Positions 1 to 64,000 of a stretch of DNA of 64,000 nt are shown here, in pieces. The stretch is taken from contig NZ_JAINZO010000002.1 in assembly GCF_020179605.1 (NCBI RefSeq), positions 930,001-994,000 on the forward strand. The letters run 5' to 3'. A program made the position numbers and the translations under genes. Numbering within the stretch: the first letter of the stretch is position 1; each line of letters starts with the position of its first letter. Below the pieces are notes generated by a model that did not search any database, was not told the origin of the DNA, and was given only the letters and a program-made list of their open reading frames with translations. This DNA is from Geomonas agri (GTDB taxonomy: Bacteria; Desulfobacterota; Desulfuromonadia; Geobacterales; Geobacteraceae).

Positions 1-2398
1 CGTGCTCGGCGTTTAGTCCCGCCAGTCGGCTCTCGTTCCACAGCACCGACCAGTAATCGTTGTTGGAAGCAACGGACAGGAAGGGAATCCTTGATCCAGG
101 TCCTGCGACACCCGAGCACTGGAGCAGCAGCATGTCTGGCACGGCCATGGGGTTAAGCATCCCGGCCGCGGGACACCTGTTTGAACTGGAGATGGCTTCC
201 CATAGGACTTCCTGGGCATTCACCATCCACGCCAGCTTTAGGGGGTGGTACGGGGGGAGCAGGATCGCGTCTGGGTTTTTGGAAAGGACTGCTTCACTTT
301 CGCATGGGACGACGAGAACCGTGTCGAACCAGGTTGCCTCGGAGGGGGCCCTTTCTAGCCACTCGATGTAGGCGGCCAGGTAGTTAACTATCAGGTCACG
401 GAAAATGGGGAGCTCGACCAGTTCCCCGAGGCGGGCTGTTTCAATGTACCCATTCATGTTACCCAGCAGGAGGGAGTGGATCTTTTCGCGGTACTCTAAA
501 AGGCTTTCCGGTGGATCAAGCTTCTTGGGGCGTATGGTCGTTAGGGAGTTGTACCCCGACATGATCGGTAACTCGGTCCATTTGGGTTCTCCCCATGATT
601 GGATCGCGTCATACCCCATGATGACGGGGTTGTAGGAATCCCTCGAACGCAGTGCCCAGAACTGGAACTCGTGGACGAGCCGCGGTCGCACGTCAACGCA
701 GACGTTTGAATTTGCCTGGTTCAAGGCTATGAGCCTCTCGAACTCGCTTGCGACCCCCCTGGTTTCACCTTCCCTGATCTGGAGGATGATTGAATAGCTT
801 GCCTTGCCCCCACTGGGAAGGAGGAACTGGGTGACCAGGGTGCCAGCGTCCACTGCGTCGAAGCCGGCTAGTATCGAGTTCGCCCGGGGTTCGAAGTTAA
901 CGGTCGAATATTCAGTGCCTGATTCTGGTATGAACTGGCCACTTACTGGGGGAGTAATTAGGCTCGAATGGTAAAGTGCTATCTCGTAGCGTGCTCCCTG
1001 CGAAAATCCCGGGATGATGCACTCGTATTCCTTATCCTCTGCCCTGCCGGCCTTCTTTTGTTTGAAGGTTAGTACGTGTGCAGAACCGACGAGTTGCAAG
1101 ACGACCCCGGCAGCGTACCTATCGAGGCTTATTATCTTGACTGCACATGCGCCGCCTGACCCGGCTTTGAAGGAGTAGCTGGCCGGCGACGTGTGGTTAG
1201 CCACGGAATTGTCGGTCCAGGCAAACGGCGCGGCATGGGCCAAGGTGGTATTGCTGCTATTTTTCTTCTCGTAGGTAACCTCGAATGGAACCGGGTCTGT
1301 GGCCGGCGGCGTTACCCGGAATTCGGGCGAGCTAAGGACTACTTGTACCTCGCCCTCGCCGGAATTAATCAACCTGTTCGCCACCTCGACTCTCGTCGGT
1401 CGGCTTTCTGGCGGGGGAGGAGTGTCGGGTTGTCCGAGCAGCTTGCCCCATGTCCTGCAATCAAGGGTAACCCACCAATGAGGCAGGTTCTCGGGGGACT
1501 TGCAGGTCCTGAATGGCGAGTAATAGTAGCGGGGCGCCTCGTTGAACTCAGGCGAGTTACGGACTGCTTTCTCGAGGTGGCATTCAAATCCCTCGATCGC
1601 TGCCATGACGCTCGATCTTTCCTCGATCAGGTCTAGATCGTTGGCCCGTTCCCTCAATTCCGTGAAGAAACGTTTTTTCCCCTTTTCTACCAGAGCCGTT
1701 GCGATCCTGGCCAGGGTATCGCCGGACTCTTTCCGGTTTAGGGGACTTCCGCCCGGGTTTGGCATCCCGCATGCTGCAAGGAACAGGAGGTCTTTACTGG
1801 GGCTTGAAAGGTTGATGTTGACTAGGGAATGTATTGTTTGCCATGGCCGGGTCCTTTCCCCGGAGGAATCGAGGATAGCCCCGGCCAGGCGGATAGACTC
1901 GTTGCAGAGGTCCTTGGAAACACCGCTGGGGAGGTCTATACTCTCGATGATCGGCCCGAGCAACCTCTGCATGAATGCCGAGTCCTGCCAATCGCTGTTG
2001 CCCCCCCCCTTGGTGTCTACCCCGAAGGTGGTCGACGAGGAATTTAGCGAGAGGTTCAGGCTTGCCCGGGGCGGGACAAGCGTCAGGAGGTACTTGAGGT
2101 CGTTCTTGTTGCGCAGGTCGACGAGCATGGAGTCGTTGCATTTGCCCCCGGCTTCCCCTGGGTTTGCGCAGGGACCTTCCACCGCAAGGTAAACGGGAAC
2201 CCGCACTGGATTCCCCGCGATGGTGATGGTAACACCTCCATTTTTCATCAACTCGCGATGTAGCGCCTCCATGATTTCGTAAGGGGGACCAACGAACGCG
2301 GGGCGGCATCCCCCCGGTGTTCCCCTCAGGAGCTCCTCCAGCTCTCTTAACACCGCTTCCTTTAGCCTGGTAACCAATTTGTCCACAATTCCCCTCAC
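1..2398 (-). CDS. Large defence-operon protein, possible DptH/HerA-type translocase N-terminal part (3' end off the window)
   Basis: A reading frame opens at a GTG at 2398 and stays open to base 1, giving at least 799 codons; the C-terminus lies beyond the left edge. The GTG overlaps the stop of the upstream 494-aa gene (GTGA), so translation is probably coupled. No P-loop is visible in this part. Near residue 720 there is a PYHPLKLAW stretch that reminds me of the HPLR motif of very large DptH/HerA-type DNA translocases of restriction modules; that likeness is from memory and is inference. If right, the motor domain should follow in the unseen C-terminal half. Placement after a P-loop ATPase and an unknown mid-size protein mimics the F-G-H order of phosphorothioation-dependent restriction. 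A run of nine G on the coding strand (C at 2001-2009) lies inside the gene and is a possible slippage site. Confidence 0.6.
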   Translation of the reverse strand, partial: MRGIVDKLVTRLKEAVLRELEELLRGTPGGCRPAFVGPPYEIMEALHRELMKNGGVTITIAGNPVRVPVYLAVEGPCANPGEAGGKCNDSMLVDLRNKNDLKYLLTLVPPRASLNLSLNSSSTTFGVDTKGGGNSDWQDSAFMQRLLGPIIESIDLPSGVSKDLCNESIRLAGAILDSSGERTRPWQTIHSLVNINLSSPSKDLLFLAACGMPNPGGSPLNRKESGDTLARIATALVEKGKKRFFTELRERANDLDLIEERSSVMAAIEGFECHLEKAVRNSPEFNEAPRYYYSPFRTCKSPENLPHWWVTLDCRTWGKLLGQPDTPPPPESRPTRVEVANRLINSGEGEVQVVLSSPEFRVTPPATDPVPFEVTYEKKNSSNTTLAHAAPFAWTDNSVANHTSPASYSFKAGSGGACAVKIISLDRYAAGVVLQLVGSAHVLTFKQKKAGRAEDKEYECIIPGFSQGARYEIALYHSSLITPPVSGQFIPESGTEYSTVNFEPRANSILAGFDAVDAGTLVTQFLLPSGGKASYSIILQIREGETRGVASEFERLIALNQANSNVCVDVRPRLVHEFQFWALRSRDSYNPVIMGYDAIQSWGEPKWTELPIMSGYNSLTTIRPKKLDPPESLLEYREKIHSLLLGNMNGYIETARLGELVELPIFRDLIVNYLAAYIEWLERAPSEATWFDTVLVVPCESEAVLSKNPDAILLPPYHPLKLAWMVNAQEVLWEAISSSNRCPAAGMLNPMAVPDMLLLQCSGVAGPGSRIPFLSVASNNDYWSVLWNESRLAGLNAEH

Positions 2399-3879
2399 GC
2401 CGTAAACGGATCAATTAATATCATGCCACCTTCGGCGTCCGGGCTGTCGATGACTAGTCCAAGCCGTCTCATGCTGTTTCCGAGGCCGTTCCATGCAAGG
2501 TCACTGGCCCGGGTGGTTACGCCGAACTGGTTGAGGAATCGGCAGAAGTCCTCAACGGTCCTCGAGGCCCTGTGGGTGTTGCAACATGAAGACACCATTG
2601 CCATGAGGGCCACGGGCCCGCCTGAAACGACCCACGAGGCGTTTCTTTGGGGGCCGGTTTTTTTTACCCAGTAGCCCTGATCGTAATTCAGTTCGTCCTC
2701 TGCCACTGACTGCCTCTGCCCGAGGGTGTATCTGAAAAAATATTTAACGTTCGACGTGATGCCGTGGGTGCACTCGAGAAGTCTCGGGTTACGTTCGAGC
2801 GCCTCGTCGTGCACGTCTCTTACCATTCGGAGGTCGAGTTTTTCGCGCCCATCGTAAATTGCCTGTCCCAGGTTTTTTATGCCCGTGGGGCTCTTCAGGT
2901 CGATGTTCTCCATGCCAAGGGTTTCGCTCACGTGGTGGAGGACGAGGTTTACACCTAGCCTTCCTGTTATGTAATCACGCGTTATTGAGTGGATCAGGGG
3001 GTCGATTCTTTCCCCGTATGGCCAGTAGGTGTCACTCGACTTGAACAGCTGCTTTCCGTCCCAGTGCTGGCTTGGCGGTTCCTCGAAGCAGTTGACGAGA
3101 AATTCCCACAGCTCGAGGTTGGCCTTGCAAATCCATGCAACGTGCGATGCACAGGATATGCGCAGTAGGGCCTCGAACAGGCTAATCCACTGCCTTCGGG
3201 TCAGTTTCGGCTTGAGACTCAGGACCCCTGGAAGTGCTCGTACGAGTGCCTCAGAGGGGCTGCCGGAAATCCTCCATTCTGCCCATCGAATCCCGGGCAT
3301 AATGGGTACAAATGGTTTCTGCTCCCACCCTGGCAATTTATCGTCCGGGTGCACGCAGTTTTTGAAGCACTCGGAGACGAATCTTGCCCAGGGGTCCTGG
3401 TTGTCACCGGTGCTAAGGGCCCTAAATAGTGAATCCCAGCAGACCTTCTCATGGCTACCTTGGGAGCCGCATTCTAGCATGCTCAAGACGAGGTTACCGG
3501 GATTCCAGGGATTCCCTTGTTGCCTGGCGGTATTGCTGTAAAGGCAGGCCTCGGGCACCAGCGGGGTAATGGAGGGAAGGAGTTGCCTTTGCTGGCCAGG
3601 TTGGCGAGGGCTCGCGAGCCCCACGCTGATAATCCTCTTCCAGGTGCTGGGAGTTATCTTGCCGCTGTACGGTATTGCTTCAGATTCCAGGCGGCCCTTG
3701 AAATCCTTTCCCCAAGCGGTGACGTCGCTCTCGCTTGCCCTGTACCCGATGGCGCGGTACAGCGCCGCGGTCATTACTTCTCCCGTTGCAAATTCGGGTG
3801 CCGGGTACAGGTGGAACAGAGTCCTCTGGTACTCCGCTCGGTCCTTGAATGGTTCGTCTTTGAATTCGCTTACGGACAT
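2395..3879 (-). CDS. Uncharacterised 494-aa protein of the defence operon
   Basis: I do not recognise this protein. It is 494 residues, soluble by inspection, with no membrane segment, signal peptide or nucleotide-binding loop that I can see; Trp and Cys are frequent. The start ATG at 3879 follows a purine-rich GGGGGGAG and lies 8 nt after the stop of the ATPase gene, and its own stop overlaps the GTG of the next gene. Its position between a P-loop ATPase and a very large protein parallels DptG in the DptF-DptG-DptH restriction trio, but no sequence motif confirms that. It is most likely a structural or adaptor subunit of a multi-protein restriction complex (inference from context only). Confidence 0.75.
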   Translation of the reverse strand: MSVSEFKDEPFKDRAEYQRTLFHLYPAPEFATGEVMTAALYRAIGYRASESDVTAWGKDFKGRLESEAIPYSGKITPSTWKRIISVGLASPRQPGQQRQLLPSITPLVPEACLYSNTARQQGNPWNPGNLVLSMLECGSQGSHEKVCWDSLFRALSTGDNQDPWARFVSECFKNCVHPDDKLPGWEQKPFVPIMPGIRWAEWRISGSPSEALVRALPGVLSLKPKLTRRQWISLFEALLRISCASHVAWICKANLELWEFLVNCFEEPPSQHWDGKQLFKSSDTYWPYGERIDPLIHSITRDYITGRLGVNLVLHHVSETLGMENIDLKSPTGIKNLGQAIYDGREKLDLRMVRDVHDEALERNPRLLECTHGITSNVKYFFRYTLGQRQSVAEDELNYDQGYWVKKTGPQRNASWVVSGGPVALMAMVSSCCNTHRASRTVEDFCRFLNQFGVTTRASDLAWNGLGNSMRRLGLVIDSPDAEGGMILIDPFTA

Positions 3880-3887
3880 CTCCCCCC

Positions 3888-5951
3888 CTATAGCTTTTCC
3901 AGCAAACCGTAAGAGACGTTCAGCACCACGCCCGTGTTCCCTATCACGAGCCTTGCGCTGTCTAGCTCCTGGTTCACGAGGAGGCCGGCAAGCTTTGCGC
4001 GGGCTCCCTCGAGCAAGGCGAGCACCTCGCTGGGCAAGCAGCCCTCGTGAAGGCAGTTTTTGACGGAATACAGGGCCTCGAAAATCCCGAACGTGATCGG
4101 GATGCTGTAGTTGCCGCCGTCCAGCGATAGGTAAGGGATGAACGTCCTTGGCTTTGACGCATCCTGCACGGCAGGCACTACCTTTACATTGATGTTGTCC
4201 GTTTCGAGGCTGATGTCCTTGGCCGGGGGAGGCACGGGTTGCCCGTAGGTCACCTTCAGCGACACCTTGAACCCCGATGGGTTTAGGAGCTTGTTGAAGA
4301 CGTCCCTGACCTTCCCGAGTTTGACCCGGTCATGGATGGCATCGATATACTCTTTGAACATTTCCGATCGCTCGCATGCCCCCGCTTTGACGCCGAGGCT
4401 GCGCTTAGCCAGCCTGCAGGCGAATCCTCTCATCGTGCCCTTGATGACGGCTGCCTCGTTGATCAGTGTCTTTTTGACGCATTCCTCGTCCAGGCATTTT
4501 TCAGACCGTGCCAGCCATTCGAGTAGCAGGTTTTCTTGCGGCGACAGGAGGCTGTTTACCCTGTTCAATCCCATTTCAACCGAGAAGCTAAAGATTTCCT
4601 CCAGCGAGGCCAGGGTCAACCCGCCCATCGCTACCTCTTGTTTACCCGATGCCTTGGCAGGGTCGAGGAGCTCTATCATGTCGCCGAGGATCCTTCTCCT
4701 TATGTCGGTGGGTGCTGCGAAAGTCGGATCGTTGAAGATTGAAAAAAATGATTTCGGGGGGTGCGCTACGTTTGCGGTGTCTTTCAAGACTTGCCCGACG
4801 TGCTTGCCTTTGAATAGGTCCTTTGAACGCGGCCAGGCAGGGAAAAGTGAGTGTTGGTACAGCCTCGAAGTCAGTTCGAGTGCGGCCCTAAGCCGTTTGC
4901 TGTCGTCCTCGAGATCCCTTGCCAGTGCTCTCACCCATTCGCATGGGCCGGCATATTCGCCGTTCACGGCGAAATCGCTTTCGTGCCCAACTACAATGTT
5001 TGCTACGAGCGAAAACAGGTCCCTGAATGCCCATCTTTTCCCGGAGCCAAGCTCGTAGCACCTCAAGATTCCCAGCAGGTGATCGAGAGGTTTTTCCTCG
5101 CGGAGTGACTCCTGGTTGGCCTTGAAGGGACAGTACTTGGCCGCAGGGCAATTGGAATGATCTGCCCACTTTTCGGCTGCAAGCGCTGACATGAAGATGG
5201 CGTGGGCAGGGGAGTGGCTATCCTCGTCGAGAGTCGGCTCGAGCAGGCTTTCCACGTCCATGGGCCATACGCCGACATCGGGGTATCCTTCCAGGGGCCA
5301 GCAACTTGGTTGCCTTGGGCTCATGGTTACAGCGGAGGTTATCTTCTCTAGCAGGGGAATCACTTGCTCGCTGCCGGGAAGGTTCGCGTAGGATTTGGAC
5401 AGGGCATGCGCAAGTATTCCCCTGTTCACGCACGCAATGTAAACCCTGCTGGAACTTGGCCCGGCGAGGCCGGCCAGTTCCTCGATAAACAGCTCTTCCG
5501 GTGGAACTAGGTGCCCCTCTGGCTGTGCCGAAGACGTCGCATCCTGCACGATATCAAAATACTCGAAGGGAGGTGGGAGCTTGCCCAGAGGCAGGCTTGA
5601 CGCGCTCACGGTTACTTTCCGGGCGCTGAAGCCTGTTGGTAGGGGGAGTAGCCTTTGCACCTCCCTCACGAGGTCCCCATCGATCTCGAGAGCAGCGTCG
5701 ATACTCCTGATCACGTGTTCTAGGACCTCTGTTTTACCGTTCCCCGGCCCCCCCACTAGAAGTATCGTTCGAGGGACCTTCTTGCCTGCTAGGAGGTCGT
5801 GGGTCCAACTTTCTAGCTTGCGGACTAGCCGGGTTTTAATTAGTTCTCCGGTGGGCTTGCCTGACTCGGCCGAGAAAAGTTTGCTTACTCCACCTTCCCT
5901 GTGGCCACCCCAAGCCAGTAGCCCCTCTGGGTACTTGATTTCCATGCGCAT
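3888..5951 (-). CDS. P-loop ATPase of the defence operon (DptF-like by context)
   Basis: A 687-aa protein with a Walker A motif GGPGNGKT near residues 67-74, after a short N-terminal segment, so it is a P-loop NTPase of AAA/STAND type. A likely hydrophobic Walker B/sensor region, VYIACVNRG, follows about 110 residues later. A small Cys cluster (NCPAAKYCPF) sits mid-protein and could bind zinc. The C-terminal third has alternating hydrophobic and charged stretches and no recognised domain. Two start codons are possible, ATG at 5951 and ATG at 5945; the GAGG upstream fits the second slightly better. It follows the methyltransferase gene by 29 nt and precedes the 494-aa gene by 8 nt, so it is co-transcribed. 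Energy-coupling subunit of a restriction or translocation complex is my inference; DptF and the ATPase of helicase-methylase-ATPase systems are candidates for relatives. Confidence 0.75.
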   Translation of the reverse strand: MRMEIKYPEGLLAWGGHREGGVSKLFSAESGKPTGELIKTRLVRKLESWTHDLLAGKKVPRTILLVGGPGNGKTEVLEHVIRSIDAALEIDGDLVREVQRLLPLPTGFSARKVTVSASSLPLGKLPPPFEYFDIVQDATSSAQPEGHLVPPEELFIEELAGLAGPSSSRVYIACVNRGILAHALSKSYANLPGSEQVIPLLEKITSAVTMSPRQPSCWPLEGYPDVGVWPMDVESLLEPTLDEDSHSPAHAIFMSALAAEKWADHSNCPAAKYCPFKANQESLREEKPLDHLLGILRCYELGSGKRWAFRDLFSLVANIVVGHESDFAVNGEYAGPCEWVRALARDLEDDSKRLRAALELTSRLYQHSLFPAWPRSKDLFKGKHVGQVLKDTANVAHPPKSFFSIFNDPTFAAPTDIRRRILGDMIELLDPAKASGKQEVAMGGLTLASLEEIFSFSVEMGLNRVNSLLSPQENLLLEWLARSEKCLDEECVKKTLINEAAVIKGTMRGFACRLAKRSLGVKAGACERSEMFKEYIDAIHDRVKLGKVRDVFNKLLNPSGFKVSLKVTYGQPVPPPAKDISLETDNINVKVVPAVQDASKPRTFIPYLSLDGGNYSIPITFGIFEALYSVKNCLHEGCLPSEVLALLEGARAKLAGLLVNQELDSARLVIGNTGVVLNVSYGLLEKL

Positions 5952-5980
5952 GCCTCGAGATAAAGTTGGTCGGAAAAACC

Positions 5981-7348
5981 CTACGGCCGTCCCTTGTTGG
6001 ACTCGGCAGCCTGAAGAAGCTCGCTTAGTCGCGTCCCGATTGCCTTTGCAAGCAGCGGTGGTACCGCGTTACCGACTTGGGAATATTGGGGGACCTCGTT
6101 CTTTCTTTGCTTCCCGCCGGTTGTTACTTTGCCCATGAATTCAAAATTGTCGGGAAATGACTGGATTCTTGCCATTTCCCTCACCGTGAGCACCCTTGGG
6201 AATTTGTAGTGGATGTAATCGTCGGGTATTGTCATCATCGTTCGCGAGGCCTTGTCACCGTCAAGGAGAATCTGGCTATGCTTCTTGGTGGCGATTCGAT
6301 TTATGGCACGTTCGAGTGATGGTTTGCTAGGGATATAGGTACCGTCTGGCATCACTATGGGCTTCCCGGTCTTCCTTAAAATGGACACCACCGAGCTGAT
6401 GCTCTCGGGAGTCGAAATGCTGTTGGCTATGTTGACGCTGGCTATCTTCCTTATTTCGTGCAGGAATTTGAATCTGAAGGTCGTCTCGTCCCCGTGTCTT
6501 CGACGTTCATGGTTCAGGATAACGGTCTGGTTTCCCTTCATGAGCTGTGAGTAGCTGCTCCTCTTTTTAGTGTACCCGTGATCGTCGATGTCGATTAGGG
6601 CACGTTTCAAGCGCACGGCCTGTTCGCTGTGGATGGGAATTGGGGCTAGGGTGGGAATTGCATCCCTGTCCAGTTTGTTCAGGAAGTCTGACCGCCAGAT
6701 TTGGGCCTCGTGTTTACTGTCCACGTGCTTTAAGCAGAGTTTGTCGGCGAGGTCTTTCCTTATCCCAATTACCACTATCCGCTGCCTTCCCTGTGGCACG
6801 CCGTAATGGTATGCGTTTAGGCAAGTGCGGGTAATACTGTAATGCTCCTGGAAAAAGCCACACACCGTGTCCAGCGGGGTATCCTTCTTGTATTTCCTGA
6901 AGTTAAGGCTGATCCCAATTACGTTTTCCATGACGAACGCTTTTGGCAGGATAGCCTCTACGATCTCGAAGAACTTGTATGGGTAGCTATTCCGGATGTC
7001 ATCCGGGTTACGCTTGCCGACGGTTGAAAACCCCTGGCAGGGTGGTCCACCAGCCACCAGATCGATTTCCCTGCGACGGAGGTCACCTAGGAGAGGCTGG
7101 TCCGAGTGGATCTTTTCGATGTCTCCGATGTACAGGCCGGCTTCTACCATGGCGTTCTTGTCCAGTTCGATGTAGTCGGCCCAAGGGACAGGACTATTCA
7201 CTTTTTTAGCTACAATGTTGTGGTAATAGGTTTGTGCAGCCATCGGGGATCGTTCAACAGCGAGAACATGCTCGAATCCAGCTTCGGTTAAACCAAGGGA
7301 AAAGCCACCGCAACCTGCAAACAAATCGACGAATTTAAACTTTTTCAT
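5981..7348 (-). CDS. DNA (cytosine-5-)-methyltransferase
   Basis: A complete 455-aa C5-cytosine methyltransferase of the Dcm family. Motif I is FAGCGGFSLG at residues 10-19, motif IV with the catalytic cysteine is GGPPCQGFS near 100, motif VI is MENV, motif VIII is QGRQRIVVIG, and motif X is QVGNAVPPLLAKAIG near the C-terminus. The enzyme transfers a methyl group from S-adenosylmethionine to cytosine; the target site cannot be read from sequence. In this operon it most likely marks self DNA so that the helicases and nuclease act on unmodified invader DNA, as the methylases of Druantia II and DISARM are thought to do. The AGGAG upstream of the ATG directly abuts the terminal CTAG of the 144-bp MITE, so ribosome binding is set at the edge of that insertion. 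Confidence 0.93.
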   Translation of the reverse strand: MKKFKFVDLFAGCGGFSLGLTEAGFEHVLAVERSPMAAQTYYHNIVAKKVNSPVPWADYIELDKNAMVEAGLYIGDIEKIHSDQPLLGDLRRREIDLVAGGPPCQGFSTVGKRNPDDIRNSYPYKFFEIVEAILPKAFVMENVIGISLNFRKYKKDTPLDTVCGFFQEHYSITRTCLNAYHYGVPQGRQRIVVIGIRKDLADKLCLKHVDSKHEAQIWRSDFLNKLDRDAIPTLAPIPIHSEQAVRLKRALIDIDDHGYTKKRSSYSQLMKGNQTVILNHERRRHGDETTFRFKFLHEIRKIASVNIANSISTPESISSVVSILRKTGKPIVMPDGTYIPSKPSLERAINRIATKKHSQILLDGDKASRTMMTIPDDYIHYKFPRVLTVREMARIQSFPDNFEFMGKVTTGGKQRKNEVPQYSQVGNAVPPLLAKAIGTRLSELLQAAESNKGRP

Positions 7349-7363
7349 TTACTTTTGAATCTC

Positions 7364-7507
7364 CTAGTGTCCTGCTTGGTTAGTCCTTTCCTAAAATATC
7401 AGAAAATTGAAGAACAATAAATCTAATAATTTCAACTTGTTATGATTCTATAAGAGGTTAAAAAAGGCCCGAAATTACTGGAGATAATTAACTAGACAGG
7501 ACACTAG
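7364..7507. mobile_element. 144-bp MITE with IS630/mariner-like ends
   Basis: The AT-rich 144-bp segment is bounded by perfect 11-bp inverted repeats, CTAGTGTCCTG at 7364-7374 and CAGGACACTAG at 7497-7507; weaker similarity continues inward (TCC at position 26 of both ends). Ends at CTAG with a TA target duplication are typical of the IS630/Tc1-mariner superfamily. There is no transposase, so it is a non-autonomous element. Its right end contains the TAG stop of the NERD helicase gene and its left end touches the ribosome binding site of the methyltransferase. A related end lies at 43213-43250 with identical internal spacing of TCCAGTAATT. Confidence 0.75.
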
Positions 7508-9150
7508 CACAAAACGACAAGGTGCGAGTTTGCTCTTGAATACGCTACGTACAGCAACGCCCGTGATTTTCCCCGGGGTAAGGTCGATATCTCGGCTACG
7601 ATGACGACCGGGGACTCAAGACCTTTATATGAATGGATGGTCGAACACAAGACAATTCCTTCCCCTCGTGAATGTGGGTCCCACGACAGCTTGAGGCCGC
7701 CTACATCGATGCCAGACTTTAGTACGGACCTGCTTTCTGCATGAGGGGTCAGTATCACGATATCGTTACAGTTGACCTTTTCGGTTTTTACCAGTTTCTT
7801 GAGGACTCGATGAAGGGTATCGACCTCCAAATCTGGCGCTTCGACCTTGATCAGGTCAGGGCTCCTACCCTCGGGCCCCAGCGGGACTGGCAGGGTTTCT
7901 GCCTCGTAAAATTCGTTCACCAGCTCCAGTATTTTCCTGGTATTCCTGCAGTTTTCCTCCAGGACGAAGGGCTCTTGCATTATCGGGAAATCTTGCCTTT
8001 TTTCATAGATTCCCTGGTTGTTGTCGTAGAAGATGTAGAAGAGTCCCTTGCCCGGATCCCTGAGGCATTGCTCGAGGATTGGCCACCACGACGGGTCGAA
8101 GTCCTGCCCCTCGTCCACGATTATGGCGTCGTACCGGGACCCGACCTTGCAGAGCGCTTCTAGCAAGAGGTCCGGGAGCTCGGCGTCGTAGAATTCGTCG
8201 AGTCCCGATTCGTGTCCACTGGGAATGGGGATAGATGCATCCTTGCAGAACGAGGTGCAGAGCTTGTGGAAGGTGAAGACGTCGATCCTGCTGTCGTGGA
8301 CCACGTGGCTCTTGATGAGGCCCGAGAGGCTCTTGTTGTAACATGCTATGAGCACGCGGGATTCGGGGGAAGCACTGCATATCCTCCGTGCTTTCTCTAT
8401 GGCCAGGAAGGTCTTTCCCGAGCCTGCGGGCCCGCTCACCAGGGCCCGCTGGAATCGCTGGAGTAGCGACAGGACCCGGTATTGCGACCTCGTTGCCTCC
8501 ACTATGTTGTGCCTCTCGTCCTCGATTGAGCTTCCGAGTTTCACCGAGAGAGTCCACGACGGTGAAAGGAATGACCGCAGGGCCTCGACGCCGCCCTCTC
8601 CCGGCACGTCGTTACCCCCGCCGAGGCAATTCCTGAAAACCCTCGGCACCGAGGATGCCGTCTGGGCAAGGTCCTGCTTCCCGAGGGTTATCATGTGGAG
8701 GTTATCGGAGATGCCAAGGGCGGCCCCGCTGGTATCGATGTCCGGGAACCAGACCGCGTGGAAGAAAGGGTAATCGAATTTCCTGGTTGTTTTTTCTCTC
8801 TCGGCGAGGTTGCTGATCGCGTACGCGTACTTCTTCCCCTGCTCGTAGGGGTCCTTGATGGGATGTACCCCGTCCTTGGCGTCGGTCGATGACCACTTCC
8901 CGCTGGATGCATCCCGGGTTATGCCCCCTCCCTTTACCTCGATGACGAGCATCCCCTTGTCCGGGTGGATCACCAGGAAATCCAGCTCCCCGTTCTGCAT
9001 CTTGCTACCGTGGTCCGCCTTCAGGTATACCGGCACGCTGTGGAGAACGGTGTATTCGTCCGGGAGCAAGTCTTTTAGCGCGTAAAAGACTTTCCTTTCC
9101 GCGTTGCTGGGAGTCGTGCCCAGAGGCCTGTCGGGATAAATCCTTGCCAT
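7504..9150 (-). CDS. NERD nuclease domain fused to UvrD-like helicase
   Basis: A 548-aa two-domain protein. Residues about 15-130 form a NERD domain, a PD-(D/E)XK-type nuclease fold, with the catalytic pattern GELDFLVIHPDKG...VIEVKGG supplying D, E and K. From about residue 235 comes a superfamily 1 helicase core: Walker A GPAGSGKTF, Walker B IIVDEGQDF, an Arg motif ENCRNT, motif V STIHSYKGLE and motif VI YSRANSHL. It is shorter than full UvrD and lacks the large 1B/2B insertions. The start at 9150 lies 4 nt after the helicase stop, with GAGGAG in the end of that gene as ribosome binding site. Its role is probably unwinding coupled to cleavage of foreign DNA. The stop codon lies within the MITE end. 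Confidence 0.88.
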   Translation of the reverse strand: MARIYPDRPLGTTPSNAERKVFYALKDLLPDEYTVLHSVPVYLKADHGSKMQNGELDFLVIHPDKGMLVIEVKGGGITRDASSGKWSSTDAKDGVHPIKDPYEQGKKYAYAISNLAEREKTTRKFDYPFFHAVWFPDIDTSGAALGISDNLHMITLGKQDLAQTASSVPRVFRNCLGGGNDVPGEGGVEALRSFLSPSWTLSVKLGSSIEDERHNIVEATRSQYRVLSLLQRFQRALVSGPAGSGKTFLAIEKARRICSASPESRVLIACYNKSLSGLIKSHVVHDSRIDVFTFHKLCTSFCKDASIPIPSGHESGLDEFYDAELPDLLLEALCKVGSRYDAIIVDEGQDFDPSWWPILEQCLRDPGKGLFYIFYDNNQGIYEKRQDFPIMQEPFVLEENCRNTRKILELVNEFYEAETLPVPLGPEGRSPDLIKVEAPDLEVDTLHRVLKKLVKTEKVNCNDIVILTPHAESRSVLKSGIDVGGLKLSWDPHSRGEGIVLCSTIHSYKGLESPVVIVAEISTLPRGKSRALLYVAYSRANSHLVVLC

Positions 9151-9154
9151 TTGT

Positions 9155-12100
9155 TCACTCCTCGATTCCCAGTACCTGCGACAGCCACTCGATCACGGGC
9201 CTTCTCTGCAGGTCGTCCCAGTAGAACTGGTTGGAATAGCTCCGCAAGCAGGCATAGCAACTTGCGTCCCAGTCGATGCAGGAACAGTCTTTTACTCTCC
9301 TGTAGGCCGAGCGCAACACGTCATCGATGTTCTGGACGATCCTGTCGATGTGCCCGGCTCCCCCGGGGATCCTGTCGTAGACGACGATTTCCCCAATGTA
9401 GCTCTCCTCGCTCCACCCGTGGTACGTCCCGTCGATGTCTCCCTGGGCAATCCCCAGGCAATCGGTGGCCCCGTTTATGAACGCGGCAAAGAGGGATCGC
9501 CAGAAGGCACCGCCCTCGACGAGGTTCGGGGGCTGGGGACAGCAACCCTGAAACCGTAGCTGCAGGACGTCCGTGACGATTTCGTGGGCAAGGTCCAGCG
9601 GCCTCGGCCTCCCGTTGCAGCGTGGTCCCCATGGCTTGTCGTGCCCGGGTGCCGTAGGCGGGGAGGTGAAGAATTTACCACACGTGGGACAGATCAGGAA
9701 GGACTTGAACTTGTTCCCACTGTTTGCCCTGAACAGTTTACCGCCCTTCTTGATCCCGTAAGTGATGCCTCCTACCTTGCTCTCGGCGAAGGAGTCGTAG
9801 TCGGCCCCCTCGAGCAGGAATACCTCCGACGTTCGCGGCGGTCGGAGCCTGCTCAGCCTCGGCATGGCAGGGGGATCCTCCATGCTGGTGGTAAAGCCGT
9901 CGGGGCGTATGTAATCCCGCGGGGCGCTTGCACCGAGGAACGAGGTGCCGCAGTTCGAGCAGGCGTCGGGTGGATCGTCCGTGACCCGCCCCGTTTCGAT
10001 CCTCCTGCACTCGCGGCAATTAATCCACCAGCGCAGGTCCGGTTGCCCCTTGAATTCCACCCCGGCGGAAGTGAAGAGCTTGCCGTCGGCAATTATCTCT
10101 GCCCCGGGTGCATACTCGGAAATCCCGACCTCCCGGTCTCGTTCCAGCCTCATCTTCTTGGCATAATCCGAGTCGAGCACCTTGAGCTTCACAATGTCCT
10201 GTGGGAAAGCGTAGCCCGGCAACCAGGAGCAGCTGCTCAGGAAGTCGATGAGCCTTTGCTTCAGGAACTGGCTCTGGAGCCTTTGCATTATGGACGCCTT
10301 GGTGGCGAGCTTGCGGCCAGTCTCGATATCACCGTTACCCATCAGCCGAATCGACTCCTTCGTCAGTTCCTCGATCTTTTCTGCAAATTGCTTGAGTTCC
10401 CCGGAAACGTGGTATACCCAGACCGACTTGTCACCCGTTGCAAGCGAGTCCACCGACGTCTCGAGGGCCACCCCGGGTCGTAGCGTGGAATCCCCGGGGA
10501 TGATGCTCGAAAGGTCCGTCTCGAGGGCTTTCCTCCTCTCGGCTGAAAGCACCCATGCCTTGTAGGTTTCGACGAGGGTGCTTCCTGCTATCCTTTCCAC
10601 AAAGAAATCTTGAAGACTCAGCTTGTCGAGGTTAACGCCGTTGGGGTTCCCGATCCCGCGTAGGAAGCATCCTAGTAGCAGGGAATTACAGTGGCGCTGG
10701 GCGAGGGGCACGTTCGCGGTGTTTATTATGGGGACGTGTACTTTCCCCGAGATGGCAAGAGTCGGCTCGTGGAAGTTATACTGGTCATGCGGGACATTGC
10801 GTGCAAAGGTCAGGGCCACGGAGACGCCGTCTTGCCTGCGCCCGGCCCGGCCCGTTCTCTGGATGTATGAGCTCGCGCTGGGGGGGAAATTGCGCAGCAT
10901 GACGGCCTTCAGGTCCCCAACGTCGATGCCCATTTCGAACGTCGTGGAGCTGCTCAGGACGTTCACCTTCCCCTCGTTGAATTGCTCCTGGTAGAATTTG
11001 CCCAGCTCGTTGGCAAGCTGGGCCGTGTGTTCGCGGACCTCGAGCGGCAGGGCCGGTTGCTTGAACCTTTTCCTGTAGTGGTTCGTCTCGAACCTGCTCT
11101 CGATCTCGTCCGGTGAAAGTTGCCGGGGCACCCCGCTGCAGCCTACCTTGGTGCAAAAGCCAAGGTTGCCAAGCGTGGTGACCTTCCCGCAGGTGTCGCA
11201 TGCGAAGAGAGTGGCACGGGTTGAGATGGCCAGGCGGTCGCGGTTCACCCTGTACTCCCCGGGGCAGGTGACCCCGACCTCGCTGAGCACCCCACCGGCT
11301 ATGAAGGCATCCCAGATTTTCAACAGCAGCGGCTTCAGGGTTTGTTCGTCGGAGAACTTGTCAAGGCCGAGTGCCCTGCACAGGATTCCCAGCTGCCTGG
11401 ACCCCTTCACTGACCGGTTGCGTCCCCTCGCGGGCCCGAGGTACGGGCTCCACCGGTAAAGTTGCCTGCAGTTGCTCGTGTTGACGTCGAGCCGTCCATT
11501 GTCGCTCAGGTGGAAGGTGTAGCTCGCTGGGCCGAAGGGTACCACATGCGGGTTGGCCTTCACGTGGGAAGGGAAGTCAACCGCGATTCGCTGGACCATT
11601 ATCTCGATGAGCGCGTGCAGCACCTGCCAGCCCCTTTCCTCGTCGATGCCGAAAAGTTCGGGCAACCTGTCCCTGAGTATTGATTTCCCGTTGGGAGTGT
11701 GGCTGATGGCCAGCGTTGCAATCCCCATCCCCGTCAAGGTCGTTTTCTGCTTCTGGGAGGAGCAGAAATGGCGGTAAAGGACGCGCTCTGCCTCGTACCG
11801 GGCCTCTTCCCTGTTGTCTTCCGAGGCCGTTGCCGCTGGTACCAGCCTGTAGAACGTAACGCCACGTTCCTTGTCCTTGAACACTATCGTCCCCATGCTT
11901 TCGAAGCCGTCCTCGTACGCAAGTGCAACCTTCCTGAACGAGACCGGCTTGCCCTCCCTGTCTTCCTCGGCATTCCTGATAGCCATTTCCAGGGGGCCTT
12001 GGAATGCGGTTTCGGCCGTGGTTTGCAGGAGGTAGGGGGCGAAAAAGGCCGCACGCTGGCGGGAATCCGAGAAAACGAGCAGTTTCCTGCCGTTTGCTGT

Positions 12101-14020
12101 CGCGTCTCGCCTCCGGGCGTCGTATGGCAGGTTCCTAACCATGGCTTCGGCCAGGACCGCCGTGGGTGCATCTTCCGAGGTCATGAATTCGCGGAGCACT
12201 GAGGGGAAGTTGCTGCCGCTCGTTCCGCCGCAGCTGGTACAGGTTGGTAATGCCCCTAGGTCGTTCTCCGTCGGGATAAGCTGGAGGGTCCGGTGAACGG
12301 GGGACTCGCAGCATGGGGGCATCTGGCTGCCTTCTGAGGCCTGGTTGCAGGAAAGGCACAGCGTCATGTTCTTGGCTTCGGCATCGGTTTCGCTGTCCTC
12401 GTCCGATCCCTCCTCGGCGTCATCCGCCCAGGTCAGGAGCTTGGTTACCTGGCTAGCCGAGGGATCCTGTGATTTCTTCCACTTCCCGTCTTCCAGGTAA
12501 ACGCGCACGACCGGTAACCCGCAATGCGTGCAGGTAAGGATCGGCAGGACCTTTTTCTCGCAGGTTGGGCAGGTATTCCTGTCGTCGAGGAAAAAATCGC
12601 TCCACCCGGTGTGTGCGTGCGCCCCCTTTGCCCCGCATCCGTCGTTCAGGCAAAGGGTAGCACCGGCAAGTCCCCTGCAGAAATAGTGTAACCTCGTTGG
12701 CAGCAGGGGCGCGTAGTCGGCCGATTTCTTGGCGTGTGCTCCCATCGTCACGAGCCACCTGATGATCCCCGTCGCTTCGCCTGTCTGCTCGAGGCCCAGA
12801 ATATCGCAGAGCTCCTCGAGCTTAACTGGCTTTTTCCTGCACTGGTCATGGATCTTGGCCAGGGGGGAGTAGTCGCAAAAAGCCTCGTACAGGATTTTCG
12901 GCACTGGCCGGGCAGCGACGTCGCCAGTGGGAAATCCTATTTCGCCCAGCTTTTTCGAAAGGGTTGTGGCATCTCCGAGGGCAACCTGCCACTCGGCGAA
13001 GCTAGTCCCGCCGATTTTTAGGACGAGGCTTTCAAGTGAAGGTTCGTCCTTCATGTTGTCGACGAACGAATTCACGGTTTCACCGGATAGCACGTCCTGT
13101 GCTTCAAAGTGGTTGCCTGTGAGGTCGGAGGCGAACCTGGCAACGTCTGGCTTCGCATTTTCTCCGTCACCGATCGTCGCACTGGTTAGGATGAACCTGA
13201 TCCCGTCATCCCGGTCACCCAGGTGGGTCTTTAGTCGCCTCATGAGCATCGCTATTTCGATACCCTGTGCCCCGCTGTAGGTGTGGGCCTCGTCGAGGAC
13301 TATGAACCGCAGCTTGTTTCGCACGAACAGCTCAGAGTCGGTTGGCCTGAGCAAGAGGTACTCGAGCATCGCGAAGTTGGTGAGCAGTATGTGCGGAGGT
13401 GATTCGCGGATTTCACTCCTGCTCCTACGCTCGTTGGGGAGGCCACCCTCCGCCTCGGCCCGTTCCTTGGTTTCTCCCGTGTAGCGACCGAAGGTAACCG
13501 TGGGCATCTCCCGTAGCAGGTCCCGGAGGCGGAAAAGCTGGTCGTTCGCGAGCGCGTTCAGTGGGTAGACGATGATGGCCCTCAGGCCGGGGGTCGGGTC
13601 CTTCAGAATCGAGTCCAGGATGGGGAGGAGGTAGCTCTCCGTTTTGCCGCTGCCGGTTCCCGTTGCAACCACCAGGTTCCGGCCCTTGGCCAGGAGGTTC
13701 ATCCCCTCGACCTGGTGGGAGTACAGCGGCCTGTCCGGGTCGAATACGTCGTGGGGAAGGTCGAGCATTCCCTTCGCGAGCTTGACGTCGTCCTGCCCGC
13801 CGACCAGTTGCCTCACGGACTGGGCTGGCCTGTAGCATGGTGTTGCGTGAACGTAGGGCCCGCGGACGATCTCGTACTCGTCGCCCAGTTTTGACAAGAA
13901 GGCATTCTTCAAGTCTTGGTCTTGGTCCGAGATCATGTTCGAGGTGAAAAGGTACCGCTTGTAGGTATCCTTGAGGTCCCGGTTGAACTCGATCGCGTCG
14001 ATTTCGCCAGCGAAAGGCAT
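9155..14020 (-). CDS. Large DEAH-box helicase with C-terminal DUF1998/MrfA-type Cys cluster (DruE/DpdJ-like)
   Basis: A 1621-aa superfamily 2 helicase. The N-terminal core has Walker A TGTGSGKT, DEAH in VLDEAHTYSGAQG, SAT in LTSATIGDG and motif VI QRTGRAGRR far downstream near residue 1030, with a long insertion between the RecA lobes. That insertion and the C-terminal half carry at least five CxxC pairs (for example CPTCEKK, CTHCGLP, CRECRR, CPTCGKF), so the protein is zinc-rich. The C-terminus DASCYACLRSYSNQFYW is the DUF1998/MrfA signature. Length and layout match DruE of Druantia and DpdJ more than DISARM, where the helicase and DUF1998 proteins are separate. I place the start at ATG 14020, after AGGGGGTAAGC and 2 nt past the previous stop, rather than 14095. 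It likely translocates on invader DNA. Confidence 0.88.
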   Translation of the reverse strand: MPFAGEIDAIEFNRDLKDTYKRYLFTSNMISDQDQDLKNAFLSKLGDEYEIVRGPYVHATPCYRPAQSVRQLVGGQDDVKLAKGMLDLPHDVFDPDRPLYSHQVEGMNLLAKGRNLVVATGTGSGKTESYLLPILDSILKDPTPGLRAIIVYPLNALANDQLFRLRDLLREMPTVTFGRYTGETKERAEAEGGLPNERRSRSEIRESPPHILLTNFAMLEYLLLRPTDSELFVRNKLRFIVLDEAHTYSGAQGIEIAMLMRRLKTHLGDRDDGIRFILTSATIGDGENAKPDVARFASDLTGNHFEAQDVLSGETVNSFVDNMKDEPSLESLVLKIGGTSFAEWQVALGDATTLSKKLGEIGFPTGDVAARPVPKILYEAFCDYSPLAKIHDQCRKKPVKLEELCDILGLEQTGEATGIIRWLVTMGAHAKKSADYAPLLPTRLHYFCRGLAGATLCLNDGCGAKGAHAHTGWSDFFLDDRNTCPTCEKKVLPILTCTHCGLPVVRVYLEDGKWKKSQDPSASQVTKLLTWADDAEEGSDEDSETDAEAKNMTLCLSCNQASEGSQMPPCCESPVHRTLQLIPTENDLGALPTCTSCGGTSGSNFPSVLREFMTSEDAPTAVLAEAMVRNLPYDARRRDATANGRKLLVFSDSRQRAAFFAPYLLQTTAETAFQGPLEMAIRNAEEDREGKPVSFRKVALAYEDGFESMGTIVFKDKERGVTFYRLVPAATASEDNREEARYEAERVLYRHFCSSQKQKTTLTGMGIATLAISHTPNGKSILRDRLPELFGIDEERGWQVLHALIEIMVQRIAVDFPSHVKANPHVVPFGPASYTFHLSDNGRLDVNTSNCRQLYRWSPYLGPARGRNRSVKGSRQLGILCRALGLDKFSDEQTLKPLLLKIWDAFIAGGVLSEVGVTCPGEYRVNRDRLAISTRATLFACDTCGKVTTLGNLGFCTKVGCSGVPRQLSPDEIESRFETNHYRKRFKQPALPLEVREHTAQLANELGKFYQEQFNEGKVNVLSSSTTFEMGIDVGDLKAVMLRNFPPSASSYIQRTGRAGRRQDGVSVALTFARNVPHDQYNFHEPTLAISGKVHVPIINTANVPLAQRHCNSLLLGCFLRGIGNPNGVNLDKLSLQDFFVERIAGSTLVETYKAWVLSAERRKALETDLSSIIPGDSTLRPGVALETSVDSLATGDKSVWVYHVSGELKQFAEKIEELTKESIRLMGNGDIETGRKLATKASIMQRLQSQFLKQRLIDFLSSCSWLPGYAFPQDIVKLKVLDSDYAKKMRLERDREVGISEYAPGAEIIADGKLFTSAGVEFKGQPDLRWWINCRECRRIETGRVTDDPPDACSNCGTSFLGASAPRDYIRPDGFTTSMEDPPAMPRLSRLRPPRTSEVFLLEGADYDSFAESKVGGITYGIKKGGKLFRANSGNKFKSFLICPTCGKFFTSPPTAPGHDKPWGPRCNGRPRPLDLAHEIVTDVLQLRFQGCCPQPPNLVEGGAFWRSLFAAFINGATDCLGIAQGDIDGTYHGWSEESYIGEIVVYDRIPGGAGHIDRIVQNIDDVLRSAYRRVKDCSCIDWDASCYACLRSYSNQFYWDDLQRRPVIEWLSQVLGIEE

Positions 14021-14022
14021 GC

Positions 14023-14349
14023 TTACCCCCTGTAAATTTCCCAGCACCTTCCCTCCGACGCGTGAGGACATTCCCGTATTATCGAGCACCTGCATTCGAA
14101 GTATAGCTTGTCACCCCTGGCCACGAGGCCAAAAGGGCGTTCGCGTTCGTCGTGAACCGAGCAGTGCATTCCGCGGTCGATTAACTTGAGCTGCCAATCC
14201 TGGAGGTGCACGTTGCTGAATCTTGCACCCTTTAGGATCGCGAGGGCCTTCAGGTCCTTAACCTTTTTGATGAAATTTGATTCGCCGAATGGGAATTCCC
14301 CGTCTAGGACGTAGACGTTGCTCTTGACCGACACGTTTGATTTTTCCAT
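14023..14349 (-). CDS. Small Cys-rich protein between Hsp70-like and helicase genes
   Basis: A 108-aa protein starting at ATG 14349, which shares one base with the stop of the Hsp70-like gene (TAATG). The C-terminal 30 residues contain four cysteines arranged C-x-C-x5-C-x7-C (FECRCSIIRECPHASEGRCW) and could bind zinc or an Fe-S centre; SWIM-type zinc fingers (CxC...CxH) are a loose resemblance, since CPH follows. A fifth Cys lies upstream in HCSVHD. The helicase gene starts 2 nt after its stop. The tight coupling on both sides suggests a dedicated subunit linking the Hsp70 module to the helicase. No family recognised. Confidence 0.75.
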   Translation of the reverse strand: MEKSNVSVKSNVYVLDGEFPFGESNFIKKVKDLKALAILKGARFSNVHLQDWQLKLIDRGMHCSVHDERERPFGLVARGDKLYFECRCSIIRECPHASEGRCWEIYRG

Positions 14350-15800
14350 TATTGGTGTCCTTCGAGGGGGAGGTGGTAAGTGAACAGCAGCTGGTCGTAT
14401 TCCCATGACCGCGTAGCGCTCTGCCCCTTGTGGTCGCTCCTGGCGGAGACCTTGAGAAAGAGGTCAGGGTCAATGGTGTACTCGACATTGATTGCCTCGT
14501 TTACGAAACCGTTGGTAGGGATTACGAGGCTGCCTACCCGCCGGCGACTCGATCCCGAAAATGCAAGGGGGGCGTTTCCCGGGGCCTTGTAGAAATTGAA
14601 GCAGGCACTCTGGGTATCCTCGACGATGCCGAAATTCAGGCTGTTACTCACGTGCTCGACCTCGGTGCCCTTGGAGATGATCGGGAAAAAAGAGCCGTCG
14701 CAGAGCTCGATGCCGATGTTGTCGTTGTTTACGTGGGCCCCTTGCAGGTGGTCGAGCATGGCGGCGCCCTGGGCAACCTCCCAGTCGGCCTCGGGGGACG
14801 GTGCGATCACCTCGCATGAAACGAGATCGACGATCCTTTCGTACAGGCTGGCTAGCTTGCTGCTTCCACCTACCATGAGGACGCAACCGAGCTCGTCGAA
14901 GCTCATCTTTGCTTCGGAGTTAACAGCTTGTTTCAAGCCATCGAGCACGGTCTCGATTTCGGGCGAAAGCAAGGACTTCATCGTGTCTAAGGTTAGCTTG
15001 ACCTTTAGGTTCCCCATTCCCCCGTAAGAGGGGAGCATGATGTCTGTGACCTCGCAGTTTCCGAGTTGCCTTTTTGCATCTTCTGCCTTTGCCAGGAGCC
15101 TGTCTCGTGACTTCACGTCGATCTCGTGGAATGGCACGCCGGCCTGCGCCGTCTTGAGGTGGTGGTTGTGGGCCCACTCCGCGATTTTGGCATCCAGGTT
15201 GTCGCCACCGAGCGGTATGCCGACGGCGGAGAGCTCCCGGACCTCCTTGCCCATTAGCTCAACGACCGAGATGTCCAGCGTGCCCCCGCCCCAGTCGAGG
15301 ACTGCGATCTTGGTCCACATTTTCACCTTGTCGTGGTTTTTCAGCAGGGCGGCGGTGGGCTCCGACACGAAGCTTGAAATCTTGATGCCGGCCTTCATTG
15401 CTGCTCGGCGCAGTTCTCGGCGCTTCGCGGGTGCAAAGCCTACGGGGATGGAAACAGTTGCTTCCGTCACCGTTCCGGCAACGGGCTCGATTTTATCAGC
15501 GAGGCCCTTGAAGACCTCGGCAGCTATGTCGAGCGGAAGCCAATCGTGCCCCCCTATTTTCCACACGTGGTTCGAGCCCAGGTAGCTTTTAGGGGAGGTG
15601 ATCACCTCGCAGGTCTCGCGAAGCGATTCTCTTTGCTGCCAGGCTTCGAATCCCCTGGCGACGACCCTCCCCGTTACCTTGTGTATCGCGACTATCGAGG
15701 GAAAGGGCCTGTCGCCGTGGCCAATTTTAACTGGTAACCCCCCAATCAATGCAACCGCTGCGCTGTTGGTGGTTCCGAAGTCGATGCCGAATACGTTCAT
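14349..15800 (-). CDS. Hsp70/DnaK-like ATPase of the defence operon
   Basis: A 483-aa actin/Hsp70-fold ATPase. Phosphate-1 motif FGIDFGTTNSAAVAL is at the very N-terminus, phosphate-2 VLDWGGGTLDISVVEL near residue 168, and adenosine motif VLMVGGSSKLASLY near 308. The protein is much shorter than DnaK (about 640 aa): the nucleotide-binding domain is complete, but only a reduced beta-sandwich-like tail of about 100 residues follows and the helical lid is missing. This makes it a specialised paralogue, not the housekeeping chaperone. The ATG overlaps the previous stop (ATGA) and the stop overlaps the next ATG. Plausible roles are ATP-gated assembly of the defence complex, or sensing of phage proteins; both are inference. 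Confidence 0.88.
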   Translation of the reverse strand: MNVFGIDFGTTNSAAVALIGGLPVKIGHGDRPFPSIVAIHKVTGRVVARGFEAWQQRESLRETCEVITSPKSYLGSNHVWKIGGHDWLPLDIAAEVFKGLADKIEPVAGTVTEATVSIPVGFAPAKRRELRRAAMKAGIKISSFVSEPTAALLKNHDKVKMWTKIAVLDWGGGTLDISVVELMGKEVRELSAVGIPLGGDNLDAKIAEWAHNHHLKTAQAGVPFHEIDVKSRDRLLAKAEDAKRQLGNCEVTDIMLPSYGGMGNLKVKLTLDTMKSLLSPEIETVLDGLKQAVNSEAKMSFDELGCVLMVGGSSKLASLYERIVDLVSCEVIAPSPEADWEVAQGAAMLDHLQGAHVNNDNIGIELCDGSFFPIISKGTEVEHVSNSLNFGIVEDTQSACFNFYKAPGNAPLAFSGSSRRRVGSLVIPTNGFVNEAINVEYTIDPDLFLKVSARSDHKGQSATRSWEYDQLLFTYHLPLEGHQ

Positions 15801-17194
15801 TGCCGTGCCTCCTGGATCTCGATCCCCTTGTCGCGGAGCTTCCTGAATATCGCGTTTAGGACGTGAACGTGGAAGTCAAAAATCTCGTCCTTTGGAAGGT
15901 GCGAGAGTTCAACGAATTGAGGCCGGAGGTCCATTTCGATGCTCCTTTTCAGTTCGCTGACCTTGTGCTCGGAGACGCTGTCTATTTTGCTCACTAGGCT
16001 TTCGACGTCTTGGTCGCGGGCATCCGACAATGCCGATAACTTGGCCTCGTACGACTTGATTTCCTGGCCAAGGCTTTCAATGTCTTTTTGCAAGGCGGCT
16101 ATCGCGTCATCTTTGGACCTGATAGTGGAGGTTAACGCGTGCTTTTCTTCTCGCAGGTCGCTGACCTTTTCCCTCAATTCGTCTATGACCTTTTTCTTGT
16201 TTTCCTTTCCTTCGTCGAGCTGGAGCCTGTCAGAATTCAACTGGATGATGCGCTTTCTCAGCGAGTCAATTTCCGTGGTCTTCGAAGCCAGTTCCGATTC
16301 GAGATTATTGAAGCACTCGCCCAGCATGGTCATGATATCGTTCGGTCCGGGCTGGGGGCAGACCGTGGTTTCCTTGCAGGGCGGCGGCTCGCTGCGTTCG
16401 ACCCGCGCGAGCTGGGAAGCAGCCTTGAAAGGATTTTCTGCATCGGGGTACAGGCTGGAAAAGAGCCCGCATATTTCCACCAGGTCGGGCAGCATCGAGA
16501 TGGTCCAGGTTTTTACGCAGTCGGCGATCATGTAGATCGACTGCTTGTCTAGCAGAGGGAATATATCGTGCTTGAGGAAAGACCTCGCGAGCTCGAGCTG
16601 TTTCGCGGGAAGTGCTGGGTCTCTCGTGCCGCCGTATGGACCGGTGGCCGCCACGAGGTGCTGGGCAAAAACCCTGGTTTCCTCGGCCCTCTGCTTCACG
16701 AAGAGCCCCTCGTAACGCGCCCCTTCACCTTGCAGCATGTGGGACTGGATGGACTTGCAAAGCTGGGGGCTTATCTCGCCTTGTTTGAGTTGCTTGGGCC
16801 CGTGTGTCCCGATGCTAACCAGGATGCGCAAGGCGTTGCTTGGGTCCAGCCCCTTGATCCTGGCTGCGATCCCTTCCCGTAACTCGGTGATGACCGTTCC
16901 CTTTGGGGTGCCGATTTTCTGCTTGTAAGCGTTTATTAGCAGCCCGGAGGCTCTCATCCGTGAATCGCTCCCCCAGTGCTCCCAGTTGGAGGAAACCGCG
17001 TTCACGATGGCTTCCGCGCTGTACCCGCGGGTCAAGCTGAACTCGAAACAGCGGCCGTCCATCAGCTTGGCAGCGAGCTCTGCCGTCGCCTTTTCATCGG
17101 GGCTTGCGTCATGCAAGGGTGGCACGCAGGTTTCTTTGTCCGTCCCCTCTTCAGGGCTGGTTACTGCGTTATTTTCTTGTTCTTGCTGTCCCAA
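15797..17194 (-). CDS. Coiled-coil protein next to Hsp70-like ATPase
   Basis: A 465-aa protein with a helical N-terminal half (residues about 40-255) and a long heptad-rich coiled coil from about 285 to 425 (repeats such as LREKVSDLREEKHAL and ELASKTTEIDSLRKRI). A short terminal region follows, with LPKDEIFDFHVHVLNAIF. It overlaps the end of the upstream 957-aa gene by 26 nt and its stop overlaps the Hsp70-like ATG. A long coiled coil followed by a small C-terminal domain beside an Hsp70 is the general layout of a GrpE-type exchange factor or dedicated co-chaperone; I see no clear GrpE signature, so this is only a hypothesis. No catalytic motif seen. Confidence 0.75.
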   Translation of the reverse strand: MGQQEQENNAVTSPEEGTDKETCVPPLHDASPDEKATAELAAKLMDGRCFEFSLTRGYSAEAIVNAVSSNWEHWGSDSRMRASGLLINAYKQKIGTPKGTVITELREGIAARIKGLDPSNALRILVSIGTHGPKQLKQGEISPQLCKSIQSHMLQGEGARYEGLFVKQRAEETRVFAQHLVAATGPYGGTRDPALPAKQLELARSFLKHDIFPLLDKQSIYMIADCVKTWTISMLPDLVEICGLFSSLYPDAENPFKAASQLARVERSEPPPCKETTVCPQPGPNDIMTMLGECFNNLESELASKTTEIDSLRKRIIQLNSDRLQLDEGKENKKKVIDELREKVSDLREEKHALTSTIRSKDDAIAALQKDIESLGQEIKSYEAKLSALSDARDQDVESLVSKIDSVSEHKVSELKRSIEMDLRPQFVELSHLPKDEIFDFHVHVLNAIFRKLRDKGIEIQEARQ

Positions 17195-20042
17195 GCTGGT
17201 CTCCTTCTAAGCATGCCGCATGCTTACTGAATATTTCGAAGTCTTCTTCGAGTATGGGGAAAATGTCGACCTTGCAACCATCACTCTCGCTGGCGGCCGT
17301 CGCCAAGGTTTCGAATAGCGGCAACAGGAGCGGGTTGCAACCGCCGGTGAAGGAAATGGCTGCCTCCTCGGCGCACCCGAGTTTAACCAGCGTGAGCATC
17401 CCCAGTAGCTTCGCCAGGTCCCGGACTATCCCGTCGGTTTTGCACGCGAGCTTGGCTGCCCCCTGGTACGCTTGCACGGCTTTGCCGTGCTTGAAGTATA
17501 GCCGCCAGCAATCTACGAGCTCCTTGCCGGAACAAAGCTCCGCGATGCGCCCCGAGTACGTATTCTTGGGATGGCCCCTTACCTCGCCTGCCCACTCGGC
17601 TATGGCCTCGCGAAGGTTTTCACCGGGGTTTGCCTGTTCCTTGATCTCGGATAACTTCAGTTCCAGTGCGTGCTTCCAGCGTGCTAGGGGAATCCCGGCA
17701 CACCCCGGGTAGGCTTCGGCCAGGGGCAGCAATCTGTAAGGGGCTATAGTTCCTTCCAGGGCCGCGGACGCCTCTGAGTACCAGGCCAAGGCATCGCTGG
17801 TTGCCTTGTCGAGTCCTTCGGCGCCGGTTGCAGCGATGCCTGTGCCGTCGAGAACCCTTGAGCACGCGGTGAACGTATTCCAGAGGGATCTGACACGGGG
17901 GGGGAGGGGGAGCATCTTTAAATCCGCGCACGACTCGACGTTTGCCTTTACCGCGAGGTCGTATAGGGTATTGAAGACCTGCCCGAGGCTGGGGGACAGG
18001 TAATCTTGCCACGCGGCCTTGTAATTTTCGTTGTCTGCTAGGCAGATGCTGTCGCACGCTTGATCGACGTCGAGGTAAAATACCGGCGTTTTTACCGTCC
18101 CGCCCGGTCTGCCTATCTCGAACCTACCTGCGATCGGTCTCGGTTTCCTTGCTAGTATCGCGTCCCTGAACGAGAACGTGCTGAGCTCGATGCGGCCAGC
18201 CTTGTTGAAGCTTCCCATCGAGCAAATCTTCCCGCGCTTCTTGGAATCCGCCAGGTAGAGGCCGGGCGAGGTTCCAGGCACCCCTTCGGCGAAGACGGCG
18301 AGGCCGGAGTCGAGATCCCCGGTAAGGATCGTGTCGGTATCGTCACCGAGTACCATGTTGGCGCGGTATAGCCTGTGGGTTACCCTCAGGGGAAGATCGC
18401 CTGCCAGCAACGTGCCTTCTACCAGTCGCACCTCCGGGCCGACCATCCAGCGTGTGCCATCGTCGGCAACCTTTGTGCCCTCGGCAAGCTCTAGCGAGTA
18501 GTTACCTGGTCCTGCGAACGAGATTTCGACGCTTTCGTCGCTGGATACGAGGTAGTTCGGGCCTTCGATCCTGCATGGCATGATGGCCGCGAAGTCGAGC
18601 CTGTCGACGACCTGCTCCCCCGCGTGGGCAACCATGCGGCTGGTAGCCTCGATCCACAATGACCCCTTTCCCGGGTACTTGAACCCGAGCCCTACGAGGT
18701 CGACGGTTAATCCGTCGATGAACTGTTTGCTTACGCGCTTCTGGTGCCCTTCCAGTTCAGCCACGAGGGCATAGCCGGAGCTTGCCTCTGGACCGAAATT
18801 GTTCACCTGTATCGTGGGGAGCCCGCCCGTGAAGACCACCCGGGTATCGGCGGCGCTTTCGAGTCGCTTGCAGCACTCGGGGTATGACAGGTATGGCACC
18901 TTGTTTAGGACAGCGCTTGCACCGAATACGGACAGGTCCGAATTTTGGGCGATCTTGATTTCGAACACGGCGTAGTAACCGCTGAAAAGTGACAAGGTCC
19001 CTTGGTTCGAAAGGATTATTTCCTCGGGCACGGCCACGTCTTTGCCCGCTAGCAACCAGTAGGCGCCGGGTTTTAGCTTGTTGACGTCCCGGATGTACCC
19101 CCTGACCTCGTGGAAGAACGCGAATTCCGAGCTTCTGGGCACCCAGCCCGTAAGGAAAATGGGCATCCATTCAGCGTCCGTGAGCACCTCGAACGCGTAG
19201 GATTCTTTGAAATCTTCCTCCTTGTTGCGGCGTAGTGAAATGGTGCTAGACCTGACGATCTCCCCGTCCAGCCGGTACCGCGACTTATTCGTGTAATCAA
19301 GATCCAGGCGGATTTGAAGGGACCGGGTAGTGGGGTCGAGTGCCAGCACGGGGAGAGGAACGCTCCTTGGCCTGCTCTTGGGTGGGGGGAACTCGAGATA
19401 CTGGTTGATTTCGCGCCAGAATGAAGTGTGGTAACCTCCCAGCCGTTCGAGCTCAGCATTGTCGATGATTCCACGGTCACGCTGGGACAGGTTGCTCGCA
19501 ACGCTCCTGACGAATTTCCAGCCGATTTCATCGTCCAAGAAACCAAGAAGGTACTTTGAGCCAGTCTCGGGCACCTGCTCCCTGTACCGTGGATAGTTGA
19601 GTCCAAGTATCCCGTCCCAACCGTGTTTTCTTTCCATCTCCCTGAGGAAGTCGGCGAAGCGGGGTAGCTGTTTACGTGTTATCCCGCATTGCTCTAGAAT
19701 GGCCCCAACGTAACGGTACGTGCCAGACCTTTGCCTCAAGTTCTTATAGACCGAGCCCAGATAGTCCTCAATCCGGCTACCGAGCTTTGCTGTGTTGCTT
19801 ACGGTGTAGGACAGGCCCAGCCTCGAGCAGAAATGTGGCCAGAAGCCGTCATTGTCTAGGCAATAATAGCAACAATTGATTGCCAGTACGGTTAGTGCCA
19901 CGGGATGGTTCAGGGCACCTGTGCCCAGTGTTTTGCATAATTGGTCGAGCTCCGGCAGGGAAAGGGATATCTCCCCCAGGTACGACGATTCTTTTATTTC
20001 CTTTTTCCATGCTGATTCGCGTTCCAGTAGCCCAGGCCTCAT
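17169..20042 (-). CDS. Uncharacterised 957-aa beta-rich protein, first gene of the defence operon
   Basis: I do not recognise this protein. An N-terminal helical part (about 200 residues, rich in Cys, Tyr and Trp) is followed by a long region with many short beta strands and FxGPGNYSLEL-like turns (residues about 230-640), then a helical C-terminus. No nucleotide-binding or nuclease motif is visible. The frame extends to ATG 20066, but I prefer ATG 20042: it has GGAGG 8 nt upstream, whereas 20066 would lie only a few bases from the transcription start predicted from TATAAT. It heads the operon, behind a WYL regulator that ends 149-173 nt upstream. Its C-terminus overlaps the coiled-coil gene. 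It could be a recognition or scaffold subunit (inference). Confidence 0.75.
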   Translation of the reverse strand: MRPGLLERESAWKKEIKESSYLGEISLSLPELDQLCKTLGTGALNHPVALTVLAINCCYYCLDNDGFWPHFCSRLGLSYTVSNTAKLGSRIEDYLGSVYKNLRQRSGTYRYVGAILEQCGITRKQLPRFADFLREMERKHGWDGILGLNYPRYREQVPETGSKYLLGFLDDEIGWKFVRSVASNLSQRDRGIIDNAELERLGGYHTSFWREINQYLEFPPPKSRPRSVPLPVLALDPTTRSLQIRLDLDYTNKSRYRLDGEIVRSSTISLRRNKEEDFKESYAFEVLTDAEWMPIFLTGWVPRSSEFAFFHEVRGYIRDVNKLKPGAYWLLAGKDVAVPEEIILSNQGTLSLFSGYYAVFEIKIAQNSDLSVFGASAVLNKVPYLSYPECCKRLESAADTRVVFTGGLPTIQVNNFGPEASSGYALVAELEGHQKRVSKQFIDGLTVDLVGLGFKYPGKGSLWIEATSRMVAHAGEQVVDRLDFAAIMPCRIEGPNYLVSSDESVEISFAGPGNYSLELAEGTKVADDGTRWMVGPEVRLVEGTLLAGDLPLRVTHRLYRANMVLGDDTDTILTGDLDSGLAVFAEGVPGTSPGLYLADSKKRGKICSMGSFNKAGRIELSTFSFRDAILARKPRPIAGRFEIGRPGGTVKTPVFYLDVDQACDSICLADNENYKAAWQDYLSPSLGQVFNTLYDLAVKANVESCADLKMLPLPPRVRSLWNTFTACSRVLDGTGIAATGAEGLDKATSDALAWYSEASAALEGTIAPYRLLPLAEAYPGCAGIPLARWKHALELKLSEIKEQANPGENLREAIAEWAGEVRGHPKNTYSGRIAELCSGKELVDCWRLYFKHGKAVQAYQGAAKLACKTDGIVRDLAKLLGMLTLVKLGCAEEAAISFTGGCNPLLLPLFETLATAASESDGCKVDIFPILEEDFEIFSKHAACLEGDQLGTARTRK

Positions 20043-20076
20043 TAAAAAGTCCTCCAAAATCGTCATACTGCCATGG

Positions 20077-20104
20077 ATTATACTTGGGCTCAGGATTCTA
20101 TTTG
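20077..20104 (-). promoter_or_regulatory. Candidate defence-operon promoter: TATAAT with poor -35
   Basis: On the minus strand a perfect TATAAT lies at 20082-20077, with predicted start near 20070. Seventeen bases upstream there is no good -35 hexamer. A strong -10 with a weak -35 just downstream of a WYL regulator gene suggests regulator-dependent expression. The 28-nt leader implied supports the 20042 start codon. Confidence 0.4.
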
Positions 20105-20214
20105 GGAATACAGTGGGGCTTTCCGCCTGCTCTCAGTCAATAAAGAAATCGCTGTTAGGCCTAATAGCGGTAGCGTGCAAGGAACCTAGCACAACACCTC
20201 CCCCAAGCAGCGTC

Positions 20215-21183
20215 CTACTGTCGATATTTTCTCAGGGCGCCTGCAATTTCGTTCATCACCTTTTCTCGCATCCACCCCGGCTCAAGGACCTCTACCTGCG
20301 AGCCGTGCTTTAGGATCTCCATCATTATTTCCGCCTGGTGGGAAACCGGGATGGTCAACATCAGCGAGCCATCAGCTTGGACCTCGGCTACCTGGTGCTC
20401 GTGCCAGAGTTCACCCTTCACCCATCGCGAACGCTCGGGGGAGAAGCGGAGCACCACCTTGAAGGTGTCCCGGTTCTGGAATATGCCGAAGGTGTTGGCA
20501 AGGTAGGGTCGCCACTCCTCATCCGGGCGGAACTGAAACGCTGGACCATCTGCCTGCGTGAGAGTCATCCGGCCCAGCATGAAGTCGCGCCAGGCACCTC
20601 GCAAATGACAGTAGGCGATCAGGTGCCAATTACCCATGTAATTTACCATGTGATGAGGTTCCACCGTGCGCATGGTGCAGTTACTAGCTGTCGGCGAGTA
20701 GTAGCAGAAGGTAAGGAGTCTTCCCTGCAGTAAGGCAGAAGTAACGACCTTAAAGGTGAGTGGGTCAGCGGGGCTAATCTCCTTCCAGCGAAAGGAGAAG
20801 GCGTCTTCAGGTTTGGCGCGTCCTGGGAGGTTGGCCGTAAGAAGGGAGCCTAGCCGTTGAGAGATGTGTTCCAGGTCCTCTGCCAATGGGCCGGCTGACG
20901 CTTCGGCGATCAATTTTCGTGAGATGAGCAGCGCCAGGAGTTCTACTTCGGCGATGCGCGTTACTGGTAACTGATAGGAGGTGTCGGTATAGACATATCC
21001 TTTACGGGTGAGTAGGTAGGCCAGCGGTGCCTGCAAACGGTCGCGGAAATAGTCGATGGAGCGTTGGGCGGTTTTTGTGCTGATTTCAAACTGTGCCGCG
21101 AGTTTAAAGGCGTTGGGGTAGCGTTCGAGCCTGGTCTCATTGTCAAACCAGACAAAACGTTCCAGGAACAGCTGTTCCCCCAT
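20215..21183 (-). CDS. WYL-domain transcriptional regulator
   Basis: A 322-aa regulator with an N-terminal winged helix-turn-helix (residues 1-70, with FEISTKTAQRSIDYFRDRL as the likely recognition region), a central WYL domain around MVNYMGNWHLIAYC, and a C-terminal WCX-type dimerisation/effector extension. Proteins of this layout (BrxR, CapW relatives) commonly sit at the head of BREX, CBASS and other defence islands and repress or activate them. I use ATG 21183 because GGGAGG lies 4 nt upstream; an in-frame ATG at 21201 lacks a ribosome binding site. It is transcribed in the same direction as the defence operon and has its own strong promoter at 21234-21262. The ligand is unknown; WYL domains of this class often bind nucleic acid or nucleotides. 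Confidence 0.88.
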   Translation of the reverse strand: MGEQLFLERFVWFDNETRLERYPNAFKLAAQFEISTKTAQRSIDYFRDRLQAPLAYLLTRKGYVYTDTSYQLPVTRIAEVELLALLISRKLIAEASAGPLAEDLEHISQRLGSLLTANLPGRAKPEDAFSFRWKEISPADPLTFKVVTSALLQGRLLTFCYYSPTASNCTMRTVEPHHMVNYMGNWHLIAYCHLRGAWRDFMLGRMTLTQADGPAFQFRPDEEWRPYLANTFGIFQNRDTFKVVLRFSPERSRWVKGELWHEHQVAEVQADGSLMLTIPVSHQAEIMMEILKHGSQVEVLEPGWMREKVMNEIAGALRKYRQ

Positions 21184-21233
21184 GCCGCCTCCCAATTCCA
21201 CTTCATAAATTCATTAAAATTAAAAGCCGCCAA

Positions 21234-21262
21234 AATATACACGAAAAAAACTAGGACGTCAA
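21234..21262 (-). promoter_or_regulatory. Sigma-70 promoter of the WYL gene
   Basis: Reading the minus strand, TTGACG (21262-21257) and TATATT (21239-21234) are separated by exactly 17 bases, one mismatch from consensus in each box. Predicted start is near 21227, giving a leader of about 44 nt before ATG 21183. Confidence 0.65.
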
Positions 21263-21265
21263 ATA

Positions 21266-21276
21266 GGGAATATCCC
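21266..21276. promoter_or_regulatory. Small palindrome upstream of WYL promoter
   Basis: GGGAATATCCC, 4-bp arms around ATA, lies a few bases upstream of the -35 box of the WYL gene, where an activator or autoregulatory dimer could bind. Short, so chance occurrence is possible. Confidence 0.25.
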
Positions 21277-21325
21277 CTGAGTCAGAAACTCCGACGAAGC
21301 ATTCCCCTGTCATTCGAAGTTTGGA

Positions 21326-21687
21326 TTATTTGTTGTTGTCATAATTGGTCTTCAGCTTTTCGGATATCCCGATCATCTGCCACATCGCGCGCCCCGTCGG
21401 CGTCTGGGTGTCCACCGCCTCCGTCACGGAGTGGAAGGCGATGCCCCTGGCCTTGAGGTCGTCGAGCATCACGATCAGGTCGTGTAGGGAGCGCCCCAAT
21501 CGGTCGAGCTTCCACATCGTGAGGAGTCCCCCTCTTCGAGGCTCTTGAGACACCTTGCCATTTGCGGGCGCTGCGTGTTTGCGCCGGTTGCCTTGTCAGT
21601 GAAGATCTTCTCGCATCCTGCCTGGCGCAGGGCGGCCAGTTGCAGGTCCGGGTTCTGGTCTTCGGTTGATACCCTGGCGTAACCTAC
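21326..21687 (-). pseudogene. Frameshifted, truncated serine resolvase/invertase
   Basis: Minus-strand remains of a Tn3/Hin-type serine recombinase. The segment from 21687 reads VGYARVSTEDQNPDLQLAAL, the classic N-terminal signature including the catalytic serine, but it is preceded directly by a stop and has no start. The frame then breaks near 21540 (after QMARCLKSLEEGD), and the continuation LLTMWKLDRLGRSLHDLIV...GRAMWQMIGI lies in the next frame. The usual helix after MIG[IV] and the DNA-binding C-terminus are replaced by an unrelated tail ending at 21326. It is dead, and marks the recombination-prone junction between the defence island and the Tn7-like element. Confidence 0.8.
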
Positions 21688-21752
21688 TTATCATACCCCA
21701 ATTCTGACCCTGATTTTTGATGCGGCCAACTACTTGGAATCAGGAAGGTAGG

Positions 21753-21788
21753 GGCTTGTGCCATAAATCTTAATCTATGGCACAAGCC
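21753..21788. repeat. 13-bp inverted repeat with 10-nt loop
   Basis: Arms GGCTTGTGCCATA (21753-21765) and TATGGCACAAGCC (21776-21788) are perfectly complementary. No T-run follows on either strand, so it is not a standard intrinsic terminator. It sits in the junction between the broken resolvase and the Tn7-like genes. Confidence 0.7.
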
Positions 21789-21960
21789 TTCACTCTGGCT
21801 ACCTGGCCCCTCACTAATTCTCTTCCAGCCTCCCCCCTCAAGCCCCCAAACCAACTTTACATAAATGGATGTTATGGGACCTTTCCGTCTGCAGCCTGGC
21901 AGTCCTACCCTGTCCGCACCCCTCTCAGGCAAAAAATTTTTACAATTTTTTTGGCACAAA

Positions 21961-21997
21961 AACGTTCATTTAGCTAACGGTTAGCTAAATGAACGTT
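21961..21997. repeat. Perfect 17-bp palindrome, 3-nt spacer
   Basis: AACGTTCATTTAGCTAA (21961-21977), CGG, then its exact reverse complement (21981-21997). Too AT-rich for a terminator and too long for a typical operator. It lies about 210 bp upstream of tnsA and could be part of the transposon end, a protein-binding site or a hairpin structure. Confidence 0.8.
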
Positions 21998-22207
21998 CGA
22001 AAAACTTACATTCACAACTATTTGATATTACAAAACTAAAAAAAATTGAATACGAACAATGCGCGTATTGTATGTGACAGTAAAATTCGGGTATTTTTTG
22101 TATAAATATAATTGTACAAATGGTTTTTAATCATTTTTTTTCTTGATTATTTTGCATTTGTTTGTAAGGTTCGTGTGAGATCAAAACTAGTCCAGTAAGG
22201 AATAGCG

Positions 22208-23038
22208 ATGCCTCGTAGAACAAAAGCTAGTGATGCTTCAAAACTCAAGCAGGGGCGTGGCTTGCGCCATGGTCAAGAGTACACGCCATTCCTGACGGTT
22301 CGTGAGGTGCCTTCAAAAGGGTTACGCCATCGGGAACCTGGTTGGAAGACAGGTCGGATACATCATTGCCTTGCAAATGGAGAAGATGACTGCTTCATGG
22401 TCTTTGAATGGTGTCAACGAATTACCGATATCAGGGAGCAGTTTCCACTGCGGCAGGAGGATACCATTGAGATCGCGGATCGCCTTGGGATAACCCACCC
22501 AAGAGTCCCTGGAACAGAGGACCTTACTGTAATGACAACTGACTTCATCTTAGATGTTTTAGTGGAGGGGAGGATTGTGATGGTTGCGAGAGCAGTGAAG
22601 CTGTCGCAAGATCTTAACGACTTCAGAGTAATTGAAAAGCTAGAAATAGAGCGGACATACTGGCGCGATCGTAAGATCGACTGGGGGATCATCACCCCTG
22701 ATCGAGATTTCCCGAAGAACCTCGCAAGCAATGTCGGGTGGGTTCACAAGGCGTATTATTCTGACGATGCCCCCTGTAGGTTAACGGAAAAGATAATACG
22801 ACAGGCAGAAGAGGCGTTGTATCAGCAGATGGCAGTGCACAACACTACGCCACTGTCACATGTTGCACTTGCCCTTGATGAAAGGTTCGGTCTCCCCGGG
22901 GGGACTTGTCTGTGGATAGTGAGGCATTTGATCGCCACCCAGACATGGAGTGTGGATATGAAGCAGAAGCTGACCCCGGACTTACCGCTAAAAGTTGTGG
23001 AAAGAGCAGTGTTTCGGCTAGAGGCTGTAGATGCCTAA
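22208..23038 (+). CDS. tnsA: TnsA-like transposon endonuclease
   Basis: A 276-aa TnsA homologue. The N-terminal nuclease domain has the expected restriction-fold residues: E67 in VFEWCQ, D112 in TTDFILD and K131 in ARAVKLS, which line up with E63, D114 and K132 of Tn7 TnsA. The TGRIHHCLANGE and ITDIREQFPL stretches are also characteristic. The C-terminal winged-helix half, which contacts TnsC in Tn7, is present. TnsA cuts the 5' ends of the element so that, with TnsB cutting the 3' ends, transposition is cut-and-paste rather than replicative. Start ATG 22208 follows AAGGAAT. Its stop overlaps the tnsB start by 8 nt. Confidence 0.95.
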   Translation: MPRRTKASDASKLKQGRGLRHGQEYTPFLTVREVPSKGLRHREPGWKTGRIHHCLANGEDDCFMVFEWCQRITDIREQFPLRQEDTIEIADRLGITHPRVPGTEDLTVMTTDFILDVLVEGRIVMVARAVKLSQDLNDFRVIEKLEIERTYWRDRKIDWGIITPDRDFPKNLASNVGWVHKAYYSDDAPCRLTEKIIRQAEEALYQQMAVHNTTPLSHVALALDERFGLPGGTCLWIVRHLIATQTWSVDMKQKLTPDLPLKVVERAVFRLEAVDA

Positions 23039-25277
23039 AATAATAAAGGGGTCGATTTTACAGTGGATTACCGAATCAGCTGAAAGCTATGTAGTTAAAC
23101 CAATGGTCGATTCACCTAAAGATCTGTTGGAATGTGTACTATATGCTATGGATGATCAATGTTTTGTAATTCAGCTAAACGGTGACGTCAAGCTTCCATA
23201 CATACGTGAAAAAAAAGAAATAATTTCTGCATTAAATAGTGGCAAGGCAATCCAAAGGACGATACACCCTAATACAAAACAAATTTGTGCTGATGAAAAT
23301 TATATTGATAAACATCGACATAGCCGGGATAGAGCGTTCGAATTAATCCAGGAAATTGTTGAGGATGAACCAAATATATACTTTTCTGAGAAAAGAGGAC
23401 AACTAGTAAAATCAGTAGTTGAAAAACATAAGGTGACAAAATCTGAAATATACAAGTTTCTTTATAGATACTGGGTTGGAGGAAACACAAAAAATGCTTT
23501 GCTGCCGTGCTATGATCGATGTGGTGCGCCAGGCAAAGATAGAGTTATTAGTACAGAGGATGCCAGTGGCGATTTAAAGAATGGAGTTGCTAAGAGGGGG
23601 CGTCCAAGCAAAAAAAAGAAATTAAATCCGGATTTTGAAGGAGTAAATGTTACCGAAGAAGATAAGAAAATATTTAATATTGCTATAAAACTTTACTATA
23701 GCAAGCAAGGCAACAGGCCGCTTACGGCGGTTTATCAAAAAATGAAAGTCCATTTTTACAGTATTGGGAAAAGATTTGAAAGAGGTGTGGTTGTAAATGT
23801 AATGCCGCCCAGCCACACAGTTCCCACCTACGGGCAGTTTCGTTACTGGTTCAATAAACTTCAAGATTATGCTGAAACTCAGCGGAAACGATTGGGTGAA
23901 AAAAAATACAATTTGGTTGCTAGGGCCATTCTTGGAGATTCCACTAAGATGGCCAATGGTCCAGGGTCACTATACCAAATAGATGCAACAATAGCAGATG
24001 TCTATTTAGTGAGTTTACTGGATCCGACAAGGATAATAGGGCGTCCAGTAGTATATTTTGTGAAAGATGTATTCTCCAGGATGGTAGTAGGGCTCTATGT
24101 AGGGCTTGAAAGCCCTTCTTGGACAGCAGCAATGATGGCTATTGCTAATACAGCAGCTGATAAAGTCGCCTTCTGTGCTGAGTATGGGATTGAAATTAGT
24201 GAACATGAATGGCCTTGTCGCTATCTATGCGAGAAGTTTGTGGGAGATGGTGGAGAGCTTCTTTCAATTAATTCGGATGCTTTAGTAGATAGGTTAAACA
24301 TCGGGGTAGCTAATTGCGCTCCATATCGTGGAGACCTTAAAGCTATAGTGGAACGTCAATTTGGTATCACAAATGAAAAAGTGATTGACTGGTTGCCAGG
24401 CGCAGTTCACGACATAGGACCCGGTGAAAGAGATCATCGACTGGATGCAACTTTAAACATTCATCAATTTACAAAGCTCATCATAGTCATGGTGCTAGAA
24501 CATAACCAATGCCAATGGCTGAACGACTATCGTCTCGATCGAGCAATGATTGCCGACAAGGTAGACCCGATACCACTTAAGCTGTGGAATTGGGGGATAC
24601 TAAACAGGTCGGGACATTTACGTGAGAAAACACAGGACGTGATAAAGCTTGCACTAATGCCTCGAGACACTGCTAGTGTGACAGAAAAAGGAATTTATTT
24701 CAGAAAGATGTATTACACATGTGACTTAGCATTGCGGGAACAGTGGTACGTTGAGGCCCGAATGAAGGGGAGATGGAACGTTGAGGTTTCCTATGATATT
24801 CGAAAAGCAGACATAATTTATCTCATCAAGAAGGATAAAACATTTGAAACCTGTTGTTTGGTTGATGCCGATGCTCGTTTTAAAGGTGCTAGTGTTGAGG
24901 AGGTTCAAGATTTCTTCGAGATACAGGATATAAAGTCTAAGGTTCATGAAACCGAGGCTATACAAAGCAGTGCTCGCTTGCACGCTATGCTTGAGGCTGA
25001 ACTCTCAGACGCTAGAGCAAGAAGTAAAGATCGATCGCGCCCTGAGGTGAGCAATTCAAGGCGAGTTAAGGAGATTAAGGAAAATCGATTGGTTGCAAAG
25101 CAGCAGGCTCGAGAAAAAGAGGCTTTTGATCTGAAACCTACTAAACAGAACATGGAGCCCGCAAAGGTTCTCGCGTTTGCAGGTGAAATAAAGGACCAAG
25201 CCAAAGTAAGGACTGCTGCGGAGCAACAAATGGATTTGCTAGCGACAATTAAGGAAAGCGAGAAAGGTGATAGCTGA
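23031..25277 (+). CDS. tnsB: TnsB-like DDE transposase
   Basis: A 748-aa transposase of the Tn7/Mu type. Catalytic residues are D318 (YQIDAT), D406 (VGDGGEL) and E441 (AIVERQFG), the D,D-35-E spacing of the retroviral-integrase fold. N-terminal helical domains for binding the transposon ends precede it, and a beta-barrel plus a basic, Lys/Arg-rich C-terminal tail follow; the tail likely contacts TnsC. The gene is strikingly AT-rich compared with the host genes. It begins inside the end of tnsA and its stop shares one base with the tnsC ATG (TGATG). Confidence 0.95.
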   Translation: MPKIIKGSILQWITESAESYVVKPMVDSPKDLLECVLYAMDDQCFVIQLNGDVKLPYIREKKEIISALNSGKAIQRTIHPNTKQICADENYIDKHRHSRDRAFELIQEIVEDEPNIYFSEKRGQLVKSVVEKHKVTKSEIYKFLYRYWVGGNTKNALLPCYDRCGAPGKDRVISTEDASGDLKNGVAKRGRPSKKKKLNPDFEGVNVTEEDKKIFNIAIKLYYSKQGNRPLTAVYQKMKVHFYSIGKRFERGVVVNVMPPSHTVPTYGQFRYWFNKLQDYAETQRKRLGEKKYNLVARAILGDSTKMANGPGSLYQIDATIADVYLVSLLDPTRIIGRPVVYFVKDVFSRMVVGLYVGLESPSWTAAMMAIANTAADKVAFCAEYGIEISEHEWPCRYLCEKFVGDGGELLSINSDALVDRLNIGVANCAPYRGDLKAIVERQFGITNEKVIDWLPGAVHDIGPGERDHRLDATLNIHQFTKLIIVMVLEHNQCQWLNDYRLDRAMIADKVDPIPLKLWNWGILNRSGHLREKTQDVIKLALMPRDTASVTEKGIYFRKMYYTCDLALREQWYVEARMKGRWNVEVSYDIRKADIIYLIKKDKTFETCCLVDADARFKGASVEEVQDFFEIQDIKSKVHETEAIQSSARLHAMLEAELSDARARSKDRSRPEVSNSRRVKEIKENRLVAKQQAREKEAFDLKPTKQNMEPAKVLAFAGEIKDQAKVRTAAEQQMDLLATIKESEKGDS

Positions 25278-26977
25278 TGTCAAAAGAGAGGATTGACACT
25301 TCATTCTTCAGGGGGGACGTTGTCACTGCAACATACGTTGAACATGCAGATAAAACCTATGCCTGCAACCCCTATATTGAGGCATTGCCACCGCCAATCA
25401 ATGATGAAAAAGTCGCTAGTCTCTTGAGACGGATGCCGTACTATGACGAGAAGGAGAGGCAACACACCGCATTAGATAGAGTTACATTTGCTCAAAGAGT
25501 TACGAACTGCATGGTTCCATTGCCTGATCATATACTGATATTTAAGAAGTTCCAGCGAATGATCACTGATGGATATCTAGCCCGTAATCCCCTTTCGTCC
25601 GAGTGGATAAAGCAGGTACGTAGAGGATTTCCTCACCTTGACTGGGTCGGACTGTATTCCGGTTATAATCCATATATCAGAAAGAACGGTAGTGGAATTA
25701 ACTGTACAGGGCCCAGCGGTGTTGGAAAAACAACCACAGTTGAGAGCGCACTGTCCCTGCTGCCGCAAGTCATAGTACACACAAGTTACCAAGGGCAGGC
25801 TTTTGATCAAAAGCAACTAGTGTGGTTAAAGTTGGAGTGTCCCTCTGACGGTTCTTTGAAAGCGTTATGCCAAAGTTTTTTTGTGGTCTCTGACTCCGTA
25901 TTAGGGAAGCAGAGTGATCCAAAGATTTATTCGGGGATGACTGCGGAATACCTCCTCCCACTGATGGCGATGAGAGCATCAAGTATGGGACTAGGGGTAT
26001 TAGTTGTGGATGAGATCCAGCGGCTAAACCGGGCTGCAAGCGGTGGTGCAGACCGCATGTTGAAGTTTTTTGTTCAACTCACAAACAATTTGGGCGTTCC
26101 AGTTGTCCTTATCGGGACGTTTGAAGCTGCAAATCTTTTTACAAAGGATTTTGCGAGTGCCCGAAGAAGTTCCGGCAAGCAAGGTGAGATGGTCATGAGT
26201 AACATGCGTCCTGACCGGATCTGGGATTATTTTCTGGAGAGTATTTGGCAATACCAGTTTACAAATGTAGTGACACCCCTGACCCCTGCGCTGAGGAAGG
26301 CTTTTTACGCAGAGTCTCAAGGGATAGCAGATATCTGCATTAAGCTTTACATGCTCGCACAGATACAGGTCATAGGATCTCAGGATGAACGGATAACCCC
26401 TGACCTAGTCTCGGATGTAGCACGAGCAAATCTGCACTCTGCACGTCCAATGTTAGATGCCTTACGACGAGGGGATACAGAAGCACTTAGTCATATTCCT
26501 GATTTATACTTGCCCCAGAGCTTATTGGATCGATGTCGTGCGAGGGCTGAGCACCGGATCATACTAAGTGGGACCCTAGATACACTAAAAAACCAATCAC
26601 ATCATGATCTGAACACTGATGAAGACTACGTCGATCCTCCTGAGGATAAGATTGCTAAGCTGCTTGTACAGGCTGGTTATAGCCAACTCCTGGCTGTCAA
26701 ATGTGCTGGTGAGGCTGTCGCGAGATTCGTGGAGGAAGGCAACATCAAGCTAGCCACAGCCGAAGCCTTTCGAATTGCTGCAGAGCACGAGGCCGATCAA
26801 AAAATAGAAGTAACAGGGGCGAAACCCTCCGGTGTGCGGCCTCAGAAAAAAGTGGTTTCCATTAGCGGGGATCTCCGGGAGATCTTTAACAAGAGGCCAA
26901 AAGCTATGGAGCCTTACGAAGCATTTAAGCAGGCAGGCGTTATCAAGCCCGCAGACGAATTCCTTGAAGTGTGTTGA
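25277..26977 (+). CDS. tnsC: TnsC-like AAA+ regulator of transposition
   Basis: A 566-aa AAA+ ATPase. Walker A GPSGVGKTTT is at about residues 145-154 and Walker B LGVLVVDEIQRL near 240-250; PVVLIGTFEA follows as sensor I. TnsC polymerises on DNA, takes target information from TnsD/TniQ and activates TnsA-TnsB. A C-terminal extension of about 150 residues beyond the AAA+ core probably contacts TnsA/TnsB. Coupled to tnsB by a one-base overlap and followed 7 nt later by tnsD. Confidence 0.95.
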   Translation: MSKERIDTSFFRGDVVTATYVEHADKTYACNPYIEALPPPINDEKVASLLRRMPYYDEKERQHTALDRVTFAQRVTNCMVPLPDHILIFKKFQRMITDGYLARNPLSSEWIKQVRRGFPHLDWVGLYSGYNPYIRKNGSGINCTGPSGVGKTTTVESALSLLPQVIVHTSYQGQAFDQKQLVWLKLECPSDGSLKALCQSFFVVSDSVLGKQSDPKIYSGMTAEYLLPLMAMRASSMGLGVLVVDEIQRLNRAASGGADRMLKFFVQLTNNLGVPVVLIGTFEAANLFTKDFASARRSSGKQGEMVMSNMRPDRIWDYFLESIWQYQFTNVVTPLTPALRKAFYAESQGIADICIKLYMLAQIQVIGSQDERITPDLVSDVARANLHSARPMLDALRRGDTEALSHIPDLYLPQSLLDRCRARAEHRIILSGTLDTLKNQSHHDLNTDEDYVDPPEDKIAKLLVQAGYSQLLAVKCAGEAVARFVEEGNIKLATAEAFRIAAEHEADQKIEVTGAKPSGVRPQKKVVSISGDLREIFNKRPKAMEPYEAFKQAGVIKPADEFLEVC

Positions 26978-26984
26978 GGGCGGT

Positions 26985-28850
26985 ATGCTTTCATTTTTTC
27001 CTGCGCCATACCCAGATGAACTACTTTACAGCGTATGCGCCAGGTACCATCTGCGTAGTTGCAATGCAAGTCCGAAAGCCTCCATGCTGGAACTATTCGG
27101 GTCGTCCACTGCCTGTGCGACCGTCGACCTGCCTAACCGGCTTCAATATCTCTGTAACCAGCTCTCAAAAGGAACGTTGATCACTCCGAACAGGTTGCTT
27201 AGCGAAAACACAATGCTGCCTCTGTACCGGCCTTTTTTGCCGAAAGCACGCCTCGCGAGAATAACGAAATGGATGCTGGAGTCAACGCGCGGAGGTAGCA
27301 TCCATGTGGCCATTGGGGCGACGGCGAGCACCGTCCACCACCCGCGATACCTACAGTTCTGCATTGAGTGTCTCAAAGCGGATGAAGAAAGGTTCGGTGA
27401 GGCATTTTGGCATCGTTGTCACCATGTCCCCGGCGTCCATGTATGTCACAAGCACGGAGTGTCTCTATTTGCCACCGAATTCCCGGTGAAGGTGCAATTA
27501 AACAAGCACTTGTTCTATCCGCTGCCGAACTTGGCAGGTGGAGCGGTGGAGCAGGAGGCGGTTGAAGCATCAAGTACGGCAGAATTGTTGATCGCTTCAA
27601 ACGTTGCTTGGCTATTGCATGCGAACGATGACGAATGGCCAGGTCTTAAGTGGATAAGGAGGCGCTATCTGGATTTCTTGCGGATTCGTGATTTGGCAAC
27701 ACTTTCTGGGCGGGTTTATCAAGAGCAGCTTATCCGGGAATTTAATGCGTACTACGGAGAGCAGTTTCTCCAAAGAGTTGGTTGCCAGGTACAGCCGGAG
27801 GGTGGGGATAGCTGGCTGAGCAGGCTTGTTCGCAAACCTCGCACAGCTTCTCACCCCCTAAAGCACATCCTCCTCATGGGGTTTCTAGGAGTAGATGTGA
27901 ATGAATTTTTCAGCGGAGGTATGGTCGGGCACTCTCCTTTTGGTCGTGGCCCCTGGCCTTGTTTGAATCCAGTCGCGCCTCACTACAAGAAATCTGTCGT
28001 TACTCATTGCCTAATCACAAGGAATTCTGAGAGCGGGAAGCCTGTTGGGAACTTCATCTGCCCATGTGGTTTTTGTTACGCACGTACGGGACCTGATGGC
28101 GGCAGAGAGGACAGGTACAGGATTGGAAGAATTATCCAGTATGGGCCGGTCTGGGAGAGTGAGTTGCTCAGATGGTGGCAAAAAGGAATCGGGTTAAGGG
28201 CTATAGCAAGACACCTCGGCGTCACATCTAAGACGGTGACGAGGCACATCTCTTATCTTCAAGTAAGGCCGCTACAAAGTCCTGCAACCACTTCAAATGA
28301 AGTCGATATTCGACGGGCAAGGTGGATTAAGCTGCGGTCGTCCTTCCCCAGCGCGGGTCGGAAGCTCTTGAGAAGTCTAGCTCAAGCTGATTATGTCTGG
28401 TTGTACAGACACGACCGTGACTGGCTGAAAGCGAATATGCCCCCACCACTGCCCTATTCAAAGAACCGCGACCTACGTGTCAACTGGCCTAGGCGCGACT
28501 GGGAAGTGGCCGCTGCTATCCAAAAAGCTCAGAGGATAATTCGCGCCAGGTTGGGAAAACCAACGAGAGTGACTGTGAGCGCTTTAGGCAAGTACATTGG
28601 GGGGCTGTTCATCCTGCAGCACAAGTTACACAAGTTGCCCCTTACCGGACGTCAACTCCAAAAGGTGTGTGAATCGAAAGACGGGTTTGCCTTGAGACGG
28701 GTCCGGCGAGCAGTGGAAGAACTCAAGAGGCAAGGGCAACCTCTGACAGCGTGGCGCATCTGTCGTATAGCCGGTATGGGGACTGAGGTCACCGATGTCG
28801 TGCAACGGGAGATAGACCGCTTAATATTGAAGAGCACCTACGAATCATAA
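26985..28850 (+). CDS. tnsD: TnsD/TniQ-type target selector
   Basis: A 621-aa TnsD. I start it at ATG 26985 (GAGGGCGGT upstream, 7 nt after tnsC); the frame is open further upstream inside tnsC. The N-terminal TniQ domain begins FFPAPYPDELLYSVCARYH and contains a CCCH zinc knuckle, C126, C129, C154 and H157. The C-terminal half carries HTH-like segments, for example GIGLRAIARHLGVTSKTVTRHI near residue 400-420 (given here only as its position), suggesting sequence-specific attachment-site recognition as in Tn7 TnsD. Its length is slightly above Tn7 TnsD (508 aa). Confidence 0.92.
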   Translation: MLSFFPAPYPDELLYSVCARYHLRSCNASPKASMLELFGSSTACATVDLPNRLQYLCNQLSKGTLITPNRLLSENTMLPLYRPFLPKARLARITKWMLESTRGGSIHVAIGATASTVHHPRYLQFCIECLKADEERFGEAFWHRCHHVPGVHVCHKHGVSLFATEFPVKVQLNKHLFYPLPNLAGGAVEQEAVEASSTAELLIASNVAWLLHANDDEWPGLKWIRRRYLDFLRIRDLATLSGRVYQEQLIREFNAYYGEQFLQRVGCQVQPEGGDSWLSRLVRKPRTASHPLKHILLMGFLGVDVNEFFSGGMVGHSPFGRGPWPCLNPVAPHYKKSVVTHCLITRNSESGKPVGNFICPCGFCYARTGPDGGREDRYRIGRIIQYGPVWESELLRWWQKGIGLRAIARHLGVTSKTVTRHISYLQVRPLQSPATTSNEVDIRRARWIKLRSSFPSAGRKLLRSLAQADYVWLYRHDRDWLKANMPPPLPYSKNRDLRVNWPRRDWEVAAAIQKAQRIIRARLGKPTRVTVSALGKYIGGLFILQHKLHKLPLTGRQLQKVCESKDGFALRRVRRAVEELKRQGQPLTAWRICRIAGMGTEVTDVVQREIDRLILKSTYES

Positions 28851-28858
28851 GAGGACAA

Positions 28859-29899
28859 ATGCTGCCCTTTTTTCCCAGACCTTATCCACACGAATTCTTA
28901 TACAGCATTTTTGCTCGGTATCATTATCGCGCTGGCAATCTAGCATATCGGCACACTTGCCAGGAACTGCTAGGTTCCGCAACTACTGCTGCGCTAACAC
29001 TGTATCCAAGCAACTTAGAACACCTGTGCAGCCAGTTGCACGAGGATTCCCTTATCAACGCTGATATGCTCGTCGAAAATCACACTTTTTTCCCACTCTA
29101 CAGACCGTTCCTGTCGAGTGGCCGAAGAGGCGAAGCGCTGAGGTACGTGAAGGGGTCAAATAGAGGTGAGCAACGACGAACCCAGAGAGGTTTTATCAGG
29201 TTCAACAGCTTTATCGGCGGAAATTTTAAATACTGCAAAAGATGCGTTGCCGCAGATCGGGAGAAGTTTGGGGAAGCGTACTGGCATCGCGACCATCAAC
29301 TCCCAGGGGTTCAATTTTGTTACAGGCATAGGACGCTCTTGATCGACAGTGGGTTGCCGTTGACATCCACCGGGAATAAGAAGGACCTGTACCTCTTGAA
29401 CGAAGATCCTCCCCGAGTAGAGCCTTCGTACCAGCCTACGCCGAAAGAGGCAGAGCATTTGAAATTTATTGCATCATCAGTTCACTGGCTTTTGAACAAC
29501 CCACTACCCGACAACTCTGATGAGTTGATAAATCTAAACTATGAAGCCAAGAAGGTTGAAATGGGCTTCGCTCATATCCTTGTACCTGAACAAGTCAAAG
29601 ATAACGGGGCACTGAAGTCGCTCCTCTGCCATAAAAAAGTGGCAAAAGCCTTCAATAGGTGTTTCAGCGATAGCCTTCTCGCGCAACTGCCGGAGAGTCT
29701 ACACATAGCACCTCGGTCAAATTGGATTGTTGGGTTCCTAAAGGACAGCAGAAAAGAGATAAATCCGCTGCGGCATATTCTAATAACGCGACTTTTACAA
29801 GAAGACATCGGCAACATGTTCCGACCGATCGTAGCCGGGGCTGTGGAAGGGCGAAGCCTTGGTGGAAACACATGTGCTGCCTCCCAAGGGCTCGGGTAA
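28859..29899 (+). CDS. Second TnsD/TniQ-like protein, short or truncated
   Basis: A 346-aa paralogue of the preceding protein. It starts MLPFFPRPYPHEFLYSIFAR and keeps the zinc ligands at exactly the same positions (C126, C129, C154, H157). Similarity continues to NPLRHILITRLLQEDI near residue 320, after which the sequence diverges and stops, so the C-terminal DNA-binding half seen in the first copy is absent. In another frame just downstream a GRAKPWW stretch loosely resembles the GRGPWPC of the first copy, so a frameshift is possible. Alternatively it is a genuine short TniQ. Two tandem target selectors suggest two targeting routes. It follows tnsD by 8 nt. Confidence 0.85.
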   Translation: MLPFFPRPYPHEFLYSIFARYHYRAGNLAYRHTCQELLGSATTAALTLYPSNLEHLCSQLHEDSLINADMLVENHTFFPLYRPFLSSGRRGEALRYVKGSNRGEQRRTQRGFIRFNSFIGGNFKYCKRCVAADREKFGEAYWHRDHQLPGVQFCYRHRTLLIDSGLPLTSTGNKKDLYLLNEDPPRVEPSYQPTPKEAEHLKFIASSVHWLLNNPLPDNSDELINLNYEAKKVEMGFAHILVPEQVKDNGALKSLLCHKKVAKAFNRCFSDSLLAQLPESLHIAPRSNWIVGFLKDSRKEINPLRHILITRLLQEDIGNMFRPIVAGAVEGRSLGGNTCAASQGLG

Positions 29900-29974
29900 C
29901 GAATGGCGAGACTAATCATCCGGTTGAGCACCAAAAAACCACTTCAGGATAGGGCAATTACATCGGGAGAGAAT

Positions 29975-30268
29975 ATGAACAAAAATGGTGGCAAAAAGGG
30001 AAAAGAGCTCAACTATGGATCGGCAACCGAGCAGAGGAACATGATATTCATGAATAACGGAAAGCGGTATAGCTTCACTGTTGAAATAGACTGTTTCACA
30101 AAAACAATCATGGGCCACAGGCTCGATGCAATTGATACCTGTACTGCAGGCTTTGATGATGTGGCTGTCGAGTCTCATGCCGTTAAACCATATGGCAAGC
30201 GGCGCGATATGCAAAAAATGATTAGATCGTTTTTGACTCCCCCGGACAACCGCAAGCCCAGGAAATAA
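29975..30268 (+). CDS. Small hypothetical protein of the transposon
   Basis: A 97-aa basic protein starting at ATG 29975 behind GGGAGA; the frame is open upstream to 29903, but that start has no ribosome binding site. It begins with a Lys/Gly-rich segment, then has FTVEIDCFTKTIMGHRLDAID, and ends basic. No family recognised. Its place directly after the second TniQ could make it an accessory transposition factor, but this is only positional. Confidence 0.5.
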   Translation: MNKNGGKKGKELNYGSATEQRNMIFMNNGKRYSFTVEIDCFTKTIMGHRLDAIDTCTAGFDDVAVESHAVKPYGKRRDMQKMIRSFLTPPDNRKPRK

Positions 30269-30587
30269 GGACCATGTAGGTTATGGCTATAATCGTGTGG
30301 CTAAGTGGAGAGCCCAGTTGACTCGACCAGGAGACCTTGAACCTGCGGGGGATGACTTGGCGAAACTGGAATGGCTGGTTGGAAAAGGGTTCCGACTGGT
30401 TGAGGGGGATCCCGGAACTGCAGGACCTAGAAGCTTCTTGCATAACTGCAGTAGAGTTTAGGAATAGCTCATAGTGAACTCAACCGTAGCCACGAAAGAG
30501 ATCAGGTAAGTTAGGCACATCCTCGCGTTCCCGACGCGCACATTGTGCAACCTGAGGCTTGCATATCAAACCATGAAAGGAGAGACA
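30269..30587 (+). other. Intergenic stretch with one possible 54-aa ORF
   Basis: About 319 bp between two small hypothetical genes. A GTG at 30297 opens a 54-codon frame to TAG 30461 (AKWRAQLTRPGDLEP... DDLAKLEWLVGKGF), whose composition looks protein-like but which has no good ribosome binding site. The rest shows no structure I can interpret. Confidence 0.3.
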
Positions 30588-30974
30588 ATGACGGTGAAAA
30601 TATCGGATGGCAAAGTCGAAATTACCGCTGGCATATGGGGAGTCCCCTCTGTCTCTCAGCAACCAAGTCTGCAATTGATTCGATGGAGTGTCAGGCAAAC
30701 AGAGCGCGGTTCTCGGTATCTTGTTGGCTACAACATCTCAGATCATGAAGGTCGGGTCTCTACGGCAATTCAAAACTTTGATGCAAGTACGGCACGAGTA
30801 ACCACTCGCTCGGGTCGAATTTACCAATTGGTGGGGCCGCCGGGGCGTGATCCAGATGCAGAATGGGTTTGGCAAAACATGGCATCCCCGGACCTGAAGT
30901 GGACAGACGTGAGTGACGAACTCGAAGTGGCCCTGCAAGAGCACCTGAGGAGCAATAAGGCAGATACCGAGTAG
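30588..30974 (+). CDS. Hypothetical protein, 128 aa
   Basis: Starts at ATG 30588 after the good ribosome binding site AAAGGAG. The protein is 128 residues with a beta-rich look (VKISDGKVEITAGIWG, RGRIYQLVG-type strands) and a Trp-rich C-terminal third (AEWVWQ, LKWTDV). No membrane segment, signal or motif recognised. The next gene follows by 15 nt in the same direction, so the two are probably co-transcribed cargo genes. Confidence 0.55.
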   Translation: MTVKISDGKVEITAGIWGVPSVSQQPSLQLIRWSVRQTERGSRYLVGYNISDHEGRVSTAIQNFDASTARVTTRSGRIYQLVGPPGRDPDAEWVWQNMASPDLKWTDVSDELEVALQEHLRSNKADTE

Positions 30975-30989
30975 CTCAATCATCGTGCT

Positions 30990-32315
30990 TTGGGGGTGGT
31001 AGCCGTGGGGTCAAGAAAAGTTAATGGCACCATTACAAGAGAAAAGCTGCATGAGGAAGTCTGGGCTGAGCCTATGACGAAGGTAGCGGAAAGGTACGAC
31101 GTCTCCGGAAGCTTCCTAGCCAGGATCTGTACTCGCCTTAGGGTCCCACGTCCCGCTAGAGGGTACTGGGCGATGCTTGCTGCTGGCAAAAAAATGAAAC
31201 CGGTTCCTTTACCAGAAGCAAAGCCAGGTGATGAGCTTGAGTGGCGATCTGGGTATGGTCAAACGCGAGTCGCACAATTCCCCCCACCGACGGTAGCGCA
31301 GGTGAATGTCGCAAAAAGATTAAGGGGGAAGCAGTTGCCAGATAGGCACCCGATACTAATGGGGGCCAAAGAAATAATTGTTGAGGCCAACGAGACATGT
31401 TCCGGGCTTTTGAGCCCGCGAAAGCGCATCTTACCTGACATCATCTCTTCCAAAGCCACCTTAGACAGGGCTCTAGATGTCGCCAATGCTCTTTATTTAT
31501 TCCTTGAAAAGCGTGGGCATCGGGTAGTCATGGAACCATACGGGCAGAATTTTAAACATCACACAGTGGAGGAGCGAGAAGGTGGGCGGAGAGGACAGTA
31601 CGAATATTCAGATGTATGGCGGCCGTCTCGTGCGACTTTAGTTTTCATCGGGGACGTGGCTTTTGGTCTCACACTTTTCGAGACGACAGAGAGGGTGGAG
31701 GCAGAATACAAAGATGGCAAGTATTTTCGCATCACAGAACTCCCAGCAAAGAAGCGCTCAAGGTACACCTCATCGCATTCTTGGCGAACTGAGCAGGATC
31801 TGACTAGCGGTCGGTTGTGCTTACAGGTGTACTCGCCCTACCAGAGGGTGGCTTGGTTGCGGCAGTGGCGTGAGGCAAAACCTGGGGATTTCCCACGAAA
31901 GCTCGTGGGCGTAGTTAAAGATCTAGAGACCGAAGTTAAAACCATCGTGGAACTCTTCAAAGAGGGAGAACGAAAGGCTGAAATTGAAAGACAAAAATGG
32001 CAAGCCGAGCGGTTGGAATCTCAACGGAGGGAGGCTGAAAGGCAGCGACTCCAAGCGATAGAGCAAAGCCATAGTGAACTTCTACAAATCATCAAGGCCT
32101 GGGGCGAAGTGAAACGGATCGAAGCTTTTTTTGAAGAAGCGGAATCGGAGATTGTAAGATCTGGAGATGAAAATAGAGAGCAGCTTCTCGAGCGGCTAGG
32201 AAAGGCAAGGGAACTTGTCGGATCTGTGAGAGCATTGGAGCAACTGGCCGGTTGGATGACCCCGGAAGAGAGATTGCAGGCAGAGCAGGAGCGCCAAGCT
32301 AAGTTTAGGTGGTGA
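30990..32315 (+). CDS. HTH and coiled-coil cargo protein, 441 aa
   Basis: The first 70 residues contain a likely helix-turn-helix: ITREKLHEEVWAEPMTKVAERYDVS followed by SGSFLARICTRLRVP, with a basic PRPARGYW after it (a pattern I have seen in unassigned proteins of mobile elements). The middle is mixed alpha/beta. Residues about 325-375 form a highly charged coiled coil (many Glu, Arg, Gln), ending in a helical tail. Function unknown; a DNA-binding regulator or nucleoprotein is plausible. The metallophosphoesterase gene follows immediately, and the two probably act together. Confidence 0.65.
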   Translation: MGVVAVGSRKVNGTITREKLHEEVWAEPMTKVAERYDVSGSFLARICTRLRVPRPARGYWAMLAAGKKMKPVPLPEAKPGDELEWRSGYGQTRVAQFPPPTVAQVNVAKRLRGKQLPDRHPILMGAKEIIVEANETCSGLLSPRKRILPDIISSKATLDRALDVANALYLFLEKRGHRVVMEPYGQNFKHHTVEEREGGRRGQYEYSDVWRPSRATLVFIGDVAFGLTLFETTERVEAEYKDGKYFRITELPAKKRSRYTSSHSWRTEQDLTSGRLCLQVYSPYQRVAWLRQWREAKPGDFPRKLVGVVKDLETEVKTIVELFKEGERKAEIERQKWQAERLESQRREAERQRLQAIEQSHSELLQIIKAWGEVKRIEAFFEEAESEIVRSGDENREQLLERLGKARELVGSVRALEQLAGWMTPEERLQAEQERQAKFRW

Positions 32316-32344
32316 TTTCGTTGAAAGAAAGGTGGGTATCGACA

Positions 32345-33154
32345 ATGCTAAGGCTAGCATGGATGACCGATCCGCATTTGAACTTTTTAGATATAGACAC
32401 CCGTAAAGAATTTTGTTCAAGCATAAACAATCTAAAGGTTGATGCTCTCTTAATAAGCGGAGACATTGGTGAAGCCGTTGGCATTGAGTCTTACCTAAGG
32501 ACTCTGATGGAAAATGTGGAACCTCCAGTGTACTTTGTTTTGGGAAATCATGATTATTACAGAGGCTCCATAGCAGATGTCAGGTCTAGAGCTGCACGCG
32601 TATGTGCCGAATCCAAGAGGCTCATCTGGTTGCCGCAGGCCGGACTGATTCAGATAACGCCGGATGCATGTCTCATAGGACATGACGGCTGGGCGGATGG
32701 GCGATTTGGCAATTTTCTTGGCTCCAAAGTGATGCTTAATGACTACAGATTGATCGAGGAGTTGAAAGGACTAACCTCAGCAGAACGGCTTGAGAAATTG
32801 CATTATTTAGGAGATGAGGCTGCAGAGCATTTCATGAAACTTCTTCCTAGGGCGGTACAGAAATATAAGCAGGTGATCGTTTTAACCCATGTGCCACCCT
32901 TCCGAGAAGCCTGCTGGCACGAAGGCGAAATATCAAATGACGATTACCTTCCTCACTTCAGTTGCAAGGCTGTTGGAGAGGTCTTACGAAAAGCTATGGT
33001 AGGGGTGGAGGCGCAGATGCTGGTTCTTTGCGGGCACTCCCATAGCCCTGGCGAAGCTAGGATCTTGCCCAATTTGTTGGTTAAAACTGGGAAAGCTGTA
33101 TATGGCAACCCTGCAGTGAACGAAATTATCACCGTGCCTTTTGACCTGGCTTAA
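32345..33154 (+). CDS. Calcineurin-like metallophosphoesterase
   Basis: A 269-aa phosphoesterase with all dimetal motifs of the family: D-x-H in MTDPHLNF, GDxxE in ISGDIGE, GNHDYY, the late H in LTHVPPF, and GHSHSPG. It hydrolyses a phosphoester or phosphodiester; the substrate cannot be read from the sequence. The start is uncertain: GTG at 32309/32312 overlaps the preceding stop, while ATG 32345 has AAGGTGGG upstream and begins just before the first motif, which I prefer. Stand-alone enzymes of this type occur in defence islands and on Tn7-like elements, where nucleotide signals or nucleic-acid ends are possible substrates (inference). Confidence 0.85.
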   Translation: MLRLAWMTDPHLNFLDIDTRKEFCSSINNLKVDALLISGDIGEAVGIESYLRTLMENVEPPVYFVLGNHDYYRGSIADVRSRAARVCAESKRLIWLPQAGLIQITPDACLIGHDGWADGRFGNFLGSKVMLNDYRLIEELKGLTSAERLEKLHYLGDEAAEHFMKLLPRAVQKYKQVIVLTHVPPFREACWHEGEISNDDYLPHFSCKAVGEVLRKAMVGVEAQMLVLCGHSHSPGEARILPNLLVKTGKAVYGNPAVNEIITVPFDLA

Positions 33155-33331
33155 AAGAATAAATGGACATATCCGAATCGCTTTGCGGGCAGGACTGATC
33201 GTCAACGTCCCAAGAAGTTATGAGTGAACTGTTGTCCTGCTGCTATCTTTGGCCTGGCAGCCAAACACCTTGCTTCTGGCTTATGCAGTGGGAGCGGAGC
33301 TATGGATCGATTTGGAAAATTAGGGGGTGAT

Positions 33332-33682
33332 ATGGACACGATCGAAAACAAGAAAGTCAGATGCAGAGTTTACCTGTCGCGGCGCAACCTGCTAACGTTA
33401 CTACAAAAACTGGACCGTAAGGTTGCCGGACAGCAAACAAAGTGCACCATCATTAAGCGGGACAACGCTCATCCCGTGTTCCCCCAAACGATGGTAGCTA
33501 TTGCGGTCACAGCAGTTGAGGATGAAGAATACTACTCGCACAGAGCCCCAGGTCCAGTTTGCATAGCGGATACGCCGGGGAGGGAGCTCGCGCTTGCCAT
33601 TCTGAAGCTAAAAGGTCACGAATATTTAGATGCACGGGAGTACGCCGTGGTTGAAGAGTTTTTATCGAAGTACAGATCATAA
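33332..33682 (+). CDS. Hypothetical protein, 116 aa
   Basis: Start ATG 33332 follows GGGGGTGAT; the frame is open upstream to 33224 without a ribosome binding site. The 116-aa product has a basic N-terminal third (RRNLLTLLQKLDRK), a central HPVFPQTMVAIAVTAVEDEEYY and a helical end. No family recognised. It lies alone between gene-free stretches. Confidence 0.5.
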   Translation: MDTIENKKVRCRVYLSRRNLLTLLQKLDRKVAGQQTKCTIIKRDNAHPVFPQTMVAIAVTAVEDEEYYSHRAPGPVCIADTPGRELALAILKLKGHEYLDAREYAVVEEFLSKYRS

Positions 33683-34162
33683 CCTAAGACATGGAAAAAG
33701 CCGTCAAGGCGGGCAGCTCAGCCTGTGACCTCCTCTTCTACTCACTTAGTACATATGCAGTCCGAGTTTCGATGGGAAGCAAATCCATTCACGAATGCGA
33801 ACTGCTGCCCCATTTTGATTAGAAACTGGAGGGAGGACAGGCGGCGTTTGTCCTACGCCATGCAGTGCAACATTTAACACTAGCGGTGAAATCTTTCCGC
33901 TGCAGATGCGACAGCACCATTTACTCAGCCAAAAAGTCACATATTTGCCCTTTATGTAAAGTACACTGAGACAGAAGTTCCGACCAATATTGCATCCTGC
34001 TCGCGCTGTTCGTGTGCTGATACTTGTTACAAGGCTTTCGCCGATCATCCTTAGATGCTTGACAGGATGGAAATACTAGCCTATTTTAACGAAATTTAAT
34101 AGGGGTTGGCCAAAGTCCTGCAATTGTGATAGTGGAAATTAAGTAGCAGGCCCCCCGATGCT
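33683..34162. other. Gene-poor stretch with a zinc-ribbon-like fragment
   Basis: About 480 bp. A short plus-strand frame ending at about 33970 reads SFRCRCDSTIYSAKKSHICPLCK, a CxC...CPxC zinc-ribbon-like fragment with no proper start; it may be a decayed gene. No promoter or terminator that I trust. It separates the small cargo genes from the McrB-like operon. Confidence 0.35.
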
Positions 34163-36136
34163 TTGGTGATAGAGTCACGATGGGAGACAAGAAGGCTTCA
34201 AAGAGTAAATTCTTATTCGGAGGCAGATGTTTTGATAGAGCCTGGAAACCTATTCGCCTGCAGAATCAATGCGCATCGGCATCTTTGGAATGGAGAGATT
34301 TGTTCAAACCCAATAAACTGGAATTGCGGAAACTCTTCCTCCAGCTTTCATGAAAACTTCTGCGATCGTGGCATCTCCAGATGCAGCCATATGCGGATTT
34401 TCGATGCTGTGTCGCCGCGGTTCATCACTCCAGACGCTTCGGTGACAAAGCTTGTATCGCAGCGCCCCGAACTTCTCGACGATCAACTTCTCATCTTCTT
34501 CGGCCCCAAGTTTAATCTCACTTCCGGGATACTTTCAGGCCCTTCTGACGAGGTCATCTATGGCGGATACCGAATCCAGAGATGCTACATTGAAGGTGAA
34601 AACTCCTGGAGACAAGCCGTAATCGAGCCTTACCCGGAGGACTGGGCCATTTTCCCGCCCAACCAAGTTAAAAGACCCTGGTTTGGCGGCACCATCCCAG
34701 GGATTAACTACTTTAAGCCCATGGGAATATCTGCCATCCTTGACGCAGTAAGGGAAGCCGAAAAGGTCGCCCGAGCCGACACCGCCTGGACGGAGCATTT
34801 AAAATTGAGGGTGCTCCGCTTCTCGGATCAAATTGAACACTGGCTGGCAATTGCGGAGAAGCAACTCCAAAGCCTGACTCCCTATCAGCCGGAAACAGAA
34901 CCTCCGAAAACTTACCACTTTGGTAACGAAGGATTCGGATCGCCGTTTGCTGCAAAATTAAAGGGAGTGAAATTTCCCACACAAGAGGTGTCTGTGCCCG
35001 TTTCCGATAGGGCACTACCCGCCACCAGCGCAGAGTTTGAAGAGTCAATATCCGGCGCCGTGGCAGTTACATCCCCTGATGTTGATGCCTCTTACGATCA
35101 GCCATCGGATTCGGCATCTCCAGAACATGATCTGCTTTCGACGGCTTGTAGATTCAACGTAGCCAATTCTTTTATGCCGGAAGACTCTGAAGCTGAAAAT
35201 ATCGCCCAGGAGTACGGAGAGAGTATCGTGAAAGCCCTCCGAGTGGCCTCGATCTCAAAACCGCTACTGATCTTGACCGGACCTCCCGGTGTGGGCAAGA
35301 GCCGACTGGCGGGACGCCTGATCGACGACGGGAACCGTGAACGTTCTATCGTAGTTCCTGTCTCCTCAACTTGGCGTGGACGCGAGGATCTCTTGGGATA
35401 TGTGAATCCGGTGACACAAGGATTTGTCCCGACGTCTTTTACCCTTTTTGTTAAGCGCGCCGAGGATGCTTGGCGTTCCGGTGACACCCGTTTGTACCTT
35501 GCCATCTTTGAGGAGTTCAATTTGAGCCAGCCTGAACATTGGCTCTCTGACTTCCTGGTGAGGCTCGAGTATGACCCAGATGACCACAACGACAGGACCA
35601 TCGATTTAGGGGCCTCCTTCATGTATGGTCTGAACAACTCAATGTCCAGCTCCTCTCTCTACCTCCCGCCAAACCTGAAGTTCGTCGCAACTATAAACAA
35701 CGACCACACCGTTCGTCCGCTTTCGGCGAGGATCCTTGATCGATCTGCACTTATAGAGGTTTCGGCTTCAGGGAAGGATGCCATGAAGCGCGCCGGCATC
35801 GATGACATTAACCAGATTGGGGACATCGTGGAGGATCTCAACTATCGCATAGAATCGCACGGGGTCGCTTTCTCGGTTCGTACCGCCTGTTCACTTTCGA
35901 TGGTAGTGCGACATCTGCAGGGTATGGACCCCATGGATGCCTTGGATCATGTATTGGTGCAAGGAGTACTCTCCAAACTTAGGCTTCACGCTGGGGACCC
36001 GGGTGATGAGTTGCTGCTTCATCGACTACAGGAGTGGATTGCCCGACCTGCATGCGCACCTCTGGTGCTGTGCTCGGAGCGCATCACTGCCTGGGATGAG
36101 GCGAGACGCCAGGGGCGGGATGTCTTCCAAGCATGA
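34163..36136 (+). CDS. McrB-like AAA+ ATPase with N-terminal Cys/Trp module
   Basis: A 657-aa protein. The C-terminal half is an AAA+ motor of McrB type: Walker A LTGPPGVGKSRL near residue 372, Walker B LYLAIFEEFNLSQPEHW (FEEFN), sensor FVATINNDHT and the arginine-finger region LSARILDRSA. The N-terminal part holds a cysteine-rich module (WNGEICSNP...NWNC) seen in assorted prokaryotic conflict proteins, then a mixed region and a low-complexity linker at about 285-330. The start is unclear: TTG 34163 or GTG 34166 are the only upstream codons. Its stop overlaps the next ATG (ATGA), giving the McrB-McrC gene order. Probable motor that remodels or loads DNA for the partner; GTP or ATP use cannot be told. 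Confidence 0.8.
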   Translation: MVIESRWETRRLQRVNSYSEADVLIEPGNLFACRINAHRHLWNGEICSNPINWNCGNSSSSFHENFCDRGISRCSHMRIFDAVSPRFITPDASVTKLVSQRPELLDDQLLIFFGPKFNLTSGILSGPSDEVIYGGYRIQRCYIEGENSWRQAVIEPYPEDWAIFPPNQVKRPWFGGTIPGINYFKPMGISAILDAVREAEKVARADTAWTEHLKLRVLRFSDQIEHWLAIAEKQLQSLTPYQPETEPPKTYHFGNEGFGSPFAAKLKGVKFPTQEVSVPVSDRALPATSAEFEESISGAVAVTSPDVDASYDQPSDSASPEHDLLSTACRFNVANSFMPEDSEAENIAQEYGESIVKALRVASISKPLLILTGPPGVGKSRLAGRLIDDGNRERSIVVPVSSTWRGREDLLGYVNPVTQGFVPTSFTLFVKRAEDAWRSGDTRLYLAIFEEFNLSQPEHWLSDFLVRLEYDPDDHNDRTIDLGASFMYGLNNSMSSSSLYLPPNLKFVATINNDHTVRPLSARILDRSALIEVSASGKDAMKRAGIDDINQIGDIVEDLNYRIESHGVAFSVRTACSLSMVVRHLQGMDPMDALDHVLVQGVLSKLRLHAGDPGDELLLHRLQEWIARPACAPLVLCSERITAWDEARRQGRDVFQA

Positions 36137-37419
36137 GTTCTACAGCATGGATAGATCTGATTGTGCTAGAGTTACGGGAGTTCGCGGCGGAACTCCTCGA
36201 GAGGGGATTGACAATGGGGAGCAACAAATCCGATCTTATCGGATCCCCCTTACAACAGACCCTCCGCGTGGTAGAGAAGGTACACAACCTTGTACCTCGC
36301 CTTCTGAACGAGCTCGAGACAGAAGAACAGGGGGCTTTGGCGGAAATGGTACCCGCAATGGTGCCCCGGCACGCATCACTCTCTACTCGACCGTGCGACT
36401 ACGCGCTCTACGGAGGCCAGACGATCCCGTATCGTTGGCTGCGTCCGGAGCAAGAACAGGTCCTCCCTGCCGCACCGCTGCGCTGGATCATGCATGTGAT
36501 CCAATTACTTCATGATGACCTTCAATTGCATGCAGGCCGCTTACGGAAGCAGGTTGAGGTGGCACGTTTAGTCCGTGACGGTGACTCTGTCTATGCAGTC
36601 CTCGACCGCCACCAACTTGAGCACATGCTCAGCGAAGTATATCGTGGCGAGGTCCAAGTACAGCGTTCTCTGAAGCTGTTGCAGCGGCGCTACGGCAAGA
36701 AGCTTAGCCCAAGTCAGTACCCCCCTTCTCCCTTCCCCCGTTCCCATTCCTGGCTCGATTTCAGGCGGCTGTCCGATTCTCTGTCCCGGAAAGGCAAGGC
36801 GATGACGCCCTGGCTCAATGAACTTCTGTCGGCACCTGTGCCACAGGCTGATGCCCCTTTCCTTTACCAGCGTTGGTGCGGGTTGCAGTTGCTCCGCTCC
36901 TGTGAAAGGCTCGGGTGGGAACCTTCCGGAGAGATCAGAGGGGCGTTATTTTTGGGAGGGCCTTTGGAGATCCGGAGGGGAGAAAAGAAGGTGCTGCTCT
37001 GGATCGAACCCCGAATTTCAACGCGAACTGCCCACTTGACAGGCTGGAACTGCGTAGAAAAACAGGAAGAGCTGACCCCGGATTTTCTGCTGGTCTGCGA
37101 ACATAACGGGGGGCGCGACGCCTTTACGCTCGATGCGACACTTTCGACCGGCCAAGAGGCCATTGCGGCAAAGGGGAGATACCGCAACCGCTTACAGGGG
37201 GTCGACCGAATTGTTGTTGCAGGTGTACCAGTACTCAGAAGGCCCTTGCGCTCGTGGGCCGTTGCGCCTTTTCTATCTCGCTACTGCAGGCTCGGAGATA
37301 CGGAAGGCTGGACGGGTATGATCCCGTTGCGAGTTGAACAGAAAGACCGATCAGCGCTTGATGCGTGGATGGGAGACGTATTCAGACATGCAGAGGCAGC
37401 GGGATCAAGCCCTGCGTAG
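36133..37419 (+). CDS. McrC-like partner with degenerate PD-(D/E)XK-type region (DUF2357-like)
   Basis: A 428-aa protein coupled to the McrB-like gene by an ATGA overlap. The N-terminal two thirds are helical. The C-terminal part looks like the nuclease domain of McrC/DUF2357 partners: ELTPDFLLVCEH gives the first acidic residue, and FTLDATLSTGQEAIAAKGRY occupies the place of the usual (D/E)xK strand, but with DAT instead of DAK; the lysine may have migrated to AAKGRY in the next helix. It may therefore be an altered or inactive nuclease. Expected role: cleavage or DNA engagement driven by the AAA+ motor. An 84-bp gap separates it from the macro-domain gene. Confidence 0.65.
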   Translation: MSSTAWIDLIVLELREFAAELLERGLTMGSNKSDLIGSPLQQTLRVVEKVHNLVPRLLNELETEEQGALAEMVPAMVPRHASLSTRPCDYALYGGQTIPYRWLRPEQEQVLPAAPLRWIMHVIQLLHDDLQLHAGRLRKQVEVARLVRDGDSVYAVLDRHQLEHMLSEVYRGEVQVQRSLKLLQRRYGKKLSPSQYPPSPFPRSHSWLDFRRLSDSLSRKGKAMTPWLNELLSAPVPQADAPFLYQRWCGLQLLRSCERLGWEPSGEIRGALFLGGPLEIRRGEKKVLLWIEPRISTRTAHLTGWNCVEKQEELTPDFLLVCEHNGGRDAFTLDATLSTGQEAIAAKGRYRNRLQGVDRIVVAGVPVLRRPLRSWAVAPFLSRYCRLGDTEGWTGMIPLRVEQKDRSALDAWMGDVFRHAEAAGSSPA

Positions 37420-37503
37420 GTTGAGGTTTCTTTGAGCCGCCCACAGCTGAATTCTGAAGGAATTCTGTAGAGATTGGTTAATTCTCGAAGCAAAGGTATC
37501 CAC

Positions 37504-38205
37504 ATGGCTTTAAAGATAATACAAGGAAATATTTTCACGTCTCACTGCCAAACCATTGTGAATACCGTCAACTGCTCCGGCATCATGGGGGCGGGGATTG
37601 CACTTGAGTGCCGTTTCCGCTGGCCGCAGATGTTTCAGGCCTATGTGGGACTCTGCCAGAAGAAGCAAATGAAGATTGGACTTCTATGGTTGTACAGAGC
37701 TTCCGATAGATGGATCCTTAACTTTCCCACCAAAAATCACTGGAAAGACCCCTCGAAAGAAGAGTATTTGCACCTTGGGCTTCAGAAGTTCATGGGCACC
37801 TACGAACAGAAGGGGATTGAATCCGTCGCGTTTCCGTTGCTCGGAGCCCAAAACGGGGGGCTAGACCAGGACATTTCGCGGCAGATAATGGAATCGTACC
37901 TGCGGGAATGCATCATTCCGGTAGAAATATACCGCTATGATCCGAACGCACCTGACGATCTTTTCTTGGGCGTCAAAGATGCTCTGGCAGGCAGGACTGC
38001 GGCGGAGATTAGGGAGGCGGTTGGGCTTCATACCGACCAGGCCGAGAAGGTCCTTGATGCTTTGCAGAACCCTGCCATCTGCCAACTCAACCGAGTTGCC
38101 ACCGTCAGCGGCATCGGTTTGAAAACCGTCGAGAAACTCTTCTCCTTTGCACGGAATCCAGCACTCAAGGTTCCCGATGCAGTTCAGCAACCTCTGACAT
38201 TTTGA
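37504..38205 (+). CDS. Macro-domain protein (DarG-like antidote candidate)
   Basis: A 233-aa protein from ATG 37504. Residues 1-150 are a macro domain: IIQGNIFTSHCQTIVNTVNC and GIMGAGIALECRFRWPQMF form the ADP-ribose-binding loop as in DarG, where it removes ADP-ribose from thymidine in DNA. The C-terminal 80 residues are helical, with a helix-hairpin-helix-like VATVSGIGLKTVEKL. Full DarG is longer, so only the N-terminal catalytic part is represented. It sits 19 nt before the gene for an Hsp90-DarT fusion, the arrangement expected for an antitoxin. Detoxification of the fused DarT is inference, but the pairing is well supported. Confidence 0.85.
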   Translation: MALKIIQGNIFTSHCQTIVNTVNCSGIMGAGIALECRFRWPQMFQAYVGLCQKKQMKIGLLWLYRASDRWILNFPTKNHWKDPSKEEYLHLGLQKFMGTYEQKGIESVAFPLLGAQNGGLDQDISRQIMESYLRECIIPVEIYRYDPNAPDDLFLGVKDALAGRTAAEIREAVGLHTDQAEKVLDALQNPAICQLNRVATVSGIGLKTVEKLFSFARNPALKVPDAVQQPLTF

Positions 38206-38224
38206 AATGCAATGGAGTGTATTG

Positions 38225-41200
38225 ATGACTGAGAAGGAACACGTTGAAAGCATTATGAAGGTAATGGGGGAAATTGACAGGAAGGGCGTACTTCTGCACC
38301 ATTCCCTTGAAACCCTTTCGAGCGCCATATATGCAGACACGGACCGCTTTATTTACGAGTTGTTGCAAAACGCATGCGATGCCGCAACTACAGAAGGGGT
38401 GACCGTCACGGTTTCCTTGGATGAGGAGGGAGTGCTCTCCTTTTGCCATGACGGTGTGCCGTTCTCCAAAGAGAACGTGGACTCTCTTTGTGGAGTCGCC
38501 GAAAGTACCAAGGGCCAACGGGTTCAGCAAATTGGATACAAGGGTATCGGGTTTAAATCCGTCTTCGGGCAATCAGGCTGCGTTGCCATCCAGTCCGGGA
38601 AATATTCCTTCCGATTTGATCGCGAATTTTGGGAGGACAAACTGGTCCCCTGGCAAATTGCCCCGATTTGGACTGATCCCGACTCAGTTACCATCCCCTC
38701 GACGGGCAGTGGCATTACGACGATAGTTCTGCGCCTTCACAAGGGAGTCGATGTCACAGGGCACCTGCTGAAGATGGCTGAAAATCCGGAGTTCGTCCTC
38801 TTTCTGACTGCACTTAAGAGCTTCAGGATAGAAACCGGGGGGATTGACAGAACCATCTCTAAGCATCGGGTGGACGAGCTGCTGGAAATCCAGGTTGACG
38901 GCAAGACTTTGTGCCGCTATCTCATCCGTGAGTACCACCGAAAAGTGTCACCCGAGGTGCGGCTCGCCTTAAAAGAGGATGGAAATATCCCGCCAAAGAT
39001 GAAGGAAATCGACATCGTCCCCATCTCGCTTGCCTTACCGATAAGCGCCGATGGCAGGCCGGTGGAGGAAAAACAGCCGCTCTTCTCCTATTTCCCGACG
39101 AAGGAGCGAATCGGCCTGCCACTGCTGGTCAACAGCCTCTTCCACACGACCGCATCGCGTGAGACCCTGTCTTCCGAGCACACACTCAACAAGTTCATTG
39201 TTTGCGAAATTGCGGCCTGCGTTACTGAGTGGTTGGCAGAGATGGCGCTGAATCCGGGCCGCCGCCCGGATATGCTCCTTATCATTCCCGGGGCCCCCGG
39301 TTCGTCGCCCAGCTTGGCCAGGGATTTTGACGCCGCCCTGCAGAAGGCCTTTGCAGCCACCGCATGCGTCCCAGACGCTTCGGGGACCCGATGCATACTT
39401 GCCGCTACAGGTTTCAACGACTCGGCAGGCCTTCTTTGTGCCATAGATGCCGACACGTTTGTGACGGCCGATGGCACGGCCCGGCACCGGATCCACCCTT
39501 CCCTGCGCGGCGCGGACCGGCTTGAGCGGTTTGGACTGAGGAAAGTCACCATAGTTGACCTGCCGAGGATAGTAACCCAGTTCAGGGACATTTTGACGGT
39601 CGCGGCGACCAACTTCGCTTTCGCACAGCAACTGCAGCGCTACGGCCAAGGCACCGAAACGGTGAAAAATACCCCGTGGCTGCTTTCGTCGGACGGCAGG
39701 CTTCTGCGACCCGGACAGCTCTTTTGGCCGCCGGAGGACCCTGAGGTGGCCGAGGCACTACCTGAGGAACTGCCACAGGTTCATCCCCTCTTTGTCAAGG
39801 AGAGCGCAGGCAGTCCGGCACTTAAAACCTGGCTGATGCAGACCGCTGGAGTCGCATCAATAGAGCCTGCCGCGATAGTGAGGAACTATCTCCTGCCTCT
39901 GCTCAAGGAGGGCACTCTTTCCGAAAGTCGGTCGCGTTCATGGTTGCGGGTGGCTTTCCAGGCCTACCAGGATCACAAGACCCACCAGAACTTGCTGACG
40001 AAGCCGCTGACGGAAGAGGAGTTCCGCCTACTCGGTGCGCTCCCGGTTGCCACCAGAAACGGTGGGCACAAACGTGCGCGGGAATGTTGCCTGGGACTTC
40101 CGTACTTTGCCGACACAGAATGGGACACGTTGGCCGCGGCACCGTCTTTCTTTGATTTAGTGGCTGGGGAATACGTGTCCGGCGGGACTCCTGAGAGTTG
40201 GCTTGGGTTCTTTACGGCCATTCAGGTTTCTGTAATCCCGAAGTACCTAAAGGAGCAGTTAATCGGGGCGATGAAACTCGGTACGCAGATACCAGAGACC
40301 CGCAGAGAATTCTGGACGTTCGCCGCCTACAAGTTGCACTGTGAGAAGCGCCTTAACCCGGACGACTACGCCTTTCTGGGGGCGCTGCCGCTGGAAACTA
40401 AAACGGGAGAAAAGAAGCCGGCCAGGGATTGCTGGCTCGGTGCACCCTACGCTAGCGGGATTGATTGGGAAAACCTGCTCGGTAGTCGGGCGGACTTTCA
40501 TTTCGTAGCAGCCGGATACCTCCGGTTGGGGGGCTCTGCCGAGGAGTGGGAGGCGTTTTTTCGGAAGATAGGTGTTTCAGACGGCATCCGGTTCAGAGCT
40601 CTCGGTGATTTGAATCGTAAGCAGCTCAGTGAGCGTTTTCCGAACTACCTTGCATTTCTCGATGCAGAAGTGATCATACCTAAGGCCGACAGGGAGAGGC
40701 CATTAAAGCATCTGGTACAAAGCCTGTGCTGGCCCAACGTCCACCTCGATGCCTTCAAAGATGACCAGTGCGGTTATCTGTTGGGGCGCCACTTCGTAAA
40801 AAAAGCCCTTTCCTCAGAGTCTGAATTGCAGGGTAAATACATTGCCGACAAATATTATTACTTTGTCCCTTCTACAATCCGGTATCTGCTGAAGAAACGC
40901 AGGGTGTGGCCCGGCAGCGATAAAAAGTGCCATCTCGCTTCTGAGCTCATCGTCGAAAGCCCCGAGAACAGGATTTTGGTCGGTGACGATATCCCCTTCA
41001 TAGACGCGGAAGATTACGATGTCAGCCCGAAAGTTTTGGCTGACTATGGATGCAAACGCGTTCTCGACACGAGGCAGTGTCTGTGGTTACTCGGCAAGAT
41101 AGCAGAGAGCAGTGACATCACTGCTGCGACAAAAGAAAGGATCGACAGAATATACAGGCGCCTCGAGGCCATCCGTACTGGCCCGTCCGGGCTGGATCTG

Positions 41201-42964
41201 CAGGCGGTCGGTGACTGGGGGACTGACGCTGCCCTCCTGTCTGAGGCCGGCACCTTTTGCCACCCCACTGCGCTTAACGTCGCCGAGGATTCGGATGAGC
41301 TGCTGTTGTTCGACCGCGAGGAACGTCCTTTTATCGGAGAACTGGCCTCCAACGAGGCATATCGGCTGCTTACAGGTTTGGGTGTCCGACCCGTGAGTGC
41401 TGCCGAGATCGAGGTGGTCACCTGTGATGAGTCTGCAAGTCCGGAACTGACCCAAATCATCCACAACAGGCGACATATGCTTGCCATGGTGGCCGCAGGT
41501 CAGCAGGCCTCGCTGCAGGCGGTTGATGATCTGAGGAAGATTTCCTCCCTTGAGTCGCTGGAATGCTTTCGGGTGCGAAGTTACGTCCTCCGCCAGGCAG
41601 ACACATCCAGAACAAAAGAAGGCTCTAAGTTGAGCTGCGTCGTGAGCGGGACGAACAAGCTCTATTTCATGGGAAACGAGAAGGATGTAAAGGTTATTTA
41701 CGCTGTGGCCCAGGAGTTGGCCCGGAGGCTTGAGAATCCTAAGTGCTCGCAGGGAATCGATCTTTTGCTGCGGCTGTCTGAGGCTGATGGCAAGGATTGG
41801 CTGGCCCGGCAGGGATTTGACGTATCAGTTCTCCCCGCGCCTGTTCCTGAGCCGGCGGCAACCCCGGCGGAGTCTCCCGTTGTCGCGCCGAAAGAGACCG
41901 CGCCACCGAAGCCTGCTGTGGAAATGTATCTGTGCGAGCCGGCCCGTTTTCTGCCAGAACTGCGCGAAAAATGCCGCGAGAACCGTTTCTGTGCGACCCA
42001 GGAATCCGGGGTGACGCGAGATTTCGCCGAGAGGCTGATCGCCGACCTGGCGAAACAGAAGTCGCGCTGGAGCGGGTTCATCTACCATTTCACTCACGTG
42101 GAGAACCTGGTTAAGATCCTGAAACAGCAGGCGATAAAATCCCGTAGTCGAAGCAACTCCTTTTGTGATTCCGCCGGAGGGAGCCTGATAGCCCACACCT
42201 CAGAGACCGTCAAGGGGTTCGCACGCTTCTACTTTCGGCCCCTGACCCCGACACAGTGGCACAACCAGTGCCTGGGCCGCAGTTACGGCGACATTCGGGC
42301 CCTTTGCCCAGTGCCTATATTCATCCGGCTGCCGCTTCGGGAGGTGCTCGCGGCAGCAGGTAGCAGGTGCGCCGTCAGCAACGGCAACATGGCCTCTCAA
42401 TCCAGCCGTTTCGGTAACCACCCTGAATTCCTTGACCATTTTGACCACGCAAATGTCTACGCCAACCACGGAGAGGTTTCTGTTTCGAAATTCCTGGCGG
42501 CGTCGCAACAAGAGTTCTTGGTTCAGGAAGAACTGAGCCTAGCGGACCTTCCTATTACCCTCATCTGTAGAAACGAGCAGGACTTCGGCACGCTTTGCTA
42601 CCTGATGGAGGCAGCGGGAATTACGGGTTTCAGGTCAAGGCAAGGACGGACTGGCAAGAACGAGGTCGTGATCGATCCAGCATTATATTATGATGATGTC
42701 CCATCCTTGGAGGTGGGAGTCAACCAGGGAACGGTGGCAGCTAAACTATTGACTGGTAAGTCCCTGAGGGGCGATTTTTGCCTGAACGCAAAGTCTCTAG
42801 GCAGTGACGAAGTGAGTTCCACGGCTGTAGTGTCAACGGAGGGAAATGCCTCGCTCGAGATCAGTTTCGGACTGCGCGGTACATCAGATGCGGATGTCAA
42901 CATCCATTATTTGGAGGCTGGAAAGCGATGGCTTGTCTATGGTGGCATTGTAAAAAGGGCATGA
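38225..42964 (+). CDS. Hsp90/sacsin-like GHKL ATPase fused to DarT-like ADP-ribosyltransferase
   Basis: A 1579-aa fusion. The N-terminal 200 residues are a GHKL ATPase of sacsin/Hsp90 type: FIYELLQNACDAA (Asn/Asp motif), IGYKGIGFKSVFGQ (glycine box) and STGSGITTIVL. A very long middle region with repeated GALPxxT..G..K.AR-CxLG-type blocks (near 610-650 and 720-760) follows, then a Pro/Ala linker near 1200-1220. From about 1280 it resembles DarT: FIYHFTHVENLVKILK, ARFYFRPLTPTQWHN and SQQEFLVQEELSL, whose first Glu aligns with the catalytic glutamate of DarT. I start it at ATG 38225 (TGGAG 7-8 nt upstream). Inference: phage sensing through the ATPase part unleashes DNA ADP-ribosylation, held in check by the adjacent macro-domain protein. 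Confidence 0.85.
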   Translation: MTEKEHVESIMKVMGEIDRKGVLLHHSLETLSSAIYADTDRFIYELLQNACDAATTEGVTVTVSLDEEGVLSFCHDGVPFSKENVDSLCGVAESTKGQRVQQIGYKGIGFKSVFGQSGCVAIQSGKYSFRFDREFWEDKLVPWQIAPIWTDPDSVTIPSTGSGITTIVLRLHKGVDVTGHLLKMAENPEFVLFLTALKSFRIETGGIDRTISKHRVDELLEIQVDGKTLCRYLIREYHRKVSPEVRLALKEDGNIPPKMKEIDIVPISLALPISADGRPVEEKQPLFSYFPTKERIGLPLLVNSLFHTTASRETLSSEHTLNKFIVCEIAACVTEWLAEMALNPGRRPDMLLIIPGAPGSSPSLARDFDAALQKAFAATACVPDASGTRCILAATGFNDSAGLLCAIDADTFVTADGTARHRIHPSLRGADRLERFGLRKVTIVDLPRIVTQFRDILTVAATNFAFAQQLQRYGQGTETVKNTPWLLSSDGRLLRPGQLFWPPEDPEVAEALPEELPQVHPLFVKESAGSPALKTWLMQTAGVASIEPAAIVRNYLLPLLKEGTLSESRSRSWLRVAFQAYQDHKTHQNLLTKPLTEEEFRLLGALPVATRNGGHKRARECCLGLPYFADTEWDTLAAAPSFFDLVAGEYVSGGTPESWLGFFTAIQVSVIPKYLKEQLIGAMKLGTQIPETRREFWTFAAYKLHCEKRLNPDDYAFLGALPLETKTGEKKPARDCWLGAPYASGIDWENLLGSRADFHFVAAGYLRLGGSAEEWEAFFRKIGVSDGIRFRALGDLNRKQLSERFPNYLAFLDAEVIIPKADRERPLKHLVQSLCWPNVHLDAFKDDQCGYLLGRHFVKKALSSESELQGKYIADKYYYFVPSTIRYLLKKRRVWPGSDKKCHLASELIVESPENRILVGDDIPFIDAEDYDVSPKVLADYGCKRVLDTRQCLWLLGKIAESSDITAATKERIDRIYRRLEAIRTGPSGLDLQAVGDWGTDAALLSEAGTFCHPTALNVAEDSDELLLFDREERPFIGELASNEAYRLLTGLGVRPVSAAEIEVVTCDESASPELTQIIHNRRHMLAMVAAGQQASLQAVDDLRKISSLESLECFRVRSYVLRQADTSRTKEGSKLSCVVSGTNKLYFMGNEKDVKVIYAVAQELARRLENPKCSQGIDLLLRLSEADGKDWLARQGFDVSVLPAPVPEPAATPAESPVVAPKETAPPKPAVEMYLCEPARFLPELREKCRENRFCATQESGVTRDFAERLIADLAKQKSRWSGFIYHFTHVENLVKILKQQAIKSRSRSNSFCDSAGGSLIAHTSETVKGFARFYFRPLTPTQWHNQCLGRSYGDIRALCPVPIFIRLPLREVLAAAGSRCAVSNGNMASQSSRFGNHPEFLDHFDHANVYANHGEVSVSKFLAASQQEFLVQEELSLADLPITLICRNEQDFGTLCYLMEAAGITGFRSRQGRTGKNEVVIDPALYYDDVPSLEVGVNQGTVAAKLLTGKSLRGDFCLNAKSLGSDEVSSTAVVSTEGNASLEISFGLRGTSDADVNIHYLEAGKRWLVYGGIVKRA

Positions 42965-43045
42965 GATTGAGGGGCCAGGTTCGCATTGGGAAATGAATTG
43001 TGGGGAGCGGAGGCTCTGACACCAAGGTAAGCGGATTGTAATTTT

Positions 43046-43106
43046 CTTAGGAACTTTTTTGCAAAATGTTACGAAAAACGTAGCAATCTGCAAAAAAGTT
43101 CCTAAG
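43046..43106. repeat. Perfect 18-bp inverted repeat, 25-nt loop
   Basis: CTTAGGAACTTTTTTGCA (43046-43063) and its exact reverse complement (43089-43106). It follows the last cargo gene by about 80 bp and is the last structure before the RiPP region. Each arm contains a run of six T or A, so it could end transcription in both directions, or belong to the distal transposon end. Confidence 0.75.
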
Positions 43107-43212
43107 AGAATACTACTTTTCCCCCCGTTTGGTAAATTAATTCCGAAAATGTAGACAGGTCAACTGACATTAAAAACAGCTAGTTACGCATACCGCTCAT
43201 GTAAATATAGCC

Positions 43213-43250
43213 CAGAATTACTGGAAAGAACTTCCATGACGGGACACTAG
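43213..43250 (-). mobile_element. Solo end of an IS630/MITE-type element
   Basis: Read on the minus strand from 43250: CTAGTGTCCCGTC, 12 nt, then TCCAGTAATT. The 144-bp MITE end at 7507 reads CTAGTGTCCTGTC, 12 nt, TCCAGTAATT, the same layout. No matching opposite end lies in the flanking 250 bp, so the rest has decayed or been deleted. The last residues and stop of the receiver-like gene are read from it. Confidence 0.6.
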
Positions 43251-44240
43251 ATGACGTTTTGCGTAGTTGTCGAACCATTTGAGGACGTCAAGGCAACCAT
43301 GAATTGGGGTGGTCAGGTTGTAATTAGGCATCTCCCCGTGAATTTTCTTATTTAGGTACAGATGGATGTACCGCATCAAGGGCAGAATGTGCTTTTCGTC
43401 GTTCCTTAATTTCGGGGACAAAAAATCTTCTATCAACTTCCACCGATCCTCGGACTTCTCTTTGATATGGGGTGCGACCTTATTTACTATTTTTTCAATA
43501 AAAAGCCGGGGATTTGGCTCCTGGACAAGTCCTCCGGCAATGTGTTCGGGGGAGGACTGCAGGTATCGGTAACAAAGGAGGAGGTGCTCGCGCAACACGC
43601 GAAGGGTAGGGTTTTCGAAATGACGGCTGACAATGCCGAAGGTTTCGTAGTTATCGAGGAGAATCTGGCGCAGGGCAGGATGGAGCATTCTATGTCGTAT
43701 TACATCATAGCAATCCTCGTCCTTGCACACGATGCACTGCTTCCCCTTGTCGCCCTTCAGTATCATCGGGACGTGGATTCCATCTCCCAGGTCCGGGTTG
43801 GCGGTGAGGAATATGAGGCTTTTTACGAAGTCATCGACGCTGCCGTTAAAGTCCAAGTGCCGGGCGAAAAGCAGATTAACTATGGCATCTCCCTCTCGTT
43901 GCGGCTGGAACAGCTTCTCTCCCTCCTTCCCCATCTTCTGTTGGGCAAGTAGTTTCCCTACATAATTGTAGCGGTATCCAGTTTTGGAAAGGTTTCTGTC
44001 AATGATGAACAGGTCGTAATCGCATCCATTCTTCCCCAGCTCCTTAATGGCCCCCACAAAGGTGTTTTCTACACGGATAAGCGGGTTCGATTTGAAGGCA
44101 TCAACGATCCTTTCGCCGATGTTGGGCGAGTTGCGGTCAATTGATTCGAGCTCTTCCACGATTTCAGGGCTGATGAAACCGAAAAGCCTGATCATCGTGT
44201 CGACGCTGAGCTCGTCCTCCAGATAAAAGATCTTTTTCAC
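43218..44240 (-). CDS. Receiver-like protein, partner of TPR histidine kinase
   Basis: A 340-aa protein whose N-terminus looks like a response-regulator receiver: KKIFYLEDELS with the acidic pocket and YDLFIIDRNLSKTGY with the likely phospho-Asp, although the spacing between them (about 70 residues, with a helical insertion) is larger than normal. The remainder is a helical output region without a recognisable DNA-binding domain, containing CIVCKDEDC. GTG start 44240 overlaps the kinase stop (GTGA), so the pair is translationally coupled. The final eight or so residues are encoded by a transposon end, so the native C-terminus may have been altered. Last gene of the RiPP operon. Confidence 0.65.
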   Translation of the reverse strand: MKKIFYLEDELSVDTMIRLFGFISPEIVEELESIDRNSPNIGERIVDAFKSNPLIRVENTFVGAIKELGKNGCDYDLFIIDRNLSKTGYRYNYVGKLLAQQKMGKEGEKLFQPQREGDAIVNLLFARHLDFNGSVDDFVKSLIFLTANPDLGDGIHVPMILKGDKGKQCIVCKDEDCYDVIRHRMLHPALRQILLDNYETFGIVSRHFENPTLRVLREHLLLCYRYLQSSPEHIAGGLVQEPNPRLFIEKIVNKVAPHIKEKSEDRWKLIEDFLSPKLRNDEKHILPLMRYIHLYLNKKIHGEMPNYNLTTPIHGCLDVLKWFDNYAKRHLVSRHGSSFQ

Positions 44241-45826
44241 TTTTCACCCTCCCAGAAGTTGGAAAATTTCAGATTGACCACATAGCGCCTGTTGTTGTGT
44301 GTCCGCTCCGGCGGCGGAGCGCCCATGACGCGAGCTATATTGTCGATGATGACGTTGCCCAAGCCGGTAGAGGTCATCGGGACGTTGGGGGAGAAGCTGT
44401 TATCCACCTCGAAAACCAGGTTGTTTCCCTGCTTAGCGAGTCGGACACGTATCTTCCTGGATTTCCGGGTAACCGAGCTCGCGTATTTCACTGCATTGAG
44501 AAGGATTTCTCCCAAAATGGTGTGAAATTTGATGTACGCCCCCTTGTTGTCCCGCTCCGTTGACAGGAAGAGCCCCTTGGCATCGTTGATCCGCAGATCG
44601 AGGCCGAAGAGGTACTTCTCGGCAAACGCCGCCAGTGCGGCCTCCTGGGTTTCTCCCTCCTTGGTGGCCAGATCCAGGAACTCACCTCTGCATTGAAAGA
44701 GGGTATCTGAGTCTTTGAAGTACCCGGAACGGATGGCGTCATAGAAAATGTCGCCATTCAGGACGTTCCCGATCGCGGCGGTCATGCCACATAAAATGAT
44801 TGAATAGAGGGACCATTCGGTCGGCCTGGTGCTGGCGTCGCTGTAGAAATCCTGCTCAGTACCATGGAAGGAGAGGGTGGCAGCGCTGGTCATCTCGCGT
44901 ATGATGTTGATGCCGATTTTCGCGGTGTCTATGGCGCTGCCGACCCGGCTCAGGTTTCCCGTCAGGATGTAGCTCTTTGCTGTTTCCAGGGGGCTTATCG
45001 CGTTGCGAACAATGTTTTTTATCGAGTGGCAGAGGTTCTGGATGACGATGTCCCTGGCTTCGATTACCGCCTTCTCCAGCTCGATCTGCCGCTGTTGCTC
45101 CTCGATGCGTCTGGTCCATCCGTCCTGCATTTCCTTTTTGGCGCGGTCGCTGCCGGTCAGGTGAGGCAAATGGTAGAGGATCTCCTCGCTCAGGGCCAGG
45201 GTGACCTCAAAGATCCGCTCTAGATACACCGCCGCCTCGTATCCTTCGTAAGTGAACTCTCCCGATTTGTTCTGCCGATAGACAGTCAGCGCCAACTCGA
45301 AGAAGCTCACCAGGTCGTCGCTGTAGGTGTCAAAACCCCTGATCCTCCCCAGCGTCCGGTCCAACTCCGGAACTGCCCCCGAGTCCAACAATTCGAGATA
45401 ACGATCGAAGAAGAAGCTGATGTCAGGATCATCCGCGGCTGGAATGTTGTCCGGAAGCAGCAAAAGAAGTAGTACGGCAGAGAATGCTGCCGCCTGCAGC
45501 ATTTCCTGCGGGTCGCCTTCCGAGGCCAGCTGCCGCAGCAGCGGGGTAAGATCCTGCTCGACGGCGTCCTCGAAGCTTTTCAGAGGGCGCTCCCGGTTAG
45601 GGTCAAGGTTGAGCGCTTTCTGGTAGTGCTCTTCTGCGGCTGCGATATCTCCCAGCAGCAGGTGGAATACCGACAGGGAGGCATAAACGTCTTCCTTTGC
45701 CCCCTCCGTGCACTGTGTCAGATCCGCCTCGAACAGACGGATCTGCTCCTCGGCCCACGTGGCCAGGTGCGAAAACACGGGTAGGTCGGAGGGTTCAAGT
45801 TCAATATAGTTCATGTCGTTGGTCAT
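44237..45826 (-). CDS. TPR-containing histidine kinase-like GHKL ATPase
   Basis: A 529-aa protein from ATG 45826 (AAGGAT upstream; an ATG at 45871 lacks one). N-terminal residues 20-100 include a TPR-like repeat (AEEHYQKALNLDPNRERPL). The kinase core follows a coiled coil (EEQQRQIELEKAVIEARD): a phospho-acceptor helix NLCHSIKNIVRNAISPLE, N box ILGEILLNAVKYA, and a G box STGLGNVIIDNIARVMGAPP. The H-S-I-K-N box is unlike the common HExRTP type. No membrane segment, so it is cytosolic. It pairs with the following receiver-like gene and lies downstream of the radical SAM gene; it may tune production or effect of the modified peptide (inference). Confidence 0.78.
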   Translation of the reverse strand: MTNDMNYIELEPSDLPVFSHLATWAEEQIRLFEADLTQCTEGAKEDVYASLSVFHLLLGDIAAAEEHYQKALNLDPNRERPLKSFEDAVEQDLTPLLRQLASEGDPQEMLQAAAFSAVLLLLLLPDNIPAADDPDISFFFDRYLELLDSGAVPELDRTLGRIRGFDTYSDDLVSFFELALTVYRQNKSGEFTYEGYEAAVYLERIFEVTLALSEEILYHLPHLTGSDRAKKEMQDGWTRRIEEQQRQIELEKAVIEARDIVIQNLCHSIKNIVRNAISPLETAKSYILTGNLSRVGSAIDTAKIGINIIREMTSAATLSFHGTEQDFYSDASTRPTEWSLYSIILCGMTAAIGNVLNGDIFYDAIRSGYFKDSDTLFQCRGEFLDLATKEGETQEAALAAFAEKYLFGLDLRINDAKGLFLSTERDNKGAYIKFHTILGEILLNAVKYASSVTRKSRKIRVRLAKQGNNLVFEVDNSFSPNVPMTSTGLGNVIIDNIARVMGAPPPERTHNNRRYVVNLKFSNFWEGEK

Positions 45827-45872
45827 TTTTTTATCCTTAAATGGGAGGTCGGGCCTCGTTTTAGCCTGCATC

Positions 45873-47216
45873 TCAGTGATTGTGCGCCTTGAACGAGTCG
45901 TAAAAGAGCTGGACCATTTCCCGGGGGTGGTACAGGGAAAGGATGCATCCTCCCGGCTCGGCCCCGTCCAGGCTTTTCAGCGGGCAGCCGATCCCCAGGC
46001 AAACTGGAAAGATCGGGCACTGGGCGCACCGCTTAGTGATTGCGGCACCGCACTCGCCGGTCCATGCCGAAAGGTTACCATTGAGATGCAATAGTCCGGC
46101 TTTGTCGATTTGCCCCACATCGTTTAGGGGGGCCTGGCAAACAGTGCATTTTTTCACGCGTAGACCCGGCTCGATAACAAGACTGTTGATCCGGCCCGCA
46201 TAGCATCCCTGCCCGCCGACTTCCCAGGTTCTTAAATCGGCTAGGGGGAAACCGTACTTGAGGGCTAGCCTGCTGAAAAGCGCATTTTTCTGCACCGCAT
46301 TAAATTTGCTGCACAAGGTGCTGGTGTCGATACCGCCGCCCCAGTCTCCAGCGGCTCTCGTCCTCAGGAAGAAGCGGGAATCGCCGCCCGTTGCCTCGGC
46401 CAGCGCTGCGAAGGCTCGGGATACCTTGTCCTGCTCTCCCGAAACGCGGTCGAAGTTCATCCTAAGATCGATTCGAAAGTCCTCAGGAAGGGTGGTGATC
46501 CCGCGGATGTTAGCAAGAATCTGCTGATACCCATTGCCGCCGCAGCGCATCGGCCGTTGGCGGTTATGGTCCTCCTCCCCGCCGTCGACAGTTATCTGAA
46601 AGTGGGTCACCCCTTCCCGGACCAGCCGGCCACACAACTCCGGGGTGAGCAGTGTAGCATTTGTAGTCATGCTTCCCGTCACTTTTGTGCCGCTTGCTCT
46701 GGCCCACATCCTGATTGCGGTATTGAACCGGTGTATGAACGGCTGGTTCAGTAAGGGCTCACCGCCGAAGTACTCAAGGTGGAGCGTCTGCAACTTACGG
46801 ATGTGCAGCTGCCTCAGAAGCGGCTCGCCGTCTGATTCCCAGGACATACCAGGACCGTCGTGCTCCTGACCACAATAGATGCAGTCGCAGTTGCAGGCGG
46901 TACCTGCTGGCAGTAATACCAAGTGCAGCGTCGAACTGTCTTTGGCCATCCGCCGGTAACGCTCCATGGCGGCACTCCGGCTCCACCCCTGGGGAACGAT
47001 GATCTCCTGGCTCACCAGCGAGGCGAAATCGTCCTCAAACGGTGCCGCAAATGCGTCAAAATCCGTGGTGCTGTTCCCCAGTAACCGGAACAGCGGATGC
47101 TCGGGATCGGACACCTCGATTAACGCCGGGCCGTTGCAGGCCCCCCAAAAGGCGAGAACGAAGACTTCACCCCTGCGTGCCACCGTGGTGAAAGGATTCA
47201 AGCTAAAACGACTCAT
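45873..47216 (-). CDS. Radical SAM/SPASM peptide maturase
   Basis: A 447-aa radical SAM enzyme. ATG 47216 is preferred over 47243 because GGAGG lies 6 nt upstream. The first 80 residues look like a RiPP recognition/PqqD-like region. The radical SAM cluster ligands are C108, C112 and C115 (ACNCDCIYCGQEHD), followed by LEYFGGEPLLN. The C-terminal SPASM domain provides many cysteines (CYAGRINS, KKCTVCQAP, CGAAITKRCAQCPIFPVCLGIGCP) for two auxiliary 4Fe-4S clusters. Such enzymes install thioether, C-C or epimerised linkages on ribosomal peptides. The substrate is almost certainly the 28-residue peptide encoded at 47914-48000; a link from its two Cys or Trp is likely but unproven. Confidence 0.9.
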   Translation of the reverse strand: MSRFSLNPFTTVARRGEVFVLAFWGACNGPALIEVSDPEHPLFRLLGNSTTDFDAFAAPFEDDFASLVSQEIIVPQGWSRSAAMERYRRMAKDSSTLHLVLLPAGTACNCDCIYCGQEHDGPGMSWESDGEPLLRQLHIRKLQTLHLEYFGGEPLLNQPFIHRFNTAIRMWARASGTKVTGSMTTNATLLTPELCGRLVREGVTHFQITVDGGEEDHNRQRPMRCGGNGYQQILANIRGITTLPEDFRIDLRMNFDRVSGEQDKVSRAFAALAEATGGDSRFFLRTRAAGDWGGGIDTSTLCSKFNAVQKNALFSRLALKYGFPLADLRTWEVGGQGCYAGRINSLVIEPGLRVKKCTVCQAPLNDVGQIDKAGLLHLNGNLSAWTGECGAAITKRCAQCPIFPVCLGIGCPLKSLDGAEPGGCILSLYHPREMVQLFYDSFKAHNH

Positions 47217-47847
47217 CACATCCTCCTTGGCCGGTCTGGTCACGGTAGGTTGTCACCTTGCTGTGCGCGGCAAGCGTATTGATGGCGGCGAGCCGCACCG
47301 TTGCCGCCGCCGGATCACCATACCGGGACTGGTGGCCGTTGCGCCGCAGTAGGGTCTGGCCGGACTCGGGCAGCCGGACCTGGATGAAGCCGGCTGCGAT
47401 GTCGACAGAAAGACGATCAAAATTTGTAGGCGCGGTGAATGACACGTCGGCCAGGGCAGAGTTGATAGCCCCGGTTCGGAACCGGAAGGCTCCAGCCGCT
47501 TTCACCGAGCCGCGAGCAAGGTTGAGAGAAAATGAATCTGCCTGACCACCACTGAGCACGATCCGGGCGTGCGACGCGCTGACGCGGAGTTCCGCGAGAG
47601 GCGCAGCCGTGGCAACTTCAAGAACGCATTCGCCCGCGCTCCCGAGCACCCGCCGGCGTGCGGCATCAATATCGATCCGGGTCGTTCCTCCCTCGTCGCT
47701 CTGCACCAGAGTAGCGTGATCGGGCAGGGTTGCGCGGATCCCGGTTCTTTCCCCTGCTGTCTGGCGCACCACGGAAAGAAGTAGCAGCAGTCCATCGCAG
47801 GATATCGTCAGTGCGGCACTTCCGGAGGCGGTCGCGTAGGTTTTCAT
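47203..47847 (-). CDS. Beta-rich protein of the RiPP operon, 214 aa
   Basis: A 214-aa protein built of short repeating beta strands (LRVSASHARIVLSGG, FSLNLARGSVKAAGAF, FRTGAINSALADVSF, LSVDIAAGFIQVRL), the look of an adhesin-like or DUF4097-type beta solenoid. No signal peptide or membrane segment. AGAGGA precedes ATG 47847, and its end overlaps the radical SAM gene by 14 nt. Lying between precursor and maturase, it may bind or shield the peptide or form part of a peptide-bearing complex. Family not recognised. Confidence 0.65.
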   Translation of the reverse strand: MKTYATASGSAALTISCDGLLLLLSVVRQTAGERTGIRATLPDHATLVQSDEGGTTRIDIDAARRRVLGSAGECVLEVATAAPLAELRVSASHARIVLSGGQADSFSLNLARGSVKAAGAFRFRTGAINSALADVSFTAPTNFDRLSVDIAAGFIQVRLPESGQTLLRRNGHQSRYGDPAAATVRLAAINTLAAHSKVTTYRDQTGQGGCDESF

Positions 47848-47881
47848 AAGGTCCTCTCGTTAGTAACGGTAGCAGACGTGC

Positions 47882-47905
47882 GCCTGCCTCCTCAAAGAGG
47901 CAGGC
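47882..47905 (-). terminator. Stem-loop after the precursor gene
   Basis: GCCTGCCTC, six-base loop, GAGGCAGGC: 9-bp perfect GC-rich stem starting 9 nt after the peptide stop. No U-run follows, so it is more likely an attenuator or an RNA-stabilising hairpin that lets the precursor be made in excess over the downstream genes. Confidence 0.55.
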
Positions 47906-47913
47906 AGCGGTGA

Positions 47914-48000
47914 TTACCAGCAAACAACGCCGCAGCCGCTTCCTGCGGTGATCGTGCTGGAGAGGTTAGGTGTGGGAGCAGAGGGGGAGAGTTGTTTCAT
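47914..48000 (-). CDS. 28-residue RiPP precursor peptide
   Basis: A short gene with an excellent ribosome binding site (GGAGG, 5 nt before ATG 48000) and TAA at 47914-47916. The peptide begins MKQLSPSAPTPN, runs through a Ser/Thr-rich stretch and ends AGSGCGVVCW. The leader is very short and acid-free; the probable core is the last nine residues, with two Cys four apart and a terminal Trp. Translation is likely because a sigma-54 promoter is positioned 25 nt upstream of the ribosome binding region, and because a beta-rich protein and a radical SAM/SPASM maturase follow in the same operon. I know no described RiPP class with this core. Product could be an antimicrobial, a toxin or a signal. 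Confidence 0.75.
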   Translation of the reverse strand: MKQLSPSAPTPNLSSTITAGSGCGVVCW

Positions 48001-48035
48001 GGTAGCCTCCAAAAGGTATAGAATGTACTTCTACT

Positions 48036-48051
48036 AGCAGTATCCGTGCCA
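48036..48051 (-). promoter_or_regulatory. Sigma-54 promoter of the RiPP operon
   Basis: Minus strand: TGGCACGGATACTGCT. The -24 element TGGCACG is perfect and the -12 element CTGCT has one mismatch to TTGCT; GG and GC are 12 bases apart as required. Predicted start near 48025 leaves a 25-nt leader containing the ribosome binding site of the precursor. The divergent gene encodes a sigma-54 activator. Confidence 0.85.
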
Positions 48052-48128
48052 TCAAATGGTGCGACGATATAAGGCACTGAATTTAATAACGATATTTTAT
48101 TTGCGAGGGTTTTGCTGGAAGGCAAATT

Positions 48129-48144
48129 CGGAAAAATATTTCCG
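48129..48144. promoter_or_regulatory. Candidate upstream activator site
   Basis: CGGAAA-AATA-TTTCCG, 6-bp arms, about 110 bp upstream of the predicted sigma-54 start: typical distance for an enhancer-binding protein site. Single site, so tentative. Confidence 0.35.
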
Positions 48145-48235
48145 TTTACCGGACAGATACTTCCTGTTAAGATGTTTTGGCGCCGGTTATAAAAGGGTGC
48201 GCCCGGTATGGGTGACGATGGGACAGGAGGAGTGC

Positions 48236-49855
48236 ATGAAGAACGAGAAATCACTGGTCCTCGTTTCATGGGTGGATCGCAACAACGATCCGTACGAGCG
48301 CGACATGCGCACAGGGACCTTCAGGGAGATAGCGGGAGGGTTGCGGGCCGGACCCACGCTGTCCCTGCTTTTTGATCCGGCTTCTCCCTACGTGGGGAAA
48401 TTTAAGGATGCGGTGCTGTTCTTCCGCCCCTCGGATGACGGGAGGGCGACCTGCCAAGAGATCGCGAAACGCGACGGCAGCATCAAGATCACCGCTGAAG
48501 AATGGGGGGGGGGGGATCCCACCGACCATCAGGCTATCTTCACCTTTCTTAAGCCAAAGATCCAGCAGCTCCGGCGCCGCTTCGAGGGGCGAGAGCTGAT
48601 TGTACACGTAAGCCCAGGCACCCCTTCAATGCAGACGGTATGGGTATTGATGGCGGAAACGGGCTTCATTCAGAGCCCGTGCATTGTGGTTAAAAGCTAC
48701 CGGCAAGGTGAACGCCAGGACGGGGCTATCGTCGCTCCCATTTCCATAGGTATCGAAAGTTTTTACAAGGCATATTCCGCTAACCTCCCCAAGGTTCACT
48801 CCGTAGAGGGCTCCATTTTCTGGGACCGGGCCCGTTTTCGCTCCTCCCTGCTGATCCATCTCTATGATGAAGCGGCTCGCTTTGCACGCCTCAACGTTCC
48901 CGTTCTCATAGTGGGCGAGCGGGGAACCGGTAAAACCACCTTGGCGAGCTGGATCAGGGAACACAGCGCCTTCCGGCATGGGGTGCAGAAGAAGATGATC
49001 TCGGTCCCCTGCGGGCATTTTTCACCGCAGACCATGCGTTCGGAGCTGTTCGGGCACCAAAAGGGAGCTTTTACCGATGCATCCGAAGCCAATGAAGGAC
49101 TTCTTTCTGCCGCCCATAACGACACGCTCTTTCTGGATGAGGTGGGAGATATTTCCCCTGAGGTGCAGCGGCTGCTTCTTAAGGCCCTAGAGGAAAAGGA
49201 GTACCTGCCGCTGGGCGGCAAGAACCTGGTCAAGAGCAACTTCCGCTTGGTGACGGCGACCAACCTGCCGTGGCACAAAATAACAGAGCGACTCCATCCT
49301 GATTTTATGGACAGAATCAGCTCCTTTGTCCTCAGATATCCGCCACTGCGCGAGATCCCCGAGGACCTGGACTGGATCTGGCGTCAGGTCTACCACACCG
49401 CAGCGGTTAGGGCCGATGCCGTAGCAAGCGCGCGAATCAGTGATTCTGTACACACCCGTCTGGTTCGCCGGCTCCGGGACGAGTACCTTCCGGGTAATAT
49501 CCGAAGCCTCTACTTGGTCGCCTACCACATTTTGGCTGCAATCTGCGATCCGGAGGGGAAAACACCCTTGGAACAGGCTGTGGAGGATGCGCTAGGGAGG
49601 CTGCGGGTAGGAGAAACGACGGGGGACGCGAGCGTGGGGGCACAAGTGGCGAGACATTGTGCCGAGCAGATGCCACTTGACGCAGTTCTGGATCGGGTCG
49701 GTGTGCTTGACTGTGCTGCCGTTGAGGGGTGCATCAAAAGCTACCTCGCCCAAGAGCTACGAAGGATCGCCAGGGTCAAGGGAGTGCCTGTTCAAAGCAT
49801 TTGTACTGTTACCGAGCGCACTCTACGTTCTTGGCTTAGTGAAGGACACGGCTAA
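48236..49855 (+). CDS. CARF-domain (RtcR-like) sigma-54 enhancer-binding protein
   Basis: A 539-aa activator from ATG 48236 (AGGAGGAG upstream; the frame is open to 48056). Residues 1-180 resemble the CARF domain of RtcR/Csm6: start SLVLVSWV and LIVHVSPGTPSMQTVWVLMA, the loop that contacts cyclic nucleotide or RNA ligands. The AAA+ domain has Walker A VGERGTGKTT near 227-235, Walker B LFLDEVGDIS near 298-307, and a sigma-54 loop GAFTDA (277-282) in place of GAFTGA. The C-terminus carries a probable DNA-binding helix pair (SICTVTERTLRSWL). A G12 tract within codons near residue 90 makes the gene a candidate for phase variation. It is divergent from the RiPP operon and almost surely drives its sigma-54 promoter. 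Confidence 0.85.
   Translation: MKNEKSLVLVSWVDRNNDPYERDMRTGTFREIAGGLRAGPTLSLLFDPASPYVGKFKDAVLFFRPSDDGRATCQEIAKRDGSIKITAEEWGGGDPTDHQAIFTFLKPKIQQLRRRFEGRELIVHVSPGTPSMQTVWVLMAETGFIQSPCIVVKSYRQGERQDGAIVAPISIGIESFYKAYSANLPKVHSVEGSIFWDRARFRSSLLIHLYDEAARFARLNVPVLIVGERGTGKTTLASWIREHSAFRHGVQKKMISVPCGHFSPQTMRSELFGHQKGAFTDASEANEGLLSAAHNDTLFLDEVGDISPEVQRLLLKALEEKEYLPLGGKNLVKSNFRLVTATNLPWHKITERLHPDFMDRISSFVLRYPPLREIPEDLDWIWRQVYHTAAVRADAVASARISDSVHTRLVRRLRDEYLPGNIRSLYLVAYHILAAICDPEGKTPLEQAVEDALGRLRVGETTGDASVGAQVARHCAEQMPLDAVLDRVGVLDCAAVEGCIKSYLAQELRRIARVKGVPVQSICTVTERTLRSWLSEGHG
48504..48515 (+). repeat. G12 homopolymer inside the CARF activator gene
   Basis: Twelve consecutive G encode Trp-Gly-Gly-Gly-Asp in the CARF part. 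Gain or loss of one base would frameshift and truncate the activator before its AAA+ domain. Such long G runs are rare in coding DNA and are classic slipped-strand switch sites. Confidence 0.9.
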
Positions 49856-50010
49856 TATTTCGCCATGCTGGCAGAAGCTACTAGGTAATACTTTGGAATG
49901 CGGTCTGCCTGCACCCACATCCACTTGATGACGTTTGGGACAACCGGACCCCGAATGCCGCAGAAATCGAACTGGGTGCCCCGGCACTCTTCATTCTGCG
50001 GAGACCTTTC

Positions 50011-50141
50011 CTGAGGCGCGCTTCATTGCTGTGGGCAGAAAAGCAGAACGAGCCATGAAGAGAGTCGGAATCGCACACATCCATGTGAGGCACCCGTCCT
50101 ATGGTGGCGCCAGCGAGTTCCAAGCGGAGCTTCGGCTGTGA
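50011..50141 (+). pseudogene. C-terminal fragment of a uracil-DNA glycosylase-like protein
   Basis: The frame reads EARFIAVGRKAERAMKRVG followed by HIHVRHPSYGGASEF and a stop. The ALGRKA...HPSxGG pattern resembles the C-terminal part of small UDG-superfamily proteins found on mobile DNA. Nothing upstream in any frame completes the enzyme, so it is a remnant. Assignment rests on a short motif. Confidence 0.4.
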
Positions 50142-50355
50142 CGATGAGGCCCGCCACAGCTCGGCATTTTGTTGCTTCGGCCTGGCAGGTATGGGAGGAC
50201 TCAAGAAGTTCTGTCACAAGGAACAGATCGACCTCGCGCAGATGCTTGTCTCGCTCGACTTCTCCTCTCGATAACTGATGCGACTCAAACGCTCGTGGCA
50301 AAATTCCCGAATGACTCCGAGAGAAGAGCCATCGATGGCGCCACTTGAGTTTCGG

Positions 50356-50486
50356 TATACAACTTTATTTCCGACTAGCTTTTCAGTCGTCTAGGGTGGA
50401 GTATATAATTTTATTTTCGGGGAGAAATTTGGTGTGCGGGGTAACCGCTTGAAATTTTGAAGATTACCAGGTTACAACTTTATTTC
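50356..50486 (+). repeat. Three degenerate direct repeats of TACAACTTTATTTC type
   Basis: GTATACAACTTTATTTCC at 50356, GTATATAATTTTATTTTC at 50401 and GTTACAACTTTATTTC at 50471, all in one orientation, in otherwise mixed sequence. Repeated sites clustered next to a boundary are how transposase-binding sites at ends of Tn7/Tn5053-like elements look. No matching inverted set was found elsewhere in the window. Confidence 0.6.
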
Positions 50487-50504
50487 ATGGGGACACCACA
50501 AAAG

Positions 50505-50537
50505 AAGCGCCGGCTGCGAATATCGTGGCCGGCGCTT
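50505..50537 (+). terminator. GC-rich hairpin upstream of dcd
   Basis: AAGCGCCGGC and GCCGGCGCTT, 10-bp arms, 13-nt loop, followed by TGTCGTTTG. Probably the terminator of a plus-strand transcript whose gene was displaced by the insertions to the left. Confidence 0.55.
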
Positions 50538-50645
50538 TGTCGTTTGTGGAATGTTTTATCTGCTGGTTAATGCTTCCGGCACGTTAACGGGTACACTATT
50601 GAAACGCTACAACATCCCCGATACTGAGCAGTGGCGAGGTGACTT

Positions 50646-51164
50646 ATGTCTGTTTTGATAGGGCGTGAAATAAAAGACGCGATCGCTTGCGGTGAAATAT
50701 CCATCGAGCCGCTGGAAGAGTCACAGATAGGCCCGGGATCTGTCGACCTGACCCTGGGGAATGAATTCAGGATCTTTAAAAAAGAAACCGGGGTCTGCCA
50801 CGTGCACAACGAGTCCGACTTTGCCGACGTCACGGAAGCAGTTTCGGTGGCGGATGGCGACTTTATCACCATCGCTCCCTGCGAAATGATACTGGGCATC
50901 ACCAGGGAACGGATCACGCTGGCCGGGACCATGGCCGGCTGGCTGGAAGGGCGCAGCCGCTTCGCCCGCTTCGGCTTGGCGGTCCATGTCACCGCCGGTT
51001 TCATGCAGCCAGGAATCTCCAACCAGCAGGTGCTGGAAATCGTGAACCTGGGGCACAAGACGCTGGCGCTCTATCCCGGTACCCGCATCTGCCAGTTCGT
51101 CTTCGAGCGTTGCCTCGGGGCGGCGAAATATGAAGGGAGGTTTGCCGACCAGGCGAAACCTTGA
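50646..51164 (+). CDS. dcd: dCTP deaminase
   Basis: A 172-aa trimeric-fold deaminase that converts dCTP to dUTP for thymidylate synthesis. Signatures are QIGPGSVDLTLGNEF near residue 28, the central GWLEGRSRFARFGLAV block with the catalytic Glu and the conserved Ser-Arg, and the phosphate-binding AGFMQPG. Length is slightly below the E. coli enzyme (193 aa). The start ATG 50646 is close to GAGGTGAC. It is a stand-alone housekeeping gene, the first core gene on the right, and is followed by a strong terminator hairpin. A defence role (dCTP depletion, DCD family) is possible for some relatives, but nothing here suggests it. Confidence 0.92.
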   Translation: MSVLIGREIKDAIACGEISIEPLEESQIGPGSVDLTLGNEFRIFKKETGVCHVHNESDFADVTEAVSVADGDFITIAPCEMILGITRERITLAGTMAGWLEGRSRFARFGLAVHVTAGFMQPGISNQQVLEIVNLGHKTLALYPGTRICQFVFERCLGAAKYEGRFADQAKP

Positions 51165-51208
51165 TGCTGCAGTCGGGGCAATGGAACTTGGAACAGCTGA
51201 GGCACGAG

Positions 51209-51236
51209 TGGCCGCTGGAGAACACCCCAGCGGCCA
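51209..51236 (+). terminator. Terminator after dcd
   Basis: TGGCCGCTGG and CCAGCGGCCA form a perfect 10-bp stem with an 8-nt loop, followed by TTTC. It lies between the convergent dcd and hybrid-kinase genes. Confidence 0.7.
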
Positions 51237-51278
51237 TTTCCGTAGCATTAGGTTAATAGTTGCGGTGCCGCTTTCAGC

Positions 51279-53006
51279 TCAGGGCGAGGTCCACTTCTGG
51301 ATCAGCTCCTGGAGCTGCCCCAGCTTGAAGGGCTTACTGAGGAAATCGTCCATCCCCGCGCCCAGGCAGCTTTCTCGCGACCCTGCCATGGCGTGGGCGG
51401 TGAGGGCGATGATGGGGGTGTGTCTGCCGGAGTCGCGCTCCTGATCCCTGATGGCGCGGGTTGCTTCGTAACCGTCCAACTCCGGCATCTGGCAGTCCAT
51501 GAAGACCAGGTCGTAGCTCTTGCGCGCCAGCGCCGATACCGCCTGCGTCCCGTTCTGCGCCACGTCCACCTGGCACCCCAGGGTGGTCAACATCGCGTGG
51601 GCCACTTCGCAGTTGACCGGGTTGTCCTCCGCCAGGAGCACGCGCGCGTGACACAGGGCAGGTTGGGCGGGCTCTTCCCATTCGTTCTCCAGTTCAATCG
51701 GGCCGTCTTCCTCGTCCGACGCCGCATCCGGCGCGGCGTTGAGGTAGACGATGAAGGTGAAGGTGGAGCCTCGCCCCGGTTCGCTCTCTACGCCGATTTC
51801 CCCGCCCATCAGTTCCACCAGTTGCTTGGCGATGGCCAGCCCGAGACCGGTCCCGCCGTACCTGCGGGTCGCAGACCCGTCCACCTGGGTGAATAACTCG
51901 AAAATGCTGCCGACCGCCTCCGCAGGAATGCCGATGCCGGTGTCCTTCACCTCGAACCCGACATAGTGGCCGTTGCCGCTTCTCTCTACCAGGCAGGCCG
52001 ATACCTTGACTGAACCCTGGTCGGTGAACTTCAAGGCGTTGTTGACGATGTTGATCAACACCTGGCGCAGGCGGTTCGGGTCACCCAGCGCGCGCCGGGG
52101 AAGATCGGGACCGATCTGCAGCTCGAGCGTCACCCGCTTGCGCTGCCCCACCTCGCGGTAGAGGTCCACCACTCCCCGCACCGTCTCGTGCAGGTCGAAG
52201 GAGACCTTCTCGATCTCTAGCTTGCCCGCCTCGATCTTGGATATGTTGAGGATGTCGTTGATGATGCCCAAAAGCGAATCGCCGGACTGGTGCAGCATCT
52301 CGACGTAGCCGCGCTGTTTCTGGTTCAGGTCAGTGTGCAGCAACAGTTCCGCCATCCCCAGCACTCCGTTCATCGGCGTGCGGATCTCGTGGCTCATGTT
52401 GGCGAGAAACTGGGATTTGGCCCGGTTGGCGGCCTCGGCGGCTTCCTTGGCCTGCTTCAGTTCGGCGATGATCGCCTTTTGCTGCAGGTTGGCCTTGCTG
52501 ATCTCCGCCGTTCGCTGCGCGACCTTTTCCTCCAGGTCGCTGTTTGCGGTGCGGAGTTCCGCCATGATTCGTGTATTTTCTACGGCCAAGTCGACCAGGG
52601 TACGCACCAGGTGGTCATGCGTTTCCATCAGGCGGCGCCGTTCCATGGCCCGGTTCACCGTCGCTACTACCATCTCCAGGTCGTCGAAGGGTTTGAACAG
52701 GTAGTCCTGGGCGCCCAGTCGCAGGGCTTGGACGGCGGTTTCCAGCGGCACGTGGCTGGTCATAATGATCACGTCGGTCTTGGCATAGTCATCTCCGATG
52801 GCCCGCAGGACCTCGATGCCGCTGATGCCGGGGAGGCGTACGTCCAGCATCACCAGCTTCCACCCGGTCTGCCTGAGTTCTTCCAGGCACTCCTCGCCAC
52901 TGGCGACGCCCGCGCTGTGGTACCCTTCTCTGCGGAACAGGTCAACCAGCACCCCGGTAACCACCTCGTTGTCATCGACGATCAGTATGTCGCGTCCCAT
53001 TCCCAT
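51279..53006 (-). CDS. Hybrid histidine kinase REC-HisKA-HATPase-REC
   Basis: A 575-aa cytosolic hybrid kinase. Residues 5-120 are a receiver (LIVDDNE, phospho-Asp in [13 protein letters not shown]). A coiled coil (about 125-195) leads to HisKA with the H box [18 protein letters not shown], then HATPase_c with N box [19 protein letters not shown] and [10 protein letters not shown] second receiver at the C-terminus has [20 protein letters not shown] and KPF. No membrane or PAS sensor, so input comes through the first receiver or a partner. No cognate output gene adjoins; the divergent neighbour is the CooA-like regulator. Start ATG 53006 follows GGGAGTAATTC. Confidence 0.92.
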
Positions 53007-53111
53007 GAATTACTCCCGGCCAAAAGACACATTGGGAGATACTAACAAAAAAGCCTGTCGCGGCAAGATAAAGTGGGAGTGGATGTATACGCGTCGTCAG
53101 CGCGGCCCGCC

Positions 53112-53141
53112 TTGCCTTTTGCACCTCGCCTGCTTCATAAT
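53112..53141 (+). promoter_or_regulatory. Putative sigma-70 promoter of the CooA-like gene
   Basis: TTGCCT (53112-53117), 18 bp, CATAAT (53136-53141); the start codon at 53172 has GGAGGGGC upstream. Two mismatches in each box region, moderate support. Confidence 0.45.
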
Positions 53142-53171
53142 GCACCGGTAACTCTTCTGGAGGGGCTATAG

Positions 53172-53831
53172 ATGCCGACCAAGATGAAGCTTTCCGACGC
53201 AGACCTCCTTTCTCTCTTCCACGCCGATCCCGATTTCCAAGCCAACTTCACGCCGCGCCACTACGCCCGCAAGACCCTGGTTTATTCCCCCTTTGAGGAG
53301 AAGAACCTGGTATTCGTGGTGCGGAGCGGCCGGTTACGCATCTACCTCAGTTACGAGGACAAGGAGTTTACCCTTGCCCTGCTGGAAAAGGGGGACGTCT
53401 TCAGCACCCATACTCCCGCCTTCGTGCAGGCGCTGGAGGGGACAGAGATCCTGGTGTGCAGTACCGCCACCTTTGGGCAGGCGCTCGCCCGCCGCCCGGA
53501 ACTTTCGCTAACCATGGTCAAGGTGCTCGGGGAACTGCTACAGAACTCCATCCAGACAATCGAGGGGCTCGCCTTCAAGGACGTGCGGCTGCGCCTGGTC
53601 GACTTCCTGTTTGGCGCAGCGGCCGACCGCGGACAGGTGACCGCCAACGGAACCGTGGTGCAACTGGGGCTCGGAACCGAGGACATCGCCCTCCTGATCG
53701 GCACCACGCGCCAGACCATCTCGCAGATCATCAACGATTTCATCAAGGCAGACCTACTGGTGAAGATCGATCGTAAGGCCCTGCTCATCAAGGACCTCGA
53801 CGCTTTCAAGGAAATGAAGGAAATTGTCTGA
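53172..53831 (+). CDS. cooA: CooA-like CO-sensing CRP/FNR regulator
   Basis: A 219-aa CRP-family activator closely patterned on CooA. It begins Met-Pro; the N-terminal Pro2 is a haem ligand in Rhodospirillum CooA. GDVFSTHTPA aligns with GDMFCMHSG, so the proximal His is kept (H80) while the ferric-state Cys is Ser (S78), as reported for other CooA branches. FVVRSGRLRIYLS and the effector domain follow; the C-terminal HTH is LIGTTRQTISQIINDFI. On CO binding to ferrous haem the protein would bind TGTCG-N6-CGACA sites, one of which lies at 54013, immediately upstream of the hydrogenase-CODH operon. Strong context support. Confidence 0.82.
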   Translation: MPTKMKLSDADLLSLFHADPDFQANFTPRHYARKTLVYSPFEEKNLVFVVRSGRLRIYLSYEDKEFTLALLEKGDVFSTHTPAFVQALEGTEILVCSTATFGQALARRPELSLTMVKVLGELLQNSIQTIEGLAFKDVRLRLVDFLFGAAADRGQVTANGTVVQLGLGTEDIALLIGTTRQTISQIINDFIKADLLVKIDRKALLIKDLDAFKEMKEIV

Positions 53832-53838
53832 ACGCATG

Positions 53839-53874
53839 GTGAGGGGACTGCTCCGCAGGTGCCTGTCCCCTCAC
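53839..53874 (+). terminator. Hairpin after the CooA-like gene
   Basis: GTGAGGGGAC and GTCCCCTCAC, 10-bp arms with a 16-nt loop that can itself pair (CTGC/GCAG), starting 7 nt after the stop codon. No T-run, so a weak or Rho-assisted terminator. Confidence 0.6.
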
Positions 53875-54012
53875 ACTCTCACAACGTGTACTGTCTAAAG
53901 GCAAATCCCCCCTGACCCCCCTTCGCATAGGGGGGAACCTGATATCCAAGGCATCTCTCCACTTGAACCGCAACAGCGACTCCCACATCCACGAGTAAGA
54001 AAAAAACCGAAC

Positions 54013-54055
54013 TGTCGGCTCGCCGACAGACCGCGCGCGCTTTTTCCCCTACATT
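54013..54055 (+). promoter_or_regulatory. CooA-binding palindrome and -10 of the CO operon
   Basis: TGTCGGCTCGCCGACA (54013-54028) is a 7-bp-arm palindrome that fits the CooA half-site spacing TGTCG-N6-CGACA exactly. TACATT at 54050-54055 is a plausible -10, with start near 54062; the palindrome is then centred at about -41.5, the class II position of CRP-type activators, and replaces the -35. Confidence 0.75.
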
Positions 54056-54095
54056 GCCGCCCATGCTGCAACGTGTCTGCAATGGGGAGAATGCG

Positions 54096-54998
54096 ATGGC
54101 TATCCAGGAACAAGAAACGGCAGCCGAGCCGGTACGGCTGTTTCGCATCAACACAGGATCCTGTAACGGCTGCGACGTCGAGCTGGCTGTGACGTCCGCG
54201 GTGGCCGAGTTCGACGTGGAACAGCTCGGTTGCCGCTACACGGAATCGGCTCGCGAGGCTGACGTGCTGCTTGTCACCGGTCCACTTACCGTGAAAGCGC
54301 GCGACGAGGTGCTGCGGCTTTACGCAGAGACACCACGCGACAGGCTCACCGTCGCGGTGGGCGTCTGCCCGGTCTCCGGTGGCGTCTTCCGCGACAGCTA
54401 CGCGGTGGACGGCCCGCTCGATCGCCACCTACCGGTCGACGTGAACGTCACCGGCTGCCCGCCGCGTCCCCAGGCATTGCTGGAGGGAATCCGCACAGCA
54501 CTGGAGATCCGCAAGGCCCGCCGCGAGGGAGTGGAGCCGATTCATGAGCCGGGTGATCGGAAGCCATCTCACGCCGACAACTTCCCCGCCCGGGGCAGGC
54601 TCAGTTTCGACGCCGCCGCCTGCGTGGACTGCCGCATGTGCCGCCACGTCTGCGCCGCTGGAGCGATCCGCTTTGAGGCGGGCAAGCAAGGCGTTCGCCT
54701 CACCCTCTGGCACAACAGCTGCGTCTTCTGCGGCCTGTGCAGTCACTACTGCCCCACCGGCGCCCTCTCCGTCACCGGGGACTGGCGCCTCGACCACCGC
54801 GCCGCGGATGCCTTCCGCCAGGTCGACCGCGGTGAGGTTCTCTACGAGCCCTGCGCCGGCTGCGGCGAGGCCATCATCCCGGCTGCGCCGCAACTCCTGC
54901 ACGCCGCCTTCCGCCGCCCCAACCCCGAGATTGAGAAACTGAAGAACCTCTGCCCGGCCTGCCGTCAGCAGATGAGCATAGGAGTGCCCAGACGATGA
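54096..54998 (+). CDS. Fused hydrogenase small subunit and ferredoxin subunit (CooL-CooX-like)
   Basis: A 300-aa fusion starting at ATG 54096 (GGGGAG upstream). Residues 10-140 are the NuoB/CooL/EchC-type small subunit, with ligands for the proximal 4Fe-4S cluster in GSCNGCDVEL, VGVCPVSGG and VTGCPPRP. Residues 170-240 hold two ferredoxin motifs, CVDCRMCRHVCAAGA and CVFCGLCSHYCPTGA, as in CooX/EchF. A C-terminal CAGCGEAI...CPACRQQ resembles a zinc ribbon. In Rhodospirillum and Methanosarcina the two parts are separate genes. It passes electrons from CooF to the NiFe site. First gene after the CooA site, coupled to the next gene by ATGA. Confidence 0.85.
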   Translation: MAIQEQETAAEPVRLFRINTGSCNGCDVELAVTSAVAEFDVEQLGCRYTESAREADVLLVTGPLTVKARDEVLRLYAETPRDRLTVAVGVCPVSGGVFRDSYAVDGPLDRHLPVDVNVTGCPPRPQALLEGIRTALEIRKARREGVEPIHEPGDRKPSHADNFPARGRLSFDAAACVDCRMCRHVCAAGAIRFEAGKQGVRLTLWHNSCVFCGLCSHYCPTGALSVTGDWRLDHRAADAFRQVDRGEVLYEPCAGCGEAIIPAAPQLLHAAFRRPNPEIEKLKNLCPACRQQMSIGVPRR

Positions 54999-55663
54999 GC
55001 GATTGCATCAACCTTACAGGTGAAAAGGAGAGGTTGGTTGAGGGAGAGGGGATTGTGGACGCCTGTGGTGGAAGATCAACCCCCTCGGCAGATCCCCTTT
55101 CCCTCCGGGAGAGGGTGCCCGAAGGGCGGGTGAGGGATGGTGTTGAAGGTTGCGTTGCCGCCGCCTTGGCTTGTGCCGCTGGCGAGGAAACTGAAGTGAC
55201 GTGGCGCCGGGACAGCAAGGGCGTTTTGACCGGCTGGTGCCGGCTCCCTTCCGGGGAGGCACTGCTCCCGGCGGCCCGCGCCGTGGCCGAACTCGGCGGC
55301 CGCCTGGCGATGGTGACCCCGTACCTGCCGGAACGAGCCCAGGAGAAGGGCGAGCGCGAAATCGCCTACCACTTCGACCTGGACGGCGCCACGCTGACCC
55401 TCACGGTAATCCTCCCGCTGGAGTGGGCGCGAGTACCATCGCTCACTCCCATCTTCCGCAACTGCGATTGGCAGGAGCGTGAGCTGATGGAGCTGTACGA
55501 CGTGCAGGTGGTGGGGCATCCCGACCCGAGGCGCCTGTTCCTCGATCACTCGCTCCCCCACGCCCCCTTCGAGCGCCTGGTGCCATATTCCACCTTCACC
55601 AACGCGGCCACCAGCAAGGTCCTCTGGGACAAGGTCCTGGCCGGCGAACGGGAGGACGCATGA
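54995..55663 (+). CDS. NuoC/CooU-like hydrogenase subunit with repeat-derived N-terminus
   Basis: A 222-aa 30-kDa-subunit homologue; the signature IFRNCDWQERELMELYDV and HPDPRRLFLD lies near the C-terminus. It structurally links the small and large subunits of group 4 hydrogenases. The start ATG 54995 overlaps the previous stop. Residues about 10-50 are unusual: they are translated from a GC-rich interspersed repeat (about 55022-55140, CCCTTTCCCTCCGGGAGAGGG-like) of the kind that is intergenic elsewhere in this window. The insertion kept the frame and added some 40 low-complexity residues. A later internal start would avoid it, but has no ribosome binding site. Confidence 0.82.
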   Translation: MSDCINLTGEKERLVEGEGIVDACGGRSTPSADPLSLRERVPEGRVRDGVEGCVAAALACAAGEETEVTWRRDSKGVLTGWCRLPSGEALLPAARAVAELGGRLAMVTPYLPERAQEKGEREIAYHFDLDGATLTLTVILPLEWARVPSLTPIFRNCDWQERELMELYDVQVVGHPDPRRLFLDHSLPHAPFERLVPYSTFTNAATSKVLWDKVLAGEREDA

Positions 55664-56742
55664 CCACCAAGATCATCGAACTGGGGCCGCACCAGTTGGC
55701 TCTCGAGGAGCCGATGTACTTTCGGGTGCAATTGGAAGGTGACCGGGTGGCCGACCTGGACGTCCTGCCGGGCCAGGTGCACCGCGGCATGGAGCACCTG
55801 GTGATGCGCCGCAACCTGTACCAGAACATCACCCTCCTGGAGCGCCTCTGCTCGCTCTGCTCCAACAGCCATCCCAGCACCTTCTGCGCGGCGGTCGAGG
55901 ACGTGGCCGGGATCGCCATCCCGGAGCGCGCCGAGTACCTGCGCGCCGTTGCGGACGAGATCAAGCGCATTGCCTCGCACCTCTTCTGCTGCGCGGTCCA
56001 GGCCAACGCCATCGGCGAAGTCCCGCTCTTTCGCAGGATCATGGAGATCCGCGAGATTATGCAGCGTGCCAAGGAGGCCATCTACGGCAACCGGATGGAT
56101 CTGGCCGCCAACGTGATCGGCGGGGTGCGCTACGACCTGACCCCGGAGGCGGCAAGCTACCTGGCCCAGGCGATGGAGCAGATGAAAAAGCCGCTGGACC
56201 AACTCTACCTGCAGTTCGGCAACAACCCGGTGCTCATGGCCCGCATGGCCTGGGTGGGGGTGCTGCCGCGCGAGGCGGCGGTCGAGTGCGCGGTAGTGGG
56301 GCCGGTGGCGCGCGCCTGCGGCATCGACTACGACGTGCGCAAGAAAAGTCCCTACGGCGCCTACGACCGTCTCGACTTCAAGGTGGCGCTGCAAACGACG
56401 GGGGACGTCCGGGCGCGCAACTTGGTGCGGCTTGCCGAGGCGCGCCAGTCGGTATCGCTCATCGAGCAGTGCCTGGCACAGCTCCCAGCCGGGCCGCTTT
56501 GCGCCGACACGTTGCCCGAGATTCCAGCGGGGGAGGCGATCGCTAAGTCTGAGGCGCCACGCGGCGAGCTCATGTACTACCTGCGCACCGACGGCTCGGA
56601 TTTCCCGGTGCGCCTCAAGTGGCGCGTTCCCTCCTACATGAACTGGGACGCCCTCAAGTTGATGCTGAAAGGCGAGCCGGTGGCCAACATCCCGCTCATC
56701 GTGAACAGCATCGACCCCTGCATCGCCTGCACAGACCGCTAG
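55660..56742 (+). CDS. NiFe hydrogenase large subunit, group 4 (CooH/EchE-like)
   Basis: A 360-aa catalytic subunit. The four Ni-Fe ligands are present: ERLCSLCSNSHP near residue 65 (CxxC) and DPCIACTDR at the extreme C-terminus. The protein ends right after this motif, so no C-terminal peptide needs to be cleaved during maturation. It would reduce protons to H2 with electrons from CO oxidation. It is coupled by ATGA to the NuoC-like gene and followed 8 nt later by hypA. The large membrane subunits (CooM/EchA, CooK/EchB) that make group 4 enzymes ion-pumping are not adjacent. Confidence 0.92.
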   Translation: MTTKIIELGPHQLALEEPMYFRVQLEGDRVADLDVLPGQVHRGMEHLVMRRNLYQNITLLERLCSLCSNSHPSTFCAAVEDVAGIAIPERAEYLRAVADEIKRIASHLFCCAVQANAIGEVPLFRRIMEIREIMQRAKEAIYGNRMDLAANVIGGVRYDLTPEAASYLAQAMEQMKKPLDQLYLQFGNNPVLMARMAWVGVLPREAAVECAVVGPVARACGIDYDVRKKSPYGAYDRLDFKVALQTTGDVRARNLVRLAEARQSVSLIEQCLAQLPAGPLCADTLPEIPAGEAIAKSEAPRGELMYYLRTDGSDFPVRLKWRVPSYMNWDALKLMLKGEPVANIPLIVNSIDPCIACTDR

Positions 56743-56750
56743 GAGACGCC

Positions 56751-57104
56751 ATGCACGAGATCACCCTGGTGACGGGGCTTTTCGAGATCATCAACGAGCA
56801 GGTGGCGGCCCAGGGGATCGAATCCATCTCCAAGGTGCGCCTCAAGGTGGGAGAGCTGGCGGCGGTGGAGCCAATGACGCTGGCGGCCTGCTTCGAGGTG
56901 GTGGCGGAGGGGACCGTGGCAGAAGGGGCGCAGCTCGAGATAGTGGAAGTGCCGCTCACCGGGCGCTGCCGCGGCTGCGGGGAGCGTTTCAGGATCGTGA
57001 ATTTCAGCTTTAGCTGCCCTGTCTGCGCGTCGGGTGATGTCGAGCCGACCGGCGGCAGGGAACTGTATCTGGAGAGCCTGGAAGGAACCATGAAGTCCTG
57101 GTAG
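56751..57104 (+). CDS. hypA: Hydrogenase nickel-insertion protein HypA
   Basis: A 117-aa HypA starting MHEITLV at ATG 56751; the His2 and Glu3 nickel ligands are in place, and GGAG lies upstream. The zinc ribbon is CRGCGERF...FSCPVC. It delivers Ni to the hydrogenase large subunit encoded just upstream, and probably shares a nickel supply with the CODH. HypB is not adjacent; the His-rich CooC fusion downstream may help store Ni. Confidence 0.95.
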   Translation: MHEITLVTGLFEIINEQVAAQGIESISKVRLKVGELAAVEPMTLAACFEVVAEGTVAEGAQLEIVEVPLTGRCRGCGERFRIVNFSFSCPVCASGDVEPTGGRELYLESLEGTMKSW

Positions 57105-57124
57105 CGATGCGCGGACGCCCGACG

Positions 57125-57275
57125 TGCAAGCGCTCCTCCCCCCGGAGGGGGGAGGCTGAGAGGGGGGAAGCATGCAAGCCCCCTCCCTAACCCTCCCCCT
57201 CCGGGGGAGGGGATGCATCGGCAACGAATTCCCTCCTCCTGGCCCTCTCCTAGAGGGAGAGGGGATGTGGACGCA
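57125..57275. repeat. GC-rich interspersed repeats between hypA and cooF
   Basis: Several CCCTCCCCC/GGGGGAGGG-type inverted blocks (for example CCCCTCCGGGGGAGGGG near 57190-57215 and CTCTCCTAGAGGGAGAG near 57245-57263). Similar blocks lie at 55022-55140, 59810-59945 and 60990-61040, so this is a REP-like family of the host chromosome. Confidence 0.65.
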
Positions 57276-57330
57276 GCACGCAGTAGAGCAGGAGAGGATG
57301 CCTAATGATGGATTTGCAAAGGAGACCACA

Positions 57331-57897
57331 ATGAAGCGACAACGTGAAAATGCCATCGTATTTGCCGACCCCGAGTGCTGTCTCGGCTGCCACGGCTGCG
57401 AGATGGCCTGTGCCGTGGCCCATTCCGGGACCGGTCTGCACCAGGCGGCGCTCGCGGGGCTGACCCTGAGGCCGCGCAACCGCGTGGTGGCGGCGGGCGG
57501 CGTGATGATGCCGGTGCAGTGCCGCCAGTGCGAGGACGCGCCCTGCGCCGCGGCCTGCCCAACGGGGGCCATGCTCCAGGAGAGCGGGCAGGTCGGGGTG
57601 CGCGAGAAGAACTGCGTCGGGTGCAAGGTCTGCGTCATGGTTTGCCCCTTCGGCGCCATCAGTGTGAAGCATGAGGGGACCGATCCCGAGAACTGCCGCA
57701 CCAACGGCGGCATCGCCCGCAAGTGCGACCTCTGCGCCGGCACCGGTCGCGATGTCCCCGCCTGTGTCGAGGCCTGCCCGACCAAGGCGCTGACCCTCGT
57801 GGACCTGGAAGAGTACCGTCAGACCCTTATCGAGGCGCGGGCCGCCGAACTGGCCCAATCGCTCCAACATCTCAAATCAAGGAAGGCAAGGATATGA
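57331..57897 (+). CDS. cooF: CooF-like 4Fe-4S electron-transfer protein
   Basis: A 188-aa polyferredoxin from ATG 57331 (AAAGGAG upstream; the frame is open to 57172). Four cluster motifs can be seen: CCLGCHGCEMAC, CRQCEDAPCAAACP, CVGCKVCVMVCPFGA and KCDLCAG...CVEACPTKA. CooF takes electrons from the CODH CooS and passes them to the hydrogenase small subunit. Its stop overlaps the cooS start (ATGA), consistent with complex formation. Confidence 0.93.
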   Translation: MKRQRENAIVFADPECCLGCHGCEMACAVAHSGTGLHQAALAGLTLRPRNRVVAAGGVMMPVQCRQCEDAPCAAACPTGAMLQESGQVGVREKNCVGCKVCVMVCPFGAISVKHEGTDPENCRTNGGIARKCDLCAGTGRDVPACVEACPTKALTLVDLEEYRQTLIEARAAELAQSLQHLKSRKARI

Positions 57898-59801
57898 CCA
57901 TGAAGCTCAGCACCGATCCGTCCGCGGCGACCCTGTTGCCCATCGCGAAAAAAGAAGGCATCTCCACCGTCTGGGACCGTCACCGCGCCATGCAGCCCCA
58001 GTGCGGCTTCGGCCAGTTGGGAGTTTGCTGCCGCATCTGCTGGAAAGGGCCCTGCCGCATCGATCCGTTCGGCGATGGTCCCCAGCGCGGCATCTGCGGC
58101 GCCGACGCCGACACCATCGTGGCTCGTAACGTCATCCGCATGATCGCGGCCGGCGCCGCCGGGCACTCCGAGCACGGCCGCCACGTGGCGCTCGCCCTGC
58201 AGGGCGTGGCTGAAGGGAGGCTCCCCGCTTACCAGATCCGCGACGAGGTCAAGCTGCGCGCGGTCGCGGCGAAACTCGACATCTGCACAGAGGGGCAGGA
58301 CATCCCGGCCATCGCAGCCGCGGTGGCCAAGGCGACCCTGGAGGACTTCCAGAACCAGGATCACGACGCCCCCTGCAACTGGATCGAGGCCACCCTCACC
58401 AAGAAGCGCCTGGAGCGCCTGCAGGCCCTGCACGTCCTGCCGCACAACATCGACGCCGTCATCACCCAGATCATGGGGCGCACCCTGGTCGGCTGTGATG
58501 CCGATCCGGTCAACCTGATTCTCGGCGGTATCAAGGGCGCGCTGGCCGACTTCGACGGCATGTGCCTCGCCATCGAGCTCTCCGACGCCCTGTTCGGAAC
58601 CCCAAGCCCGGTGATCACCGCCGCTAACCTTGGCGTCATCAAGCCGGACGCGGTCAACATCGCCGTACACGGCCACAACCCGCTTTTGAGCGAAGTGGTC
58701 TGCGAGGTAGCCGGGCAGATGGACGAGGAGGCCCGGAAGGCCGGGGCCAAGGACGGCATCAACATCGTCGGCATCTGCTGCACCGGCAACGAGGTCATGG
58801 TGCGTCACGGCATCCCTCTGGCCGCGAACTACCTCTCTCAGGAGCTGGCGCTGGTCACCGGCGCGGTGGACGCCATGGTGGTCGACGTACAGTGCATCAT
58901 GCCCTCGGTGAGCGAGATCGGCGCCTGCTTCCACACCGCCGTCATCACCACCATGGCCGAGAACAAGATTCCGGGCGCGACGCATGTGGACTTCAAGGAG
59001 GAGACCGCCCTGGAGAACGCACGCCGCATCGTCGCCACCGCGATCGAAGCGTACAAGCGGCGCGACCCGCGCCGGGTCAACATCCCGGACTTCAAGCAGA
59101 CCGCCATCGTCGGTTTCGGCGTCGAGTCCGTGGTGGGCGCGCTGGCTACCCTGAACGCGGAGGATCCGCTCCAGCCGCTGATCGAGAACATCGCCAACGG
59201 CAACATCCGCGGCATCGCCCTCTTCGCCGGCTGCAACTCGACCCAGGTGGCGCAGGACAGCAGCTTCGTCACCATGGCCAAGAAGCTCGCCGCCAACAAC
59301 GTGCTCATGCTCGCCACCGGCTGCGGCGCAGGTTCCTTCGCCAAGCACGGCCTGATGACCCAGGAGGCGACGCTTGAGTACGCTGGTGATTCGCTCAAGG
59401 CAGTCATGACCGCCATCGGCACCTCGGCCGGCCTGAACGGCCCGCTTCCCCTGGTGCTGCACATGGGCTCCTGCGTGGACAACAGCCGCGCCGTGCAGGT
59501 GGCCGTGGCGGTGGCCGACAAGCTCGGCGTCGATCTCGACCAGCTCCCGCTGGTGGCGTCCGCGCCGGAGGCGATGTCGGAGAAGGCGGTTGCCATCGGC
59601 ACCTGGAGCGTCGCGCTGGGCATCCCGACCCACCTGGGCACCATGCCGCAGGTGACCGGCTCGGCCAAGGTAACCGAGCTCCTGACCCAGACCGCCAAGG
59701 ATCTGCTGGGCGGCTACTTCCTGGTGGAGCTCGACCCGAACCTCGCTGCCGACAAGCTCCTGGAGGTGATCGAGGAGCGCAGGAAAGGACTGGGGATCTA
59801 G
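57894..59801 (+). CDS. cooS: Anaerobic Ni-Fe carbon monoxide dehydrogenase
   Basis: A 635-aa CODH of normal length that interconverts CO + H2O and CO2 + 2H+ + 2e-. N-terminal CGFGQLGVCCRICWKGPCRI supplies D- and B-cluster cysteines. C-cluster ligands occur in order: His in VHGHNPLLSE, then Cys in GICCTGNE, VDVQCIMPS, FAGCNST, TGCGAGSFAKHG and MGSCVDNSRA. The lysine/histidine proton channel GSFAKHG is present. The operon context (CooA-like, hydrogenase, cooF, cooC) indicates CO-dependent H2 formation rather than acetyl-CoA synthesis. The start overlaps the cooF stop. Confidence 0.96.
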   Translation: MTMKLSTDPSAATLLPIAKKEGISTVWDRHRAMQPQCGFGQLGVCCRICWKGPCRIDPFGDGPQRGICGADADTIVARNVIRMIAAGAAGHSEHGRHVALALQGVAEGRLPAYQIRDEVKLRAVAAKLDICTEGQDIPAIAAAVAKATLEDFQNQDHDAPCNWIEATLTKKRLERLQALHVLPHNIDAVITQIMGRTLVGCDADPVNLILGGIKGALADFDGMCLAIELSDALFGTPSPVITAANLGVIKPDAVNIAVHGHNPLLSEVVCEVAGQMDEEARKAGAKDGINIVGICCTGNEVMVRHGIPLAANYLSQELALVTGAVDAMVVDVQCIMPSVSEIGACFHTAVITTMAENKIPGATHVDFKEETALENARRIVATAIEAYKRRDPRRVNIPDFKQTAIVGFGVESVVGALATLNAEDPLQPLIENIANGNIRGIALFAGCNSTQVAQDSSFVTMAKKLAANNVLMLATGCGAGSFAKHGLMTQEATLEYAGDSLKAVMTAIGTSAGLNGPLPLVLHMGSCVDNSRAVQVAVAVADKLGVDLDQLPLVASAPEAMSEKAVAIGTWSVALGIPTHLGTMPQVTGSAKVTELLTQTAKDLLGGYFLVELDPNLAADKLLEVIEERRKGLGI

Positions 59802-59809
59802 ATGGCAAG

Positions 59810-59945
59810 GGTGCTGGCCCTCACCCGGCCTCCGGCCACCCTCTCCCGGAGGGCGAGGGTGGCCGGAGGCCGCCTGGGGCCCGTCTCAAAGAGTCCGTAC
59901 TCCCTCTCCCTCCGGGAGAGGGACGGGGTGAGGGGCGTGCCCCGG
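59810..59945. repeat. REP-like inverted repeats between cooS and cooC
   Basis: Two nested palindromic blocks: GCCTCCGGCCACCCTC / GAGGGTGGCCGGAGGC and CCCTCTCCCTCCGGGAGAGGG. They may form stem-loops in the cooS-cooC mRNA. Same family as 55022-55140 and 57125-57275. Confidence 0.7.
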
Positions 59946-59983
59946 CAGGAGCTTGAACCGAAGCAACAAAGGAGCAAGAAACT

Positions 59984-60973
59984 ATGTGCGACAACCACAA
60001 TCACGCGCATGACCACCATCATCACGACCACGATCACGACCACGATCATGACCACCACCATGGCCACCACCATGGCCACCACCATGGCCACCACCATGGC
60101 CACCACCATGGCCACCACCATGGCCACCACCATGGCCACGACCACGATCATCACCCCCATCTCCACGCCGTTCCGCAGCGCGGGCCGGGGCTGAAGATCG
60201 CCATCACCGGCAAGGGAGGGGTGGGCAAGACCACCTTCGCGAGCCTTCTTTGCCGCGCTTTCGCCGACGACGGCGCCAGGGTGCTCGCGGTCGACGCCGA
60301 CCCGGACGCTAACTTCGCGGCGGCGCTGGGCATCCCGGCGCAGCGAGCGGCGAAACTCCAGCCGGTGGCGCGCATGAAGGAGCTCGCCGAGGAGCGCACC
60401 GGCGCAAGCGGCGGCTACGGCTCCTTCTTCAAGCTGAACCCGAAGGTGAACGACCTGCCGGAGAAGTTCTGCCTGGAACACGACGGGGTCCGCTTTCTCT
60501 GGATGGGAACCCTAGAACAGGGGGGGAGCGGCTGCGCCTGCCCGGAAAGCACTCTGGTCAAGCGCCTGATGGGGCACCTGCTCCTGGAGCGGGACGAGGT
60601 GGTGGTCATGGACATGGAGGCGGGGCTCGAGCACCTGGGGCGCCGCACAGCCGAATCGGTCGACGCCCTAGTGGTAGTCGTGGAACCGGGGCAGCGCAGT
60701 CTGCAGACGGCCCAGCAGATTATGCGGCTCGCTGGCGACGTCGGCATCGAGGAGGTCTTCGTTGTCGGCAGCAAGGTCCGTGACGCGGAAGACCGCAGCC
60801 TCATCGAGGAGGCGGTCCCGGCCGAGCGCCTGTTGGGGACAATCAGCTTCTGCGAAGGGGTGCGCCGTGCGGACCGTGACAACCTCCCCCCGGACCGGCT
60901 GAGCCCGGAGGCCCTCCGGGAGGTGCACGGCATCAAACAGCGCCTGCTTGCGCTGCGGGGCAAAGGGCAGTAG
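59984..60973 (+). CDS. cooC: CooC nickel-insertion ATPase with CooJ-like His-rich N-terminus
   Basis: A 329-aa fusion. The first 60 residues are almost all His, Asp and Gly, including seven perfect HHHG units, and resemble the nickel-binding tails of CooJ and HypB. From about residue 67 comes the MinD-type ATPase CooC: deviant Walker A GKGGVGKTTF, switch region VLAVDADPDANFA, the dimer-bridging GCACPES (CxC) and Walker B VVMDMEAGLEHLG. ATP-driven insertion of Ni into the CooS C-cluster is its known role. Fusion combines nickel storage with insertion, replacing separate cooJ and cooC. Start ATG 59984 follows AAAGGAGCAAGAA. Confidence 0.93.
   Translation: MCDNHNHAHDHHHHDHDHDHDHDHHHGHHHGHHHGHHHGHHHGHHHGHHHGHDHDHHPHLHAVPQRGPGLKIAITGKGGVGKTTFASLLCRAFADDGARVLAVDADPDANFAAALGIPAQRAAKLQPVARMKELAEERTGASGGYGSFFKLNPKVNDLPEKFCLEHDGVRFLWMGTLEQGGSGCACPESTLVKRLMGHLLLERDEVVVMDMEAGLEHLGRRTAESVDALVVVVEPGQRSLQTAQQIMRLAGDVGIEEVFVVGSKVRDAEDRSLIEEAVPAERLLGTISFCEGVRRADRDNLPPDRLSPEALREVHGIKQRLLALRGKGQ
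60053..60136 (+). repeat. Seven perfect 12-bp tandem repeats in cooC
   Basis: Seven exact copies of CACCACCATGGC, each coding His-His-His-Gly. Identity at the DNA level shows recent expansion and potential for copy-number change without loss of frame. Confidence 0.95.
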
Positions 60974-61185
60974 CAGGGCCGGTACCTCAATGGCATCTTC
61001 CCCCACCCTGTCCCTCCCGCCACAGGGAGGGGGGCGGACGCCGATCTTCAAAGATCTACCGTATGGCCGCACATCAATTGATGGCGGCCATTTTAGTTTT
61101 GATTCACGCCTGCCGAAAAGGGGTACACCTGTGACCTTGACTTGAGAGGTAGCTACGGGTATTTTATGCCGGAAGTTGCATATTA

Positions 61186-61204
61186 AAGAATCTGGAAGAT
61201 TCTT
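61186..61204. repeat. Hairpin before the REC-PilZ gene
   Basis: AAGAATCT-GGA-AGATTCTT, perfect 8-bp arms, directly upstream of the AAGGGAGG ribosome binding site of the next gene. Could be an operator or a translation-affecting hairpin. Confidence 0.5.
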
Positions 61205-61216
61205 AAGGGAGGACAC

Positions 61217-61894
61217 TTGCAGCCGACGATTTTGCTCGTAGACGACCTGCAGATGTTTCTGGAGATCGAGAAGGATTTTTTCAAGCATACCGACGTGAAG
61301 GTGGTGACGGCGCGCGACGGCGTCGAGGCCTTGGAAGCGGTGCAGCACCACAAGCCGGTCCTGGTTTTCATGGACCTGCAGATGCCCAACATGGATGGCG
61401 CCAGTTGCTGCAAGGCGATCCGCTCCCTTCCTAAACACGCCGACACGCCCGTGGTCCTGGTCTCGTCCAGCTCCGTCGAAAAAGACCGTGAAGACAGCTT
61501 CGCCGCCGGTTGCAACTATTTCCTCAGCAAGCCCGCCGGGCGCGACCGTTTCCTCGAGATCGCCCGCGAATTTATCCCCGGCATCGATCGCCGCGAAAGA
61601 CGCCTCCTGTGTAGCTTGTCAGCCACCATGCAGCTTAACGGCGCCTCCGTCCCCTGCTCGCTTTTCGACCTCGGCGTCGAGGGTGCTTACGTGGTCACCG
61701 ACGTCCCGGCGCGAAACGGCAACGTGCTGCAACTCTCCTTCACTCTCCCAGAAGGCACCGTGGTTGAGACGGCCTGCCGGGTGGTCTGGAGCGACGCAAG
61801 CGGCAAGACCCGACCCAAGGGGATCGGCGTCAAGTTCGCCCTGCTTCCCAAGCCCCTGCGCTCCGCCCTGGCCCACGCCCTGGAAAAGCTGTGA
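61217..61894 (+). CDS. Response regulator with C-terminal PilZ domain
   Basis: A 225-aa protein from a TTG start at 61217 (GGGAGGACAC upstream). Residues 1-120 form a receiver: LLVDDLQM, phospho-Asp in VFMDLQMPNMDG and the SKPA loop with the conserved Lys. Residues about 125-225 look like a PilZ domain: RRERR as the Arg motif and FDLGVEGAYV in place of (D/N)xSxxG, with the Ser replaced by Gly, so c-di-GMP binding is likely but not certain. Acts in cytosolic signalling, perhaps motility or biofilm; no kinase adjacent. Confidence 0.85.
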   Translation: MQPTILLVDDLQMFLEIEKDFFKHTDVKVVTARDGVEALEAVQHHKPVLVFMDLQMPNMDGASCCKAIRSLPKHADTPVVLVSSSSVEKDREDSFAAGCNYFLSKPAGRDRFLEIAREFIPGIDRRERRLLCSLSATMQLNGASVPCSLFDLGVEGAYVVTDVPARNGNVLQLSFTLPEGTVVETACRVVWSDASGKTRPKGIGVKFALLPKPLRSALAHALEKL

Positions 61895-61936
61895 GACAGA
61901 TTCCCTTTTGACCTGACTGGGGCTAAGTGATATAAA

Positions 61937-61963
61937 TAGGCGCTCGGCACTCCGCGGCGCCTA
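61937..61963. terminator. Hairpin between REC-PilZ and uvrD genes
   Basis: TAGGCGC and GCGCCTA, 7-bp arms with a 13-nt loop, 42 nt after the preceding stop. May terminate that transcript or lie in the uvrD leader. Confidence 0.4.
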
Positions 61964-61989
61964 AGCCCCGGCAGGCCTTAAGGAAAATC

Positions 61990-64000
61990 ATGAAACTGCT
62001 CCACAAACTGAACCCTCCCCAGCAGGAGGCCGTGCTGCACGGCGAGGGACCGCTCCTGGTCCTGGCCGGCGCCGGCTCCGGCAAGACCCGCGTCATCGTG
62101 CACCGCATCGCCCACCTCATTCACGAGCGCGGCGTCCCACCCTGGCAGATCCTGGCCGTCACCTTCACCAACAAGGCCGCCGGCGAGATGCGCGAGCGCA
62201 TCCAGCACATGCTGGGGGAGGGGGAAACTCCCCTCGTCTCCACCTTCCACTCCACCTGCGCACGTATCCTGAGAAGCGACATCAGGAGCCTGGGCTACGA
62301 TTCCAACTTCGCCATCTACGACGACAAGGACTGCGAGCGCCTGCTGAAGGATTGCGCCACCGAGATGAACCTGGACGAGAAACGCTACCCGGTGAAGATG
62401 CTCGGGAGCGCCATCGACGAGTTCAAGAACCAGGGGATGAGCCCCTTCGACGTCCCGGCCGACTCCCCGTACCAAGCGACCCTGGCCCGGGTCTACCGCT
62501 GCTACCAGGAGCGCCTGAAGCGCTGTAACGCGGTCGATTTCGGGGACCTGCTCCTGTTGACCGTGCAGCTTTTCGAGGAGCACAAGGAGGTGCTGGACAA
62601 GTACCTGCAGCGTTGGCGCTGGCTCCTGGTGGACGAGTACCAGGACACCAACCCCGTGCAGTACCGCCTGGTGCAGCTTTTGGCCGGCGCGCGCCAGAAC
62701 CTCTGCGTGGTGGGCGACGACGATCAGTCCATCTACGGCTGGCGCGGCGCAGATATCCGCAACATCCTGGAATTCGAGAAAGACTTCCCCGGAGTCAAGG
62801 TGGTGAAGCTGGAGCAGAACTACCGCTCCACCAAGACCATCCTGGACGGCGCCTGGCACGTGGTGCAGAAGAACAAGGGGAGGAAGCCCAAGCGTCTCTG
62901 GACCGACAACCCCGAGGGCGAGCGCATCGTGTACCGCACCCTCCCCAACGAATGGGAGGAGGGACGCACCGTCTGCCGCGAGATCGAACGCTTCCTCGCC
63001 GAAGGGGGTGACCTCTCCGAGGTGGCCGTCTTCTACCGCACCAACGCCCAGTCCCGCGTCATCGAGGAGGCGCTCGTGGGTGCCCAGATCGCGCACCACA
63101 TGGTCGGCGGCGTCCGCTTCTACGCTCGGCTCGAGATAAAGGACATCCTTGCCTACCTCAAGGTGCTGGACAACCCGTCCGACGACGTGGCGGTGAAGCG
63201 GATCATCAATACCCCGCCGCGCGGTATCGGCAACACCACGGTCCAGAAGATCGCCGATTTCGCCAATGAAAAGGGGCTCCCGTTCTACGACGCCATGCTG
63301 GAAGGGGCCTATGGCCCGCTGCTCCCCGCCGCCGCGCGCGGCAAGGTGGCCGCCTTCGTCAACGAACTGGAGGGATACAAGACCCTGAGCGAGAAGCTTC
63401 CCCTGTCCGAACTCACCGCCGCCGTCATCAACGATTCCGGCTACTATGCTCGCCTCAAGCTGCAGCGAACCGACGAGGCCCAGGAACGGATCGACAACCT
63501 CCAGGAGTTGGTGACCGCCATGCAGACCTACGAAAGCATGCCGGGCGAGCACGGGTTGGCCGACTTCCTGGAGCGGGTCGCACTGGTGTCCGACCTCGAG
63601 CACGAGGGAGAGGGGAAGAAGGCGTCCGCAACGCTGATGACCCTGCATTCGGCCAAGGGACTCGAATTCCAGCTGGTCTTCATGATCGGCATGGAGGAGA
63701 AGCTGTTCCCCCACGTGCGCGCCCTGGAGAACCCGGACCAGATGGAAGAGGAAAGAAGGCTCTGCTACGTGGGGATGACCCGCGCCAAGAAGCGCCTGTT
63801 CCTTTTGAACGTGCGCCGGCGCCACATCTTCGGGCAGGAGCAGATGAACGCCCCCGCCCGCTTCATCGCCGACATCCCCAGGGAACTTTTGGACAGCGGC
63901 GACCTCTGGCAGCGCCCCGAGCCCTCCCGCGACTTCTCGACCGGCCACAACCTGGCCTCCCTCTTCGATGAAGAGATCGAACCGGAGTTCGAGGACAACG
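61990..64000 (+). CDS. UvrD/PcrA-type DNA helicase (3' end off the window)
   Basis: The first 670 codons of a superfamily 1A helicase from ATG 61990 (AAGGAAAATC upstream). All motifs are present in order: AGAGSGKTRV (I), FTNKAAGEM (Ia), LLVDEYQDTN (II), GDDDQSIYGWRGAD (III), QNYRST (IV), TLHSAKGLEF (V) and YVGMTRAKKRL (VI). Length and motif spacing fit PcrA/UvrD (about 700-750 aa), so only a short C-terminal tail is missing. It acts in nucleotide-excision and mismatch repair and clears blocked forks. Housekeeping gene, not part of the CO operon. Confidence 0.95.
   Translation, partial: MKLLHKLNPPQQEAVLHGEGPLLVLAGAGSGKTRVIVHRIAHLIHERGVPPWQILAVTFTNKAAGEMRERIQHMLGEGETPLVSTFHSTCARILRSDIRSLGYDSNFAIYDDKDCERLLKDCATEMNLDEKRYPVKMLGSAIDEFKNQGMSPFDVPADSPYQATLARVYRCYQERLKRCNAVDFGDLLLLTVQLFEEHKEVLDKYLQRWRWLLVDEYQDTNPVQYRLVQLLAGARQNLCVVGDDDQSIYGWRGADIRNILEFEKDFPGVKVVKLEQNYRSTKTILDGAWHVVQKNKGRKPKRLWTDNPEGERIVYRTLPNEWEEGRTVCREIERFLAEGGDLSEVAVFYRTNAQSRVIEEALVGAQIAHHMVGGVRFYARLEIKDILAYLKVLDNPSDDVAVKRIINTPPRGIGNTTVQKIADFANEKGLPFYDAMLEGAYGPLLPAAARGKVAAFVNELEGYKTLSEKLPLSELTAAVINDSGYYARLKLQRTDEAQERIDNLQELVTAMQTYESMPGEHGLADFLERVALVSDLEHEGEGKKASATLMTLHSAKGLEFQLVFMIGMEEKLFPHVRALENPDQMEEERRLCYVGMTRAKKRLFLLNVRRRHIFGQEQMNAPARFIADIPRELLDSGDLWQRPEPSRDFSTGHNLASLFDEEIEPEFEDN

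Follow-up and report, generated by a model that had tools for sequence, protein, structure and literature searches.

CARF domains mostly act as gates for nucleases, or for the transcription of genes that serve RNA repair and restriction. The 64,000-nucleotide stretch of the Geomonas agri genome analyzed here (the window) carries a gene for a CARF-domain activator that lies divergently from an operon combining a putative RiPP precursor, a radical-SAM enzyme and a kinase-receiver pair, which raised the question of what such an activator switches on and in response to which signal. The reading that we regard as reasonably probable is that the locus is a signal-inducible cassette on a Tn7-like transposon, in which the CARF activator turns on a sigma-54-dependent RiPP and kinase-receiver operon, likely as a stress or phage response. 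The first-pass annotation had placed the system at 48036-49855; the activator and the promoter do lie within that interval, but the precursor and the modification genes lie outside it, at 43218-48000 on the minus strand.

The sigma-54 promoter and the divergent activator

The sequence TGGCACGGATACTGCT (48051..48036, minus strand) is the sole zero-mismatch match to TGGCACG-N4-YTGCW within the 64-kb window. When sigma-54 sites were scored with an approximate -24/-12 matrix (maximum, 21.2 bits), this promoter (ATGGCACGGATACTGCT, 48036..48052, minus strand) reached 16.7 of 21.2 bits, the top score within 124 kb of the genome, and its GG and GC are correctly spaced with respect to the -24/-12 consensus. 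Being the only exact match in the window and the best site in 124 kb, it bears out the near-perfect TGGCACG-N4-CTGCT promoter that had been proposed. Counting from the -12 GC, the transcription start is predicted near 48025, which leaves 25 nt to the ATG at 48000; a strong ribosome-binding site, GGAGG (48006..48010, minus strand), stands five nt before that ATG. The earlier statement that the site lies 25 nt before the end of the precursor leader can be kept if it is taken as the distance from +1 to the start codon (48025 to 48000). An rpoN gene was found in the genome. As a candidate binding site for the activator, a weak near-palindrome, CGGAAAAATATTTCCG (48129..48144), lies about 110 bp upstream of +1; its 7 of 8 pairs were equalled in 143 of 2000 shuffles, which is within chance, and it was not retained as an enhancer.

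The divergent gene (48236..49855, plus strand) encodes a CARF-AAA+ sigma-54 activator with a putative C-terminal HTH, of the RtcR_PspF1 subfamily (PADLOC CARF_AAA_HTH model, 2.5e-136, residues 6-535) that also matches the Pfam family Sigma54_activat (PF00158, 4.7e-40). It contains a Walker A motif GERGTGKT at 227, a Walker B motif LFLDEVGD at 298 and, at 277, the loop GAFTDA, one residue off GAFTGA and found also in three other activators (L061, L079 and L080). The C terminus gave no Pfam HTH match, and the alignment with the RtcR_PspF1 profile extends to position 466 of 468. A model of the N-terminal domain computed from five sequences (pLDDT 75) had as its top structural match Csm6 in complex with an analogue of cyclic hexa-adenylate (6tug; Z 16.3, 151 residues, rmsd 3.5), followed by other CARF proteins, so that the domain is, according to the model, a CARF fold; SPGTPSM occupies the place of TSGTPQM in Csm6. 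With 192.5 bits against the RtcR equivalog NF038308, for which the cut-off is 650, the protein is not RtcR. The locus resembles the RtcR-rtcBA RNA repair operon in having a CARF activator divergent from a sigma-54 promoter, but differs from it in that neither rtcA nor rtcB adjoins the activator, which is below the RtcR cut-off; the RtcB of this genome is encoded on another contig (C5). The RtcR-like CARF-AAA+ activator of the first-pass annotation is therefore correct as to its CARF-AAA+ architecture and its divergent position, although it matches RtcR_PspF1 rather than RtcR itself. No CARF homologues were found in viral contigs and no activator homologues in plasmids.

In the mechanism that we propose, the CARF domain would keep this RtcR_PspF1-type activator inactive as long as no nucleic-acid-derived signal is bound, and the ligand-bound protein would then act through an AAA+ ring to open the sigma-54 holoenzyme at 48036-48052. 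The pairing of activator and promoter was approached by comparison of 27 loci with such activators, in which sites of at least 14 bits within 1.2 kb of the activator gene were counted. Such sites were present in 14 of the 27 loci, at a density 12-fold above that in the remainder of these loci (Poisson p 3e-11). At six loci (L065, L067, L068, L069, L072 and L074) an RtcR_PspF activator lies directly upstream of a sigma-54 site and type I restriction genes, several of them with the site in the short gap between the activator and the first restriction gene. The closest RtcR_PspF1 relatives of the window activator adjoin TerY-type (TerY-P) genes (L061, L081, L082, L116 and L117), and such activators usually stand next to a TerY-P triad or a type I restriction system. 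Among the RtcR_PspF1 loci, L061, L116, L079 and L080 showed no sigma-54 site at 14 bits; below that threshold, L081 scored 13.7 bits and L082 has TGGCACG-N4-TCGCG. These comparative data support a wiring of activator to adjacent promoter, and we infer that the window activator would drive the window promoter in the same way.

Were the sigma-54-like site fortuitous, the operon would be under a sigma-70 promoter, and near-matches to the consensus with two mismatches do occur in the window at chance level. Against this stand the exact match on the right strand, the 25-nt 5' UTR with its Shine-Dalgarno sequence, the enrichment of sites beside such activators and the fact that no sigma-70-like site was found before the precursor ORF, and we consider a chance site very improbable indeed.

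Sigma-54 control of defense operons by CARF proteins is already in print as a prediction (PMC4012209, PMC11090510). The RtcR-like defense regulators described there, including those of the CoCoNuT superoperons (PMC11090510), share with the window activator a CARF domain, an NtrC-type AAA+ domain and a predicted HTH, lie beside restriction, TerY-P and other defense genes, and are predicted to activate sigma-54 transcription upon binding an infection-related nucleic-acid ligand; the restriction and TerY-P neighborhoods found here agree with those predictions. The window differs from them in its divergent target, an operon in which radical-SAM RiPP genes are combined with a kinase-receiver pair. 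Radical SAM is unmentioned in PMC11090510, where the mentions of kinases or receivers concern the REC domain of Type I-B CoCoNuTs.

The putative peptide genes of the operon

The operon would yield a 28-aa precursor, a 214-aa helper, a radical-SAM enzyme, and the pair formed by a TPR histidine kinase and a receiver. The putative precursor, MKQLSPSAPTPNLSSTITAGSGCGVVCW (28 codons, 47914..48000, minus strand), is the sole Shine-Dalgarno-led small ORF between the promoter and the next gene; it lies directly behind the promoter and next to the maturase, and has a Cys-bearing C terminus. Neither a homologue of the precursor (plasmids were searched) nor one of the whole operon was found. Between the precursor and the downstream genes, an inverted repeat forms a stem-loop that is not followed by a T run (47882..47905, minus strand; RNA fold of 47850-47920, z -2.8), a possible attenuation or processing site, beyond which the genes for the 214-aa protein, maturase, kinase and receiver overlap or abut.

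The SPASM-type radical-SAM peptide maturase (45873..47243, minus strand; Pfam Radical_SAM PF04055, 6.1e-14) carries the cluster motif CNCDCIYC, of the CxxxCxxC type, at 117. Its best matches among the NCBIfam RiPP maturases were TIGR04463 (1.9e-32, 112.6 bits versus a cut-off of 525) and the geopeptide family TIGR04280 (2.8e-26, 92.4 bits versus a cut-off of 400). Because the enzyme scored below every curated RiPP cut-off, it lies outside the described subfamilies. No close homologue was found in 141 genomes of the order, in plasmids or in viral contigs, the best match being 33% identical. Just upstream of the gene for that nearest relative within the order (L032) lies a 55-aa ORF that resembles a precursor and is Cys-ended, while relatives further removed (L035 and L056) are accompanied by 32-aa Cys-bearing ORFs. 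A small Cys-ended ORF and a SPASM radical SAM behind a sigma-54 promoter thus uphold the earlier call of a RiPP-type operon, in which the enzyme would cross-link the precursor, probably at its C-terminal Cys residues. The SPASM radical-SAM clusters of the TIGR04463 and geopeptide TIGR04280 types likewise have a short Cys-ended precursor before the enzyme, to which the matches here are weak; the window differs from them in scoring below all curated cut-offs, in its added kinase-receiver pair and CARF activator, and in having no exporter.

The peptide had been called a weapon. According to that idea, the product would be a secreted antibacterial RiPP whose cluster had borrowed a stress-responsive activator, as a SPASM radical SAM with a small Cys-ended precursor, related to RiPP maturases, could suggest. 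However, none of the five operon genes encodes an exporter, a leader peptidase or an immunity protein; therefore, a secreted weapon is unsupported, and we judge it distinctly unlikely. A further parallel to the locus is offered by the peptide-processing modules of NTPase conflict systems (PMC7159879), which also have a radical SAM among their genes and in which the modified peptide was proposed as effector or signal; the window differs from them in that neither a vWA-MoxR NTPase core nor a metallopeptidase is found among its genes. If a CARF-sigma-54 switch indeed controls a modified-peptide operon, the fields of RiPPs and of phage defense would be joined, and a silent peptide cluster would have gained a concrete inducing signal.

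The remaining gene of this part of the operon encodes a strand-rich 214-aa protein of no recognised family (47203..47847, minus strand), whose likeness to DUF4097 is weak (E 0.29, below the cut-off). A toastrack assignment was discarded, the single-sequence model being unreliable (pLDDT 37). A Bradyrhizobium plasmid (L110:4690-6843) carries in a row an ORF of about 60 aa ending in GGCQCN, a radical SAM and a DUF4097 protein, a RiPP-like arrangement; the 214-aa protein gave no significant BLAST match to this DUF4097 protein.

The kinase-receiver pair and its recurrence

The last two genes encode a soluble TPR histidine-kinase-like protein (44237..45871, minus strand) with an H-box HSIKN, an N-box and a G2 box, and a receiver-type response regulator with an uncharacterised C-terminal domain (43218..44240, minus strand). 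The kinase has H282 in its H-box and E455/N459 and G503/G505 in its ATP-binding boxes, and the receiver has all five hallmark residues (E8, D9, D81, T146 and K172), the signatures of a two-component system. A sequence-profile search of the PDB yielded no structural relatives of the receiver.

A single clear relative of the kinase was found in 395 genomes of the phylum (L123), where its gene stands between a CARF-AAA+ gene, which directly precedes it, and a receiver gene. When 291 genomes of the class of L123 were searched with a profile, 11 contained clear relatives, and in 6 of the 11 (L123, L148, L149, L150, L152 and L187) a CARF-AAA+ activator is encoded on the same strand, no more than about 5 kb away. 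The kinase-receiver pair occurs at these six loci without the peptide machinery of the window. The four activators scanned (L123, L148, L149 and L150) had RtcR_PspF2 as their best PADLOC match, and of the L152 activator a fragment is present, at the edge of the stretch. Sigma-54 sites of 19.0 (L148), 15.8 (L149), 18.2 (L150) and 14.6 bits (L152) lie ahead of the pair or of the gene in front of it. A further locus, L147, has a 19.4-bit site, and no activator is present on its contig, which starts about 3 kb upstream. At L147 and L152 the first gene behind the site encodes a different, B12-type radical SAM, and two kinase-receiver pairs follow; as a homologue of the window maturase this enzyme was rejected, since the L152 protein, the one compared, shows no BLAST similarity to it. 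At L150 (4700-5620), two small unknown genes lie behind the 18.2-bit site and before the TPR kinase, with the CARF activator after the receiver gene.

Because the pair recurs at CARF activators while the gene between promoter and kinase varies, the activator, the kinase and the receiver are the constant part of these loci. On this sequence comparison, CARF-sigma-54 activators have the kinase-receiver pair as a conserved companion, and the RiPP set is a variable payload in the window. An extension of this view makes a CARF-triggered kinase-receiver module the core, with output through the C-terminal domain of the receiver and the RiPP as an intracellular regulator or accessory rather than the effector. 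The pairs without RiPP genes beside CARF activators and the varying first genes (the B12-type radical SAM of L147 and L152, the two small genes of L150) would fit it; in the window, by contrast, it is the precursor and maturase that follow the promoter immediately, and the L152 enzyme is unrelated to the maturase. We consider this extension rather unlikely, and return to the inducible cassette, in which peptide and pair are switched on together. The recurrence of the CARF activator, TPR kinase and receiver module in Desulfobacteria relatives makes it a candidate system by itself, with several promoters among its loci that could serve in a search for the CARF ligand.

Neither a RiPP operon nor a kinase-receiver pair was described as a target of CARF-sigma-54 control in the literature searched, which excludes the 2020 CARF classification (10.1093/nar/gkaa635) that may list some such neighborhoods. 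Of the wiring that the first-pass annotation had not seen described, CARF-sigma-54 control of defense genes is thus known, and what is new in the searched literature is the RiPP payload and the CARF-kinase-receiver module.

Other receiver proteins share the C-terminal domain of the window receiver. At L173 another CARF activator is followed by a different kinase-like gene and then by a receiver with this domain, and seven loci (L174, L176, L177, L179, L181, L182 and L183) encode receivers of about 300 aa with the same domain, each behind a conserved partner of about 380-430 aa.

The inducing signal and the carrying element

By analogy with RtcR, the signal read by the activator would most likely be RNA ends or a related nucleotide. 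The CARF domain of RtcR binds tRNA halves with a 2',3'-cyclic phosphate (PMC7790460), and oligoadenylates do not activate RtcR in vitro (PMC9650030). RtcR-type domains mostly lack a basic residue after strand 4 (PMC4012209), and no Cas10 was found in the genome, the sole Cas10-palm match being a REC-PAS-GGDEF protein, a GGDEF enzyme, so that Cas10 was rejected as a ligand source; the two together point to an RNA-derived ligand as the better guess. The two RtcR findings and the Cas10 result, with the presence of RtcB in the genome, could also be accommodated by an RNA-damage response with no link to phages, in which broken RNA would be sensed by the CARF domain, as it is in RtcR, and the operon would help the cell recover. 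This would leave aside the restriction and TerY-P loci at which relatives of the activator sit, and the defense genes that share its mobile element, and we find it an unlikely account.

That element is Tn7-like, measures about 56 kb and extends from -5527 to 50495 of the window (genome C2:924473-980495), with the cassette as its last cargo. Its tnsA, tnsB, tnsC and tnsD genes and a second TniQ-type gene lie at 22208..29899 on the plus strand, and its right end, TGTCCCCATGAAATAAAGTTGTA with three TnsB-site-like repeats, at 50358..50495 on the minus strand. Both ends, at -5527 and 50495, start with TGT and carry TnsB-like repeats. The element is inserted about 25 bp downstream of glmS (attTn7), a place at which related genomes lack it. 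It is flanked by TCCAC and CCACA, which have CCAC in common but out of register, so that there is no clean 5-bp target-site duplication.

The DarTG-like and Druantia-like cargo of the element favors, by association only, a defense role for the cassette, of which a stress or phage response would be the most likely use. A more specific version, which we hold as tentative but possible, is that the radical-SAM-modified peptide is an intracellular defense effector triggered by infection or RNA damage, switched by CARF and sigma-54 and gated by the kinase-receiver pair, and that it belongs, as one payload among others, to a broader CARF-kinase-receiver system that is as yet undescribed. As to the cargo itself, in the DarTG variant (37474-42964) a DarG-like macro protein precedes a 1585-aa protein in which an HSP90/sacsin-type ATPase (PADLOC TmtA) is fused to a DarT domain at the C terminus, and the Druantia-like region (5981-14095) encodes a DruE helicase, a cytosine methylase and a NERD-UvrD protein. 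Beyond the latter, positions 14349-21201 carry an HSP70-like gene and a WYL-type regulator.
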